The notes under the pieces are model-generated. The model made no database searches. It was not told the origin of the DNA and saw nothing but the letters and a program-made list of their open reading frames with translations. A DNA stretch of 64,000 bases from the NCBI GenBank assembly GCA_002730975.1, contig PCBO01000004.1, positions 25,400-89,399 on the forward strand, in the 5' to 3' direction. This DNA is from Opitutia bacterium (lineage in GTDB: Bacteria > Verrucomicrobiota > Verrucomicrobiia > Opitutales > Seribacteraceae). This document shows, in pieces, positions 1 to 64,000 of the stretch. Both the position numbers and the translations under genes were made by a program. Positions within the stretch are counted from its first letter, which is position 1, and every line of letters starts with the position of its first letter.

Positions 1-612
1 CTCGTAAAAAGCCGCGGTACGACGGGCGGCAATGAGCCAAGCCTCGAGGAGGGAGGTCTGCCCGTCCTTGTCGAGGTCGGCGGTGGAATCGCCGATGGCA
101 GTGGCCAAGAAGCCACCGAGGCGACAATAGTTTCGCTCCACTCCGCTGCGGGTTGCAGTGATCACCACGCGCCCCTTGGCTCTGAGACTGTTGTGGAAGG
201 GGGAGCTTGAAGAAGCGCAATTGACAATGACCAAAGGTCGTTCGAAATCCTTCAACCACTCGGCCAGTTCGCCCGCCTCAAGGTCCGGCCCGTTGAGGTT
301 GAACTTCGCCTGCTTCCCCGCATAGGTGCCGTGCCCCAGCAACACGATCCAAAGGGGTTGCGGGCTTTTTTTCGATTCCTTGGCGAGAATTTTGCGCAAG
401 TTATCCTTGGGATCAGCTTTCTTCGCCTTACCCACTTGGCGAAAGGTGGCCTTGGCTTTCTTGGAAGCCGCCTTCCACCGGTCCGCCCACTTCGCGAAAT
501 CTTGGCCGTACTCCTCAGTGCCTGAGGCTCCCGTAACTACGATTACGGAGGACTTTTCGGCAGCGCCGAGCAGACCGACGACGAAGGGTAGAAAAATGAG
601 GGCGACACGCAT
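1..612 (-). CDS. Caspase-fold / peptidase C13-like secreted protease (3' end truncated by window edge)
   Basis: Manual reverse-strand translation, open to base 1: MRVALIFLPFVVGLLGAAEKSSVIVVTGASGTEEYG...QPLWIVLLGHGTYAGKQAKF...RPLVIVNCASSSSPFHNSLRAKGRVVITATRSGVERNYCRLGGFLATAIGDSTADLDKDGQTSLLEAW. Signal peptide, LLGHG and VIVNCAS motifs, and a D-x-D-x-DG..SL-E-A segment. ATG overlaps the upstream stop by one base (TGATG). Not listed in the ORF track because it has no stop in the window. Confidence 0.72.
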   Translation of the reverse strand, partial: MRVALIFLPFVVGLLGAAEKSSVIVVTGASGTEEYGQDFAKWADRWKAASKKAKATFRQVGKAKKADPKDNLRKILAKESKKSPQPLWIVLLGHGTYAGKQAKFNLNGPDLEAGELAEWLKDFERPLVIVNCASSSSPFHNSLRAKGRVVITATRSGVERNYCRLGGFLATAIGDSTADLDKDGQTSLLEAWLIAARRTAAFYE

Positions 613-2948
613 CAGGGAAGGCCCTTTCTTCGGCGCAGAAACCACTCCGTCACAAAGCAGGAGAGAGCCAACATGAAAAATGGAGTTTGGTGCCAAACGG
701 GGGAATGCAACGTCTCGGTCACGGGGACCCGCAGGGATGGAAGCATCTCGACAAAGTCATCGAGCTCGGAAAGCGTGAGGGTTCGACCACCCGTTTTGGA
801 TGCCAGTTCCTCGAGGAGCGCTCGATTGGGGGCGAGGGAACGATATTCGGCGGCGGCAAAGTCAGTTGACCAGCCCGCTTGGCGAGTTCCCATGAGATTA
901 CCCTTGGGGTCGCGTACCTCGGTCTCGGCTAAATATCCCCCGGTGGCCCGAGGTACGAATTGGGTGGCATAAACGCCCGCATTCTCGTCATCCGTCTCGG
1001 CAGTAAGCGGAATGAAGTCGGAGTCCCCCATGATTCGCACCTTAAAGGTAACCTTGGCGTCATCGAGAAGTTGGAACTGCTGGTTGCGGGCCGTCACGAC
1101 CAGCTCCCGGCCAACTGCATCCGGAGATTTACCAACTGTCAACTCGATGAGCGCCGGAACATCGGCCACGAGCCAGCGAATCATTTGTCGCCACGCTTGG
1201 TTCATATCCTCATGATTTTCTGGATTGGCGAGACCCCATTTCCAAAAATCGCCAAGGAGCATCGCGGCCACCCGACCTCGGCCAAACTTGTGGGTGACGA
1301 TAGCGGGACGAGGCCCTCCCCCACCCTTTGTCTCGACGGTGGCCATGACGCTGGCGCCCGGTTTATTGCCGCGCACTTGATTGAGGGAGGAAAAGGTTGC
1401 CATTTCGTCAAGACGATTCTTCTCGAGTTCCTCCTTGTCCCGCAGGCGCATCCATGGTTGAAGCCATCCGTCGCGGGTAAGGTCGATGCTAAGATTGTCG
1501 AGCGCACTAACCTTTCCTTGCAGATCGAGATAGACCGGAAGCATGCCACCGATGGGGGTGCGCTCGTACTTGCCCTGCCGAAAGGATTCCTGTCCACCGA
1601 GCATAAGTAAGCCGCCACCACGACGGTTGACGAACTCTTGAACCAGCGAATGCTGACGGGAGGTAAAGAACTTGGCCTCGAGGTCGTCGATGATGACGGC
1701 ATTGTAGGCAAAAAGTTCCTCAGGCGTGGAAGGAAATCCGGTTTTCAATTCGTCGGCGTCACGTGTATTCAGGCGGATCAAGACGGGCTTGTCGTACTCC
1801 TCGGCGTCCTGATCCTCATTCTTGAAACCGCGAAAGAGAGGATTGCTGCTTTCGCCGGTGCGGCCCTTGAAAGTGAACTTCGGTTCCTTCTTGGCGATAC
1901 GAATAAGACCCACGAGAGCGACCTCGTCATCCTCATCTAGAGCCCTCTTAAGGAACTTGAATTCCCAGTTAGCCCGGCCCGAGACGTAGAGCACGCGATA
2001 AGGACCGGCGCCACGATCAACCACGACCACGCGCGAATTGTTAGCTTGCGTAGCTTCATCCGCCTTGCCCGATGCACTTACAGTAAAACGATAGAACAGG
2101 ATTCCGGGAACTGCGGGGCGTACTTGAAAACGAAAGCTCAGACTGGAGTCGGGTCCAGTGGCCGGCAAGGTTTGCCTCCGGGTTTTGGATGCAGATGAGC
2201 CGTTGGCTTCAAGCAACTCGAGCGTTGCAGTTATTTCCTCCCCCTCGCAACCATGCGCCTCAACCTGACCTACGATGGTCACGGGAGCATCCTCGAAAGC
2301 GGTTTGCGTGGCGGTTACTTTGCGCACGGCCAAATCACGTTCGGGCCCCCCCTTGCCGATGATTACGGGATAAACCGGCGGCAGGCCGGAAAAGTCGGGA
2401 AGACCAGCATCGAAGTCGGTGGCAACGCCATCGGTGAAGACCACGACACCGGCAAGCGGTTGTCCGCGAAAGCGACGGCCCAAGGTACGGAGGGACTCGC
2501 CCAAGCGGGAGGCGGCACCAACGAACTTCATGCCTTCGAAGTTAGCCAGATTGGCGAGACGGGTGTCGAAACGGTACCGCTTGAGCTCAAAATCATTGGC
2601 CAGCTTGGCCTGCCAGTTCTTACTTTTTGGCTCAAGGGCGTTCTGCAAGATTGCGCCCCGTGACCGGGATGCACCGGCATCGGTGAGGTTGAGCCCCTCG
2701 CTGGTGTCAGCGACCAAGGCGAGCAAGTTGCCTCCGGGTTTGGCCCTTTCCTCGGTGACCATCGGATCGACCAAGCAGAGCAACAAGAGAATGATTCCGA
2801 GAACCTTCAGCCCAATGCAAATCCTCCGGGTTTTAGGATCCGTCGGAGCCTTACGATAGGCCCACACGACGAAGCCAACGGTAACGACCAAAGCGAGAGC
2901 CACGGGAAGCAGCCATTCTTTTCCCGAAAGGTAGAAGGATTCGTTCAT
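612..2948 (-). CDS. Membrane protein with glutamine amidotransferase-like domain (VWA/BatA-operon associated)
   Basis: 778 aa; N-terminal TM helices, PYRVLYVSGRANWEFKFLKRAL...GGGLLMLGGQESF segment typical of GATase-like membrane proteins downstream of moxR/batA genes; C-terminal TM and RRRK. Confidence 0.75.
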   Translation of the reverse strand: MNESFYLSGKEWLLPVALALVVTVGFVVWAYRKAPTDPKTRRICIGLKVLGIILLLLCLVDPMVTEERAKPGGNLLALVADTSEGLNLTDAGASRSRGAILQNALEPKSKNWQAKLANDFELKRYRFDTRLANLANFEGMKFVGAASRLGESLRTLGRRFRGQPLAGVVVFTDGVATDFDAGLPDFSGLPPVYPVIIGKGGPERDLAVRKVTATQTAFEDAPVTIVGQVEAHGCEGEEITATLELLEANGSSASKTRRQTLPATGPDSSLSFRFQVRPAVPGILFYRFTVSASGKADEATQANNSRVVVVDRGAGPYRVLYVSGRANWEFKFLKRALDEDDEVALVGLIRIAKKEPKFTFKGRTGESSNPLFRGFKNEDQDAEEYDKPVLIRLNTRDADELKTGFPSTPEELFAYNAVIIDDLEAKFFTSRQHSLVQEFVNRRGGGLLMLGGQESFRQGKYERTPIGGMLPVYLDLQGKVSALDNLSIDLTRDGWLQPWMRLRDKEELEKNRLDEMATFSSLNQVRGNKPGASVMATVETKGGGGPRPAIVTHKFGRGRVAAMLLGDFWKWGLANPENHEDMNQAWRQMIRWLVADVPALIELTVGKSPDAVGRELVVTARNQQFQLLDDAKVTFKVRIMGDSDFIPLTAETDDENAGVYATQFVPRATGGYLAETEVRDPKGNLMGTRQAGWSTDFAAAEYRSLAPNRALLEELASKTGGRTLTLSELDDFVEMLPSLRVPVTETLHSPVWHQTPFFMLALSCFVTEWFLRRRKGLP

Positions 2949-2982
2949 GGGATGATTTCAAAGAACAGGTGGCAAAAGCCAT

Positions 2983-5900
2983 CTATTTTCCCTTGCCCAG
3001 TCGTTCGTAATAACGCCGCACAAGCTCATCGAACTTGCCGGGAACGGGATCGCGGTCGATGGGGACGAGGGCCTTATCCGAATTGAACTTAGCCAGTTCC
3101 TCCGCCAATTGCCTGCGAATCTCGTTGAGAGGCTTAAGAATATCCGCCTCCACCAGATCCCATGCCGGCTCCTTGCTGTATCGGCCAAATTCCTTCGCCA
3201 TCTTGCGAATATCCTCGCGCACTTGGCTCACTCGCTCGCGAATCTCGGGAAGGTCGACCGCCTCCTCCACGTCACGCAAACGATCCGTCCATTCTCGATT
3301 GTTGCCACCGGTTATGGGGTTGCCTCCCCTACCGTTTGAACCAAAGCCTTTCTCTAAAAATGACAACCGCCCGGGTTGGTCCGATTGGTTGCCGGGTTGT
3401 TTTCCCGGTTGGCCGGACTGCTGGCCAGGTTGATTACCTACTTGTTGCCCAGGTGGCTCTCCTGGTTGTTGCCCTCTTTGCCCCGGTTGCCTGGCAGCCT
3501 GTTGCCCGAGCTGGCCCTCCTGTCCGGCTTGGTTGCCTTGCTGCTGCGCCTGTTCCTGATCACCTTCACCTTCGGCTTGTTCGCCGGGGTTTCCCTGCGG
3601 ACTGCTACCCCTCCCTTTCTTTCCCGATGGGGACTCTGGATTCGGTTGGTCACCTTGGCCGGGGTTTCCCTTTTCGGCCACCTGTTCGTCCCTGCCGGTT
3701 TCCTGTCCTTTCTGACCCGAACCGCTCAGCTTGGTTTGACCGTCTTGTTCCCCGGTTGCCTCGGCCTTTTCGTTTTGCAGGGCCTCCTCCAATTCGCGCA
3801 ATTCGCGCTCGGCGAACTTCAAAGCCTCGGCCTCGTTTCCGAGTACGCTCTCGGCGGCTTTCTCGATACCCTTCTTGAGGTTGTCCAGCTTACGCTGGGA
3901 ACGATCGCCAAGAGTCTTGCTCGCCTTGCGAAAATCTCCCTCGCGAAGCCGATCGACGAGCTCTTGCTTCTCGGGTTCATTCTCCATGACTTCCTCAAGT
4001 GAGCGAAGAAAGGAATAGTCTCTCAAGGCATCTTCCTCCTCGCGAAGCAAAGTTGATGAGGCATCGAGCGATTTTTCCGTTTGGTCCTGATAAGCTTGTC
4101 TAAAGGACTGGTGGAGTTTTCGATTGAGGAGCGGTTCCGCCAATTCGGATTTCTCGACGACCTCCTTGACCTCCTTGAGCAAGCCCTCAAGCTTTTCTTT
4201 TTGTTGGTCGAATTGTTCGGCGATTTCTTTTTTGTCGTCCAGCGACTCGTCGGTCAGGGAACGTCGCTTTTCCTTGGCTTTGTCCTCTTTTGCAAGTTGC
4301 TCTCCGATCTCCCGCTGACGCTGAGAAAGCTCCCGAGCCTCCCTGCGCATGTCGCGGAGTTGCTCGGCAAATTTGTTTGAGGTCTTCTCTCGCAACTCGT
4401 CTCGCATCTCCTGCAAATCCTTCTCGACTCGAGTGCCCGAAGCGATGGCTTGGGAAAGCTGCCCTTTTTGCAATTGCTCGGAAGCCTTGTTCATTTCTTG
4501 ACGCGTTTGCTCAACCTTTCTCCGCTCCTGAGCCATCTCCGATCGATTTTCGGGCTTCTCCATACGCTGGTTGAGCTCATCGAGGTCGGCAATATTTCGG
4601 CGCTGTTCCTCGCGAAGGCGTTTCAGCTGGCGCTGAAGTTCTTCTTCCGTGAGCGGATCCTCGGCGGCCCGCAAGGCGTTCTCAACTTCCTTGAGCTTCT
4701 TGTTCAGATCATCCTGTCGTTGGGCAAGTTCCTTGAGACGACTCAACACCTGCAACTGTTCGCGTTCCTCGGAATTCTGCAGGCGTTGGGCTTGACTCTC
4801 GGTTTCGTAGCGGTCTTCCTCCTTACGCAGGTCCAATTCGTCCAACTGGCTCTGCGAGCGTTCACTACCGGGTTGTGGTTTGGACTGGCTTTTGCTCCGA
4901 CTACGGTTGACCTCGAACTCGTAGGCGAGCAATCGCAACAAGGCTTGATAGGCACTCTGTTCAGAGGCCAAGGCCGGCATCAGTTTCTCAACTCCCTCGG
5001 TCGACTCGGTTAAGAGGGCAACAGCCTTTTCCATATGGTCGGCGGCATCCTGAAGAAAATCCTTAGCCTTTTCACTTTCGGCTTTCTCAAGAAGTTCCAT
5101 CGTTTGCTGAAGCGCCTGATACTGGCTCTCGACGAGTACGGGCGCATCCTTCGCCAAGCTAACGGGTTGGCGATGGAGTTTCCAAGTGGCGTTGATGATC
5201 TGCTTCTGCAGCTTTATCAGTTTCTCCACCTGCTGGCTGAGCCCTTGCTGCTGTTCTTTCTCTTCCTCAGAACTCTCGCCCACTTGGCCCTGTCGAAAGA
5301 TTTCCTCAAAAGGTCGCACTTCGGCGAAGAACATGTCGCTAAAAGAGCGACGAGGTTGACCATCTGGGCCCGTATCCTCGGCCCAGAAGAACCAGCTGAC
5401 GAGTTGACCGGTTTCCACTTTCATCTCCTCGAGGGCGAGCAGATGCGAGGCAAGGGACTTGAGTTGACCGTCGACGACCTCGCCCAACTCGAATTCCTCC
5501 ACGGCACCGCCATCGAGATTATAGGATAAACCATGACGGAGCAGACCGAAGTCGTCCTCTATCTCCGCGGTGAAAGTAATTTCCTCCAAGGGTGATACCT
5601 CTCGGTCGCCGACCGGACTGACGATTCGAATCTTCGGTCCCTTGTTAGGGTAGACAACAATCTCTATCCGAGGAGAGATTTTGTTGGTTCGACCGGCGGC
5701 ATCGACAAGCTCCAATTTCCATTTACGCGTCTTGGTGAGTACCAGGGAAGGCAGTTCGACAAGCGGTTGCTCGGGGTGGACATCAAGCTCGACGCTCTCG
5801 TTGTGTTCTCCAACAAGACGAGCATCCACGACCTGTTTGTTGAGATGGAACCGATAGGTGAGTCGGGTGCCCTCCACGACGCTGAGGCGACGGGTATCCT

Positions 5901-6798
5901 CGATCGTCCGTTCGGGTATTCCGGTGTAAGCGGGATAGCTCAGCGTGGCGTCTGCCCGCTCGAGCTCGGGATACTCGAAAACGTTGACCGAGAAAACATC
6001 CGACTTCCGGCCATCGTACTCGACCTGATAGGCAAATGGCCCATCCACGCTCGAGAGGGTGGCCCCGTAGATGGGGTCCTCCAGATTCTTGACCAACATC
6101 AAGCGGCGAAACTGGCCATTCTGCGGAGTAACCAAAAGGGTGGCCTGGCCGGGGAAACCCGCACTGAAATGTGCCAGCACCGCCAGCGGACTACCGCGCT
6201 CGACCTCGGCATCACCCGGGTCCACCTTGTCGAGTCGAGCAAGTTTATTGCCAACCGGTTTTGCCTCTTCCTTTACCTGAGTTGCCGAAACACCTGAAAG
6301 AGTCGGCTGATCGACTTGGCTGAGAACGATGCAGAAAATCATGAGAAAAACCCAGGAACAGCACCGCAGCACACTAAGTTCCTTGGTAGGAACGGTCTTG
6401 GCGAAGCCTGTCTCGACAAAGGCGTCAGCCGCCTTGTTGATCACACGTTCCTGCAGGAAGTGAAACTTGCCCGTCTTCGGGTCGGGTTTCTGCTCGACAG
6501 CAGTGAGAAGCGTGGCGTGCAGCTCGGGATGCTTCTCTTCGATGTCACGGGCCACTTGCCGGTAGTCCACTTCGGATTGACGCCGATTGACAACAAGGAC
6601 CCCAAGCGTTCCTGTGATCAAGATGAAGACGATCCAGGCAACCGTTTGCTCGGGCAAGATGAATCCGCTTGCGGAAAGCCCGAAAACCAAGCAAGCGACC
6701 ACCGCCATCAGTCCCCACCAAACTGCCATCGCGCGCCACTTCCGCCAAAGATATTGCCGTCGAACAACGGGTTTCAGATAAGGTTTTAGTCTTGTCAT
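2983..6798 (-). CDS. DUF4175-like large membrane/coiled-coil protein
   Basis: 1271 aa; two N-terminal TM helices, beta-rich middle, long Glu/Lys/Arg/Gln coiled coil, Gly/Gln/Pro low-complexity tract near the C-terminus; start overlaps the batA-like stop. Confidence 0.7.
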   Translation of the reverse strand: MTRLKPYLKPVVRRQYLWRKWRAMAVWWGLMAVVACLVFGLSASGFILPEQTVAWIVFILITGTLGVLVVNRRQSEVDYRQVARDIEEKHPELHATLLTAVEQKPDPKTGKFHFLQERVINKAADAFVETGFAKTVPTKELSVLRCCSWVFLMIFCIVLSQVDQPTLSGVSATQVKEEAKPVGNKLARLDKVDPGDAEVERGSPLAVLAHFSAGFPGQATLLVTPQNGQFRRLMLVKNLEDPIYGATLSSVDGPFAYQVEYDGRKSDVFSVNVFEYPELERADATLSYPAYTGIPERTIEDTRRLSVVEGTRLTYRFHLNKQVVDARLVGEHNESVELDVHPEQPLVELPSLVLTKTRKWKLELVDAAGRTNKISPRIEIVVYPNKGPKIRIVSPVGDREVSPLEEITFTAEIEDDFGLLRHGLSYNLDGGAVEEFELGEVVDGQLKSLASHLLALEEMKVETGQLVSWFFWAEDTGPDGQPRRSFSDMFFAEVRPFEEIFRQGQVGESSEEEKEQQQGLSQQVEKLIKLQKQIINATWKLHRQPVSLAKDAPVLVESQYQALQQTMELLEKAESEKAKDFLQDAADHMEKAVALLTESTEGVEKLMPALASEQSAYQALLRLLAYEFEVNRSRSKSQSKPQPGSERSQSQLDELDLRKEEDRYETESQAQRLQNSEEREQLQVLSRLKELAQRQDDLNKKLKEVENALRAAEDPLTEEELQRQLKRLREEQRRNIADLDELNQRMEKPENRSEMAQERRKVEQTRQEMNKASEQLQKGQLSQAIASGTRVEKDLQEMRDELREKTSNKFAEQLRDMRREARELSQRQREIGEQLAKEDKAKEKRRSLTDESLDDKKEIAEQFDQQKEKLEGLLKEVKEVVEKSELAEPLLNRKLHQSFRQAYQDQTEKSLDASSTLLREEEDALRDYSFLRSLEEVMENEPEKQELVDRLREGDFRKASKTLGDRSQRKLDNLKKGIEKAAESVLGNEAEALKFAERELRELEEALQNEKAEATGEQDGQTKLSGSGQKGQETGRDEQVAEKGNPGQGDQPNPESPSGKKGRGSSPQGNPGEQAEGEGDQEQAQQQGNQAGQEGQLGQQAARQPGQRGQQPGEPPGQQVGNQPGQQSGQPGKQPGNQSDQPGRLSFLEKGFGSNGRGGNPITGGNNREWTDRLRDVEEAVDLPEIRERVSQVREDIRKMAKEFGRYSKEPAWDLVEADILKPLNEIRRQLAEELAKFNSDKALVPIDRDPVPGKFDELVRRYYERLGKGK

Positions 6799-8876
6799 AC
6801 CGATTCCTCAGTTTGGGCCACAAGGGCTGATCGACGCCAGGTGCGTCCACCCAACCAAGTTTCTGATATTGCCAGCAGAATCGCCCCGACTATCAGCCAA
6901 CGCCACATTTCTTGACGTTTCTCGAGCTGCTCGTCCAGCAAGACTTGCCTTCGGTCTTGGGAAAGCGCCACCTGCGCCATATCCCTCGAGGCAAGTGGAA
7001 GCGCCAGCCCTTCGAGTCGCTCCTCGGAGATAGGGGCAGTATGGCTTTCCGTAGGAGGTAGATTTACCGAAAAGGTGGCGTTTCGAGCACCCTTTAGAGA
7101 GTAGATGCCAGGTTGTTCCGCAAAAAACTCATCGACCGTACCCGACAACCGGATGGTGCCTGCAGGACCCTCCACTTCACGGCTCGCAGTATGTTCGGTA
7201 GAGACGTTGATAGGACGGCCCACAAGGTTAGTAGCCTTAAAGGGGGAGAAGATTCGTCCCATGTCCATCATTGAGTAAAGCAACGGCACGAACTTGCTGG
7301 AAAGGGCGAGCTGACTGTCGGCGGGATGCCACCCACTGGTCAGGACAAGAAGATGTCCGCGACCGATGGGCAAATCTATGAGCGCCGGCGAATCATCGTC
7401 AAAACGAACCAGGACACGGGAACCGGCTAAGCGGGCGGAATCGATTGTCCGATGCTTCCAAAAATGGATTTTCGTGAAATCGCCGAAGCGAGGCTCCTTA
7501 AACGGCACGAACAACGGATGCTCGAAATCCAGACGCGTAAGCAAGGCGTACTCGTTTACCTTGGCCTCGTTCACCGGCACAGGGCCTGATGCCGCAAGGA
7601 CGCCCAAGGTGGAAGCGAGACCTTCGTTCTTCAACACCAACAGCACGGGATGACCGGACTCGCAGAAGGAACGAACTTCCTCGATCACGGCATCCGGCAG
7701 AGCCTCGGTCACGATTAGCAGACGATCATCGGGATGAATCAATTTTCCCGCCAAGGCATCGGGAGCATGAGCAAGCACCTCGACATGCTGCAGGCGCGTT
7801 TTGGAGAAAGCCCGCTCGAGGTAAAAACGCATGTGCTCGACATCATCGGGCTTCTCGTTGCCGACATAGTGAATGCGGATGGGCTCGGGTGCTTCCGGTA
7901 CGATAAAAAGTTGGTCATCGAAGGATTCGTCGTCACCGAGCAGAGCCAGACAGCAGTCCTTGCCGGAGGGTCGGCGAGGAGCCTTCACCGAGCGACTTTT
8001 GCCGGCAGGCAGGTACAGGTGAGTGACTCCGGTCATGTTTGAATCGTCGGGCTTGACCCAAGCCAAGCGAAATTGCTCCTGCGTGGCATCTTCGCTGTTA
8101 ACGACACGAACATGCAGAGGCGTATCACCATCGTTCGATTCCCGGGCGGGAGCGAGGGAAAGACCCGCGTTTCCGATAACATCCGGTGCCAATGGTTCCA
8201 TTGTGAGCTCCATACCCTCTGGCCATTCATGACCTTGCAGGCCATCCATTCGACTCCCTCTCTGCAAATCGCTCAGGACTACGATCCGCTTACGAGTCGC
8301 GGCATCGGTTTCATCTAGTATCTCGGCTGCCGTAAGGATCGCGTTGCCCAAGTGCGTGCCACCCCATCCGGGCTGGAGTCTACCCAAGGTTTCCCGAGCG
8401 ACGGCCGGTCGTTTTTCCTCAGGCAGGTCGTTCCATTGATCGAAGCGTAGCAAAGCCTTTGTCTCATCGCCGAAAGCCAGAATAGCGAGACTACCATCCG
8501 ATTTGGTTTTCTCGATCACCGTCTCAGCCTTTGCCATAGCCTTGGTCCAGAGCCCGTTCCGCTGCATGCTTGCGCTGACGTCGATCAACAGGACAGTTCG
8601 CTGTCTAGCATCTGGATCTTGGTCGGGAATAACGAGTTCCTTGAAGAATGGTCTGGCGAAAGCGAAGGCCAGCAAAGCCAGAAGAGTGCAGCGGAGCAAC
8701 AGGAGGAGAATATCCTCGAGCCGACTCTTTTTGGTTAACCGGGGCGCTTCGGGGCGGAGGAACATGAGGGAGCTAAAAGTGAAGCGCTCGCGCGACTTAC
8801 GTCTTAAAAGGTGAAAGAGGATGGGGCCGGCAATGGCCAGACCGCCCAGTAGGAACAATGGTGTGAGAAAACTCAT
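6795..8876 (-). CDS. BatA-like protein with VWA domain
   Basis: 693 aa; MSFLTPLFLLGGLAIAGPILFHLLRRKSRERFTFSSLMFL is the characteristic BatA N-terminal domain; VLLIDVSASMQRNG is a MIDAS-like DxSxS motif. Confidence 0.87.
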   Translation of the reverse strand: MSFLTPLFLLGGLAIAGPILFHLLRRKSRERFTFSSLMFLRPEAPRLTKKSRLEDILLLLLRCTLLALLAFAFARPFFKELVIPDQDPDARQRTVLLIDVSASMQRNGLWTKAMAKAETVIEKTKSDGSLAILAFGDETKALLRFDQWNDLPEEKRPAVARETLGRLQPGWGGTHLGNAILTAAEILDETDAATRKRIVVLSDLQRGSRMDGLQGHEWPEGMELTMEPLAPDVIGNAGLSLAPARESNDGDTPLHVRVVNSEDATQEQFRLAWVKPDDSNMTGVTHLYLPAGKSRSVKAPRRPSGKDCCLALLGDDESFDDQLFIVPEAPEPIRIHYVGNEKPDDVEHMRFYLERAFSKTRLQHVEVLAHAPDALAGKLIHPDDRLLIVTEALPDAVIEEVRSFCESGHPVLLVLKNEGLASTLGVLAASGPVPVNEAKVNEYALLTRLDFEHPLFVPFKEPRFGDFTKIHFWKHRTIDSARLAGSRVLVRFDDDSPALIDLPIGRGHLLVLTSGWHPADSQLALSSKFVPLLYSMMDMGRIFSPFKATNLVGRPINVSTEHTASREVEGPAGTIRLSGTVDEFFAEQPGIYSLKGARNATFSVNLPPTESHTAPISEERLEGLALPLASRDMAQVALSQDRRQVLLDEQLEKRQEMWRWLIVGAILLAISETWLGGRTWRRSALVAQTEESV

Positions 8877-9814
8877 CGATTGGCGTGGCGGCGGATGCTC
8901 TTGCCTCGACGCCGACGCTGTCTGAGGAAGTCGGACAACACACGATCCAGAGGCAGATCGGTGGTGACGGAAAGAAATTCCGCACCGAGTTTGTTACAGA
9001 TGGAGCGCAAGGAATCGCCGTGTTCCTCGAATCTGCCGAGGTACTTGCGACGGGCGGCAGCAGGATCAATAAAGAAATCGGACTCCGTCTCCACATCATG
9101 AAAGAGGAGGGCTTCGTTATAATCGAAATTCACCTCCTGAGGATCCAGCACTCGAAAGACGACCACGTCGTGACCAGTGGCGGTCAACCGGCCAAGTTGC
9201 CGTTCCAATTCATCAAGTGGAGTAAGCAGATCGGAAACGAGCACAATGAGGCCACGCTTGTTGACCAACTCGACGATCCGGCGAAGTGGCTTGGACAGAT
9301 CGGTCGACTTCCCCCCCGCCGGCTTCTCGAGCGAAAGCATGAGTTGCCGCAAGTGACCCGGCCGATTTTTAGCGGGAAGATAGTCACGAATATTCTCGTC
9401 GAAGCTGAGCAAGCCGACAGCGTCTCCCTGCTGGAAGAGAAAATAGGCCAAGGTAGCAGCGAGGGTATGGGCATAGTCAGCCTTTGTCCAGTCGAGGGAG
9501 CCGAACGTCATGGAGCGGCTTTGGTCGAGCAATAGGTGACAGCGAAGGTTCGTCTCGTCCTCGAACTTCTTGATGTAGAACCGATCGCTGCGGGCGAGCA
9601 AACGCCAATCGAGGTAGCGCGTATCGTCGCCGGGCACATACTGCCTGTACTCCGTGAACTCGGCGGAAAAACCGTGATAAGGACTCCGATGAATCCCGTT
9701 CCAAAAGCCCTGCACCACAACTTGAGAGCGCAATTCCAAGCTGCGAATCTGCATGAGGATGCGCGTATCGATAAACTCGGCTCGCCTGGGAGAAGACTGG
9801 ACCGATGGAGGCAT
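8873..9814 (-). CDS. DUF58 domain-containing protein
   Basis: 313 aa; SPYHGFSAEFTEYRQYVPGDDTRYLDWRLLARSDRFYIKKFEDETNLRCHLLLDQSRSM is the DUF58 signature; ATGA overlap with the neighbouring batA-like gene. Confidence 0.92.
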   Translation of the reverse strand: MPPSVQSSPRRAEFIDTRILMQIRSLELRSQVVVQGFWNGIHRSPYHGFSAEFTEYRQYVPGDDTRYLDWRLLARSDRFYIKKFEDETNLRCHLLLDQSRSMTFGSLDWTKADYAHTLAATLAYFLFQQGDAVGLLSFDENIRDYLPAKNRPGHLRQLMLSLEKPAGGKSTDLSKPLRRIVELVNKRGLIVLVSDLLTPLDELERQLGRLTATGHDVVVFRVLDPQEVNFDYNEALLFHDVETESDFFIDPAAARRKYLGRFEEHGDSLRSICNKLGAEFLSVTTDLPLDRVLSDFLRQRRRRGKSIRRHANR

Positions 9815-10815
9815 TATTTGATTACGGGAGAGATGCTCTCCAATAGGTGCTTGATTACCTTTTCAGTAGTAATGCCTTCGGCTTCCGCCCTGTAGTTGAC
9901 TAGGATGCGGTGACGGAGAACAGGTTGAGAGAGAGCCTGAACATCTTCCACGGTGACGTGGGTGTTGCCAAGCAGAAGGGCTCGAGCCTTGGCCCCGAGC
10001 ACAAGGAACTGGGCAGCCCTGAGTCCCGCACCCCAGTTGACCCACTCATTCACATACTCGAGCGATCCATCCTGATGGGGTCGACTAGCCGCCGCGAGAC
10101 GCACCGCATAACGGGTAATATCTTCCGCCACGGGCATCTTTCGTACGAGCCGGATGAAACGAATCATGGTCGCGGCACTAAAGAGCGGTTTACCGGGTTT
10201 GGTCGGCTCGGCGGTAGTTTGGCGAACCACCTCCACCTCATCGTCCTCGGGCAAGTAGTCGATCACCACGTTGAACATGAATCGGTCGAGCTGTGCCTCG
10301 GGCAACGGGTAAGTGCCCTCCATCTCAATCGGATTCTGCGTGGCGAGCACGAAGAAGGGCTCGGGCAATGGATGTCGCTTACCTGCGGCAGTCACCTGAT
10401 GCTCCTGCATGGCCTCCAGTAGGGCGGCCTGAGTTTTCGGAGGCGTTCGGTTGATCTCGTCGGCCAGAAGCATGTTAGCGAAGACGGGCCCGGGCACGAA
10501 GGTAAGTTGCCGCCCATTCGCCGTTTCGCTCAGCACCTCCGTTCCCGTGATGTCAGCAGGCATCAGGTCGGGTGTGAACTGTACTCTAGAAAACTCTAAT
10601 TTCAGGATATGTGAAATCGACTTCACCAGCAAGGTCTTGGCCAATCCGGGAGCCCCCGTGATGAGGCAATGACCTCCGGCGAAGAGAGAGATGAGGATCT
10701 GCTCGATGACCTCGCTCTGACCGACGATGGTCTTGTCCAGTTCAGTCTTTATCTTCTGATAGCCCTCCTCGAGCTGCTTTACGGTTCTGGATTCGGTTGA
10801 GGTCTTGGTTTTCAT
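9814..10815 (-). CDS. MoxR-family AAA+ ATPase
   Basis: Walker A-type GAPGLAKTLLVKS, Walker B LLADEINRTPPKTQAALLEAMQEHQVT. Start placed at MKTKTSTESRTV (10815) rather than the track's 10944, because this ATG overlaps the DUF4159 stop (TGATG). Confidence 0.93.
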   Translation of the reverse strand: MKTKTSTESRTVKQLEEGYQKIKTELDKTIVGQSEVIEQILISLFAGGHCLITGAPGLAKTLLVKSISHILKLEFSRVQFTPDLMPADITGTEVLSETANGRQLTFVPGPVFANMLLADEINRTPPKTQAALLEAMQEHQVTAAGKRHPLPEPFFVLATQNPIEMEGTYPLPEAQLDRFMFNVVIDYLPEDDEVEVVRQTTAEPTKPGKPLFSAATMIRFIRLVRKMPVAEDITRYAVRLAAASRPHQDGSLEYVNEWVNWGAGLRAAQFLVLGAKARALLLGNTHVTVEDVQALSQPVLRHRILVNYRAEAEGITTEKVIKHLLESISPVIK

Positions 10816-11645
10816 CAATGCGTCATCGCGTAGAAGATTATGTTGATGCCCATTGGATAGGCTTTTGGTTCGGAGAAATTTCGGAAGTAATACTGGTTCT
10901 CGCCCTCTCGCTCCCAACCGTCCCCGAGGTCGGTGTTGTGGCAAATCATGACCATCATCCGTTCCTTGTCGTCGAAGATGCCTTGATAATGGACTTCACT
11001 TCCGTCGTCGGGTCCGGGACGCCACTCGAAATTCATACCGTTCATCGCTTGGCCTATACTGGGGAGCTGCGGTTTTTCCTTCAGGTCGAAAACGGAATGG
11101 AAGACAGGATGCTCTAGGGGTAATTCCTTGGGTTTTCGGTCGGGAAAGACCCGCTTCATCTCAAAAGCAAAGTTGTCGTACTCATCCCCTCCCCAGAAAT
11201 CATCCACAAGAAGAAAGCCCCCATTGAGGAGGTATTTCCGAAGAGCCTTCACCTCATCCTCTGAAAACCACAAATCGCCGGGCTCGATGATATAGATGAA
11301 GGGGTAATCGAACAGTTTCGGATCGGTTAACTCGAGCACCTTGCCCTCGGGATGGACCTTGAGGGAAGTCATTTCCTGCAGGCGGTAAGACAAGTTGAGC
11401 TCGGCATCGGGATAATCAGTAGCCCATTTTCTTCCCCTCCCCCCGTAGCTGCCGTAGCGAATCCTTACGAAAGTAAAAACGTCGCGCGGCATCTCGTTGT
11501 CGAGTTCCCACTCGGGCACACCTCGACGATCGATCGATGGTGGTACGGGGTAACGTTGTGCCCAAGCCACCGCTACTGCGATCAGGATCCCTGTGCCCGA
11601 GAACAAGGCAAACAAAGTTTTACTGCTCTTCTTGCGTTTCATCAT
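10815..11645 (-). CDS. DUF4159 domain-containing protein
   Basis: MMKRKKSSKTLFALFSGTG... signal/TM then FTFVRIRYGSYGGRGRKWATDYPDAELNLSYRLQEMTSLKV...LLNGGFLLVDDFWGGDEY, typical DUF4159. Start moved from the track's 11855 to the ATG pair at 11645/11642 adjoining the TPR stop. Confidence 0.82.
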   Translation of the reverse strand: MMKRKKSSKTLFALFSGTGILIAVAVAWAQRYPVPPSIDRRGVPEWELDNEMPRDVFTFVRIRYGSYGGRGRKWATDYPDAELNLSYRLQEMTSLKVHPEGKVLELTDPKLFDYPFIYIIEPGDLWFSEDEVKALRKYLLNGGFLLVDDFWGGDEYDNFAFEMKRVFPDRKPKELPLEHPVFHSVFDLKEKPQLPSIGQAMNGMNFEWRPGPDDGSEVHYQGIFDDKERMMVMICHNTDLGDGWEREGENQYYFRNFSEPKAYPMGINIIFYAMTH

Positions 11646-14151
11646 TCCAGTCCAGTAGCAGTCGATGGGCCTCGCGAAACCGGGGAGCTGCCTCCAAGGC
11701 CATAAGCAGTTGCCGCTTTGCCTCCGGTTTCCTGTACTCCCGAAGTAAGCGCGCCAAGTGGAAGTGAGCCTCGGCAGGATCCTCCGGTTCCAACTCCAGC
11801 AAGGTAAGCCAAGACTCGATCGCAGGTTCTGCCTGATTCTTGGCCTCGGCGGCAAGAGCGAGTTGCCGGTGGGGTCTTGGCAGAAGCGGATTTACCGCAA
11901 GGGCGCGATCTGCATTTCGCTGTACGGCTTCCCAGTCCCTCGCCTCTCCTCCAAGCTCGATGAGGCGAATAAAAGCCTCGTAGGCATCTCCGCTTATCCC
12001 TGCCAAGGTTTCCAAGGTTTTTCTTTCCTCACTAAATTCATTCAGCTCGCGATGGGCCTTCGCCAGCAAGACATAAGCGTTCCGTCCCCTTTTGTTTTGC
12101 TCAGGGAAAAGCTTAATCAGTTCTCGACAGATTGCCTTGAGCTCTTCCCAATTGCGATCCTTGGACAGACGGTGAGCCTCTCTGCTTAGAATGTAAAAGT
12201 TAGGGGGCTCCTTGGCCGACCCGTTCCGATCCTCCTTGCGATCATCAGGTACGGGTTTGCTCCAGTCCAGTTTGGGGCCGAGCGCTTCCGCTCGAGTACG
12301 GGCGTATATGGCGAACGCCACCTCAAGTTTCTCCATCGGTTCGACCGCCTGAGCGATGGCCACGTTAATCTTCACCCCTTGAGCGAGCTTGTCCAAGATA
12401 GCCCGAATCGCCTCGTGCCCGAACCGCTCCACGATGTATTCAACCACCAGCGATGACTGGTAATAAGCAAACTGCAAATGCTCGGGCGAAGGAGGAGAGA
12501 GAAAGGCTCCACTGAGCTTGCCGACCGGAGTCAGAACTCCCCCTAGGATCTTCTCCCTAAAATCCGGGTTCATGCGTTGGCCCCAAGTGGGACTGGCTTG
12601 GCGTTCCTCGTACACGCTGATACCCTCGCTGAGCCAACGAGGCATTTTATTCTTCGTCAGGGCAAGAGTCACGGTGTGGCAGAACTCATGCCAAAGCACG
12701 GCTTCCCAATTAGCCGGGAAAGGCATTTGCGTAGCAGGGCTGTTGGCCGTGATGACACACCCGAAGCAGACCCCGAGAAAGCCCGGGTTCTCAGGCATCC
12801 CGAAGGTACGCACGCCAAAATCCTTTTGCTTGTCGAAGATCTCCACCACGGTAGGCTTTTCCAGTTTGAGCCCATATTTCCGGGTCAAAGTCTCGTGGGC
12901 CCGATTCAGCAACCGTAGGGCACGAGCACCATAGACGGCGGCCTCATGGCGAGCCATACGGAGAACAAACTTATCAGTTCTCAAGGTATCAAATTTGTCG
13001 AGCGTATCCTTGAGGTTCAAAAGATTGAAGGTGGTGACGTCGTAGCCGTCGGCTTCGTGGGCGTCCTCAGTCAGTTTCCAGCCTTCATCATCTCGACCTA
13101 GACGAAGAAGGTCCTGAGCCAACTGTATCTTCGCGGGGTGGAACCCGCCGTCGAAGGCCAGCGCTAGGCGCTGATGTTCCGCGCCTTCGGAAAAACGATA
13201 CTTCTGCGAAAGCTTCCGTCCGATCAGGTAGTCCACAACCGGATTATTCTTCCAGTGAGCGAGAGCCTTTTCGCGGGCGGCCTTTTCGGCCTCCTTATCT
13301 TCGAGAAGATGAGCGATGATGCTACGGTAGGCCCACGCCTGGGGATACCGGGGATTCACCTCCAAAGCCTTGGACAATTGCTTCTCGGCCTCCGTGTAAG
13401 CCTCCACATCGATCAGGTGATTGGCCAAAAGGATGAGCGAGGCAGTGTGATTCGGGTTTATGGACAAAGCCGCCTGCAGGTATTCCAACATCACCATCCG
13501 ATCCGATGGGGCGAACGCCCGGGCAGCCCCGAAATGCAGGTCGGCATTCTCAGGATGTTTTTTTAGAGCGAGTTGAAAGGTTCGCCCCGCCAAGGCAAAA
13601 TCACTCTTCGACAAAGCCAATTCACCAACAGCAAGAGGGACACCCACGTAATCGGCGTCCCTTTCCCGAGCACCCGAATAGAGGTTATCCAGAACCAGTT
13701 TCGGCTCGCCACCCAGTTTGAGAGCGGTTCGACCCAAGGCCACCAAGTCGGGAGCATTGCGATAGGCCCAAGCTCTTGAACCCGCCAGTTGGTTAATTTC
13801 GGCCAACATCGCATCGGCCCCCTTGGAATCCCCATTGTAACGAAATACCTCTTCCGCCAACAACCGAACGCGAACACCTCGAGAGACCTTCTCCAGGGCC
13901 GTACTGGTATTCTTCAAGGCATCCTCGTATTTCCCTAAGGCCATCAAGGCTCGAATCTGCAGAACCCACAAATCCTCTTTCCATTCATTCTCCTTTAAGG
14001 CCTCGGCAGCCTTAGTGGCAACTAGCGCGAAGTCTCCTTTCTTCCATGCCTCATGAACTTCCTCCACTGGTTCCGCCGCTGGAACCGAACAAACGAGAAA
14101 GAGCAGGGCTGTGACAACCCAAGTGCATTTTATATCTCCTACAAACTCCAA
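11620..14151 (-). CDS. TPR-repeat secreted protein with gluzincin (HExxH) putative metallopeptidase domain
   Basis: 843 aa; signal peptide, multiple TPR-like repeats, internal WHEFCHTVTLALTKNKMPRWLSEGISVYEE (HExxH...E). Confidence 0.75.
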   Translation of the reverse strand: MEFVGDIKCTWVVTALLFLVCSVPAAEPVEEVHEAWKKGDFALVATKAAEALKENEWKEDLWVLQIRALMALGKYEDALKNTSTALEKVSRGVRVRLLAEEVFRYNGDSKGADAMLAEINQLAGSRAWAYRNAPDLVALGRTALKLGGEPKLVLDNLYSGARERDADYVGVPLAVGELALSKSDFALAGRTFQLALKKHPENADLHFGAARAFAPSDRMVMLEYLQAALSINPNHTASLILLANHLIDVEAYTEAEKQLSKALEVNPRYPQAWAYRSIIAHLLEDKEAEKAAREKALAHWKNNPVVDYLIGRKLSQKYRFSEGAEHQRLALAFDGGFHPAKIQLAQDLLRLGRDDEGWKLTEDAHEADGYDVTTFNLLNLKDTLDKFDTLRTDKFVLRMARHEAAVYGARALRLLNRAHETLTRKYGLKLEKPTVVEIFDKQKDFGVRTFGMPENPGFLGVCFGCVITANSPATQMPFPANWEAVLWHEFCHTVTLALTKNKMPRWLSEGISVYEERQASPTWGQRMNPDFREKILGGVLTPVGKLSGAFLSPPSPEHLQFAYYQSSLVVEYIVERFGHEAIRAILDKLAQGVKINVAIAQAVEPMEKLEVAFAIYARTRAEALGPKLDWSKPVPDDRKEDRNGSAKEPPNFYILSREAHRLSKDRNWEELKAICRELIKLFPEQNKRGRNAYVLLAKAHRELNEFSEERKTLETLAGISGDAYEAFIRLIELGGEARDWEAVQRNADRALAVNPLLPRPHRQLALAAEAKNQAEPAIESWLTLLELEPEDPAEAHFHLARLLREYRKPEAKRQLLMALEAAPRFREAHRLLLDWNDETQEEQ

Positions 14152-14233
14152 TGTGTAGCGTAGCTTTGATAAAAAAGCCCCGGCCGCAAGAAGGGAATTA
14201 GAAGGTCAGCTAAAATTCATATCGAGCTTCTCC

Positions 14234-15580
14234 TTAGACAGAGGTAATACGATTCAAAATATGCCTGCCATAGAAAAAAGTGATTATGGCTGCGCTCCAA
14301 GTGACCAGAAAGATACCCCACCAAATTCCAGATTCCTGAAAGCCCAGGTAAAAAGCCAAGAGATAGAAAACTAGGCAAGGAGCAAAGATTTGCCGATAAA
14401 GCCCAATGATAATTGCGTAAAGGGGCCTTTTAAGCCCTTGGAGCAACGAAACAGTCTGAAATAAAATGACGTACGAGCAAAGTGTGATTGCCGCGATTCG
14501 AAGGTAGTCCACCCCATGCCCGACCACCACGGAGTCGTTGGTAAAAAAAGTCATCAATGGCTTGGCGAGAAAGAAGCAAAAGAAACCGCCGAGAACCATC
14601 ATCAACAGGCCATATTTCATGGTAGTGTTCCAGGTTTCACGAACCCGATCGAACTTCTTCGCTCCGTTATTTTGCCCGGTAAGGGAAAGAACGGCGATGT
14701 TAAGGCCGATGGTCGGGAGCAGAACGATTTGCTCGATGCGAGTGGCAATTCCGTAAGCGGCAACACCCGCGGTACTGAATTTGCTGATGAAGAAGGTGAT
14801 GACAAAAATACCGACTGCCACGGTAACCATGTTCAAACTTGCGGGGATTCCCTGACGGGCGATATCCTTATAACTTGAGGAAGGAACAAAGTTGGACAAA
14901 ATAGGTCCATCCCAAAGCTTGGTAGCGGCCAACTTGCGAAGAAGGTAGACCGTACCGAAAACTTGGATGACAACTGTCGCCAAGGCGACACCACGAATCC
15001 CAAGAGCGGGAACTCCAAAACCACCGAACATGAACCAAGGGTCGAGTAAGCAATTAAAGAAGAAACCTGCGATCAAGACGTTTCGGTAGCTTTTGGTGTC
15101 TCCTTGAGAATTGAGCGAGGCGTTCAAGATCGATTGAAGAACAAAGAACACGGTACCCGCGAGAATAACGTTCATATAATCAAGAGCCAATTCAAGATAA
15201 TCACCCGTCGCTCCAAGCACTCCGAATAAGAAAGGCGCGAAAGCAAAGCCGATAATGGTGAGACCAATGGCAAAGAGGATTCCGAAGGACAGGCACTGCA
15301 CACAGAAGTGATGAGCCTTCTCGCTATTCTTTTCGCCGAGGGCGTTGGCGATAAGAGCCGTGCCACCTTGGGATATTCCCGTGCCCATCGCGATAATGAT
15401 GAAGAATACGGGAAAAGATATCGACAAGGCCGCCAAAGCCTCGGTCGATACAAACCCGGCGAAATAGGTATCGACCACGTTATACATTGTATTGAAGAAG
15501 AAACCGATGCTCGCAGGCACGGCAATTTTCCGGACGAGGCTCGGAATCGGGTCGGTGGTCAGATTCATCTCATCAATCAT
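14234..15580 (-). CDS. MATE family efflux transporter
   Basis: 448 aa; 12-TM-like, IAVPASIGFFFNTMYNVVDTYFAGFVSTEALAALSISFPVFFII...GTGISQGGTALIANALG. Confidence 0.93.
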   Translation of the reverse strand: MIDEMNLTTDPIPSLVRKIAVPASIGFFFNTMYNVVDTYFAGFVSTEALAALSISFPVFFIIIAMGTGISQGGTALIANALGEKNSEKAHHFCVQCLSFGILFAIGLTIIGFAFAPFLFGVLGATGDYLELALDYMNVILAGTVFFVLQSILNASLNSQGDTKSYRNVLIAGFFFNCLLDPWFMFGGFGVPALGIRGVALATVVIQVFGTVYLLRKLAATKLWDGPILSNFVPSSSYKDIARQGIPASLNMVTVAVGIFVITFFISKFSTAGVAAYGIATRIEQIVLLPTIGLNIAVLSLTGQNNGAKKFDRVRETWNTTMKYGLLMMVLGGFFCFFLAKPLMTFFTNDSVVVGHGVDYLRIAAITLCSYVILFQTVSLLQGLKRPLYAIIIGLYRQIFAPCLVFYLLAFYLGFQESGIWWGIFLVTWSAAIITFFYGRHILNRITSV

Positions 15581-15735
15581 TCATCAAAATGATCAAACTT
15601 GCGATCAAACGTTATCACCTAAATCGTTCGCCAAATTCCTTGCAAAGGAGGCCAACTCCTTCAAGAAATAAGGAATCCAAGTTCGCCACTTCAAGAATTG
15701 GCCTTGAAGCACCACTCATTACAGAGAACTCGATC

Positions 15736-16215
15736 ATGAAACAAATACTCACTACATTCCTTACGCTCTTCCTGCTTACTCCCTACCTTCATCCCGCAGA
15801 GAAAGAAAAAAAAGAAGAGGAAAAATCGTACTTGGACCGTCTTAAGAAGGCTTATGAAGAGAAAGTAGAAAGCGGCAAGAAGCTCTATGTCGAAAACGTC
15901 GAGGATGGGAAGAAACTCTATGAAAAGAATTTTGGGGACGGAAAGGAACTCACTGAACAAACGAAGGAGTGGGTCAAGGAGGACATAGAGAACATAGGCG
16001 ACTGGGAATATAAGATCGTCGCATTCGGAAGCAAAGCCAGCACGGAAATGGAAAAAGAACTCAACCGACTTGGACAGGAACGCTGGCAATGCTTCTGGGT
16101 GGAACCCTCTGGGAAGGAAAAGGTCTTTTATTTCAAAAGGACAAAGAAGAGCTACATTCAAAAGATTCCCGCCGGAGATCTTCTAAGAATTATTGGTGCT
16201 CTTAACCTAGAATAG
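15736..16215 (+). CDS. Secreted small protein: 11-aa repeats plus DUF4177-like C-terminal domain
   Basis: Start at ATG 15736 (MKQILTTFLTLFLLTPYLHPAEK, signal peptide); GKKLYVENVED/GKKLYEKNFGD/GKELTEQTKEW repeats; C-terminal WEYKIVAF...EKELNRLGQERWQCFWV...VFYFKR resembles DUF4177. Confidence 0.6.
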   Translation: MKQILTTFLTLFLLTPYLHPAEKEKKEEEKSYLDRLKKAYEEKVESGKKLYVENVEDGKKLYEKNFGDGKELTEQTKEWVKEDIENIGDWEYKIVAFGSKASTEMEKELNRLGQERWQCFWVEPSGKEKVFYFKRTKKSYIQKIPAGDLLRIIGALNLE

Positions 16216-16331
16216 AACAAAGACTATTGTTTAGGCATTTCCTTCTTGTCGGGGCTGGGAAGACAAGATTTCCGAACGACCCTCGTACCCTGTTGACAAA
16301 TCTCATCTTTGAGGAAGTTTCTAACGGATAA

Positions 16332-17714
16332 ATGAATCAGTGGAGTCGGCGGAATTTTTTAAAGTTGGGCGTGGTGGGTTTGGCTTTACCCCAATTTGTG
16401 GATTTACGTTCACAAGCTGCTGCCAGTCGAAATAGCGAAGTGGCCCAAGGTTTCGGCAGGGCCAAGTCCTGCATCGTGCTTTTTGCCTGGGGCGGATTGA
16501 GCCACCTCGACACCTTCGACATGAAGCCATATGCGACATCCGACGTTCGCGGGCATTTCAAGGAGATTCCCACGGCCGTGCCGGGAATCCGCGTGGGCGA
16601 ACACGTCCCGGGATTCGCACGAATGATGAAGGAGTGGGCTATTGTGCGGAGCGCCCACCACAACGCGTCTAGTCATCGTTCGGGAGCCTACTGGAACCTG
16701 ACGGGGCACGAACCGCCGAACCTCGGAGGTAACTGGCCAGCCTCGAGAGACGACTGGCCCTGCATCGGTTCCTTGATATGGGAGGCCCTGGGCGACGGGC
16801 GAGGCCCGGTGCCCGGTGCTAGTTCCCTACCATACACCCTCTTCGACGGCGGAGTGGCCAACGGACAAGACGGCGGATTTCTGGGTCTTGGTCGAGATCC
16901 TGTAGTGTTGCGTCCAACCGGAAGGAAACTTCGTGAGTACGAGGGGAAATCACCATCCTCCGGTCGCGTGGAACTGGATTTACCCGAGGGCTTGGATATG
17001 GACCGATTGGATGGAAGACGGGGTTTGCTTCGCCAACTGGAGGACAGAATGATCGGAACCGACAATGAGGTGAGCAAGGCTGTTATTCGCTCGCGAGAGC
17101 AAGCCCTTGATATGCTGCTCAGTCCCAAGGCACGCGACGCCTTCGACTTGGAAAAGGAATCGGTCAAGACAAGGGAAACCTACGGCATGCATGTGTGCGG
17201 CCAAAGTGTTCTCACCGCACGCAGACTGGCGGAAGCTGGCGTGCCCGTATCAACGGTATACTGTGCCGCAGGAGATCTCAACGGCTCAAAGGGGGACCAC
17301 TTCGACACCCATGTAGATAACTTCAACCGACTCAAGAACAATATGCTCCCCCCTCTCGACCAAGCAGCCACTGCTCTCATCGGAGACTTGAAAGCGCGTG
17401 GTATGTTGGAAGAGACTTTGGTCGTCCTGCTAACCGAGTTCGGACGCACGCCAAAAATAAACGGCGGAGCTGGTCGCGACCATTTTCCCGACTGCTATTC
17501 GGTCGCCTTTGCAGGTGGAGGAATTGGAGGCGGTCAGGTATACGGTAGTTCCAACGCCATCGGGGCAAAGCCTGCAACCAATCCATGCGAACCACCAGAT
17601 ATACACGCCACTATCTTCCATGCTTTGGGGATTGATCACCGCAAAATGATAATGGATAGGAATGATCGTCCGTTACCCATATGCGACGGAAATCCCCTTC
17701 CGCTGTTCGGATAA
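16332..17714 (+). CDS. DUF1501 domain-containing protein (Tat substrate)
   Basis: 460 aa; MNQWSRRNFLKLGVVGLALPQF Tat signal; CIVLFAWGGLSHLDTFDMKP; LLTEFGRTPKINGGAGRDHFPDCYSVAFAGGGI. Confidence 0.93.
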   Translation: MNQWSRRNFLKLGVVGLALPQFVDLRSQAAASRNSEVAQGFGRAKSCIVLFAWGGLSHLDTFDMKPYATSDVRGHFKEIPTAVPGIRVGEHVPGFARMMKEWAIVRSAHHNASSHRSGAYWNLTGHEPPNLGGNWPASRDDWPCIGSLIWEALGDGRGPVPGASSLPYTLFDGGVANGQDGGFLGLGRDPVVLRPTGRKLREYEGKSPSSGRVELDLPEGLDMDRLDGRRGLLRQLEDRMIGTDNEVSKAVIRSREQALDMLLSPKARDAFDLEKESVKTRETYGMHVCGQSVLTARRLAEAGVPVSTVYCAAGDLNGSKGDHFDTHVDNFNRLKNNMLPPLDQAATALIGDLKARGMLEETLVVLLTEFGRTPKINGGAGRDHFPDCYSVAFAGGGIGGGQVYGSSNAIGAKPATNPCEPPDIHATIFHALGIDHRKMIMDRNDRPLPICDGNPLPLFG

Positions 17715-18162
17715 GCTGAAAAAACAGACTGGGGTTTGCCCTTTTGCTAAAGCCGGATAATGAAAGAGTAGGCTTTAAATCCTCATTAGTAAGCATGAAA
17801 AACAACAGATTTGAATGGATGCAAACTGACTTTCTGATCAATAGATTAGGAACACTTTTAAGGCGTCCCACCATATTAATCGGTTTTTGTGTATCAATAT
17901 ACTTCACATTGAAAATCCTAACTGTTTAAATACTCCGATAAAATCTTTTCGTTCGGGTACTACATCAAAATTCAAACGATTGCCTCCCCTCCGAGAGAAC
18001 TATTTTCATCCGCTAAAACTCCTTCGGACATAGAAACACAGGAAAGAAACCTACCTCTTAAATTCTTCTTGTTAGAGAATCGGAATTGCATGATAGAGTC
18101 AGTTTGGTTTGGTTAAGTTGTAAAAAGGGGTCATCCCCAAGCGACTCTTCAAATCCCAAAGC

Positions 18163-18801
18163 ATGTATTCTACAACCTTCAGTGTCCTCCTTTTTATAAC
18201 TCCTGCTTTCTCCATTGGAGTGAACAGCGAACAAAGTTGCCTCTTTAACGGCAAGGACCTAGGCCAGTGGAAATCCACGGGCAAGGCAGAGTGGCGAGTG
18301 AAGGACGGCGTCATCGTGGGTGGTCAAGACGGCGACCCAAAGCGAAGTGGGATACTTGTAAGCAAAGGAAACTACAAGGACTTCGACCTGCGACTGGAGT
18401 ACAAGATAGAAGAGCACGGCAAATACAACAGCGGCATCTACTTCAGGAGATCCAAAACCAAAAGGCTCGGCCCCCCCTACCAGTTGAACCTCGGGCGCGG
18501 GGTCGCCGAAGAATATGTAGGCCTCTACCTCGACGACTGGCTGGATAAGGGGGACGAGAAGGACGAAATTCGCAAGCCCAGGAAATGGAACAAGGTGCGC
18601 CTGCTCGTTGTCGACAACCGCATAAGGGCTTGGTTGAACGATCACCCCATCGTCGACTACACCGACCCCAAGCCCCGGGCCGACTTGCAAGAAGCCGGCT
18701 CCATCGCCTTCCAGACCTATGGGGCGGAAGGCCACGCCGGCTGGGTAAAATTTCGTAACCTAAAGATCATCGACCTTTCTTCCTTAAAACAAAAACCATG
18801 A
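18163..18801 (+). CDS. DUF1080 (3-keto-disaccharide hydrolase) family protein
   Basis: 212 aa; LFNGKDLGQWKSTGKAEWRVKDGVIVGGQ...DFDLRLEYKIEEHGKYNSGIYFRRS. Confidence 0.88.
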   Translation: MYSTTFSVLLFITPAFSIGVNSEQSCLFNGKDLGQWKSTGKAEWRVKDGVIVGGQDGDPKRSGILVSKGNYKDFDLRLEYKIEEHGKYNSGIYFRRSKTKRLGPPYQLNLGRGVAEEYVGLYLDDWLDKGDEKDEIRKPRKWNKVRLLVVDNRIRAWLNDHPIVDYTDPKPRADLQEAGSIAFQTYGAEGHAGWVKFRNLKIIDLSSLKQKP

Positions 18802-20705
18802 GGCTCTCAGCTATCTTCTCCCTGCTGCTCGCAAGCGCCGCGACCTGTCTCGCCGCAAAGAAAAAGCCCAATGTCGTATATATCATGTCCGACGAACTCG
18901 CCTACTACGAGCTCTCCCACATGGGTAACCCCTATATCAAAACGCCCAATATCGATAAATTCGCCAAGGAAGGCATACGCTTCACTCAGGCTCTCGCCGG
19001 CTCCCCCGTGTGCGGCCCGCTGCGATGCAACCTGATGACAGGTAAGCACGCAGGCCACGCCTCCATACGGGCCAACGACGGCGGCACCCCACTGCGGGCG
19101 GGAGAACCCACCATAGCCTCCGTCCTCAAGGCGCAAGGCTACGCCACCGGCGGCTTCGGTAAGTGGGGTTGTGGCGGACGCGACTCTACCGGGGTGCCCG
19201 AGAAGCACGGCTTCGACGTGTTCTTCGGCTACTACGACCAAGTTCACGCCCATTCCTTCTACCCACCCTACCTTATACGCAACAGCAAGGAGGTCCCATT
19301 GAAGGGAAACGTGGGCGGACGCTCCGGCGAAACCCACGCCCAGTACCCCATCATGGAGGAAGCCCTCAAGTTCATCCGTGAGAACAAGGGCAAGCCCTTC
19401 TTTTGCTACCTCCCCGTCACCCCCCCGCACGGCATGTACGACATCCCCGAGGACGACCCCGCCTGGCGACGCTACAAGGGAGAAAAATGGATCGAGGACG
19501 AAAAGATTTCGCAAGACGTAAAGAACTACGCCGCCATGGTCACCATGGTGGACGACAACCTCGGCCAAGTGCTCGCCCTACTCCGCGAACTCAAGCTGGA
19601 GGACGACACCATCGTGTTCTTCACCGGCGACAACGGCGGGCAGGACCGCTTCCGCAGCAAAGCCCACCCCCGCGGCTTCTTCGGGCCCAACGTCAACCCG
19701 CGCACGAAGGTGGAGTTCCGGGGTGGCAAGGGAAACCTCTACGAAGGCGGACTACGTATCCCATACCTTGTTCGCTGGCCGGGTAAAATTAAGGCGGGCC
19801 AAGTGAGCGACCTCATATTCTACCAACCCGACGTGCTACCCACCCTCGCCGAGCTCTGTAATGGGAAAGCCCCCGAAGACGTCGACGGCATATCCATACT
19901 TCCCACCCTGCTCGGTGAAAAAGCCGTCGGGCACAAGCAGGAGAAGCGCAACATGCTCTACTGGGAATTCGGCAACCAGATCGCCGTACGCAAGAGCCAC
20001 TGGAAAGCCATCCAGCCAGGAAAGGACCGACCTTGGGAACTGTACGACCTCGACCAGGACGTCAGCGAAACCACCAGTGTAGCTGACGAGCATTCGAAAA
20101 TCCTAGCCGAAATGAAAGCCTTCGCCGTGTCCTCCCACGAGCCCGTCCAACCCGGCACATTCACCACCCGCGAGCGCCACGAGCGAGACCGCCAGGCGAA
20201 GTGGGGATCCACCCGCAGTGGTTCTAGTAACTCCGGCCAGAAAATGAATCGCCTCAAGGACAAGAACCTCATACCGCTCGAGGAAACCAAGCTGGTGCGC
20301 TTCAGCAGCGAGAACTTCGGCAACGACCGCCGAGCAGCTTACGCCATCGACGGAAACCCTCGTACCGTCTGGCACTCCCAGTTCGCCCCCAAGCTCCAGA
20401 TGCACCCTCACGAGCTCGTCATCGACCTCGGGTCCAAGCGCAAAATTAGAGGGTTCCACTACCTCGCCCGCCAGGACGGCGGATGGAACGGGACCTTCGG
20501 CAAAACCCAGTTCTTTCTCTCCGATTCACCCAAAGAATTCGGCGACCCCGTCCTCGAGACCACCTTCGCCAAGGTAAGGAAGCCCCAGTCCGCCAAACTC
20601 AAAAAAACTGTCGAGGGACGCTACCTCCTCGTCCGTGTGCTCGACGAGATCAACGGCAACCCCTGGGCCTCCGCCGCCGACATCGGCACGATACAGGCGA
20701 AGTGA
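18798..20705 (+). CDS. Sulfatase with C-terminal F5/8 type C (discoidin)-like domain
   Basis: 635 aa; sulfatase core with C-x-P-x-R (SPVCGPLRCNLMTGKH), signal peptide; C-terminal RRAAYAIDGNPRTVWHSQF...HELVIDLGSKRKIRGFHYLARQDGGWNGTFGKTQFFLSDS. ATGA overlap with the upstream DUF1080 gene. Confidence 0.93.
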   Translation: MRLSAIFSLLLASAATCLAAKKKPNVVYIMSDELAYYELSHMGNPYIKTPNIDKFAKEGIRFTQALAGSPVCGPLRCNLMTGKHAGHASIRANDGGTPLRAGEPTIASVLKAQGYATGGFGKWGCGGRDSTGVPEKHGFDVFFGYYDQVHAHSFYPPYLIRNSKEVPLKGNVGGRSGETHAQYPIMEEALKFIRENKGKPFFCYLPVTPPHGMYDIPEDDPAWRRYKGEKWIEDEKISQDVKNYAAMVTMVDDNLGQVLALLRELKLEDDTIVFFTGDNGGQDRFRSKAHPRGFFGPNVNPRTKVEFRGGKGNLYEGGLRIPYLVRWPGKIKAGQVSDLIFYQPDVLPTLAELCNGKAPEDVDGISILPTLLGEKAVGHKQEKRNMLYWEFGNQIAVRKSHWKAIQPGKDRPWELYDLDQDVSETTSVADEHSKILAEMKAFAVSSHEPVQPGTFTTRERHERDRQAKWGSTRSGSSNSGQKMNRLKDKNLIPLEETKLVRFSSENFGNDRRAAYAIDGNPRTVWHSQFAPKLQMHPHELVIDLGSKRKIRGFHYLARQDGGWNGTFGKTQFFLSDSPKEFGDPVLETTFAKVRKPQSAKLKKTVEGRYLLVRVLDEINGNPWASAADIGTIQAK

Positions 20706-20782
20706 CAAGTCGCGCCCTTTCCGCAAGGACGGCGCCAACGCAATCCAGAAGGCCACCATCACGGTGGAGGGTTGAGGGGAAA

Positions 20783-22252
20783 TCACTTCGTATTTTTCGT
20801 CGGGCTCTTGCGCCCGGGCGTTTTCCATTTGGGATCGGGCTCGTGTGACTGGTCCAATAAGTTGGCGGCATGCTTGACCAAATCGGGACGGCTCTTGGCA
20901 TGGTCCTTTTTCTCCTCGTAGTCGAATGAGAGGTCGTAAAGCCGGATCGGCCCGGTGAACATCGGTTGGCGAATTGCTTTCCATTTGCCGAAGCGCACCG
21001 CTTGAGCCGAGCCACGCTCGAGGAACTCCCAGTAGAGGTGACTCTTGCGGGTCCACTGCCTTTCGGGCGGATTGCCCCGCAAGGTGGGAAAAAAACTATC
21101 GCTATCGACGTCATCGGGCACCTTGGTCTTGGCCAACTCGGCAAAGGTCGCCATGCAATCGCCGAAATACCATTGATGGTCGTCAGCGCTTCCCGCCTTA
21201 ACGGAACCCGGCCACCACGCGATGGTGGGCACCCTGATGCCGCCCTCGGTGAGGTCGCGCTTGATGCCCACGTAGCGTCCATTGGAATCGAAGAAGTCCG
21301 CCTTGTGCCCGCCTTCCTGGTGAGGACCGTTGTCGGAGGTGAAGATGATTAGGGTGTCCTTGGCCACACCCAGCTCGGTCACCAAGTCGAGAACCTTGCC
21401 GACGTCGCGGTCGAGGTTCTTGATCATGGTGGCGAACCCTTTCTCGGGCTCGGGCCAGTCCTTCTTGGCGAACTCGCCAAAGTCGGGCACTTCCATGCCT
21501 TTGTTGCCGGCCTCGTTGTTGGCATGGGGCACGTTCATGGCGAAATAGAGAAAAAAGGGCTGCTTGTGTTTTTCCCGTATGAAGCGGAGAGCGTCCTCGG
21601 CGAAGAGGTCGGGTGCATAATCGACTTTCTTAACCGCCACCCCGCGACCCGCCTGCGGAAGCTTAGGATCCTGCCAGCTCTTCCATTTCGTGGCCACCTC
21701 GTTCCGCAGTTTCTGCACTTTTCCGTTGCGGATGAGGAATTCGGGATAGAAATTGTGGGCGTGCCACATGTTGACGTAGCCGAAGAAGTGGTCGAACCCG
21801 ACATCGTTGGGGTTGGTGAAATTGTCCGGTGTTCCCACCCCCCACTTGCCCACGCAGGCGGTGGCGTAGCCGGCCTTCTTCAGGACCGAGGCCAAAGTGG
21901 GCTGACCCGGCTGGATGACAATCGGGAGGGATGAGTTGCCACGCACCACAGTGCGTCCCATGTGCCTGCCCGTGAGCAAAACGCTGCGGGACGGAGCGCA
22001 GACCGTGCAACCCGCGTAGAACTGGGTGAACTTCATGCCTTCCGCAGCCATCTTGTCGAGACGAGGCGTCTTTAGTGTCTTCTGGCCAAAGCATCCGAGG
22101 TCGCCGAAGCCGAGGTCGTCGGCGAGAATCAAGATGACGTTCGGTGGTCGCTCCTTGGCTTCCGCAAACCCGGCAAAGAAAAAGAGGCTCAGGGCAAGGC
22201 GAACGTTCACCGAGGTTGAGAAAAAAAGGTTGGATTTCTTCATAGTCACCAT
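20783..22252 (-). CDS. Sulfatase (arylsulfatase family)
   Basis: 489 aa; PNVILILADDLGFGDLGCFGQKTLKTPRLDKMA; CTVCAPSRSVLLTGRHMG (C-x-P-x-R). Confidence 0.95.
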   Translation of the reverse strand: MVTMKKSNLFFSTSVNVRLALSLFFFAGFAEAKERPPNVILILADDLGFGDLGCFGQKTLKTPRLDKMAAEGMKFTQFYAGCTVCAPSRSVLLTGRHMGRTVVRGNSSLPIVIQPGQPTLASVLKKAGYATACVGKWGVGTPDNFTNPNDVGFDHFFGYVNMWHAHNFYPEFLIRNGKVQKLRNEVATKWKSWQDPKLPQAGRGVAVKKVDYAPDLFAEDALRFIREKHKQPFFLYFAMNVPHANNEAGNKGMEVPDFGEFAKKDWPEPEKGFATMIKNLDRDVGKVLDLVTELGVAKDTLIIFTSDNGPHQEGGHKADFFDSNGRYVGIKRDLTEGGIRVPTIAWWPGSVKAGSADDHQWYFGDCMATFAELAKTKVPDDVDSDSFFPTLRGNPPERQWTRKSHLYWEFLERGSAQAVRFGKWKAIRQPMFTGPIRLYDLSFDYEEKKDHAKSRPDLVKHAANLLDQSHEPDPKWKTPGRKSPTKNTK

Positions 22253-22388
22253 CTTCTGAGCAATTGCCCTACAGGCTCAAGCCAAAGCGTGGCCCTTTGA
22301 CGAAAACCCTGCCACGGAAAAGAAGGATTTCCGATACAAGTAGGGATTGAATCCAAAGTGAAAGGGCGAATATATTTGATTTGCTTTC

Positions 22389-23281
22389 ATGCAACCGTTC
22401 ATCCTCCTTGCATTCACCATCGGAACCGCTGCCTTGCAAGCCAAGGTGAAAGTGTAAGCAGACTTCCACGGCGGGACCGTCTTTCACCCTCGAGGATGCG
22501 CCGAGTCTCGTCGAGGAAACGGTAGAGGCAAAGGTCAAAGCCGAAGCTTTCGAGTTTTGCAAGAGCGATAAGGGCCCTATCGTACCCGCTCTCCGCGGGG
22601 AAGCCCAAAGGCGATGGGAAGCAACCCGCCCTATGGACACAGACCCGCTAGCACGCATGGGAAGGAGGATCCAGCTGAGTCTGCCGAGCCCTCGTCGAAT
22701 GGCTGACATCGGACCCCGAGAAGGCTAAGGCATTACGCGACAATGCGCGAATCTACATCGTGCCCATCATGGAAGTCGATAATGTGAAACGCGGGGCGGC
22801 AGGTAAAAACCAAGTACCCCACGACCACAATCGCGACTGGAGCGACCAACCGCGCTACCCCGAGGTCGCAACCGCTCGGACTTGGTTAGGTCGACTCAAC
22901 AAGGAACGGACATTCAGTCTCTTCCTAGACCTCTGCAATCAGAGTCAAAGCGACCGTACACCCTTCTTCTTCGGTTCCCCCGATTCACATCTCAAACCCA
23001 CCTGCAAGGCAAACCAACAGCGCTTTCACGCACTTTGCCTGAAGACCTTGGGTAAACACTCCCTTGGTTTGTCCGTAAAAGTTCGTGCCACAGGTCCGGG
23101 CTACCATCCGCTTTGGAGGCGCATCAGTAAGAACCGGGTCGCCGAAAACACTGCCTGCATCTCAGTCAACTTGACTCTCGAGGCCACTTGAAACTCATCC
23201 AAATCCACCGAGAACGGCTACCGAACCTATGGTGTCGCCCTCGGTCAAGCGAATGCCAATTACCTAAAGCACGCTCGTTGA
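22389..23281 (+). pseudogene. Decayed M14-family zinc carboxypeptidase-like gene
   Basis: Frame 2 reads ...KGDGKQPALWTQTR*HAWEGGSS*VCRALVEWLTSDPEKAKALRDNARIYIVPIMEVDNVKRGAAGKNQVPHDHNRDWSDQPRYPEVATARTWLGRLNKERTFSLFLDLCNQSQSDRTPFFF...EAT*NSSKSTENGYRTYGVALGQ...*. The frame contains TAG at 22649, TGA at 22676 and TGA at 23189. A 5' remnant MQPFILLAFTIGTAALQAKVKV*ADFHGGTV starts at 22389. Confidence 0.8.
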
Positions 23282-23440
23282 AGCAATTCTCGACATTGGG
23301 CGGGTAAGCTTAACCTTTCGAAACGTTGACCCACAGGCTGAAGCTAGAACTTATAACCCGAAGAAGAACAGCATCAAATGGCAGCCCTTGATCGTATTAC
23401 CTTGAACATATACAAAGATTACTAAATCATAGTAATACGG

Positions 23441-24526
23441 ATGGAAAAAGAAATAAAACTTTTAAGCCAGACGAGCCACAAGGAGGCGACCTCCAAGTGG
23501 AAGAGGATTGTCGCCGAGCACCAGAAGCCAAGCGCTGTTCGTGCCAGTTGGCAGGTTTTCAATTCCATCGGTCCCTATTTCGCACTATGGGGGTTATGGA
23601 TTTACATGTCCCTTGGTCTTTCGCTTTCATCGTGGTGGGCTATACCACCGGCTCTCCTTTCCGGAATGTTTCTGGTTCGGGTCTTCATTATTTTTCACGA
23701 CTGCGGTCACGGCTCTTTTTATAAATCCAAAAAGGTTAACAACTATCTAGGCTTCATTTCAGGATTCTTGACCTTCACCCCTTACTACCACTGGAGATGG
23801 GAACATTCCGTTCATCATGCCACGTCCGGAGATTTGGACCGTAGGGGAATGGGAGACATCTGGACGCTGACAGTGAAGGAATACCTAGAGTCTTCTCGAT
23901 GGAGGAAAATTTCCTATCGGTTAGTGCGCAATCCAATTGTGCTGTTTTTAATTGCTCCTATTTTCCTTTTTCTGGTACTTGAAAGATTTCCTTCCAAAAA
24001 CTCCAAACCGAGGGAAAAAAGGTCCGTATGGTTTATGAACTTTGCCTTGCTCTCAGTGGCTGCCGGCCTAGTAAGCATTATCGGATTTCTGCCATGGTTT
24101 GTGTTTCAACTTTCTGCCATGTTAATGGCCAGCTCGTGCGGTGTATGGATGTTCTACGTTCAACACCAGTATGAAGATGCCTATTGGGTGGAGGGCGAGG
24201 AATGGGACTATACCACAGCTGCCATTCAAGGTAGTTCCTTCTATAAACTGCCAAGGGTGCTGCAATGGTTTTCGGGTAATATCGGGTTTCACCACATCCA
24301 CCATCTCAGTCCTAAGATTCCTAACTACAACTTAGAGAGGTGCCACTGGTCCGACCCTATGTTTCAAGAGGTGAAGGCCATGACTCTATGGAGTAGTCTA
24401 AAGTCAATCAATTCTCGTCTCTGGGACGAAGACTCGAAGAAAATGATCGGTTTTGGACAACTAAAAAGACAACTCCGAGAAGAAAAAGCCGATTTGGAGG
24501 CAACGGCTTCACGGGAAGCCGCCTGA
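23441..24526 (+). CDS. Membrane fatty acid desaturase
   Basis: 361 aa; three His boxes: HDCGH, HSVHH, HHIHH. Confidence 0.93.
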   Translation: MEKEIKLLSQTSHKEATSKWKRIVAEHQKPSAVRASWQVFNSIGPYFALWGLWIYMSLGLSLSSWWAIPPALLSGMFLVRVFIIFHDCGHGSFYKSKKVNNYLGFISGFLTFTPYYHWRWEHSVHHATSGDLDRRGMGDIWTLTVKEYLESSRWRKISYRLVRNPIVLFLIAPIFLFLVLERFPSKNSKPREKRSVWFMNFALLSVAAGLVSIIGFLPWFVFQLSAMLMASSCGVWMFYVQHQYEDAYWVEGEEWDYTTAAIQGSSFYKLPRVLQWFSGNIGFHHIHHLSPKIPNYNLERCHWSDPMFQEVKAMTLWSSLKSINSRLWDEDSKKMIGFGQLKRQLREEKADLEATASREAA

Positions 24527-24615
24527 CATTTCACTACACAACCTCCGGAAGACCTAGATAGCCCGCTCTTCGGAATTCTTGCCGAAGTGGCGGAAACATT
24601 CCATTATTTCTAGCG

Positions 24616-25614
24616 ATGAGTAAACCTTTCAAGGTGGTGGTAACCGATTTCGTGGAGGAACCCGCGAATTTCGAACGCGAGATTTTGGATGATATAGCCG
24701 AGGTAAAGACACTTCAAGCGATAGGCGAGGAAAACTTGGCGGGCAAGGTAGAGGACGCCGACGCAATCATGCTCTACCACTATGTAACCATAACTCGCCA
24801 GACGATCGAACGCCTGACCAACTGTCGCCTGATCGTACGCTGCGGGGTAGGTTACGACAACATCGACCACGTCTTCGCCCGGGAACGAGGCATCGACGTT
24901 GCCAACGTCCCGGACTACGGGAGCGAAGAGGTGGCAGACTCCGCCTTGGGGATGGCCTTGGCCTTGGCCAGAGGGTTTCACTTTTTGAATAATCGTCTGC
25001 GAGATGATTCTAGTGCACCTTGGTCTTACGAAATAGCCAAGCCTCTTCGGCGTTTGCGCGGAGAAACCTTCGGCATCGTAGGCGTTGGCCGCATCGGCAC
25101 GGCCACGGCTTTGCGAGCTAAGGCATTGGGAATGAAGGTGGCCTATTACGACCCCTATGCTCCCGATGGTCGCGACAAGGCTCTCGGCATTCGCCGGTTG
25201 GAGGATCTGGACGACCTCTTGCGACAAGCTCGTGTCCTAAGTCTGCATTGCCCGGGAACCGATGAAACGAAAAACCTGATCGATGCCAGAGCCCTGTCCC
25301 TGATGCCGAAAGGTTCGTTTCTCGTAAACACCGCCCGTGGAACCGTAACGAACGGAGAAGCGATAGCCAAAGCACTCCAAAGCGGGAAACTGGCGGGTGC
25401 TGCCATCGACGTACTCCCGCAAGAACCACCGACCGAGGACTCGCCGCTCCTGCAGGCATGGCGCGACCCGAAGCACCCCGCCCACCATCGCTTGATCCTC
25501 AATCCGCACGCCGCATTCTATTCCGAAGAGGGTATCGACGACATGCGCAAAAAAGGAAGCGAAAACTGCCTTCGTGCGCTTAAGGGATTGCCGCCACGCA
25601 ATCTAGTGAACTAG
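24616..25614 (+). CDS. D-isomer 2-hydroxyacid dehydrogenase, CtBP-like
   Basis: 332 aa; CGVGYDNIDHVFARERGIDVANVPDYGSEEVADSALGMALALARG; GIVGVGRIGTATALRAKALGMKVAYYDPY. Confidence 0.9.
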   Translation: MSKPFKVVVTDFVEEPANFEREILDDIAEVKTLQAIGEENLAGKVEDADAIMLYHYVTITRQTIERLTNCRLIVRCGVGYDNIDHVFARERGIDVANVPDYGSEEVADSALGMALALARGFHFLNNRLRDDSSAPWSYEIAKPLRRLRGETFGIVGVGRIGTATALRAKALGMKVAYYDPYAPDGRDKALGIRRLEDLDDLLRQARVLSLHCPGTDETKNLIDARALSLMPKGSFLVNTARGTVTNGEAIAKALQSGKLAGAAIDVLPQEPPTEDSPLLQAWRDPKHPAHHRLILNPHAAFYSEEGIDDMRKKGSENCLRALKGLPPRNLVN

Positions 25615-25632
25615 AGGGGAAAGCATTTCCAC

Positions 25633-26136
25633 ATGAACCTATCCATCCGAAACGGCGTTGAAGCCGATCTTCCCGCAATACGCGATATCCTTAACCACTA
25701 TATCCTCGAATCGGCAGTAACCTTTGAGGTGGAGGAGGTTTCGATCGAGAACCGGAGGGAATGGTTCAAGCAATTTGATCCAGTAGGTCGACACCAATTG
25801 ATCGTAGCTGAAGTCGATGGGAAGGTAGCTGGATATGCAGCAAGTATCCGATTTCACGAAAGGCCGGCGTACGAGCCCTCGATCATGACAAGCGTTTACA
25901 TCAGTAAAACGCAATTGGGCAACGGCATTGGAGAAACTCTCTATCGCGTCTTGCTCTCGGGAGTGGAAAAGACGGGACTCGTGCATAGAGCTTACGGCCT
26001 CGTGGTAATACCAAATCCAGCATCAGTAAAACTGCACGAGAAATTAGGATTTCGAGAAACAGGCGTACTCCACGAAGCAGGCTACAAGCTTGGCAAATAT
26101 CACGACGTAAAGATTTACGAACGTCGTTTCGAGTAG
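25633..26136 (+). CDS. GNAT family N-acetyltransferase (phosphinothricin acetyltransferase-like)
   Basis: 167 aa; RNGVEADLPAIRDILNHYILESAVTFE...GRHQLIVAEVDGKVAGYA...VHRAYGLVVIPNPASVKLHEKLGFRETG. Confidence 0.9.
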   Translation: MNLSIRNGVEADLPAIRDILNHYILESAVTFEVEEVSIENRREWFKQFDPVGRHQLIVAEVDGKVAGYAASIRFHERPAYEPSIMTSVYISKTQLGNGIGETLYRVLLSGVEKTGLVHRAYGLVVIPNPASVKLHEKLGFRETGVLHEAGYKLGKYHDVKIYERRFE

Positions 26137-26140
26137 CGGT

Positions 26141-27133
26141 TCAGGTAGGCAATAAATCAAGGACCATCGAGCGTTCCTCTGACAATTCGGCCACGGAAGC
26201 ATCTATCTTTTCGCGGGCAAAATCGTTGATCGGGACCCCTTGTGCAATTGACCATTTCGTCCCGTCGGAACGGACAGGAAAGGAAGTGATCAGACCTTCT
26301 TTGCTACCATAGGATCCGTCAGAAGCCACGCATACGCTATTCCAATCGCCCTCTGGCGTGGGCTTCACAAGAGAGCTCACCGTATCGAGGGCGGCGTTGG
26401 CAGCCGAGGCGGCAGAGGAAGAGCCTCGGGCTTGTATGATGGCGGCTCCGCGTTGCTGGACTGTGGGAATGAAAGTTTCGCGACACCAGTCCTCGTCGCC
26501 AATAACCTCTGAAGCAGCCCTTCCTCCGATTCGAGCGTTATGATAGTCGGGATACTGAGTGGCGGAATGATTGCCCCAAATGGTGACGTTGCTCACCTCG
26601 GAAACATGGGCGTCGGCCTTGGCGGCAAGTTGAGCTGCCGCCCGGTTCTCATCGAGTCTCGTCATGGCAAACCAACGATCCTTCGGAACGTCGGGAGCAT
26701 TGTTCATCGCGATAAGGCAGTTGGTATTGCAAGGATTACCAACCACAAGGACGCGGACGTCGGAAGCAGCCGATCGCTGAATGGCCTGTCCTTGCCCCGT
26801 AAAGATCTTTCCATTGATGCCAAGCAAGTCTCCGCGCTCCATGCCTGCCTTGCGCGGGACGCTACCGACAAGCAGGGCCCAGTTGGCGTTACCGAAACCT
26901 TGATCGAGATCGCAGGTGGGACGGACGTCGCGGAGAAGTGGGAAGGCGCAATCCTCAAGCTCCATGACAACCCCCTCCAACGCCTTCATCGCCGGCTCTA
27001 TCTCAAGCAAGTTGAGCGAGACCGGTTGATCGGGTCCGAAGAGTTCCCCGGACGCAATGCGAAAGAGAAGAGAATAGCCGATTTGACCGGCTGCGCCGGT
27101 AACGGCTAAACGTATGGGTTGTTGGGCGATCAT
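26141..27133 (-). CDS. mdh: Malate dehydrogenase
   Basis: 330 aa; [67 protein letters not shown]. Confidence 0.95.
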
Positions 27134-27175
27134 TGAGATTAAGTTTTTATAATTGAAGAATTCTGAAGAGAGAAA

Positions 27176-28234
27176 TCAGGAAAATCTTGCCTTGTCGATG
27201 ACCTCGGCGGTTCGGCGGAGAAGGGCCTCCGTGGAAGACCAGTCGATACAACCATCAGTAATGGAAACTCCATATTCGAGATCTTCAGGCGGACGCGGGA
27301 AGGATTGACTGCCGGCATTCAAGTGGCTCTCGATCATTACGGAATGGATGACGTCCGAACCGTTGGACACTTGACTCAATACCTCATCCATAACAACTGG
27401 CTGTCGTTGTGGATCCTTTCCGCTGTTCGCGTGACTACAATCGATCATGATAGAGGCAGGCATCTGGGCGGCCTTGAGAGTCTCTTCGGCAACGGCAACA
27501 TACTCCGCGGCATAGTTGGATCCAGAGGAACCACCCCGGAGAATCAGTTGGCAATCAGGATTGCCTCCGGTAGTTACGGCAGAAGCTCGACCATCCTCGG
27601 TTATCCCGAGGAAGGTTTGACTCTGAGTGGCCGCCAAAATCCCGTTGACGGCCGCCTTAACGTCGCCACTCGTGGAATTCTTGAATCCCACTGGCATCGA
27701 AAGACCGGAAGCCATCTGCCGATGGGTCTGAGATTCGGAAGTGCGGGCACCGATAGCCGACCAGCAAAGGGAGTCGGCAATGTATTGAGGTGTGATGGGA
27801 TCAAGTAACTCGGTGGCAGTGGGAATGCCCAAGTCCAGCATCTCGCCAAGAAATCTTCGGGCTATGCGGAGACCTTCGGGAATGTCGCAGGTGCCATTAA
27901 GCTTGGGATCCATGATTAATCCCTTCCAACCTAATGTCGTACGAGGCTTTTCGAAATAGACGCGAAGCACCAACAGGAGTCGATCTTCGAGTTCGCCGGC
28001 CAATCCACGAAAACGCTTGGCATATTCACGGCATGCATCCAAGTCATGTATGGAACAGGGCCCCACCACGCAAAGAAGTCGCTTATCTTCCCTGTGAATA
28101 ATGCGATGGAGCTTTTCGCGGGCTTCCGCGACAAAGCCTTTTTGCACAGGACTTCGAGGAATTTCATTGCAAAGTTCCGCCGGAGCCGGGAGGGGGTCCG
28201 ATGAAAGAATTCGTAGGTCAGTAACTTGTTGCAC
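27176..28234 (-). CDS. aroG: 3-deoxy-7-phosphoheptulonate synthase (class I DAHP synthase)
   Basis: 352 aa; LLCVVGPCSIHDLDACREYAKR; RVYFEKPRTTLGWKGLIMDPKLNGTCDIPEGLRIAR; IGARTSESQTHRQMASGLSMPVGFKN. Confidence 0.93.
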   Translation of the reverse strand: MQQVTDLRILSSDPLPAPAELCNEIPRSPVQKGFVAEAREKLHRIIHREDKRLLCVVGPCSIHDLDACREYAKRFRGLAGELEDRLLLVLRVYFEKPRTTLGWKGLIMDPKLNGTCDIPEGLRIARRFLGEMLDLGIPTATELLDPITPQYIADSLCWSAIGARTSESQTHRQMASGLSMPVGFKNSTSGDVKAAVNGILAATQSQTFLGITEDGRASAVTTGGNPDCQLILRGGSSGSNYAAEYVAVAEETLKAAQMPASIMIDCSHANSGKDPQRQPVVMDEVLSQVSNGSDVIHSVMIESHLNAGSQSFPRPPEDLEYGVSITDGCIDWSSTEALLRRTAEVIDKARFS

Positions 28235-28306
28235 AATGGTGGATCATAAAAGCCAAGCTCGTATGAACAAGACAAACTTTTAAAAATGTGGTAATAGGGG
28301 AATTAT

Positions 28307-29230
28307 ATGTTTGTTCATTATCATCAACCGGCTGCCGTCATCCTTGCCTCGGGAGAGGATTCCCTTGCCTATCTACAAAGCCAGTGGAGTACCCAGCTTG
28401 TCTACCAAGGAGAGAATCAAGCGACATATGGGCTTCGCCTCAATCGCAAGGGTCGCATCCTTGCCGATGGCTTTATTCTGAGAAAGAACGATGAAAACTT
28501 CCTCATCATCAGTTATGATTGCCCCGCGACCGACCTGATCCCACTTTTAGAGGAGAACGTGGTGGCCGACGACATTGAATTCGAGGACCGAACGGATGGG
28601 TACAAAATAATGTCCCTTTGGGGAGGCAACTGTGAAGACATTAGTTCGCACATGAATTTCAGGCTGCCAAAAGGGAATTCCCTTGTTACATCAGAAATCG
28701 GTTTGATTTTTTGGGGACGAAAAACGAAACCACCCAACATCGAGATTCTGGCAGACGAGGAACAAACCAAAGCAACGTCGAAATTGTTGGAGAGATCGAC
28801 AGAGGAAGGTATCCTTACCATTGCAAATGCAAATGCGCTGGCTCTAGCCCGAATTGAATCAGGTATGCCTGCCATACCCGTCGAAATGGGCCCAACCGAA
28901 CTTCCTCAGGAATGCGGATTGGAGGATGGCGCCGTTGATTTCGAGAAAGGTTGCTACCTCGGACAAGAAGTGATGGCGAGAATCCACTCCATGGGACAAG
29001 TCCAACGCATCCTGCTGCCTGCAATCATAAAAAAAGAAGTCCATAAAGCCTTACCCGCAGATCTTTTCCTAAATGAAAAGAAAGTCGGTGAATTAAAAAG
29101 CTGCTTTTATGAAAAATCTAAGATTCTTGGATTGGGTATGGCCTTGGTTCGCCGCAATCTCTTGCAAGAAATAAAGACCTCAGGACTCTCTCTTTCGCCT
29201 TCGGACGAGCCCCAAATCTTCATTAAATGA
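28307..29230 (+). CDS. ygfZ: YgfZ/GcvT folate-binding family protein
   Basis: 307 aa; VDFEKGCYLGQEVMARIHSMGQVQR contains the YgfZ K-G-C-Y-x-G-Q-E motif. Confidence 0.88.
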   Translation: MFVHYHQPAAVILASGEDSLAYLQSQWSTQLVYQGENQATYGLRLNRKGRILADGFILRKNDENFLIISYDCPATDLIPLLEENVVADDIEFEDRTDGYKIMSLWGGNCEDISSHMNFRLPKGNSLVTSEIGLIFWGRKTKPPNIEILADEEQTKATSKLLERSTEEGILTIANANALALARIESGMPAIPVEMGPTELPQECGLEDGAVDFEKGCYLGQEVMARIHSMGQVQRILLPAIIKKEVHKALPADLFLNEKKVGELKSCFYEKSKILGLGMALVRRNLLQEIKTSGLSLSPSDEPQIFIK

Positions 29231-29487
29231 ACGAAAATAGCGAAACAAGCGATATTGCGGGAATATTTTCAAGCCTTGGAGCCGAAAAAAAACAGGCGTT
29301 ACGGATGGCGGGTCAATTACTCAAGAGAGCCGGGCAGCTTTCGGTCGAGCTAAACATTACGAAAGCCGAAGCTCTTCAAGGACTTCTGGAAACTGTGACT
29401 TGTGGTTCCAGAGGCGAGATCAAGCCATCTGAGCAAGAGGCTACTGGGGTCGCAAAGGAGCAAAAAACCAGAAAAAATCAAGCCTAG
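29227..29487 (+). CDS. Small hypothetical protein overlapping ygfZ
   Basis: 86 aa; ATGA overlap with ygfZ (29227-29230) supports coupling; no recognised domain. Confidence 0.5.
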   Translation: MNENSETSDIAGIFSSLGAEKKQALRMAGQLLKRAGQLSVELNITKAEALQGLLETVTCGSRGEIKPSEQEATGVAKEQKTRKNQA

Positions 29488-29592
29488 AGCAAAAAGGGGT
29501 TGACGAAACGCGAAAAAAAAAGAGGCATGGAGGCATCCCAAATCACTGGCTTACAAAATCTCAACCAACCTTCAAAACAAAAGGAATCTTAA

Positions 29593-29865
29593 ATGAATAA
29601 AGGACAACTGATTGACGCCGTACAAAAAAACCTAGGCAAGGATGCCTCTCGTGCAACAGCTGACGCCGCACTCAACGCAGTAATCGACAGCATCACCAAA
29701 GCGGTAAAGAAAGAGAACGTTCAAATCATTGGATTCGGCACATTCTCGGTCGTAAAGAGAGCTGCCCGTGACGGAATTAATCCTCAAACTGGCGACAAGA
29801 TTAAGATCAAGGCCTCCAAATCAGTGAAGTTCAAGCCCGGCTCAAAGCTTAAGGCTTCTCTCTGA
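29593..29865 (+). CDS. HU family DNA-binding protein
   Basis: 90 aa; MNKGQLIDAVQKNLGKDASRATADAALNAVIDSITKAVKKENVQIIGFGTFSVVKRAARDGINPQTGDKIKIKASKSVKFKPGSKLK. Confidence 0.96.
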   Translation: MNKGQLIDAVQKNLGKDASRATADAALNAVIDSITKAVKKENVQIIGFGTFSVVKRAARDGINPQTGDKIKIKASKSVKFKPGSKLKASL

Positions 29866-29888
29866 GACATTTTCCCGCCTATCTTTAC

Positions 29889-29918
29889 AAACCTGCGGTT
29901 CGCCGCAGGTTTTTTTTT
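29889..29918 (+). terminator. Rho-independent terminator of the HU gene
   Basis: Perfect 10-bp stem AAACCTGCGG-TTCG-CCGCAGGTTT followed by a T run. Confidence 0.92.
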
Positions 29919-29923
29919 GCAAG

Positions 29924-31120
29924 GTGACCAAAGAGGAAAAAAAGGCTCTAAGCCTTAACGCATATAGAGAGTACATGCAGGATTGCTACTCCGCCGAAGC
30001 TCCCGGTCGGATCGAGTTTTTAGGAAACCATATTGACTACAATGGCGGTAAGGTCCTTGGCGCTGCAATTAACGGTGTCGTGTGCGCACTTGCAAAGCCT
30101 CGAAAAGATCTAACGATTAGACTCTTCAGTGAGAGCTTTGAGAACGATGTCGTCGAGACCTCTCTTAACGACCTTTCTTTCCGCAAAGGGTCGGAATTCT
30201 GGGCTAACTATCCGCTCGGTGTTCTTTGGTCCTTAAAGGAAGCAACACTTGCTCCACCATCGGGCTTTGAGTTGATCCTAACGACAGACCTGCCTCTCGC
30301 TGCAGGACTCAGTTCCAGTGCCGCCGTGGAACTCGCGACTGCTCTCGCGCTCTTACAGCTCAACGGAAATGAGTTAGGCAAAAGCGACCTTGCCCGCTTA
30401 TGTCGTCGGGCGGAAAATCAATTCGTCGGGCTACCCTGCGGGATTCTCGATCAAGGAGTCTCCGCCCATGGCGAGAAAGATCACCTCGTTCTCATCGACT
30501 GTGAGAAGGAAAACTTCTCCACTCTGCCCCTACCCAAAGATACCTGTCTGTGGATCTTCGATACGGGGATCAAGCACGACCTTGTCGACTCTCTCTATGC
30601 CACAAGACACTCAGAGTGCAAGCAAGCGCTGGAACTCCTAAAGAAGAAGGAACCTGACCTGACCTGCCTTGCCGCAGCATCCGAGGGATTGCTTACTTCG
30701 GCGAACCTCCCCGAACCCTTATCCAAGCGAGCTCTCCACGTCGTCAAGGAAAAGACCCGAGTCGACCGAGCGATCGAACTTCTGAAGGATGATGCTTCTC
30801 GAAAGGAAATCGGTGAACTTCTCTTCGCTTCGCATGACAGTTCACGCGAACAATTTGAAAACAGTTGCCCCGAGCTCGATTTCCTCGTGGATGACCTGCG
30901 TAAGTGTCCGAGCGTCCTTGGAGCACGTCTAACCGGCGGCGGATTTGGAGGAGCAGTGCTCGCGTGGACTCACCACGCTTTTTCACAAACCGATGCCAAA
31001 GCAACCGCGACCGCTTTCAGAAAAACATTTGGAAAACATCCGAAAGTTCACCGATTCGAAGCTTCCCGAGGGGCGAGAATCACCACCACCCTTGGAGAAG
31101 CCGGTCCGCCAAGTCTATGA
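29924..31120 (+). CDS. Galactokinase-like GHMP kinase
   Basis: 398 aa from a GTG start; APGRIEFLGNHIDYNGG, PLAAGLSSSAAVELATA (GHMP motif 2), PCGILDQGVSAHG, LTGGGFGGAVLA. Alternative ATG at 29975. Confidence 0.85.
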   Translation: MTKEEKKALSLNAYREYMQDCYSAEAPGRIEFLGNHIDYNGGKVLGAAINGVVCALAKPRKDLTIRLFSESFENDVVETSLNDLSFRKGSEFWANYPLGVLWSLKEATLAPPSGFELILTTDLPLAAGLSSSAAVELATALALLQLNGNELGKSDLARLCRRAENQFVGLPCGILDQGVSAHGEKDHLVLIDCEKENFSTLPLPKDTCLWIFDTGIKHDLVDSLYATRHSECKQALELLKKKEPDLTCLAAASEGLLTSANLPEPLSKRALHVVKEKTRVDRAIELLKDDASRKEIGELLFASHDSSREQFENSCPELDFLVDDLRKCPSVLGARLTGGGFGGAVLAWTHHAFSQTDAKATATAFRKTFGKHPKVHRFEASRGARITTTLGEAGPPSL

Positions 31121-31162
31121 AAGCTAGACAGTGGTCTGGAGAAACATGGGAGGGAGCAGAAA

Positions 31163-31936
31163 CTAGGTTTCTCGCAGAGCAGATAAAAAACCCGGCTTGT
31201 CCTCGGCATGAACGAAGTGTCCTGCCTCAGGTAAAACCTTGGTTCGAGCCTTTGGGAAATGACGAAGGATTGAATCCTCATCCTCAAGGCAAACATAAGA
31301 GGATTTGCCGCCGTTCACGAAGCTCACGACGCCACCGTAGGATTCTTCCGGAGTCAAGGGATTCCTCGAAAGATCAGGTAAGCTAGATCGTAATACGCAA
31401 AGATTGGGTTTCCAGCCAAATACTCCGGACTCCTCGGAGAGGTTGGTTAGAAGAAACTTACGAAATGCCCAGTTCGGGAACGCCTTCATCAGTTGCAAGT
31501 CCGCATCCTTGTGAGAGGAAAGAGTTTGGAGGTTGAGAGCAAGTAGGCCGTCGAAGGTCGACAAGTGATTATCGGGCGGATAGTCACGGGGAGCAATGTC
31601 GACCACCACGAGTCGCTGAACTCGGGCGCCATGAAGGCAGGCGAACTTCATCGCGATCTTACCGCCAAGGCTGTGCCCACACAAAACAAAAGAGCCCAGG
31701 CCTTGGCCATCGGCCCAAACCCGCAAGTCATCGACCATAAAAGATACTCTGCCTTCTTCATCGTGAAAGGAATCTCCGTGGTTGCGAAGATCGAGCGAGA
31801 ACACTCGATGTGAAGTTGACATATCCTTGGCAACGGATCTCCAATTTCGCCGAGAACCAAGCAATCCATGAAGAAAGACTATGGGTGGAGCATCTTTTGA
31901 ACCCGCTTCATCAAAGGCCAGTGTCCGAATCGTCAT
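31163..31936 (-). CDS. Alpha/beta hydrolase
   Basis: 257 aa; PIVFLHGLLGSRRNW; FVLCGHSLGGKIAMKFA (nucleophile elbow); GHFVHAEDKPGF. Confidence 0.92.
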   Translation of the reverse strand: MTIRTLAFDEAGSKDAPPIVFLHGLLGSRRNWRSVAKDMSTSHRVFSLDLRNHGDSFHDEEGRVSFMVDDLRVWADGQGLGSFVLCGHSLGGKIAMKFACLHGARVQRLVVVDIAPRDYPPDNHLSTFDGLLALNLQTLSSHKDADLQLMKAFPNWAFRKFLLTNLSEESGVFGWKPNLCVLRSSLPDLSRNPLTPEESYGGVVSFVNGGKSSYVCLEDEDSILRHFPKARTKVLPEAGHFVHAEDKPGFLSALRET

Positions 31937-31939
31937 TAT

Positions 31940-34627
31940 TTAGAACAACTCGAGCTGAACGTTTTCATTGGAATCAACTTTCTCGTCATGAGAAATGTCC
32001 GAATCCACTCTAGGTTCGCTTTCATTCGAAGGCTGGCTATGGTCCGTTGCTTGGCTTTCGGAAGGTTCAGGTATCGGTTCGGCAACAGACACTCCCTCTA
32101 AATCGGCTTTCGACGCCTCAGCGTCCCCAACTTCCAAACTCTGGAGAATCGTCTTGGCTCGTTTGACGACGCCATCGGGCAAGCCGGCGAGACGAGCCAC
32201 TTGGATCCCGAATGAACGTTCCGATGCGCCTGGAGTCACTTGTCTGACAAAGACAATCTCATCGTTCCATTCCTTCACTGCCACCGAATAATTGAGTAGC
32301 CTGGGCAAGCTTTCGGAGAGACGCGTCAGTTCATGATAGTGGGTAGCAAAAAGTGTCTTGGGACCATTGGCTAGCTTCCCGTGAAGATGCTCAACAACTG
32401 CCCAAGCAATGCTGAGGCCATCATACGTGCTTGTTCCACGACCTATTTCGTCCAGAACGATCAAGCTCCTGTCCGTACAGTTATTGAGGATATTGGCAGT
32501 CTCGTTCATCTCGACCATAAAGGTGGAATTACCGCGAGCAAGCTCATCCCCGGCGCCGACTCGCGAAAAAATCCGGTCGACCAATCCCAGACGACAAGCC
32601 CGAGCAGGCACCCACGAGCCGACATGGGCCAAGAGAGCAATCAAAGCTACTTGCCGAATAAAAGTAGATTTTCCCGCCATATTAGGTCCCGTAATCAGGC
32701 ATATCTGCTCGTTCTCGGAAGAGAGTTGGCAATCGTTCGGGACAAAGGCGTGGGTTCCCGCCAAACCGAGGCTCTCTCTCTTGAGGGAGAGTTCCACCAC
32801 GGGGTGACGCCCTTGCTCGATTTCGAGAACGGAGGAATTTCCTTGAAATTCCGGCCTACAATATCCGCGTTCTCGAGCGATACAGCCCCATGATGAATAA
32901 AGATCAATTTCAGCTAGAACGGAAGCCATCTCGGTCAGAGCATCCGCTTCCCTCAATGCCGAATCCAAGACATCACGAAACAATTCTTCCTCTCGAGCCA
33001 CTGACCGTTCCTCGGCATTGACGATTTCCTTTTCCTTCTGCCTGAGCTCCTCCGTAAAATAGCGCTCGGCGTTGGTCATTGTTTGTTTTCGGACGTAATG
33101 CTCGGGAACAAGCGAGAGGTTCGCCTTGGTCACCTCAATGAAATAGCCGAACGCTCCATTGTATTTCACCTTTAGGTTTCCGATGCCCGTACTTTGCCTC
33201 TCGGATGCTTCCAGATCGAGAATCCACTGTTTGCCACCGGTACCCGACTCACGCAGGCGATCCAAGTCCTCGTTAAAACCTGAACGAATCACTCGGCCAC
33301 CATCCGACTTCACATCCACCTTGATGTCGGCTGGCAGCTCCTCCTCGAGCGCCTGATTCAGCAGTTCGCAAAGATCGTCGAAGGTGCATAAATCTTGACC
33401 AAGTCCGCCGATTCGCGGATGCCTATCGGACACATCCCGCAATAAGTTAGCCAGTACGGGTAGATTTCGCAAGGTTGCTCGAAGACCACCGAGTTCCCGA
33501 GGTCGGGCCAAACGGTTTCGCAAACGGCCAAGGATACGCTCGACGTCGTTTCCGCCACGCAGAGCATCGCGAACCTTGTCGGCCAATCCGGGAGCTGCCG
33601 CAAATTCTCCCACGCACTGTTGGCGACGATTAATTTCCGTAAGATCAAGTTCGGGTTGCCCCAGATAACGCTCCAACAAGCGCCCTCCGGCCGAAGTAAC
33701 TGTTTCGTCCATAGCATCAAGCAAAGAACCTTTGCGAGAATTGGAAGAAGTGCGAAACACCTCCAAGTTTCTCTGGGTCGCCGGATCAACCAAAAGGGCG
33801 GCCCCTGTTCGATATTCTTCCACCCTGCGTAGGTTGCCCGGCTTGCCCCGCAATACGTCGTTTGCATAAATGAGCAAGGCTCCTGCAGGCCCAAGTCCGG
33901 CATGATCAAGTCCGATTCCAAATCCTTCCAGATTCATGACTCCGAGATTCTCCATGACCTCGCGAGCTCCCGAACGTTGGTCGAAATCATAGTCGGCGCG
34001 ATCCGTTCGCGTAACCTCGCCAAGCAAGTTTTGGAACTCGTCAAGAAAAGTCGCTAGGTCGGGGTTACGACTCGCCCGATCAGCTAAACCTTCCGGGACA
34101 AGGTATTCGTGCGGAGCGAGAGAAGCAAACGCGGCAAGAAGGTCGTTCGGGTCTTCGACGGAAGCGAGAACGAACTTTCCAGTGGAAAGATCGAGCCAAG
34201 CTGCACAGGCTCCTTTCTTATCACAATCCAAGGCCAAAATGAAATTGTTTTGGCCTGCTTGAAGTTGGCGCTCTTCCAGAACAGTGCCTGGAGTTAATAT
34301 GCGAGTAATGCCCCGCTTGACAAGTTTGCCCGCCTTGGGAGCCTCCAACTGCTCGCAAATCGCTACCTTGTAACCGTTTGCAAGCAACTTGGCGAGATAG
34401 CCCTCGGCCGCATGAAAAGGGAACCCTGCCATCGCCATATCGTGCCTCTTCGTAAGAGTAATGCCAAGAACAGGCGCACCCCGTTCGGCATCAACCTCGA
34501 ACATTTCGTAAAAGTCCCCCAGACGAAAGAGCAACAAGGTTTCCTGGGTCAGGCTTGCCCGAGCCTCCCGGTACTGCTTCATCATGGGAGTGTCTTCTTT
34601 ATGCTTGGTCATCTTTGATAAACCCAA
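31940..34627 (-). CDS. mutS: DNA mismatch repair protein MutS
   Basis: 895 aa; TPMMKQYREARASLTQETLLLFRLGDFYEMFEVDA; ITGPNMAGKSTFIRQVALIALLAHVGSWVPA; DEIGRGTSTYDGLSIAWAVVEHL. Confidence 0.98.
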   Translation of the reverse strand: MGLSKMTKHKEDTPMMKQYREARASLTQETLLLFRLGDFYEMFEVDAERGAPVLGITLTKRHDMAMAGFPFHAAEGYLAKLLANGYKVAICEQLEAPKAGKLVKRGITRILTPGTVLEERQLQAGQNNFILALDCDKKGACAAWLDLSTGKFVLASVEDPNDLLAAFASLAPHEYLVPEGLADRASRNPDLATFLDEFQNLLGEVTRTDRADYDFDQRSGAREVMENLGVMNLEGFGIGLDHAGLGPAGALLIYANDVLRGKPGNLRRVEEYRTGAALLVDPATQRNLEVFRTSSNSRKGSLLDAMDETVTSAGGRLLERYLGQPELDLTEINRRQQCVGEFAAAPGLADKVRDALRGGNDVERILGRLRNRLARPRELGGLRATLRNLPVLANLLRDVSDRHPRIGGLGQDLCTFDDLCELLNQALEEELPADIKVDVKSDGGRVIRSGFNEDLDRLRESGTGGKQWILDLEASERQSTGIGNLKVKYNGAFGYFIEVTKANLSLVPEHYVRKQTMTNAERYFTEELRQKEKEIVNAEERSVAREEELFRDVLDSALREADALTEMASVLAEIDLYSSWGCIARERGYCRPEFQGNSSVLEIEQGRHPVVELSLKRESLGLAGTHAFVPNDCQLSSENEQICLITGPNMAGKSTFIRQVALIALLAHVGSWVPARACRLGLVDRIFSRVGAGDELARGNSTFMVEMNETANILNNCTDRSLIVLDEIGRGTSTYDGLSIAWAVVEHLHGKLANGPKTLFATHYHELTRLSESLPRLLNYSVAVKEWNDEIVFVRQVTPGASERSFGIQVARLAGLPDGVVKRAKTILQSLEVGDAEASKADLEGVSVAEPIPEPSESQATDHSQPSNESEPRVDSDISHDEKVDSNENVQLELF

Positions 34628-34680
34628 ATTGTTTTCAGTTCGTCAACCGACAAGGCAACGAAAAAACAAACGGACCCGAA

Positions 34681-35544
34681 CTAAAAATCAGCCCCAAGGC
34701 CGAGTTCGATCAAATGATGACGCAGGGTCCCGAAATCTCCATTTTCAGAGGCACCAAGGTAACGGTAGCCAAAACGAGCATGCAAAGATTCGGAAAAAGA
34801 GAAGCCCAGATCGACAAGCGCATCGTAAGTATAGGTCAATGAAGAGTCCGAAGGCAGGGGCCGAGGAACACCAGCCAACATGGCAACCAGAGAATCCTCC
34901 CTGTTGGCAAAACCCACTCCAAGACCAAATTGAATCCAGGATTTTGCAGACAATTGATGAAGGAATCCGGCTCTCACTCCAAAATTAATCAACTCAGAAT
35001 CACCGGAAACGGAGGAAACTCCGCCTAGAGAAGATGATAAATCCTCAATGGAGCCGAACTCGCTTTGCCCATACTCGAAGTGGACCTCTCCAAACCAGCG
35101 CCCAAAATTCCTGCCACCCATAAGCCCAAGAATAAATCCGGTTTCAGTACCAAACTCCGAATACCCGCCGGCGAGATCCTCGTAGCCAAGCGATGAAGGC
35201 AGAGACAGGCCGAAAAAGGGTAAAACGTAATAATCGCCAAGAGCTTTCCCCTTTGGTTCGGTCGTCACAATTCGGGAAGAGCCTAAACCATCTGCTGTTG
35301 GCGATGAAACAGGGGGTATTTCGGCCAAAGGCATAGGAGCAAGCAAGCTTGCCTGTGAGGATACGCCAAGCGCTCGAGCACGTGCTCCAAGCCGAGACAA
35401 TCTTGATTCGAGACTTTCGATTGATTCATTCCCGGAACTGGATGGCATCAAGACTTCTTGAGCAATCAAATGAGTATTCTTCCCATTAAATAAAGCCAAG
35501 GCAAAGAGGATGAGCGAGAGTTTCATAATCAAATTTTGCATCAC
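34681..35544 (-). CDS. Outer membrane beta-barrel protein (porin family-like)
   Basis: 287 aa; signal peptide, alternating hydrophobic strands, RFGYRYLGASENGDFGTLRHHLIELGLGADF C-terminus ending in Phe. Confidence 0.7.
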   Translation of the reverse strand: MMQNLIMKLSLILFALALFNGKNTHLIAQEVLMPSSSGNESIESLESRLSRLGARARALGVSSQASLLAPMPLAEIPPVSSPTADGLGSSRIVTTEPKGKALGDYYVLPFFGLSLPSSLGYEDLAGGYSEFGTETGFILGLMGGRNFGRWFGEVHFEYGQSEFGSIEDLSSSLGGVSSVSGDSELINFGVRAGFLHQLSAKSWIQFGLGVGFANREDSLVAMLAGVPRPLPSDSSLTYTYDALVDLGFSFSESLHARFGYRYLGASENGDFGTLRHHLIELGLGADF

Positions 35545-35558
35545 TAATTCGTGAAATT

Positions 35559-38500
35559 CTAGCGGGCGAACTTTACCTTTATACCGAGCTTAATAAGTTC
35601 GTTTGATTCGCCAAAGAGAGAAAGTTCGGTCGAGATGAGACTGAGTTGGGTCTCGGACACGCCGTCAAATCCCCGTAGAACAGACAAAGCTTCAGCGATA
35701 GAAGTGGAACTGTGAAGCAAAGAGGAAAGCCTTTCGCTACTCGAGCTATCCGCATCCAACCATTTCCGAGAAGCATAAGAGTAATACCATGGAGCAGAAG
35801 GTTTGGACAGAGACAGGTAGCACCAGGATTTCAGATCGTTGATGTATCCGTAGGGAAATGCATTGCCTGACCAAAACCAGCCAAGATCTTCATTCCACAT
35901 CCAGATGTTTTGTTTTTCAAGTATCGAAGAAGATACATAAGTCCAACCCAACTTCTCGTGGTAAACCCAAGACTGCCCAACTTGGTAGAAATAACCGAAT
36001 CCATTTGAGTGATTCCAACCAAGAGGAGTAATCATCAAGGACACCTTGGCCGAGTCACTGAGACCTTGCGAGTCGGAGGTCGGACGATCCCGAATCACAT
36101 AGGTAAAGGAATCTTCTCCATAAAACCCGCTGGCGGAAGGTGTGTATAAAACTTTGTCTCCCTGAATGCTTACAACGCCAAATTTGGGATTGGATGAAAT
36201 GGATAAGGTGAAGTTTTCATCCGGGTCCGGATTGGGACCGTCATTTACGGTAACATCGAGGGAGTAGGAAGCTTGTTTCCCGGAAAACACAATAATGTCA
36301 TCTACAGCCTTGGGCTTATCGTTTAGGGAAAGCACAGATAAAACAATAGAACGATTACTCTCCAACAATCCATCGGAAATCCTGAGGGCAAAAGAATCTT
36401 GACCATAGAAGTTAGCATTCGGTCGGTAAAAAAGAGAACCGACCCCGGAGACTAGCGTGCCGTAGGCGGGAGGAGATAAAATCGAAAAGGAGACCGATTG
36501 GCCTTCCGGATCAACTGCTTTTAGAACCTGCACTTCACTATCCTCATTGACGGTAAAATCACTCTCAATGAAATAGGGAGGTTCATTAACGTTAGAAACT
36601 GCGGCTTTCAATAACTGCAAAGAAGAATTCAACCCATCACTGGCATTAATTTCCAAATCGTAAACATTGCTTCGAGAACGCTCGAAATCAGGTGACTCCG
36701 CAAATTCCAACCGTGGCGGAGTCACATTTTGGTCGATGACAAAAAAAGCATTATCAAGTTTTCCCGGAACCAAAGAATAAAAAAGAACGCTAACGTTATT
36801 GTCCGATGCGTTGAGATCGAGAACATGAGTCGAGTTGCCTTCCTGAACGGAAGTACTGTAAAGCAAACCCCATGATGGAGGAAATATGGGAGCCACTTCA
36901 TCAACATCCACAACCTGAACGATAACCGATTCGATTACGGTGTAGAGACCATCCGTGGCGTTAACCTCCAAGAAGTACTCATTACCGCCAAACTTAGATG
37001 CGGGAATTTCAAAGTCGGGTGCAACCTTGAACGATAATGCACCAGTTCCATTAACTTCGAACAGGGCCTCGTCGCCCCCCCCGGAAACGACATAATCCGG
37101 CGTGGCACCATCAAGATCCGTTGCATTAAGTTCAACGACGAAGACTCCGTTCTCGGCAACTTTAACCAAGAGGCTACCATTGGTATCTCGGGATGGATAA
37201 AGAGGAGAGGTATCGTTCAGATTGGTTATTTGTATAGAAAATATTTGAGACGCGACCGCCATGCCATCAGTGGCATTGACCTCAAGGTTAAAGATATGTT
37301 TACGCGAGACTGAAGCATTAGACTCATAATCAGTAGGAGTAATAAAGGACAAGGAGCCTGTTGCATTAATCTCAAAGAAATCCTTTTCGGATCCTCCTAA
37401 GGAATAAGTGAGAGCGTCTCCATCCTCATCGGTAACGTTAACGTCTACAATGAATAACTGGTTTTCAGGAACCATCAATGAGACGGAGGAGTTCCCGTCA
37501 TGGCTTTTGAAAATAGGGGCATCATTCGCATCAAGTACTGTGACTTGAATTAATTTTTCAACAGGAATCGCCTCGACGGTATTGTCGGTCACGAGGACCT
37601 TCACAGTGAAAAGGTTATTGCCATTACCGGAAGAGTTAGACTCGAAATTCGGAGGAGTCATAAATGCAAGGAATCCGGTGGTGGCGTTTATATCAAAGAA
37701 AGCACCATCAAATTCGCTTTTAGACAGGCTGTAGGTGTGGATATCCTCAAGATCGGCATCGGACACGTTCACATCCATGACCGACACTTGGTTCTCGGAA
37801 ACTGAGACTGTATTTGGTGTGGAGAAAGAAGGAGCATCGTTTATGTTGGCGACCTCCACGGTGACTATGATTTCATCGCTCAACCCAGTTGGATCGGTAA
37901 CCTTCAAAGTAAAAGTATCAGTACCATTGAAATCCAAGTTCGGCGAATAGGTAAAAATAGGTGGGTTGCTAGCAGAAGTAAAAGTTGCGTTTCCTCTTGA
38001 AGCATTTGACAAAATGGACCAAGTCAAATTGCCCCCATCCGGATCCGAAGCATTGAGATCCGGGTCTCGCCAGGAAGTGGGGCTACCGTCTTCGTCCATG
38101 AATACAGTAACTTCAGACCTGCCGGTTATCTCCGGAGGGTCACTGTCGTTAGTTACTATGACGGTGAGGGTTAGGGTGTCCTTGTTGTTAGAATTCCCAT
38201 CCTCATAAACGACGACGACCACTTCGTATGTATTATTCGCACCGGCATCCAGAGGACGTTCATAATTTGGAGCATACTTAAACCAAAGATTTCCAGAAGT
38301 GGAGTTAATATCAAAAAAAGAGGAGTCAACCGATGTCGAATCAATGGAGTAAGACAATGCGGAGTTCTCCGCATCCGTGCCATTCAAATCGGACACGTAC
38401 TTTTGATTCTCCTTAACGCTCAGGGAAGTGCTAGACGCACCGCCAAAAGAGGTAAACACGGGTGGATCATCTACTTCAGAAACTATAATCGATACATTAT

Positions 38501-38777
38501 TTTCTTGCTCTGAACCTCCCGAAAAACTGATCCAAGTGAAAGCATCGTTTCCAGAAAAGTTTCCATCGGGTACATAGGTTGAGGAATTTGTCAATGGATC
38601 GGGCGTCGAAATGCTCCCATGAGAAGTCTTTCCGTCTGTCTGAAACCTCACAAAATTAGGCATGGATATGGAAAGTGAAGTATCCTCATTCACAGTTTCC
38701 GCTAAAGCAAGGTCACCAAGGTTAAGCAAAAACAAGAAAAATGCCAAAAGGGAAAAACTTTTGAATGATGAATTCAC
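35559..38777 (-). CDS. Cadherin-like repeat surface protein with C-terminal Trp-rich module
   Basis: 1072 aa; signal peptide, about six cadherin-like repeats (ENQ..V.DVN.TD.DGD.L.YSL....FFEIN.TG.L.F), tandem-95-like segments (FNGTDTFTLKV, FYGEDSFTYVI), C-terminal Trp/Tyr-rich tail. Confidence 0.82.
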   Translation of the reverse strand: MNSSFKSFSLLAFFLFLLNLGDLALAETVNEDTSLSISMPNFVRFQTDGKTSHGSISTPDPLTNSSTYVPDGNFSGNDAFTWISFSGGSEQENNVSIIVSEVDDPPVFTSFGGASSTSLSVKENQKYVSDLNGTDAENSALSYSIDSTSVDSSFFDINSTSGNLWFKYAPNYERPLDAGANNTYEVVVVVYEDGNSNNKDTLTLTVIVTNDSDPPEITGRSEVTVFMDEDGSPTSWRDPDLNASDPDGGNLTWSILSNASRGNATFTSASNPPIFTYSPNLDFNGTDTFTLKVTDPTGLSDEIIVTVEVANINDAPSFSTPNTVSVSENQVSVMDVNVSDADLEDIHTYSLSKSEFDGAFFDINATTGFLAFMTPPNFESNSSGNGNNLFTVKVLVTDNTVEAIPVEKLIQVTVLDANDAPIFKSHDGNSSVSLMVPENQLFIVDVNVTDEDGDALTYSLGGSEKDFFEINATGSLSFITPTDYESNASVSRKHIFNLEVNATDGMAVASQIFSIQITNLNDTSPLYPSRDTNGSLLVKVAENGVFVVELNATDLDGATPDYVVSGGGDEALFEVNGTGALSFKVAPDFEIPASKFGGNEYFLEVNATDGLYTVIESVIVQVVDVDEVAPIFPPSWGLLYSTSVQEGNSTHVLDLNASDNNVSVLFYSLVPGKLDNAFFVIDQNVTPPRLEFAESPDFERSRSNVYDLEINASDGLNSSLQLLKAAVSNVNEPPYFIESDFTVNEDSEVQVLKAVDPEGQSVSFSILSPPAYGTLVSGVGSLFYRPNANFYGQDSFALRISDGLLESNRSIVLSVLSLNDKPKAVDDIIVFSGKQASYSLDVTVNDGPNPDPDENFTLSISSNPKFGVVSIQGDKVLYTPSASGFYGEDSFTYVIRDRPTSDSQGLSDSAKVSLMITPLGWNHSNGFGYFYQVGQSWVYHEKLGWTYVSSSILEKQNIWMWNEDLGWFWSGNAFPYGYINDLKSWCYLSLSKPSAPWYYSYASRKWLDADSSSSERLSSLLHSSTSIAEALSVLRGFDGVSETQLSLISTELSLFGESNELIKLGIKVKFAR

Positions 38778-39035
38778 GGAACTTCGGGCGATAAATAAAC
38801 TGAAAAGAATTCTTTATTAGCCTTTGAATAACAATGGAAGCAAGGCATTTCCACAGGTTGGTTCTGAACCAAAACCAAAGACGCATGAAGACACCCGATT
38901 AATTTAGTGCAAATAAATTGTCGCGACGAAACAGCTAGTCGGAAGGATAATTAGGCTTGAGGCAACGGGCATTTTGCCGAATCGTAGATCTTATAAAGAA
39001 TTTCCTAGTAGTACAGAAGAATGGCTTAAAAGGAT

Positions 39036-39320
39036 ATGAGTGAAGAAAATTCAAGTTTGAAAAGTAATGAGAGCGATCCAGGCGAGTACTGGAAAGCCAA
39101 CCTAAAACTTATGGGATGGTTGTTGGTCGTTTGGTTCGTAGTCTCCTACGGTTGTGGAATTCTCTTCGTGGACGAGCTGAATTCCATAAGTCTAGGCGGA
39201 TTCAAGCTCGGGTTCTGGTTTGCCCAACAGGGCGCCATATATGTTTTCGTGGCCCTGATCTTCGTTTACGTTAAGAAAATGAACAAGCTCGACCGTGAAT
39301 TCGGCGTAGAGGAGGAGTAA
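39036..39320 (+). CDS. DUF4212 sodium/solute symporter small subunit
   Basis: 94 aa; two TM, YWKANLKLMGWLLVVWFVVSYGCGILFVDELN...GFKLGFWFAQQGAIYVFVALIFVY. Confidence 0.88.
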   Translation: MSEENSSLKSNESDPGEYWKANLKLMGWLLVVWFVVSYGCGILFVDELNSISLGGFKLGFWFAQQGAIYVFVALIFVYVKKMNKLDREFGVEEE

Positions 39321-39323
39321 GCC

Positions 39324-41102
39324 ATGGACCTGCAAACTCTCACCTACACAGTAGTCGGAGCGACCTTTGTCCTCTATGTCGGCATCGCCGTTTGGGCGAG
39401 AGCGGGCACTACCAAGGAATTTTACATCGCGGGTGGCGGCATACATCCGATTTCCAACGGTATGGCCACGGCTGCAGACTGGATGTCGGCGGCATCCTTC
39501 ATTTCCATGGCCGGTCTCATCGCGTTCAATGGTTACGGTGGCTCCGTGTTCCTCATGGGTTGGACAGGCGGCTATGTTCTTCTGGCCTTGTTACTGGCTC
39601 CATATCTGCGAAAATTCGGCAAGTTCACCGTTCCGGAGTTCATCGGGGATCGCTTCTATTCCAAGGAAGCTCGAATCGTGGCCGTAATATGCCTGATTTT
39701 GGCTTCCGTCACCTATGTCATAGGTCAAATGAAGGGAATTGGGGTTGCCTTTTCGCGCTTCCTTGAAACTGATTACGATACGGGCCTATACATCGGAATG
39801 GGGATTGTTTTCGTCTATGCCGTATTCGGTGGAATGAAAGGCATCACCTACACGCAAATCGCTCAGTACGTGGTACTTATATTCGCTTATACGGTACCTG
39901 CAATCTACATTTCCTTTAACTTGACTGGCAATCCCATTCCACAAATCGGACTTGGTGGAAATGCCGCCGACGGCACACCACTCTTGCAAAAGCTCGATCA
40001 GGTGTTGGTGGATATAGGTTTTACCGAATACACAAGCCAAGTGATGGGAAGCAAAGTGAACATGTTTGCCTATACCCTTTCCCTGATGATCGGAACCGCC
40101 GGACTGCCGCACGTCATAATGCGCTTCTTCACCGTACCCAAGGTCAAGGATGCTCGCATGTCTGCGGGATGGGCGTTGGTTTTCATTGCGATCCTATACA
40201 CGACGGCGCCCTCGGTCGGGGCCATGGCTCGGTTCAATTTCACCGAGACCATTCAAACTGGCCCCGTAGGAAAGATCGAGTCCAATATCCGTTACGAGGA
40301 CCGGCCCCAATGGTTCAAGAACTGGGAAAAGACAGGACTGCTCGTATTTGAAGACAAAAACGGAGACGGGCGGATACAATATTACGACGACACAAACCCT
40401 GGCTTCGCCGAGAAGGCGGCGGCATTCGGATGGAAAGGCAACGAAATGACCAAGGTGGACCGCGACATCATGGTCTTGGCAAACCCCGAGATTGCCAAAT
40501 TGCCCGATTGGGTCATCGCCCTCGTGGTCGCCGGCGGGCTCGCTGCAGCCTTGTCCACGGCAGCCGGCCTGCTTCTCGCCATTTCCTCCGCCATTTCGCA
40601 CGATCTCCTCAAGGGAGTATTTCGACCCGACATCTCGGAAAAAGACGAATTGTTTGCAGGTCGCGTATCCATGGCGGGAGCAATTGCCGTAGCGGGCTAC
40701 TTCGGGCTAAACCCGCCCGACTTCGCGGCGGGAACGGTCGCCATCGCCTTCGGTCTCGCCGCATCCTCCATTTTTCCGGTTCTTATGATGGGTATCTTTT
40801 ACAAGAGGATGAATCGAGCCGGGGCAATCGCGGGAATGGTCGCAGGCATCGGCGTCACCATGCTTTACGTCTTTCAGCACAAGGGAATCATGTTCATTGC
40901 CGATACAGCATTCCTCGGGGACATGGAGCCCAATTGGTTCCTCGGAATCTCGCCCAATGCATTCGGGGCCGTCGGGGCTGTCGTCAATTTCGCCGTCGCC
41001 TTCCTGGTGTCGAAGAACACTTCCCCGCCACCTGCTGAAATTCAGGATTTGGTGGAAAGCATTCGCGTCCCCAAAGGCTCAGGTTCCGCATCCGAGCATT
41101 GA
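39324..41102 (+). CDS. Sodium:solute symporter, VC_2705/ActP-like
   Basis: 592 aa; EFYIAGGGIHPISNGMATAADWMSAASFISMAGLIAFNGYGG; GTAGLPHVIMRFFTVPKVKDARMSAGWALVFI; paired with a DUF4212 small subunit. Confidence 0.92.
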   Translation: MDLQTLTYTVVGATFVLYVGIAVWARAGTTKEFYIAGGGIHPISNGMATAADWMSAASFISMAGLIAFNGYGGSVFLMGWTGGYVLLALLLAPYLRKFGKFTVPEFIGDRFYSKEARIVAVICLILASVTYVIGQMKGIGVAFSRFLETDYDTGLYIGMGIVFVYAVFGGMKGITYTQIAQYVVLIFAYTVPAIYISFNLTGNPIPQIGLGGNAADGTPLLQKLDQVLVDIGFTEYTSQVMGSKVNMFAYTLSLMIGTAGLPHVIMRFFTVPKVKDARMSAGWALVFIAILYTTAPSVGAMARFNFTETIQTGPVGKIESNIRYEDRPQWFKNWEKTGLLVFEDKNGDGRIQYYDDTNPGFAEKAAAFGWKGNEMTKVDRDIMVLANPEIAKLPDWVIALVVAGGLAAALSTAAGLLLAISSAISHDLLKGVFRPDISEKDELFAGRVSMAGAIAVAGYFGLNPPDFAAGTVAIAFGLAASSIFPVLMMGIFYKRMNRAGAIAGMVAGIGVTMLYVFQHKGIMFIADTAFLGDMEPNWFLGISPNAFGAVGAVVNFAVAFLVSKNTSPPPAEIQDLVESIRVPKGSGSASEH

Positions 41103-41126
41103 ATGCGTGATCCGGCTTGAATTCCG

Positions 41127-41804
41127 ATGAAGCTTCTCAACAAAGCAAATGTTCTTCCTTCCATACTCTGCGTTCTACTTGGCCCTACCCTTCTTTGCGG
41201 AAAGAAACAGGCTTCGGAACTGCAACCCATTGATAAGGGATTCACGCCGCTTTTCGACGGCAAGTCCCTAAAAGGCTGGGAAGGCAAAAAGAAGTTCTTT
41301 CGGGTACAAGACGGCACCATCATCGCGGGCTTTATCGATGCCCGCATTCCCAACAACGAGTTTCTCGCCAGCGAAAAGGAATACGCAAATTTCGAGCTTC
41401 GCTTCGATGCCAAGCTCGTTGGACAAGGTAACAACGCAGGCGTACAATTCCGCAGCCAACGCATACGAAACAGTCACGAGATGATCGGCTACCAGTGCGA
41501 CATCGGGGGCTGGAGCAAGGGAACCATCTGGGGCTTCCTCTACGACGAGTCCCGACGACGAAAGATGCTTGCCGAAGCACCCCAAGACGAGCTGAAGAAA
41601 CAGGTCAACCCCAAGGGCGAGTGGAACAAACTCATCGTTCGGGCGGAAGGCCCTCGCATTCAAATTTGGCTAAACGGTTATCAAACAGTTGACTTCACCG
41701 AAGCGGATAAAGATATTCCGCTAAAAGGTCGCCTAGGTCTCCAAATCCATTCCGGACCACCCGCCGAGTGCCACTACCGAAACCTTAGAATCAAAAAGTT
41801 TTAA
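41127..41804 (+). CDS. DUF1080 (3-keto-disaccharide hydrolase) family protein
   Basis: 225 aa; FTPLFDGKSLKGWEGKKKFFRVQDGTIIAGFI...NFELRFDAKLVGQGNNAGVQFRSQRI. Confidence 0.9.
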   Translation: MKLLNKANVLPSILCVLLGPTLLCGKKQASELQPIDKGFTPLFDGKSLKGWEGKKKFFRVQDGTIIAGFIDARIPNNEFLASEKEYANFELRFDAKLVGQGNNAGVQFRSQRIRNSHEMIGYQCDIGGWSKGTIWGFLYDESRRRKMLAEAPQDELKKQVNPKGEWNKLIVRAEGPRIQIWLNGYQTVDFTEADKDIPLKGRLGLQIHSGPPAECHYRNLRIKKF

Positions 41805-41844
41805 ATCCCAAGAGGAAGTAAACCTCACAAATCAAAGGAAAGAC

Positions 41845-43260
41845 ATGAGCCAAAGCCGTAGAAACTTCATCAAGCAATCCGCCCTCGCCTCAACTGCGTT
41901 CGGAGCATTCACCATTAGCGGGACCAAGTCTTCGGGCAAGGTCATCGGAGCCAACGAACGAATAAACGTCGCTGTGTGCGGCATTAAGGGCCGAGGAGCA
42001 GCCCATATGGGATCTCTCGGGCGCGTGAAAAACGTTCAAATTTCTCACCTCGTGGATCCCGACACCCGCCTTTTTGAAGGTCGCAAAAAGTTCGTCAACA
42101 GCCGTTACAAGAACAATCCGGACTGCATCCAAGATGTACGCGAAGCCCTCGACAACAAAGACATTCATGTGATATCCGTAGCAACACCGAATCACTGGCA
42201 CAGTCTTATGTCCATCTGGGCCTGCCAGGCGGGTAAGGACGTGTACGTTGAAAAGCCGCTCAGCCACAATATTTATGAAGGTCGCAAGTTAGTGGAAGCC
42301 GCCGAAAAGTACGACCGCATCGTCCAACACGGGACCCAAAGTCGCTCCTCCCAGAGTTGGGCGAACAAGGCCAAGGAAATAGCCGAAGGCAAACATGGGA
42401 AATTGGAAGTTTCCCTAGGCACTTGCCACAAGCGCAGAGGCAGCATCGGCAACAAGGAGACCAAGACGCCCCCCAAGGAACTCAATTTCGACGTATGGAC
42501 GGGACCTGCCCAACAAGAGGACTATCACGAAAACTTAGTTCACTATAATTGGCACTGGTTTTGGAAATACGGTAACGGTGACATCGGCAACCAAGGAGTA
42601 CACCAAATGGATGTTGCCCGGTGGATGATTCCCGGCGCCATGTGGCCCAAAAGCGTAGTTTGCGTTGGCGGGAGATTCGGCTACGAGGACCAAGGACAAA
42701 CGGCCAACACGCAGTTAGCTATTTTCGACTATGGAGAAAGCCTTCTTGTGTTCGACGTACGCGGACTCAGCGGCAAGAGCAACATGGGCGTCTCCAACAA
42801 ACAATATTTCGACAAGAACGCCAAGGTAGGCAAAAAGGAAGTGCTCAAGCTGAAAGGCGTGAAAAGCCCGACCGCAGACCGAGGCGATGGAGACAACTTC
42901 GCCAACTTCATCAAGGCCGTCCGCAGTCGCAAGACCACCGACATGAACGCGCATGTTCTGGAGGGTCATGTATCTAGCGGACTCTGCCACCTCGCAAACG
43001 TCTCCTACCAACTAGGAGAAAAACAAAGTTTCAGCAAAAAGAACAAGATTTTCGGCGACAACAAGGCGGCCTACGAGTACTTCGAAAAAATGCAGGACCA
43101 CCTCAAGGAAAATAGCCTCAAGCTGGAAGAAATCGATTACGTAGTCGGCCGTGAGCTAAAATTCGACAGCAAAAACGAATCCATCATTGGCGACGACGAA
43201 GCCAACGCGATGTTGACCCGTAATTATCGCGCGCCATTCGTGGTTCCTGAAAAAGTATAA
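41845..43260 (+). CDS. Gfo/Idh/MocA family oxidoreductase (Tat-exported)
   Basis: 471 aa; MSQSRRNFIKQSALASTAFGAFTISG Tat signal; NVAVCGIKGRGAAHMGSLGRV; YVEKPLSHNIYEGRKLVEAAEKYDRIVQHGTQSRS. Confidence 0.93.
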   Translation: MSQSRRNFIKQSALASTAFGAFTISGTKSSGKVIGANERINVAVCGIKGRGAAHMGSLGRVKNVQISHLVDPDTRLFEGRKKFVNSRYKNNPDCIQDVREALDNKDIHVISVATPNHWHSLMSIWACQAGKDVYVEKPLSHNIYEGRKLVEAAEKYDRIVQHGTQSRSSQSWANKAKEIAEGKHGKLEVSLGTCHKRRGSIGNKETKTPPKELNFDVWTGPAQQEDYHENLVHYNWHWFWKYGNGDIGNQGVHQMDVARWMIPGAMWPKSVVCVGGRFGYEDQGQTANTQLAIFDYGESLLVFDVRGLSGKSNMGVSNKQYFDKNAKVGKKEVLKLKGVKSPTADRGDGDNFANFIKAVRSRKTTDMNAHVLEGHVSSGLCHLANVSYQLGEKQSFSKKNKIFGDNKAAYEYFEKMQDHLKENSLKLEEIDYVVGRELKFDSKNESIIGDDEANAMLTRNYRAPFVVPEKV

Positions 43261-43286
43261 CGGCACACTTACCATTAATGTCTTTA

Positions 43287-43329
43287 AGCGGCTCGGCTTC
43301 CATAAGGAATCCGGGCCGCTCTTGTTTTA
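43287..43329 (+). terminator. Rho-independent terminator after the Gfo/Idh/MocA gene
   Basis: Long stem AGCGGCTCGG-C-TTCC-ATAA-GGAA-T-CCGGGCCGCT followed by CTTGTTTT. Confidence 0.85.
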
Positions 43330-43378
43330 AAATCCAACAACCGTATTTGCATACCCGGTGCAGTTGATGCATTTTTAG

Positions 43379-45427
43379 ATGTTCATTAAAATGAAAGTTC
43401 TTCCTAGCTTGTCCTGTCTTGCCCCACTAGTGGCATTATTAGCGTTTGCGCCGAAAGCCCGATCCGTTCCCCCACCCTTCAATCCGTCTCCGCAAAAAAC
43501 AGCAATCATGCGGGAAGCGGTTAACCGCATAAACTTGTCGATCGAACAAAAACTCGCGGAAAAGAAAATTCCCTATAACGAAAGCCTAAATGACTTCCTC
43601 TTCGTTCGCCGTATATACGTGGACTTGAGCGGGACGATCCCGACTTATGAACAGGTAACCTCCTTCGTTCGCAGCAGAGATCCCTACAAGCGGACCCGTC
43701 TCATCAATCAGTTGCTCGCCTCCGAAGGATACGTGAGTCACTTCTACAACTACTTGGCGGACTTGTTTAGGATTCAATCGCAAATGCCCGGAAGCAATCT
43801 TCGGTCAGACCCGTTCATCGCTTGGTTGAAGGATTCCATTCATCAAGACAAGCCATACAACCGAATCGTATACGAAATGATATCGGCCTCCGGTCGCCTT
43901 CACGACAACCCCGCCGTGGGTTACCACCTGCGAGACGTCGACATGAAACTGGATCACGTATCTTTCATGTCGCAGATTTTTCTAGCCAAGGATATTTCCT
44001 GCGCCCAGTGCCATGATCACCCTTTCGAGGAGTGGACACAGATGGACTATTACTCCCTGGCCTCCTTCCTCGGAGGACTCGAAACCAAGGGAAAAGCAAT
44101 TTCATCCGATCAAAAGAAAAAGAGCAAGAAGCCTACTCCTACACGTTCCGGTGCAGTTATAGACACAATGCAGGAGTTTCTTAAAAGTCGGAAATTCGAG
44201 CAAGCCATCGCAAAGAAAGAAAATCTTAGCTTCACCCGTGACAAGGAAAAGGTGAAGGCCAAAGCAAAACAACTCCGTGACGCCTTCGATCGCCTGATGG
44301 ACGACAATCGCTACAACGTCCATGACAAGCCGGACGCGGTAATGAAGCTCCCCGACGACTACCAGTACGATGACGCCAAACCGGGTGAAGAGGTAAAGCC
44401 ACGGGTTCTAGTGGGCGCCGAACCAAAATTCCCGAGAAACTTAAATAATCGCGAACAACTTGCCCGATGGATCGCCAGTCCAAACAATCAATGGTTCGCA
44501 CTCACCATAGCTAACCGCATGTGGGCTCGATTCTTTGGTCTTGGAGCCGCCGAACCTATACACAACGTGGAAGTTGACGATGCGTCAAACCCTGTCCTGC
44601 TCAAGACGATAACCGAAGTCATGATCGCCCTAGAATTCGACCTGAGAGCGTTCTCCTGGGTGTTGGCCCACACTAACTCCTATAACCGACTCGCCACTCG
44701 AAAGCTCGTTACCGAAAAGGATGACTACTACTTTCCCGGCCCCACACTACGGCGGATGACGGCCGAGCAAGTTTGGGATTCCTTCGTTACTCTCCTAGTA
44801 GAGAATCCGTTGCGATATCGATCCGCGGGAGGCATAACTTTGCAAGACATAACAAACGCCGAGAGCGCCATAACCTTTGCAGAATCCTTAACCGCTAGCA
44901 CCCGCACAGGCAAAAAAAGAAGTCAGGGACAATTTCTGCTCCTCGACTCTCAAACCGGTGAGACCGTACTTCAAGGTGATAAAGACATGGGTTCCTCCTC
45001 CGGAGATCCCTCCGCGCAACGCGTGACCTCCGGTCGAGGGAAGGAAAAGCTAATTCTTGCCCGCGCATCCGAACTTGAGCAACCAACCCCGCAGGGTCAT
45101 TTCCTGAGGAAATTCGGCCAATCCGAACGAACCTACGTCGTGGGAGCTTCCAACCTCTCAGGATCCGTTCCTCAAATCATGGAACTCATGAACGGTTTTG
45201 CGACTGAGGCCCTGATAAATCAAGATTCCTTGATCTTCCGCAAAATGAAGGAAGAACGAAGTCCCTCAAAACGTGCGGAAATTGTCTTTCTAAGTGTCCT
45301 CAATCGTCTCGCAAACCCAGCCGAGCAAAAGCTTCTTCGCAACACTCTACTGAAGAACGATGAGGAAGACATGGCCGATCTGATTTGGGCCCTGCTCAAC
45401 ACTCCCGAGTTTTTCTTCATCAAATAA
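43379..45427 (+). CDS. DUF1549/DUF1553 domain-containing protein
   Basis: 682 aa; FLFVRRIYVDLSGTIPTYEQVTSFVRSRDP; DISCAQCHDHPFEEWTQMDYYSLASFLGG; WFALTIANRMWARFFGLGAAEPI. Confidence 0.9.
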   Translation: MFIKMKVLPSLSCLAPLVALLAFAPKARSVPPPFNPSPQKTAIMREAVNRINLSIEQKLAEKKIPYNESLNDFLFVRRIYVDLSGTIPTYEQVTSFVRSRDPYKRTRLINQLLASEGYVSHFYNYLADLFRIQSQMPGSNLRSDPFIAWLKDSIHQDKPYNRIVYEMISASGRLHDNPAVGYHLRDVDMKLDHVSFMSQIFLAKDISCAQCHDHPFEEWTQMDYYSLASFLGGLETKGKAISSDQKKKSKKPTPTRSGAVIDTMQEFLKSRKFEQAIAKKENLSFTRDKEKVKAKAKQLRDAFDRLMDDNRYNVHDKPDAVMKLPDDYQYDDAKPGEEVKPRVLVGAEPKFPRNLNNREQLARWIASPNNQWFALTIANRMWARFFGLGAAEPIHNVEVDDASNPVLLKTITEVMIALEFDLRAFSWVLAHTNSYNRLATRKLVTEKDDYYFPGPTLRRMTAEQVWDSFVTLLVENPLRYRSAGGITLQDITNAESAITFAESLTASTRTGKKRSQGQFLLLDSQTGETVLQGDKDMGSSSGDPSAQRVTSGRGKEKLILARASELEQPTPQGHFLRKFGQSERTYVVGASNLSGSVPQIMELMNGFATEALINQDSLIFRKMKEERSPSKRAEIVFLSVLNRLANPAEQKLLRNTLLKNDEEDMADLIWALLNTPEFFFIK

Positions 45428-45450
45428 CGAATCCTCAACGTCATGGAGCC

Positions 45451-46752
45451 ATGCACGACTTAGTCCGACAACTCGACGAATCCTCACGCCGTTCCTTCCT
45501 CGCTTACGCCGCCAAGGCCACTCTTGGCGTCACTCTACTCCCACCCGCCTTTGTATCGGGAGCACCCGGCGATCCGACAGCTCCGGGCACCGGCCCGATG
45601 ATGAAAAAAAAGGCGCTCTGCGACAGCGTCATCTTCCTTTATATGCGTGGTGGGATGAGCCAGATAGATACCTTCGACCCCAAGACAGACGACGCCACAA
45701 AAGGTTCCACTCGTCCCGTCGCCACCAAAGCCGACGGACTGCAATTATCCAACTTACTTCCTAAACTGGGTGAACAAGCGAACGACTTATCCGTTATCCG
45801 ATCCATGACCACTCGGACAGGAGCACATTCGCAAGCCTCCTACGTCATGCACACGGGCTATCGTCAGCGACCGGGGATGACTCACCCGCAGCTTGGTTCT
45901 TGGTCACAACATTTTCTTGGAAAGTCTCATCCCGTACTCCCTTCCAGTGTCGTAATTTCAAGCGGCAACCCCGGTCCCGGATTCCTGCCACCCGATCACA
46001 GTCCCCTTCCAATCGGAGATCCCAACAAGGGGATCAAGGACCTTCTTCCCGACGTGGATAAAACCCGCATGGACAAACGCGTCAACTTAGCGCGCCAGTT
46101 TTCTTCGGCATTCGAATACTATTTTCCTCACGAGGACGTGAAGGCCTACTCAGACTTCTACAAACAAACCGTAAAGTTCCTTTCAGGCGATGCCGCAGAA
46201 CCTTTCGACATTTCCAAGGAACCCGGCAACATACGCAACCAATACGGGAACCATTCGTTCGGTCAGGGTTGCTTGCTCGCCCGTCGACTGGTCGAGAAAG
46301 GCGTCCGCTACGTGGAAGTGAAATCCCGGCGGAGTTGGGATTCCATGCACGGCGGAACGGGACAGCTCAATGCTCTTGCCCATGAACTGGACGGTACCGT
46401 TTCCGCACTGATGACTGACCTCCGGGAGCGCGGCATGCTGGAGCGCACGATGATTGTAATCACTTCGGAGTTTGGGCGGACCTCCAAAGTCAAGGGAAAC
46501 GGTGGACGAGACCATCATCCAAACGGCTTCTCTTGTGCCCTAGCCGGAGGCGGAATTAAAGGAGGGCAAGCCATAGGAGCCACCAATGAAAAAGGTCGAG
46601 AACCCGACCCGAAGTTCGAACCAAAGGATCTCCACGCCACCATCGCCACCGCCATGGGCATGAACGTCGAGAAGCGCTTTCATCCCAAAGGTGGAGGACG
46701 TCCTTCCTTCGTAGGTGGTCGAGGAAAGCCCATAATGGATTTGCTCACATAA
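45451..46752 (+). CDS. DUF1501 domain-containing protein (Tat substrate)
   Basis: Start moved to MHDLVRQLDESSRRSFLAYAAKATLGVTLLPP (Tat-like); CDSVIFLYMRGGMSQIDTFDPK; ITSEFGRTSKVKGNGGRDHHPNGFSCALAGGGIKGG. Confidence 0.93.
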   Translation: MHDLVRQLDESSRRSFLAYAAKATLGVTLLPPAFVSGAPGDPTAPGTGPMMKKKALCDSVIFLYMRGGMSQIDTFDPKTDDATKGSTRPVATKADGLQLSNLLPKLGEQANDLSVIRSMTTRTGAHSQASYVMHTGYRQRPGMTHPQLGSWSQHFLGKSHPVLPSSVVISSGNPGPGFLPPDHSPLPIGDPNKGIKDLLPDVDKTRMDKRVNLARQFSSAFEYYFPHEDVKAYSDFYKQTVKFLSGDAAEPFDISKEPGNIRNQYGNHSFGQGCLLARRLVEKGVRYVEVKSRRSWDSMHGGTGQLNALAHELDGTVSALMTDLRERGMLERTMIVITSEFGRTSKVKGNGGRDHHPNGFSCALAGGGIKGGQAIGATNEKGREPDPKFEPKDLHATIATAMGMNVEKRFHPKGGGRPSFVGGRGKPIMDLLT

Positions 46753-46807
46753 AGAAAAGCATTCATTGACTAGCGAAAAAAACTCGCGATAGTCAGACGA
46801 ATTCCAG

Positions 46808-48211
46808 ATGGTGGATTGCATGATCCGCATCTTTTCCCTTTTATTCGTAGCAACTTGTTTAGGCTGCACCAGCTATGCAGCCAAAAAACCGAACTTCATT
46901 CTCGCCATGGGCGACGACCAAGGCTGGGGCGAAATGGGCTACCAAGGCCATAAGTCACTGAAGACGCCCAACTTCGACGACATGTCGAAATCAGGTCTTC
47001 GCTTCGACAGGTTCTACGCGGCTGCTCCCGTTTGCTCGCCCACCCGCGCCAGTTGCCTTACGGGGCGGCATCCGAATCGCATGGGAGTTTTCAAGTGGGG
47101 ATACCCCATGCGCACGGGGGAAACAACCATAGCCGAAGCACTCAAGAAAGCGGGTTACACCACCGGCCACTTCGGTAAGTGGCACTTGGGATCCGTTCGC
47201 GCCGACAGTGCCGCATGTCCCGGAGCCAACGGCTTCGACGAATGGGCGTCAGCTCCCAATTTCTATGAGAACAACCCCCTATTCAGTCACAACGGCAAGG
47301 TCGTTGAGGTAAAGGGAGAAAGCTCCCTCGCCACTATGGAGGTCGCTCTCCGATGGATGAGGAAAGTGGCAGAGTCGGACAAGCCGTTCCTTGCCGTCAT
47401 TTGGTTTGGAAACCCCCATGGCCCTCACATCGGCGTTGATAAATTCCTAAAGCCCTACGCGAAGGAATCGAAGGCTATGCAAAACTTTTATGCCGAGATC
47501 ACTGGCATGGACGCCGCCATGGGAGAACTCCGCAAAGGACTCCGTGAAATGGAGAAGCATGAAGACACTCTTCTCTGGTACACAAGCGACAACGGAGGGC
47601 TCAAGCCCAACTCCATGGGTGGGCTATCGGGCAAGAAAGGCAACCTGCTCGAGGGAGGGATACGAGTACCCGCCATCCTCGAATGGCCGACAAAAATCCC
47701 TGAACCTAGGACTAGTTCAGCGCCCTGCAACACTTCCGACTTCTACCCCACTTTACTCGAACTCGCTGGAGTTCCCCTGCCCAAGGATCAGCCTCTGCTC
47801 GATGGCATCAGCCTCGTTCCGCTGATTGAGGGAAAGACCGAAATCCGCAAGAAAGCAATGGGGTTCTGGGACTTCCCCGCTCCCGGTCGTAGTCGACGAG
47901 CCCGAGCGATGCTGGAAGCTTTGCGAAAAGAACAGCAAAAGGGCGAGCAGAAACCTGCTCCGAAAGAAGGACATGTCGAAAAACAATACTCGACCAAGTC
48001 TTTCCCGGGTCCTGCCGCATGGATTGACGGGGATTGGAAATTAATTCGCGTTAAAGGTAGCCCCAAACTATTCAACGTCGCCAAGGATTTCGCCGAGAAA
48101 AACGATATTGCCGGAAAACATCCCGATAAGGTAGCGGACATGGAAAAGGCCCTCCATTCTTGGCAGCACTCCGTAACCCTTAGCCTAAATGGAGAAGATT
48201 ACAAAAAATGA
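46808..48211 (+). CDS. Sulfatase
   Basis: 467 aa; PNFILAMGDDQGWGEMGYQGHKSLKTPNFDDMS; APVCSPTRASCLTGRHPNR (C-x-P-x-R); HFGKWHLG. Confidence 0.95.
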   Translation: MVDCMIRIFSLLFVATCLGCTSYAAKKPNFILAMGDDQGWGEMGYQGHKSLKTPNFDDMSKSGLRFDRFYAAAPVCSPTRASCLTGRHPNRMGVFKWGYPMRTGETTIAEALKKAGYTTGHFGKWHLGSVRADSAACPGANGFDEWASAPNFYENNPLFSHNGKVVEVKGESSLATMEVALRWMRKVAESDKPFLAVIWFGNPHGPHIGVDKFLKPYAKESKAMQNFYAEITGMDAAMGELRKGLREMEKHEDTLLWYTSDNGGLKPNSMGGLSGKKGNLLEGGIRVPAILEWPTKIPEPRTSSAPCNTSDFYPTLLELAGVPLPKDQPLLDGISLVPLIEGKTEIRKKAMGFWDFPAPGRSRRARAMLEALRKEQQKGEQKPAPKEGHVEKQYSTKSFPGPAAWIDGDWKLIRVKGSPKLFNVAKDFAEKNDIAGKHPDKVADMEKALHSWQHSVTLSLNGEDYKK

Positions 48212-50496
48212 AGACAATTGGCTTCACACGAACAATTTTGCCTTCAGTTATCTTCCTTTTTCATGGACTCCTTCCAGCAGCTGATTTCTCTTTTACCAAA
48301 GACGTCAGACCCTTGTTGTCGGATGCCTGCTTCCACTGCCATGGCCCGGATGCTCAGGCTCGCGAGGGGAAGCTCCGCCTAGACGACCGAGCATCTGCCT
48401 TCAAGGCGGGTGTGCTTAGCAACGGGGAAATGGTCGAGCGGTTGCTTAGCAAGGATCCCGACGAAAAAATGCCGCCGCCCGATTCCAAGCGGGTTCTTCG
48501 TCCGAAGGATCGCGCCAAGCTCGTTAAATGGTTGAAGGCCGGAGCGGAGTGGCCGGAGGATGATCGCCATTGGGCCTTCGTTCCCCCCGTAAAGCCAGCT
48601 ATGCCGACTGTGAAGAACAAGAAATGGGCGAAGGGTCCGATCGACCGTTTCATTCTCGCCCGTTTGGAGAAAGATGGATTGCAGCCTTCTCAGGAGGCAG
48701 ACAAGTACACGTTGCTCAGACGGGTCACTTTTGATCTGACCGGACTGCCTCCCTCGCCCAAGGAGATCGATGATTTTATAACCGATAAGTCCCCCGATGC
48801 TTATGAAAAAGTGCTGGATCGGCTGCTTTCCTCTCCGCACTACGGAGAACAGGTGGCATCTTATTGGCTGGATGCGGCTCGTTATGCCGATACCGACGGA
48901 TACCAGAACGACCGCACCCGTTACATGTGGGTCTGGCGGGACTGGGTGATCCGGGCTCTCAACGACAACATGCCGTTCAACCGCTTCATCCTCGAGCAGA
49001 TGGCGGGCGACCTGCTCCCCGATCGAAATTTCATGAGCCAAGTGGCATCCGGTTACAACCGCAACCACCGAATCAATTCGGAAGGCGGATCGATCCCGGA
49101 CGAATGGATCGTCGAATACGTCGCCGACCGAGTCGAGACACTGGGAACGACTTTCCTCGGACTGACCATGAATTGCGCGAGGTGTCACGATCACAAGTAC
49201 GATGCGGTTTCTCAGAAGGACTTCTACTCCTTGTTTGCTTTTTTCAACGGAATCGACGAAGCAGGTCTTGGCCCGAACAACGGGAACAGTCCGCCTTTCA
49301 TTCCCGTTCCCAAGAGCTGGCCCAAGCTCAAGCCCGAAGAGACCAATTTTGTTGTTCCTACAAAGATGAAGATCAAGGTCGTGCAAACCTCCGTTCCCCG
49401 TCCTCAGTCCGGTGGGGCAAACACGGTCATGGTGATGCATGAACTCCCCAAGCCACGACCGACTTACCTGCTCGAGCGCGGCCAATACGAACGTCCCGAC
49501 AAATCACAAGAGCTACAGCCTGCCGTTCCCGAGGTCATCGGGGGTTGGAAAAAGGAGTGGCCGGTCAACCGCATCGGTTTGGCCAACTGGCTGACTGATC
49601 CAGATCATCCGCTGACTGCCCGGGTTACCGTAAACCGGCTCTGGCAAAGATTATTCGGTTTGGGTTTGGTCAAGTCTTCGGAGAACTTCGGGGTACAGGG
49701 CGAGCACCCAAGCCATCCCGAATTACTCGATTGGCTGGCCACCGAATTCATCCGCGGGGGCTGGGACCTCAAGGCAACCTACAAGATGCTCGTTACCTCG
49801 GCTGCCTATCGTCAATCCTCCGTCAGCCATTCGGATACGGACCCCGAGAACAGACTCTTGTCCAGAGGGCCGAGGCGTAGACTCCCGGCCTATGCCATTC
49901 GGGATTCCGCTTTGGTTTCGGCCGGTTTGCTGGTGCCCGAGATCGGAGGTCCCTCGGTCCGGCCCTACATGCCGCCCCGCATCTGGAAATCGATTTCCAA
50001 CAATACCTATAAGCAGGACAAGGGGGAAAAGCTTTACCGGCGGAGCCTTTACACTTATTGGCGCCGCACCATTCCACCCCCAACCATGCTAACCTTCAAC
50101 GCGGCCGAGCGTGAAGTATGCATCGTGCGCAAGGACCAGACCATTACCCCCCTGCAGGCTCTTACCCTGATGAACAACGTAACCTTCGTGGAGGCCGCCC
50201 GACACTTGGCCGAGCGGACCCTCAAACGGAAAGACTTGGCAAGCGAAGACCAACGCATCACCTATGCCTTCAAGGCAATCCTCTGTCGCCCCCCTACGGA
50301 TCGGGAGCTTGCTTTGCTGAAGGAAGACTTTCTCCATCACGAGGAAATCTTTTCCAAAAACACACAGGCTGTTTCACAGCTCCTCAAGGTAGGTGAAAAG
50401 CCCAATGACCCCAAGCTTCCCGCAGCCACTTTGGCTGCCTATGCGATGGTCGCGTCCACGATCTTCAACCTCGACGAGGCCATTTCCCTCAATTGA
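48208..50496 (+). CDS. PSCyt1/DUF1549/DUF1553 domain protein (cytochrome-type CxxCH)
   Basis: 762 aa; [34 protein letters not shown] (heme-binding CxxCH); [54 protein letters not shown] overlap with the sulfatase. Confidence 0.95.
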
Positions 50497-50500
50497 AACC

Positions 50501-51955
50501 ATGAATTTCACACAAGCTCTATCCTTGGCTCATTCGCGTCGGGCTTTTCTGGAGAAAACAACCCTCGGACTGGGCTCCATTGCCTTGGCGGGTCTGCTGC
50601 GCGGAGAAGAAGACAAGTTGCGACCCCGCAATGCAGTTGGAGGTTTTTCCGATATGCCCCACCATCAACCCAAGGTGAAGCGGGTTATCTATCTTTTCCA
50701 GTCCGGCGGCCCCTCCCAGCACGACCTGTTCGACTACAAGCCTAAGTTGCATGAAGAGTTTGGCAAGGAGGTGCCCAAGTCGGTCTATCCCGACGAGCGC
50801 AAGACCACCATGACTTCAGGTCAGGCAAGCTTTCCGGTCGCTCCCACTGCATTGAAATTCAAAAGGCATGGAGCGAGCGGGATTGAGCTCGGAGAAACCA
50901 TGCCTCACCTAGCCAAGGTGGCGGATGACATTTGCGTGATCAAGTCCATGCATGGAGAGGCCATCAACCATGACCCGGCCGCGACCTGTTTCCAGACCGG
51001 TTCGGTTATTCCCGGGCGTCCCAGTATCGGTTCCTGGGTCAGTTACGGGCTCGGTTCGGATAATTCCGATCTTCCCGCCTACGTTGCCCTGACCTCCAAC
51101 GGCACGGGCAAAACGGGCCAACCTTTGTACGACAGGCTGTGGGGTTCCGGTTTTCTTCCCGGACGCTTCCAAGGAGTCAAGTTCCGCGGCCAAGGCGATC
51201 CGATACTCGATCTTTACGACCCCGCGGGGGTTACCCGTTCGCAGCGTCGCCGAATGCTCGATACCTTGGGCAAGCTAAACCAAACCCAAGCCGATCACTA
51301 TGCCGATCCTGACATCCGTACCCGGATCGCCCAGTACGAGTTGGCCTACCGTATGCAGACCAGCGTACCCGATTTGATCGATTTTACGAGCGAGTCCAAA
51401 AGTGTCGTCGATTCCTATGGCCTGGAAGTTCGCAAGGTGGGTAAGTATGCCTACAATTGCCTGCTCGCCCGACGTCTGGCGGAACGGGGCGTGCGCTTCA
51501 TCCAGCTTTTCCATAGGGGTTGGGATGCCCATGGAGGAGCCCCCGGAAACGTCCGTCGGCAGTGCAAGGACACCGATCAACCAACTTCAGCGCTCCTAGC
51601 CGACCTCAAGCAACGGGGCATGCTGGAGGACACTCTGGTGGTCTGGGGAGGTGAATTCGGACGCACGGTCTATTGCCAAGGCAAATTGACGAGCACCAAT
51701 TACGGGCGTGACCATCACCCCAATTGCTTTACCTACTGGTTGGCCGGTGGCGGGGTAAAGGCCGGGTTCAGTTATGGCCGGACCGATGACTACAGCGTGA
51801 ACGTCGTGGAGAATCCGGTCCACGTTCATGACTTGCAAGCCACCATTCTACACCTACTTGGGATCGACCACGAGCAATTGACTTACCGCTACCAAGGTCG
51901 CTACTTTCGATTGACCGACGTGCACGGCAAAGTTGTCCGAGACATTCTCACTTAG
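50501..51955 (+). CDS. DUF1501 domain-containing protein (Tat substrate)
   Basis: Start moved to MNFTQALSLAHSRRAFLEKTTLGLGSIALAGLL (Tat-like); YLFQSGGPSQHDLFDYKPKL; VVWGGEFGRTVYCQGKLTSTNYGRDHHPNCFTYWLAGGGVKAG. Confidence 0.94.
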   Translation: MNFTQALSLAHSRRAFLEKTTLGLGSIALAGLLRGEEDKLRPRNAVGGFSDMPHHQPKVKRVIYLFQSGGPSQHDLFDYKPKLHEEFGKEVPKSVYPDERKTTMTSGQASFPVAPTALKFKRHGASGIELGETMPHLAKVADDICVIKSMHGEAINHDPAATCFQTGSVIPGRPSIGSWVSYGLGSDNSDLPAYVALTSNGTGKTGQPLYDRLWGSGFLPGRFQGVKFRGQGDPILDLYDPAGVTRSQRRRMLDTLGKLNQTQADHYADPDIRTRIAQYELAYRMQTSVPDLIDFTSESKSVVDSYGLEVRKVGKYAYNCLLARRLAERGVRFIQLFHRGWDAHGGAPGNVRRQCKDTDQPTSALLADLKQRGMLEDTLVVWGGEFGRTVYCQGKLTSTNYGRDHHPNCFTYWLAGGGVKAGFSYGRTDDYSVNVVENPVHVHDLQATILHLLGIDHEQLTYRYQGRYFRLTDVHGKVVRDILT

Positions 51956-51972
51956 GGCTATAAAAGTTTCCT

Positions 51973-52671
51973 ATGATCGGAAAGTCCGAAGCACTCGAAC
52001 AAATCAAGGGTGGCTTGATCGTATCCTGTCAGGCGGCACCCTCACCTTCCTTAGAAGACCCGGACATACTTGCAGCTATTGCCGAAGCAGTGGTAACAGG
52101 TGGAGCAGTCGGCATACGAGCCGACGGGCCGGAGAACGTTCGTGCCATCCGGGAGAGAACGAAAGTCCCTGTCATTGGCATATGGAAGCAAACCTTCCCC
52201 GACTCCGAGGTCTTTATAACCCCTCGATTGAAAGAGGTTATTGCAGTAGCCGATACGGACGCGGAGATCGTGGCTTTCGATGCCACCTCGCGTCCGCGAC
52301 CGAACGGAGAAACTTTAGAAATGATCGTCCAAGAGGCGAAGGTTCATTGCGCTTCCCTTCTGATGGCCGACGTAAGTAATTTCGATGAAGGAGTCCGCGC
52401 CGCAGAGTTAGGATTCGATTTAGTGTCGACAACGCTTTCGGGTTACGTCGGCGATTCTACGGAAACACTAAAAGGTCCCGACTTGGATTTGGTGGAGCGG
52501 TTGTCAGGTCATCTAGGGGACTCCGCTCCGGTGGTCGCCGAAGGTCGAATTTCTACTCCCGATCAAGCCGCCGAAGCCATAGACAGAGGAGCCTTCTGCG
52601 TTGTCGTTGGAACTGCGATCACAAGACCACAATCCTTGACACAAGATTTTTGCAAAGGCATGCGTAAGTAA
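51973..52671 (+). CDS. nanE: N-acetylmannosamine-6-phosphate 2-epimerase
   Basis: 232 aa; GGLIVSCQAAPSPSLEDPDILAAIAEAVVTGGAVGIRADGPENVRAIRERTKVPVIGIWKQ; VVAEGRISTPDQAAEAIDRGAFCVVVGTAITRP. Confidence 0.92.
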   Translation: MIGKSEALEQIKGGLIVSCQAAPSPSLEDPDILAAIAEAVVTGGAVGIRADGPENVRAIRERTKVPVIGIWKQTFPDSEVFITPRLKEVIAVADTDAEIVAFDATSRPRPNGETLEMIVQEAKVHCASLLMADVSNFDEGVRAAELGFDLVSTTLSGYVGDSTETLKGPDLDLVERLSGHLGDSAPVVAEGRISTPDQAAEAIDRGAFCVVVGTAITRPQSLTQDFCKGMRK

Positions 52672-52713
52672 TCTCAATCAAAGAGAAACGAACTGACATC
52701 CAAGACGCTTTGC

Positions 52714-54357
52714 TTATTTGTCAGTGGCACCGCCAAGTGTAACACTGATACCGTACTTAGTCTGCAAGTGAGCGTGAGAAATACTGGCGTATCTGCTCTT
52801 TGGGTACTTCTTGCAAGTGATTTGGAAGGATTTGATGGCATTTTCTTTTTTTCCCGCGAGTTCGTAGAATTGGGCGATACGGTGCTGGGCACGATCCGCT
52901 ACGTTTTCGTGAGATTTTGCCTGATTAAGTAGAACGAGCCCCTCGGTCCATTTTTTGAGGTGGCGATTACATTCTGCCATACGGAAATAACCTTCAGGAT
53001 AATTATCGGTTTGTCGGTAGGACTGAATAGCTTGAGGCCACTGTCTCTTTTTTTCGTAGCACTCGGCAATGCCCCAATTCCAATCGGAATGACGATCGGG
53101 GTCGACGGTCAGAAGAGTTCGGTATGTGGCTATAGCCTTGTCCCACTGGCTCGAATCTCTCCATGTGGAAACGACGTCCTGCTGCCAAGTCGCTTCTCGT
53201 TCCTTGTCGAGACCGATAAGCGCCAAGTAATGGCGAACAGCCTCCTCGTACTTTTTTTCCTCGCGAAAAGAACCTGCGACGGCTCGACGACCATTCACCT
53301 TGTCGGCATAACGACCATAAACGGAACGGGCTTGTTCCATACGCTTCTTCGATTTGTGCCAAGCGGCAATCTCACCGAGGACTCCATCGTCCATACCAAG
53401 AATCTTGCCCATTCGTTCATAGGCAGCTATGACCTCCTTGTCTCTATCGATGGTCTTGTGAATGCTTGCGATTCGACCAAGAACATCACGTGCCTGCGCC
53501 TTCGACTTGTCTCTGGATACATCAGCAGGAAGTCGTTCCTCGAGGAATGAGATCACTTGCCCGGCTAACTTCGTCGCCCTTGCCTTGGTCGCATCCGTTC
53601 GGAAAAGTTGTCCGACGGCACTGGCACCGATCTCGTGAGTGTAACGAACGAATCCTCCATTGTCCTTCTCGAAATAAACGCTTAGGGCTTCAACGCCCTG
53701 TGGGAATTCACCTTCTCGGAAATAGTACATGGCCAGACTTCGAGAAGCCATTGATCGATGGGTCGCGGTTGCCTTGGTCTTGGCAGTCCTGAATGCGATC
53801 GAAGTCCAAAGTTCGACCTGCCGTTCCTCGTCCTTGCGGATGGCGGCTATGCCTAGTAGTTCAACTTGAGCAAGAGTTGCCAAATAATGCTTGGGATAAT
53901 CAATCACCACAGAATCGAATACCTTCTCGGCCTTCTTCGGTTCACCTTGAAGGAGGTGGCAATTCCCGATCATGAAGGTAGATAGAATGGCTTCGTTGCT
54001 TTCGGGCCAGTAATCGATTACTGATTTAAATCCCTCTCGAACAGCGGTATTTACCAAACGAAGCTTAACCTGACAGTGAGACCACATGAGCAAGGAGTAA
54101 GGTCCGCCTGCACTGCGTTCGTAGAGTGTCAGAAATTTTTCGTATTCGGAGGCCGCGGCCTTGTAATCGCCGGAAATATAGAATTTCTCAGCAATTTTCA
54201 GCTGGTAGCGTTCTATTTCACGGAGCTTGGCAAATGCTTCCAGGGGCATTTGCTCAAGGTAACCAAGGCGTGCAGCAGATAAATGTTCCGACACCAAGAT
54301 GCCGAAGAATAAAGCCCCAGTAAGGATCAATCTGATTTTTTTCGTGAATCCAGCCAT
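52714..54357 (-). CDS. TPR-repeat secreted protein
   Basis: Start moved from the track's 54513 to MAGFTKKIRLILTGALFFGILVSEHLSAARLG (54357); many TPR-like repeats (ISGDYKAAASEYEKFLTLY, SQWDKAIATYRTLLTVDPDRHSDWNWGIAECYEKKRQWPQAIQSYRQT). Confidence 0.8.
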   Translation of the reverse strand: MAGFTKKIRLILTGALFFGILVSEHLSAARLGYLEQMPLEAFAKLREIERYQLKIAEKFYISGDYKAAASEYEKFLTLYERSAGGPYSLLMWSHCQVKLRLVNTAVREGFKSVIDYWPESNEAILSTFMIGNCHLLQGEPKKAEKVFDSVVIDYPKHYLATLAQVELLGIAAIRKDEERQVELWTSIAFRTAKTKATATHRSMASRSLAMYYFREGEFPQGVEALSVYFEKDNGGFVRYTHEIGASAVGQLFRTDATKARATKLAGQVISFLEERLPADVSRDKSKAQARDVLGRIASIHKTIDRDKEVIAAYERMGKILGMDDGVLGEIAAWHKSKKRMEQARSVYGRYADKVNGRRAVAGSFREEKKYEEAVRHYLALIGLDKEREATWQQDVVSTWRDSSQWDKAIATYRTLLTVDPDRHSDWNWGIAECYEKKRQWPQAIQSYRQTDNYPEGYFRMAECNRHLKKWTEGLVLLNQAKSHENVADRAQHRIAQFYELAGKKENAIKSFQITCKKYPKSRYASISHAHLQTKYGISVTLGGATDK

Positions 54358-55931
54358 TTGTTGTACTCCGCGTGAGCATAGAAGATAACATTTGTTCCCA
54401 ATTGATAGCAAGCCTCCCAGATTGGCGTAGGTACACCCGCGTGATCGTCCGCCCATGCGTCTCCGATATCGCCGGGGTGATAATAAGCGGCAATTCGTCC
54501 GTCCACCACCCATGCCAACGCATCCGTTCCTCCATGTGGCGCAACATAAGGTAAAAAAGGAATGGGGTAAGGCACACGATGGATGGGATGGTCGAGAGGC
54601 ACTCTGATGTAAGGTACGTTTGGAAGAACTCTTCCCATGAGGGCTTTGAACTGGTTTCCCCAGTGGGCGCTGCCACCGTTGTCGGCGAACAACATGCCAT
54701 GCTTTTCAATCAGAAATCCTCGAAGTACGTCAGTTTCACTTTTGCCTAAGCTGATGTTTTTCTGTCCAGTCATGTAAACCACAGGAGGGCTTTTACCGAC
54801 CGGAAAGTTCTTTAGCTGGGCAACCTTTCGAGTTTCAGGACGTTCGGCGATCTTGTGTTGCGTTCTTAGGTTGTACTGAATGAGCATATTGAGATCGGCG
54901 TCAATTCCCTGGTCCCAGTCGCCACCGGAATATTCTAGCCTGATGAAGCGAACCTTTCCCCTGTTCGTCCCACCCGAAAAACCGGCTCCCGCCCCTTTGC
55001 CGTAACCTACTTGATAGGCATGCTTGGTTATCTCCAAAAGTTGGAGCTTTATTTCCTCAAGCGGCGGAGGATTGAATATCACCGAACTGAGAGGGTTGAT
55101 AATGAACTTCTTCTTGATCACCTTTTGCACCTTGACCACCTGCTGAAGCTGCTTTTGCTCCCCTCCCCCGGCAGGCATTTCGTATAGCTCTTGGCAACCT
55201 GAAGCCTGCAACAAGAGCAAGACAATCAAGATGAAAGCAATAAGGTAACCAAAGAGGACTGACAGTGACTGGCGGAGCTTTTGCCTTTGGCGACCATAAA
55301 ACCATGCATCCATGTCGAATGGATTCCAAATACGAGAACCTATTTCCACACCAGCAACTGATGCGTGCATGGACTGGAGCGGCCCCACATTGGCTAATGC
55401 ACCGGAAATCTCCAAGCGAGCAACCTGTAGTGCCCGAGACTTCCGCTCCACCCAGAAAGTAGTCCAACCCAACCCCATAACAAAGGTTATGCAGAGCCCA
55501 GCCCTCGCAGCCATTGCCTTAAGGGTCATCCACCCCATTTCGTAGAAGGCGAAAGTAAGCAAGTGCCAGATGGGGAAAATACAGAAACTGTAAATAGCGT
55601 AACGAACCAGAGGGCTTTCTTTCCTTGCTTGCTGGAGCCACCAAGCTACGGGAAAAAGACTCAAACAAAAGCCAATGACCTCTACGGGGTTTTGGTAAGT
55701 AGGCCATTTGAACCATAGCCACTCATCGTACCAAGTCCAATTACCAACACCTACAAACTCAATCTGGATCCATAATAAAACACGACTCAATTGTAAATGA
55801 ATATCCGATGCAACGCTCAAGTGGGCAATCCAATCAAACCAAAGGATTAACCAACCTGCCCCTATAATAGAGGTGACAACGATCGCCTGACGAAGACGAA
55901 GAGACCGTGAGACCGTTTCAGCTTCGCTCAT
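54327..55931 (-). CDS. Membrane-anchored DUF4159 domain protein
   Basis: 534 aa; multiple N-terminal TM helices, then GKVRFIRLEYSGGDWDQGIDADLNMLIQYNLRTQHKIAERPET...VLRGFLIEKHGMLFADNGGSAHW...GTNVIFYAHAEYNKWL. Confidence 0.8.
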   Translation of the reverse strand: MSEAETVSRSLRLRQAIVVTSIIGAGWLILWFDWIAHLSVASDIHLQLSRVLLWIQIEFVGVGNWTWYDEWLWFKWPTYQNPVEVIGFCLSLFPVAWWLQQARKESPLVRYAIYSFCIFPIWHLLTFAFYEMGWMTLKAMAARAGLCITFVMGLGWTTFWVERKSRALQVARLEISGALANVGPLQSMHASVAGVEIGSRIWNPFDMDAWFYGRQRQKLRQSLSVLFGYLIAFILIVLLLLQASGCQELYEMPAGGGEQKQLQQVVKVQKVIKKKFIINPLSSVIFNPPPLEEIKLQLLEITKHAYQVGYGKGAGAGFSGGTNRGKVRFIRLEYSGGDWDQGIDADLNMLIQYNLRTQHKIAERPETRKVAQLKNFPVGKSPPVVYMTGQKNISLGKSETDVLRGFLIEKHGMLFADNGGSAHWGNQFKALMGRVLPNVPYIRVPLDHPIHRVPYPIPFLPYVAPHGGTDALAWVVDGRIAAYYHPGDIGDAWADDHAGVPTPIWEACYQLGTNVIFYAHAEYNKWLDSRKKSD

Positions 55932-55956
55932 GGAACGGAGGGAAGTATTCGCAGGC

Positions 55957-56445
55957 TTAAATATCGTCGAGACCGTCTAAAAGGTCCTCGCCGGAGGAGT
56001 CGAGAGGGTTGGAATCAGGATCAGCAACCTTCTGCTCACCAATACCCAGAGCGTCGGCAGTAGATTGCTCGGAAGTGGCGACTGGTTTCACATCGGGTTC
56101 GGATTCCTCCGGTACGTACTCGGATTCCTTTTCCTGCTCGCTGGAGGAAGCACCTTTAGCGGGAGTCTCGTCACGGGCGAGCTTTTCAGCCTCCTGATTT
56201 TGCTTGAGGTAAAAAGGAACAGCCGAAAGGACAAAAAGGAGAACAGCCATAAACACAGTCGCCGAAACCAGACTTTTCCCAAGATGACTCTCGGCCACGG
56301 CGCCCATCATTTCCTTTGGGCTTTTCCCTTTGAGGTTTGCGAGGAACTCACGGAGTTCGCCGACCACCGCTTGACTGTTCTTCCCAAGACGCTCCATATC
56401 TCTTTTCGGACTTACGACGGGTTTGACTGTTGGTTCTTCGCTCAT
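55957..56445 (-). CDS. Small one-TM protein with acidic extracytoplasmic tail
   Basis: 162 aa; cytoplasmic N-terminus, one TM (LVSATVFMAVLLFVLSAVPFYL), Glu/Asp/Ser-rich tail ending LDGLDDI; lies within the ExbBD operon. Confidence 0.65.
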   Translation of the reverse strand: MSEEPTVKPVVSPKRDMERLGKNSQAVVGELREFLANLKGKSPKEMMGAVAESHLGKSLVSATVFMAVLLFVLSAVPFYLKQNQEAEKLARDETPAKGASSSEQEKESEYVPEESEPDVKPVATSEQSTADALGIGEQKVADPDSNPLDSSGEDLLDGLDDI

Positions 56446-56477
56446 GGTTTCTTTGATTTTCTAAAAAAGTTCCTCGG

Positions 56478-56882
56478 CTATTTTCTCTGTTTTTCGAGTA
56501 CGTGATGAATTTCTCCTCCGGCTTTGCTGACTGCCTCTATGACGGGCTCGAAATGAATGGCAGTCGCATCCTTATGAACCTTGAGGAGAACGGTACGCTT
56601 GTTCTGTTCCGCGTTTCCGAGAAGATCAGTGAGAGCTCCCGCCAATTGCCCCTGAGCGATCGGACGACCATTCAAATAGCTCTTGCTGTCGACGTCTATG
56701 ACCACACTGGCCTTATAATTCTTCGCCTGTTCCAATTCCTCTTCGGCTGCGGGTTCCCAACGAAGATGGCTATCGTCTTGAGCACGAGCCAGAATAACGA
56801 AAAAGATAAGCAGCAGGAACGCGATGTCACCCATAGCCATGGATGGAACCGATGCCTCAAAACTGCGTTTGGGAATTTTCAT
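56478..56882 (-). CDS. ExbD/TolR family protein
   Basis: 134 aa; ASVPSMAMGDIAFLLLIFFVILA retains the TM Asp of ExbD; periplasmic ExbD-like domain. Confidence 0.88.
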   Translation of the reverse strand: MKIPKRSFEASVPSMAMGDIAFLLLIFFVILARAQDDSHLRWEPAAEEELEQAKNYKASVVIDVDSKSYLNGRPIAQGQLAGALTDLLGNAEQNKRTVLLKVHKDATAIHFEPVIEAVSKAGGEIHHVLEKQRK

Positions 56883-56886
56883 CGTT

Positions 56887-57309
56887 TCAGTTTACGATAT
56901 GGGCTTGCTCCTCTTCCAATTGGAGCGTGACGATTCCACCGGCTTGCTCGATAAGTCCCGTAATGTTTATCCAGCGTTCGTACGGCACGTCCTTTCGGGA
57001 CTTGAGTACCACAACCTTGTCCTCCTTTCTTTCCTTTCTGGCAAGAACACTTGCAAGGCGAGGGGCGAAACTCTTGTTGGGGACGGGATCGCCATTCAGT
57101 ATCACGGCGGTTCGAGTTAGTTCCACTTCGGGATTCTGGCTTTGGTTCTTTTTATCGGGCTCTTCTTCGCTCTTGGGAATTTCCTGAGGTCGGCCTTGCT
57201 CGGGTTGAACAGATGCGCAAACAAGAAAAAAGATAATTAGGATGAAAGCTATGTCGCTGGAAGCGCCGGCAGGAGGCTCTACCAACAATTTGTTCCGCCT
57301 AAGCTTCAT
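56887..57309 (-). CDS. ExbD/TolR family protein
   Basis: 140 aa; GASSDIAFILIIFFLVCASVQ retains the TM Asp; ATGA overlap with the exbB-like gene. Confidence 0.86.
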   Translation of the reverse strand: MKLRRNKLLVEPPAGASSDIAFILIIFFLVCASVQPEQGRPQEIPKSEEEPDKKNQSQNPEVELTRTAVILNGDPVPNKSFAPRLASVLARKERKEDKVVVLKSRKDVPYERWINITGLIEQAGGIVTLQLEEEQAHIVN

Positions 57310-58196
57310 TCCTGAGATGCCTTCGGAACAGTCTTACGACGAGCAGGACGCTTGGTTTTCTTCGCCTCATCTTCGTGACGGTCAAGAGTCAGACGAACGG
57401 TAACTACCTCGATAAGCTCCGCCGCAGTGCCCTCGACCTCAAGAACGAAAGCGTTAATAATACTGGTGAAGTAATTGAAGAATATATATGCGGGGATGCC
57501 CACGATGAGACCGAAGCATGTGGTAAGCAACGCAACCTGAATGCCGGAAGCCGCGGCTTCGACAATGTTGACTTCGCCCATTTTCTCGACGATGTCGGAA
57601 AAGGCCACGATCATTCCTTGTACGGTTCCTAGGAAACCAAGCATGGGAGCAACGCTGGAAATCGTAGCTAGAATAGGGAGATGCCTTTCAAGAGCCGCGA
57701 CTACGTGAACACCATAGTTTTCCATACTCTTCACGACCTGATCTTCTATTTGAGCTTGGTCGTGCCCGAGCTTTTTGAGGACAAGGTATTTCCGCAAGCC
57801 ATTGGAAAGCATAGCGGCCACCGGACCACGTTCACCTTCACAAAGAGCAAGAGCATCCTCCGGCTTGTCGTCGGAGAGAAGGTCAATTACTTTTTGGCGA
57901 AGCTTTTCACCGTCGGAATCCAGCATTTTGAGGCTCCGCCAACGTTCGATAACAACCGCCAAACCGACAATGGCCAGAATAAGCAAAGGCCACATGAAGA
58001 AACCCCCTTCGAGAAGCAAGCCTATGGCTCCCTCCTGCATTACGAGCTCCAACCAAGTGGGCTCGGCGACTACCTCTAAAGCTTGCTCGGCGGCGTCGGT
58101 TGCATTTGCATCGGCAACGGACGAGTTCCCATCAGTTGAATTAGAATCCGTGGCGTTAGTCTCGTCTGCTTGAGCAAGAAAAAAAGGGAGAGTCAT
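57306..58196 (-). CDS. MotA/TolQ/ExbB proton channel family protein
   Basis: 296 aa; FFMWPLLILAIVGLAVVIERWRSL; LPILATISSVAPMLGFLGTVQGMIVAFSDI; ALLTTCFGLIVGIPAYIFFNYF. Confidence 0.95.
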   Translation of the reverse strand: MTLPFFLAQADETNATDSNSTDGNSSVADANATDAAEQALEVVAEPTWLELVMQEGAIGLLLEGGFFMWPLLILAIVGLAVVIERWRSLKMLDSDGEKLRQKVIDLLSDDKPEDALALCEGERGPVAAMLSNGLRKYLVLKKLGHDQAQIEDQVVKSMENYGVHVVAALERHLPILATISSVAPMLGFLGTVQGMIVAFSDIVEKMGEVNIVEAAASGIQVALLTTCFGLIVGIPAYIFFNYFTSIINAFVLEVEGTAAELIEVVTVRLTLDRHEDEAKKTKRPARRKTVPKASQE

Positions 58197-58219
58197 AATT
58201 ATAGGCTTCTAGCGATTAA

Positions 58220-61200
58220 CTACTCGTCGAGGTTAGCTTCCTTCTCAAATTGGCTCAGCATCTCGGGCAAGGCCAATCTGCCTCGCGAATACTTAGCGGC
58301 GTCGCTTTCGGGGAAATCCCATCGGCATCGATTGTAGCGCTGGAAGGCGAGAGGTACGTTTTTACCCATTCGATAACTCTCACCGCCCCAAAAAAGAGCT
58401 TCGGAACAGAGCTTTTCGTCGGGGAAACGCTTTACGAAGTCATCGAACGCGGTTGCTGCATCCATATAATCCTCTCCCTTGTAGTGACACTGGCCAACGC
58501 GAAATGCCATCTTGGGAGACCATTGATGCGATTCAAAACGATCAATGAACTTAATCCCTACTTGAGCGGCGATATCAAACACCTCACGTTTATAAAAATA
58601 CTCGGATATACGAATCATGGCATTCGCGATCAAGGGACTCTTCGGATAAGTGGAAGCCAGAGTTACGTAAGCCTCCAAGGCATCATCAAAACGTTCCGCC
58701 TCCTCGTAAGCCTGAGCCAGTTTGTATTGGGCGTCTGCCGCGAGAGGATGCTCGGGATAATTTCTAACAATTGTTTCGTACGCCTCAATGGCTCCTCCCC
58801 ACTCCTTAAGTTCCTGAGCAAATTGTCCTAAAAGATAATTCATGCGAGGAGCATACTTGGGATCGGGATAATCCTCAACAAGCTGCTTGAGAGTGAGGCG
58901 CCCGTTCTCCAAATCGGTAGCTGCCTCTTTTTCCCGTCCCAGTTTGCGATGACTCTTGAAGAGCTCAAAATAGCTTTCCGCTACGTGAAACTGGGTACGA
59001 ACGGCCAGTTCCTCATCCCCGAAGACCTTGCTGAAGGAAGATATGATTCCATCTGCCCCAATGGAAACGGCTGATTCAGATGTAACGACGAGGAAACCTT
59101 CTTCGGTATTAGCTGCAGGATCGTGGTAGGACGCGGAAAGAAGATCACCAAAGAAAGTTTCGATAGAAACGTTGGCGTCTAGGTTTCCTACCGTGGGCTT
59201 CTCTTCTGCGATAAGGCGAAAAGATCCCGTAAAAACACCGCTATGGCTTAGGGTTTCCTCCAATGAAACAGTTTCCGTCTCACCAAGTTTAGTCTCAATC
59301 TTAACCTCAGCGAAATCTCGATCATTGGAGACGTCTCGATCAGGATCAATGACACGTAGATATAATTTTTCGCCGACATACAAAAGTTCCGAGGATTCTT
59401 CATACTCGGGACCCGTAATGGCAAGAGAACCATCGGCCACCATCTTGCCTTTGGAGCTTAAAATGGTTCCATTCGTTTCATCGGGACGTTCGATATCCTC
59501 ATAAGAGGCAGTAACGAGATCGGCACCCGAAAGGTTTACCACGCGGACCGTAAGATCGGGACCTTCCGACTCGGCTTCTTCCTCAGGCGCAATTAAGCCC
59601 CCGGAAAGATTTCCGGGAGCATCGACCCCCGCGGGAATAACTTCGGGACTTCCAATGCCACCAAGACGCAGCAACGCCTGCCCCACGAATCTACCTTCAT
59701 AAAGTGGCCAGTTTGCAAAACCCAAAGGCGCCGTTTTCGCTTCGCCAAAAGCAGGGGAAAGTTCGCACTCAAGAATGGCCTCACGAGAAGAATTCCCCTC
59801 GCCGAGCAATACCTTAACCCTTGTTTTGGACAGACTGTCTTTTGCTGCATCAGGATCAATCACTTCAACAGTAAGAGGCATCTCGTAGGCAAAACCGAGG
59901 ACTTCATCGGAATCCTCTCCTTTCGGAAGGTAAGTACCCTTGGCTTTGCCGAGAGTGGAACGCACATAACGAGTCTCCACGATCCGGACAGCTCCATCCG
60001 TGGGTTGGCGAACAAAAACCACTCCCTCGCGAGGGAAAGAATGTCCGGGGAAGGTATTTTGGGGATCGACGTAACGGAGGTTAACGCGGTCGCCAACCGA
60101 CACGGCGAGTTTCCCCTCCTCTTCCTCCGCGGCGGTATCAACCTCTGTTCGAAAGACACCCGTATTCTCGCCGGTCTCGATGGCTTCCAAGCTCATCGGA
60201 GCATCGGCGTTTCGGAACACCTCGACATTCAATTTGTCGACTCCGGCAGTGACGTCCATATCGTAATCAGTAACCTCGATTACAATTCGTTCACCAGGGT
60301 CTATTCTCATGAGGTCCTTCTCCGTCTGGCTAACTTGACCGTTCCCTGAACGAACGAACTCATAGCTGATGGGACGAATCTTGGCGTTGTAATAAGTTGC
60401 GGTAAGATTCTTGGTCAGCAGTCGATTCTTCAACCCGCCGCGAGCAAACTCATCTACGTAACTGGCGGTGACGACGTCTCCCGCAGTGATTTCGAGCACG
60501 TCGTTCTTGGCCATGGCCAAAACATCCGCCTGAGTGGGCACTAGAACTTGGTCTCTCTCTTTGACTTCCACTTGGTTTATTGCCAAGGATTGTCCAACAT
60601 ACTCGTCGAATATGATTTCGACATGGCGTACGTGAGCTGGAGGAATGGAGAAGTTCCAGTTTGAACCCTTTTTCACCACAGTCAGTTCATGAACTTCTTC
60701 CTGAACATCGCCTACTGCAGCAATGCCCGAAAGGTCAAAATCCGAAGGACGAAAAGATCCGGTCGCGACTTGTTCAACATTTGGGTTTTCCCTAGCACGA
60801 GTGACCATCGCGCCCAGAAGAGTATTGCTCACTTGCGCCACAATGGTGAGACTGTGAGCGCCTGCATCTAGAAATACGTCTACCGATCGAGCTTTGCGGA
60901 CTGCCTTTTCATCGCCGGAAAGAACCAGTTTACCGTTTACCATGATGGCTGCATTGTCCGCAGTAACGTTAAATCTAGTGGCACCCGCCTTCGGTTGAGC
61001 ATACTGTCCCGACCACACAATGAACCTAGGTTTCTTGGCGCCTTTCCCGCCTTCCTCGGCAACTTCCGGAGCGAGTGCCCAATCAAGTTCAGTCACCTCA
61101 ATAGTCTCTTCGGGTTCACGCCCGGAAAGACGGTCGACAAAGGCATTCCAGTCGCTGAGATTGACATTCCCCAGAGTCGAATAAACTCGACGAGACATTT

Positions 61201-64000
61201 TCCCTTTTGCCAAGCCCGGTTCCTTGCCTTCGGACATTGCGGGGAAACGGGCTAATTCATACCAGAACCGACCATCGTGACTACCGCGGAGTCTCATCCT
61301 GACGGGAGTTTGGTTTCCGCGTTCAAGACGCCCGTCCCGAAGATGCGGATTACCGTTTGGCTCCACTTCAAAACGTCCATTGTCCGAATTAAAGGTCAAG
61401 GCGGAGGCATTGCCTTCAAGCGGAGTCAGGGTAAAGAGATCCTCGGCACCCTCATAACTCCATTTGCCTTTCTTCACTTCCTCGCCGACCTTGGCTTGAT
61501 AGGAACCGTCATCATTCAAGGTGAGGGCGTGATCCTTGCCAGTCGAATCACGATAGGTCCAAGTATTCGTCGGCTCGGGTTGCTCGGGGGAACGAATAGT
61601 AACTTCGGTTATATCAAACACGTCCTTTAGATCTACGGTCAGCCACTTGGGAGCAACTCCGTCGGGTTCGCTGATCCATGAGGAGGCGACGTCCTTGTCA
61701 ATCGACATGAGAGGGTTGCTCTCGATTGAAACGTCACTAGCGAGAGCGCCTGCGGGCAATTCTCCTGTCTTGGCGCGACCGAGAAAAATCCCGGAACTCG
61801 GAGCCGTTTCCTGCAACTCGACGGTGACGGAATCTCCACTGGTAGCCTCTAGTTTAACCAGAGACTTGTCAGCTTCATTCGTGAGGTCACGGTCCGCGTC
61901 TTTGACACGCATGTAGATAAAATTACCAGGTTTAATTTGATTGGTGGGGCGACCTTCAGACGACAACTCCAATTCGTCTTCATCCTTTTCGTCGTCCGCC
62001 ACCAGTTCATCAGTAAAAGATTTGTCTGCGTCTCCTTCCTCTATCACTAGACTGCTGGCAGCATCGAAATCAGCATCGGCAGCAATGTGAATTTCATTGG
62101 TGCCGAGCATGTGAAACCGAAATTCCTTCTTGAAATCCTCAGGATAATCAACTGTCACGACGTCATTGCCCTTCAACTGGAGGACACGATCACCTTTGGA
62201 AACAATACCCAGAGCAGTGGGAATTTCCGCCATAAAGAGACCCTTACCCGCACCACCGCTAATCAGGCTGACCTTCTCTTCATCTCCACCCGGCTCTGTA
62301 CGCACGTGAACGGGAATTGTCGTATGACCGCGACTGATACCCAAGTCACTGTCTTGAACGACGATAGAGAGTGCTACGCCGGGTTCGTGCCAACGCTTCG
62401 AACTTTGCCCGAGGCGACCGACAGCACGGAGAAGTTGCAACTGATCCATGTAGCGTTGCTCCAGACCGTATACCTCGGCAAGGTTGTAGAGCGTTTCATT
62501 GGCAAGCTTAACGTCGGGCACACGCTCCAATACTGTTCTAAAAATATTTCGGGCTTTGTCTCGGTCTCCTTGGCGGCTAGCCAACAACCCTCTCATAAAC
62601 TCGGCTCGAATAACAACTTTGGTGTCACGGCTGTTGGCCAAGTCGTCAAAGATTTCCTCGGCCTTGACGTAATTTTTCTGTGCCATGAAGCTTTCGCCGA
62701 TTCCAAACACGGCCTCGATCGCCTCCTCACCATCCGGATAAGAATTTTTAACGGTGGTAAATTCACTGCGAGCTGCATCAAAACGAGCCCACTTGAAATA
62801 ATTACGGGCAAGGAGCAGTCGAACACTAGCCTTTTCGGCATCGGAAAAGTTGGTAGACTCCCCGTTCTTCACCAACCAGACCGCAAGGAGATCTTCAACC
62901 CTACCATGGTTTTCGTCTCCACCTGCGGCGACATGAGACTCGGCCGCAAAAAGAATAAGCTCAAGGGGAAGCTCGGATCGATATTTATCAAAAAGTTTTC
63001 GCTGGGAAAGGTACGCCTCCAGAGCACGGTCTCGATCCCCGAGACGAAGCTGGAGAAGAATTTCCATAAGTGGGGCAAGTGGGCTGTCTTTGTCTATGGT
63101 CATGCCGATTCCACCGATTCGGGAATAAGCCTGAGCGAGCAGACCTCTTCCATTCTGCTTGTAACTGGCCGGAACGTTAGCTGCATAAGCTTGGGCGGCA
63201 GTAAGGAGTGTGGCGGCGCCAACATGATCTCCTGCCGACAGTGCAGCTTGGGCAAAACCCAATGCGCTGTTCCATCCGTGCGACCCATTGTCCGCTCGAA
63301 GAAGAGCGGATCGTAAAGCTTTGAGTCGCTCAATTTCCGTCTTCGGCTTCTGAGACTCAATTTGTAATAAGGCAAGCTTGGCGAACAAGGAATAGTTGTA
63401 GATGTCCAAATCTCGCAGAGAAGTCAGAATACGAATCTTGTCGGCTTCGGAAATCTCTTGATTCGAACGAATGGAGGAAATCCAAGAATTAGTTTTACTA
63501 GCATCGAAAGTGAATCCTCGAAATGGCCTTTGGTCCTGCCTGTTGCGAGCTTCGTTCAGGACTCGCGTAAAATTATTCCAGTCCTTCTTATCGAATAGGA
63601 TTTCAGCATAATCGGATGCAAAAGCCCCGTGCTGGTCGTTGTCCGCTTTGCGCCACTTATCGAACTCACGGGACTTGGCATTTTCGTCGGCATCACGAAG
63701 ACGTAGGTGTTCGGCATTACGAAACTCCGCATTATTAGGTTCAACCCCCGCATGGCGATTCACGTACTCGTTGGCCTCGTTAGTCATGTTACGATCCAAG
63801 AGCAAGTTGACGTTGCTACTGAGAGAACCGACATTCTTTCCGAACTTCTCTTCAGCCTTGGCCACGTATTGGTGAACTTGGCGGAGCAGGGCATCATCCT
63901 TGGCCTCGTGGGCGGTTCGATAAGCGTCATGCCAACGATTGTGATCGTTTACTAATTCTGCCTGCAACAAATGCCGTACTGCCTCCAAACGGTCACCCTC
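58220..64000 (-). CDS. Giant secreted-type multidomain protein: TPR repeats, repeated beta modules, discoidin/PA14-like insert (5' end truncated by window edge)
   Basis: At least 1922 aa; the track start at 63988 is a TTG near the edge and the frame remains open (EGDRLEAVRHLLQ), so the gene runs past 64000. TPR-like N- and C-terminal regions (HPLAADAQYKLAQAYEEAERFDDALEAYVTLASTYPKS), repeated V.DPDRDV..D modules in between. Confidence 0.82.
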   Translation of the reverse strand, partial: EGDRLEAVRHLLQAELVNDHNRWHDAYRTAHEAKDDALLRQVHQYVAKAEEKFGKNVGSLSSNVNLLLDRNMTNEANEYVNRHAGVEPNNAEFRNAEHLRLRDADENAKSREFDKWRKADNDQHGAFASDYAEILFDKKDWNNFTRVLNEARNRQDQRPFRGFTFDASKTNSWISSIRSNQEISEADKIRILTSLRDLDIYNYSLFAKLALLQIESQKPKTEIERLKALRSALLRADNGSHGWNSALGFAQAALSAGDHVGAATLLTAAQAYAANVPASYKQNGRGLLAQAYSRIGGIGMTIDKDSPLAPLMEILLQLRLGDRDRALEAYLSQRKLFDKYRSELPLELILFAAESHVAAGGDENHGRVEDLLAVWLVKNGESTNFSDAEKASVRLLLARNYFKWARFDAARSEFTTVKNSYPDGEEAIEAVFGIGESFMAQKNYVKAEEIFDDLANSRDTKVVIRAEFMRGLLASRQGDRDKARNIFRTVLERVPDVKLANETLYNLAEVYGLEQRYMDQLQLLRAVGRLGQSSKRWHEPGVALSIVVQDSDLGISRGHTTIPVHVRTEPGGDEEKVSLISGGAGKGLFMAEIPTALGIVSKGDRVLQLKGNDVVTVDYPEDFKKEFRFHMLGTNEIHIAADADFDAASSLVIEEGDADKSFTDELVADDEKDEDELELSSEGRPTNQIKPGNFIYMRVKDADRDLTNEADKSLVKLEATSGDSVTVELQETAPSSGIFLGRAKTGELPAGALASDVSIESNPLMSIDKDVASSWISEPDGVAPKWLTVDLKDVFDITEVTIRSPEQPEPTNTWTYRDSTGKDHALTLNDDGSYQAKVGEEVKKGKWSYEGAEDLFTLTPLEGNASALTFNSDNGRFEVEPNGNPHLRDGRLERGNQTPVRMRLRGSHDGRFWYELARFPAMSEGKEPGLAKGKMSRRVYSTLGNVNLSDWNAFVDRLSGREPEETIEVTELDWALAPEVAEEGGKGAKKPRFIVWSGQYAQPKAGATRFNVTADNAAIMVNGKLVLSGDEKAVRKARSVDVFLDAGAHSLTIVAQVSNTLLGAMVTRARENPNVEQVATGSFRPSDFDLSGIAAVGDVQEEVHELTVVKKGSNWNFSIPPAHVRHVEIIFDEYVGQSLAINQVEVKERDQVLVPTQADVLAMAKNDVLEITAGDVVTASYVDEFARGGLKNRLLTKNLTATYYNAKIRPISYEFVRSGNGQVSQTEKDLMRIDPGERIVIEVTDYDMDVTAGVDKLNVEVFRNADAPMSLEAIETGENTGVFRTEVDTAAEEEEGKLAVSVGDRVNLRYVDPQNTFPGHSFPREGVVFVRQPTDGAVRIVETRYVRSTLGKAKGTYLPKGEDSDEVLGFAYEMPLTVEVIDPDAAKDSLSKTRVKVLLGEGNSSREAILECELSPAFGEAKTAPLGFANWPLYEGRFVGQALLRLGGIGSPEVIPAGVDAPGNLSGGLIAPEEEAESEGPDLTVRVVNLSGADLVTASYEDIERPDETNGTILSSKGKMVADGSLAITGPEYEESSELLYVGEKLYLRVIDPDRDVSNDRDFAEVKIETKLGETETVSLEETLSHSGVFTGSFRLIAEEKPTVGNLDANVSIETFFGDLLSASYHDPAANTEEGFLVVTSESAVSIGADGIISSFSKVFGDEELAVRTQFHVAESYFELFKSHRKLGREKEAATDLENGRLTLKQLVEDYPDPKYAPRMNYLLGQFAQELKEWGGAIEAYETIVRNYPEHPLAADAQYKLAQAYEEAERFDDALEAYVTLASTYPKSPLIANAMIRISEYFYKREVFDIAAQVGIKFIDRFESHQWSPKMAFRVGQCHYKGEDYMDAATAFDDFVKRFPDEKLCSEALFWGGESYRMGKNVPLAFQRYNRCRWDFPESDAAKYSRGRLALPEMLSQFEKEANLDE

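Follow-up and report, generated by a model that had tools for sequence, protein, structure and literature searches.

The locus described here raises the question of what an ExbB-ExbD proton channel drives when no TonB is encoded beside it. Motors of the ExbBD/TolQR type are known from very few processes, i.e., Ton uptake, Tol-Pal, and Agl gliding. The window, that is, the whole stretch of 64,000 nucleotides that was analyzed, corresponds to contig positions 25400-89399 of a 3.85-Mb Verrucomicrobiota draft genome, and the contig runs 29 kb further. The gene set at the end of the window was classed as a motor system of the ExbBD/TolQR type whose transducer and load differ from those known. The reading that is favored here, with a little better than even confidence, is a distinct accessory PMF-driven machine in the envelope of Verrucomicrobiota and Planctomycetota, where a one-TM adaptor together with a DUF4159 protein would stand in for TonB, both acting on a giant protein.

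All seven genes named in the preliminary description were recovered in the order given there on the minus strand by ORFs and Pfam matches. The giant TPR/beta protein extends from 58220 to beyond 64000, with the C-terminal ~1926 of its ~2510 aa inside the window. It is followed by an ExbB/TolQ-type proton-channel subunit of 296 aa (57306-58196; MotA_ExbB, PF01618, 5e-26) and by ExbD1 (140 aa, 56887-57309) and ExbD2 (134 aa, 56478-56882), which match ExbD (PF02472) with E-values of 7e-15 and 3e-12 in the two proteins. Then come a one-TM adaptor of 162 aa (55957-56445) with an acidic linker and a conserved C-terminal peptide, a membrane DUF4159 protein of 534 aa (54327-55931; PF13709, 1.8e-29), and a secreted protein with Pfam TPRs (52714 to ~54357), whose ORF of 599 aa includes an earlier in-frame start and whose product is ~547 aa long. 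Spacing is tight, as had been noted: ExbB and ExbD1 overlap by 4 bp, the gaps are 23 bp (giant/ExbB), 4 bp (ExbD1/ExbD2), 32 bp (ExbD2/adaptor), and 25 bp (adaptor/DUF4159), and the DUF4159 and TPR genes overlap by 31 bp, an overlap found identically in L040. The giant gene was expected to continue past 64000, and it starts at about contig 91149, giving a total of ~2,510 aa. In this assembly it is split into frames of 605 and 1926 aa meeting at eight ambiguous bases (contig 89400-89489), which is read as an assembly fault; in a relative that is 92% identical (L039) the giant is whole, with 2508 aa. These two observations ruled out the giant and the 605-aa ORF as two genes. Other full-length giants comprise 2374-2775 aa. 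Directly upstream of the giant, outside the window, lies the gene of an 805-aa secreted TPR/beta protein (contig 91206-93623).

The gene content, its conservation, the motifs, and the topology by hydropathy were established directly. A neighborhood survey found the same set in many other genomes in three gene orders, which bears out the conserved linkage on which the preliminary description depended. A scan of the contigs of named genomes with ExbB gave 11 loci, labeled Opitutia, Verrucomicrobiia, Prosthecobacter, Phycisphaeraceae, Pirellulaceae, and Planctomycetaceae, all with the order TPR805-giant-ExbB-ExbD1-ExbD2-adaptor-DUF4159-TPR599 as far as the contigs reach. Labels of MAGs are fallible, with several independent assemblies concurring here, and some of the loci are closely related (L039 to the window, L047 to L048). 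In all, the subtype of the window (type A) was found at 12 loci besides that of the window, including four Planctomycetota contigs. A DUF4159-protein profile run against 388 Verrucomicrobiota genomes gave two genomes with type A (over 700 bits) and about two dozen, most of them from other classes, with a divergent type B (170-290 bits); 13 type B loci hold all seven profile-visible genes. The orders are TPR805-giant-motor-TPR599 in type A and giant-TPR599-TPR805-motor or TPR599-TPR805-giant-motor in type B, with the ExbB-ExbD1-ExbD2-adaptor-DUF4159 block constant in all three. In L096 and L097, from one genus, the motor half lies apart from the giant. No locus mixing A- and B-like parts was found. 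Linkage that is kept through such rearrangement is strong evidence that these genes act as a functional unit. Among 373 genomes from the taxonomic order of the host, 8 carry type A and 2 carry type B, both together in G320 and its close relative G611. With 8 of 373 genomes, type A is therefore an accessory system.

Part of type B carries additional genes, one for a membrane protein right after DUF4159 with an N-terminal FGxxGxxSxxxW segment and a small one between giant and ExbB (L110:16522-18281, L111:305-3112, L101, L105, L133, L134, and L095). Both are missing from type A.

No TonB or TolA gene was found on the contig upstream of the giant, where the 805-aa TPR gene is followed by DUF1501 and PSD1, so the lack of a canonical TonB or TolA holds beyond 64000 as well. 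The genome has 12 ExbB-type genes, 8 receptor barrels, and one TonB_C (PF03544); the latter is situated on contig C22 in an ExbB-ExbB-ExbD cluster of its own, and none is found in the operon. At L037:7196-10731, a 476-aa ExbB, a 203-aa ExbB, and an ExbD precede this only TonB of the genome (L037:10042-10731), the TM of which is without His. The claim that the system comes without a TonB-dependent receptor stood for the window and the operon but not for the surroundings, since the plus strand carries a receptor gene (contig 99689-102049) ~6 kb further upstream than the 805-aa gene.

Such proximity could suggest that the set is an extra ExbB-ExbD energizer for the canonical TonB and receptors of the genome, the linked genes being bystanders. 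TonB_C was present in 30 and receptors in 29 of the 32 system-positive genomes, and in three type A genomes of family f1 (the own genome, G552, and G516) a receptor lies within ~8 kb together with SASA/sulfatase genes. As these three genomes are related, this proximity is one or two events. The TonB of this genome already has its own ExbB/ExbD, however, and no receptor match was obtained in three nearly complete carriers, G014 (97% complete), G239 (91%), and G342 (93%), the last of which also gave no TonB_C match. The set thus appears to be independent of the receptor family, although the two usually occur together, and the linked genes are not bystanders because they are conserved through three gene orders. 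The energizer explanation is very improbable. With no TonB or TolA past 64000 and the linkage in many genomes, a TonB-less, PMF-powered set is well supported as a genomic unit.

The preliminary description had pointed to a TM Asp in both ExbDs, and it is indeed retained (Asp19 in each; SSDIAFILI in ExbD1 and MGDIAFLLL in ExbD2). In ExbD2 it is invariant in all aligned loci, the LGTVQG and LLTT motifs of ExbB are invariant in 12 loci, and the Asp of both ExbDs and the channel motifs of ExbB are kept in all aligned loci of types A and B. Conserved residues of this kind serve proton flow in the ExbB/ExbD family, and they support a predicted proton flow through ExbB with the ExbD1/ExbD2 pair. The motor would consist of an ExbB/TolQ-type pentamer and two different ExbD/TolR-type subunits. 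Its PF01618/PF02472 composition with TM Asp and channel motifs, and the protein with a TM and a disordered linker beside it, resemble the Ton system. The set differs from that system by its two ExbDs, by the lack of TonB_C and receptor, and by scores far under the ExbB/ExbD equivalog cut-offs of NCBIfam: ExbB reached 72 bits (cut-off 206) and the ExbDs 18 of 153 and 18 of 123 bits.

The scores were slightly closer to TolQ/TolR, with 103 bits for ExbB against TolQ (cut-off 221) and with ExbD1 scoring better as TolR (TolR score 34 bits, cut-off 127). Moreover, YbgF/CpoB and BamD models match TPR segments in both the giant and the 805-aa protein. These likenesses could be accounted for by a second motor of the TolQ-TolR-TolA type that, similar to Tol-Pal, constricts or maintains the outer membrane and has the giant as an oversized CpoB/YbgF. 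However, all motor scores are far under the TolQ, TolR, and ExbB equivalog cut-offs, and no TolA (including its domain III), TolB, or Pal was detected among the proteins of the set by Pfam and NCBIfam. Furthermore, the presence of type A in so few genomes of the order argues against a housekeeping envelope function, and neither the size of the giant nor its sugar-binding-like modules are in line with Tol-Pal, which leaves the lectin-like modules unexplained. This explanation is regarded as improbable.

For the favored accessory machine, we infer complex formation, force transfer, and substrate. The role of TonB would be filled by the adaptor and the DUF4159 protein, both of which are membrane proteins that lack a TonB C-terminal domain. 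The adaptor would contribute one TM and a disordered, acidic tail that has a conserved peptide at its end. In type A, its cytoplasmic part contains a conserved amphipathic segment (LREFL..KGKSPKEM.G..A.S.L), the TM is followed by a disordered, acidic/Pro-rich variable linker, and the last ~25 residues are conserved (LGIGE.K..DP..NPL....DLLDGL); some members have an N-terminal extension resembling a GYF_2-type domain. Type B adaptors, which are too diverged for the profile and were identified by position in 15 loci, show the same layout with an acidic end such as FSLDDL.LD. An hhalign comparison joins the adaptors of the two types as homologs (P 87%, E 4e-6), with an alignment of 42 columns that takes in the TM.

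An S/A-x3-H-x6-TS pattern was found in the TM of 14 of the 15 type B adaptors, and 6 of 13 type B DUF4159 proteins have x3-H in their last TM. The TolA and TonB sequences of E. coli served as the reference. S-x3-H corresponds to the first half of SHLS, the motif for docking of TolA/TonB to their motors (PMC12204202). In type B adaptors S/A-x3-H is present, while L and the last S sit at other positions. All type A adaptors lack the His and have a small or hydrophobic residue in its place. This loss is probably not fatal to a TonB-like reading because the TonB of the genome itself is also without His in its TM. The earlier suggestion of a possible energy route to the giant by way of either the 162-aa or the DUF4159 protein fits the helices of type B, but the type A set of the window has lost the His. 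The predicted transfer to the adaptor and the DUF4159 protein is supported by position and, in type B, by the TM motif; action on the giant is suggested by linkage and size.

The DUF4159 domain scored 103 bits in Pfam versus a gathering score of 25.9. The protein has several TM helices (2-5 by hydropathy), and with positive residues on the cytoplasmic side the C-terminal DUF4159 domain should be periplasmic. The last TM has a conserved GC end, from which a K/R-rich linker and NP.S lead to the domain; GC as a lipobox was ruled out by R or M around GC in Planctomycetota members. The AlphaFold model was poor overall (pLDDT 57), with 70-90 in the domain part, and the domain model matches 4i66, the only solved DUF4159-like structure (E 4e-7), with further weak fold matches to glutamine-amidotransferase-like proteins. 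The operon may thus supply a pair of TonB-like membrane helices, one short-tailed and one with a Rossmann-like periplasmic domain, and motion could run in the latter from the last TM through the basic linker to the periplasmic domain. In the open-access papers searched, no mention of DUF4159 was found. In one lineage the machine may be phospho-regulated, a hint given by the N-terminal FHA domain (phosphopeptide binding) of a type B DUF4159 protein at L103:4170-6482. The window encodes a second DUF4159 protein (10824-11474) next to DUF58, a BatA-like membrane protein, and a MoxR-like ORF (612-10944). This cluster is, by eye, of the common MoxR-DUF58-BatA type of DUF4159 neighborhood, presumably unrelated to the ExbBD set.

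From these two proteins, motion would be passed to the giant as a periplasmic TPR scaffold with S-layer-like and PA14/discoidin lectin-like modules, and to two further TPR proteins. Intact relatives of the giant have a Sec signal peptide and no lipobox. N- and C-terminal TPRs (CpoB/YbgF-like) surround ~1,150 aa of beta modules. Repeats of the V.D.D.D......ET...SGVF type occur 1-3 times per giant versus 0.01-0.03 in shuffles. The NCBIfam anammox S-layer model matched the giants with E 7e-7 to 2e-9 (up to 35 bits). For the AlphaFold model, which is mediocre (pLDDT 65), the top Foldseek match was a Nitrosopumilus S-layer protein (E 3e-16), and PA14 carbohydrate-binding domains were among the next matches (E ~1e-6); F5/8-C (22 bits) and PA14 (13.5 bits) were matched in Pfam below cut-off. 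The giant is likely a lectin-like, S-layer-like scaffold. The exact domain calls are tentative because the structure models are mediocre, and S-layer-like beta sandwiches are promiscuous.

The AglRQS-Glt machinery of Myxococcus has one ExbB-type and two ExbD-type subunits and periplasmic TPR partners. The set has the same subunit composition, one ExbB and two heterologous ExbDs as in AglR-AglQ-AglS, and a comparable machine for surface motility or surface-layer organization could move or arrange the giant by its S-layer-like beta modules. Neither a DUF4159 protein nor PSD1-DUF1501 is known from Agl-Glt. For the vWA relatives discussed below, gliding has been suggested (PMC12204202). On the other hand, Glt proteins and AglZ are missing from the set apart from a weak TPR match to GltE (18-34 bits vs a cut-off of 225), the giant has a Sec signal but no recognized surface-sorting signal, and the carriers are uncultured MAGs. 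Such a motility or surface-layer role is considered distinctly improbable.

Evidence on the load of the favored machine comes from the flanking genes. Upstream of the 805-aa gene lie DUF1501 and then PSCyt2-PSD1, and each of the five type A loci with upstream DNA (the window contig, G552/L126, G400/L124, G320/L094 and L130, and the end fragment L043 of Prosthecobacter) carries an orthologous PSD1-DUF1501 pair immediately upstream in the same orientation. Both families are abundant in the genome, and chance neighborhood was ruled out for type A by identities of 46-69% (PSD1) and 61-88% (DUF1501) across these loci vs 25-36% for other copies. The pair is present in no type B locus. It may be transcribed separately from the 805-aa gene because a gap of 201 bp separates DUF1501 from that gene in this genome. 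DUF1501 belongs to the alkaline-phosphatase/sulfatase superfamily. On the strand opposite to the 805-aa gene, a SASA-sulfatase fusion and the receptor occupy contig 97407-102049, and a NanE-like epimerase is encoded just downstream of the operon (window 51973-52671). The same NanE, SASA-sulfatase, and receptor genes flank the type A operon of G552, and SASA-sulfatase and receptor genes that of G516. Since scored sulfatase hits plateau at about 54 per genome, first-look candidates per Mb were compared. Type A genomes have 38-53 sulfatase candidates per Mb vs 19-48 in 20 f1 genomes without type A (Mann-Whitney P 6e-4, uncorrected for kinship or completeness and drawn from few independent clades), a contrast that is suggestive only as a glycan link. 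Among type B carriers, G435 has few sulfatases (9 candidates), so the load may differ between the subtypes.

Glycans are a plausible load in view of the lectin-like modules, the PSD1-DUF1501 pair, the sulfatase/SASA/NanE neighbors, and the sulfatase-rich type A genomes. In type A, where it is joined to PSD1-DUF1501, the machine would likely bind, move, or process bulky periplasmic glycans. A narrower reading, a TonB-independent PMF-driven machine for glycan capture and intake in PVC bacteria, with the two TonB-like helices acting on the lectin-bearing giant and not on an outer-membrane receptor, is an unlikely though conceivable one. No outer-membrane pore or anchor is encoded in the set.

A second class of TonB-less motor was observed as well, with TPR, ExbB, ExbD, and one or more large one-TM proteins bearing PD40/WD40-like (TolB-like) propeller repeats and a squalene-hopene-cyclase-like toroid. 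It occurs at L030:3450-13455, with two such large proteins in tandem, and at L028:4104-12833 of the same genome, and it adjoins the type A operon in G413 and G400 (L123:3-7586 and L125). These propeller/toroid proteins are another candidate transducer family, a convergent neighbor of the type A operon in two genomes.

In Akkermansia, TPR/ExbB/ExbD-type genes of the mucin-utilization locus MUL1 (Amuc_0543-0550) are reportedly needed for periplasmic glycan accumulation, according to work of Davey and coworkers in 2023. MUL1 is described as Sus-like and as absent by synteny from aquatic Akkermansiaceae in another report (PMC13174399). In Gemmata, collapse of the PMF with CCCP halts the uptake of dextran (PMC5394234). 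Planctopirus ExbD mutants as dextran-uptake mutants were dropped from consideration, as no Exb appears in that paper. The closest published relative is the group of vWA "force transducer" clusters of PVC bacteria with the order TPR-TolQ-TolR-TolR-vWA (Mol Biol Evol 2025, PMC12204202). The plan TPR-tolQ-tolR-tolR-TM-anchored protein and the TonB-less idea, as set out there, are common to these clusters and the window set, and in type B the TM also shows the SH of SHLS. In contrast, the published clusters have a C-terminal vWA domain, whereas the window set has DUF4159 instead, with no Pfam vWA match in any gene; and a single chain holds both helix and domain in the vWA proteins, whereas the transducer role would here be split between the adaptor and the DUF4159 protein. 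The giant, the two further TPR proteins, the separate adaptor, DUF4159, and PSD1-DUF1501 do not appear in the text of the paper, although its drawn clusters might overlap with the present set.

If this reading is true, a set conserved across two phyla, in which the motor is retained without the TonB domain and joined to a giant lectin-like scaffold, would represent a further class of coupling between the PMF and the envelope. It is a candidate system for the transport of macromolecules into the periplasm of PVC bacteria, and, if the glycan-intake reading is true, it would provide a molecular basis for the energy-dependent periplasmic uptake of large polysaccharides.
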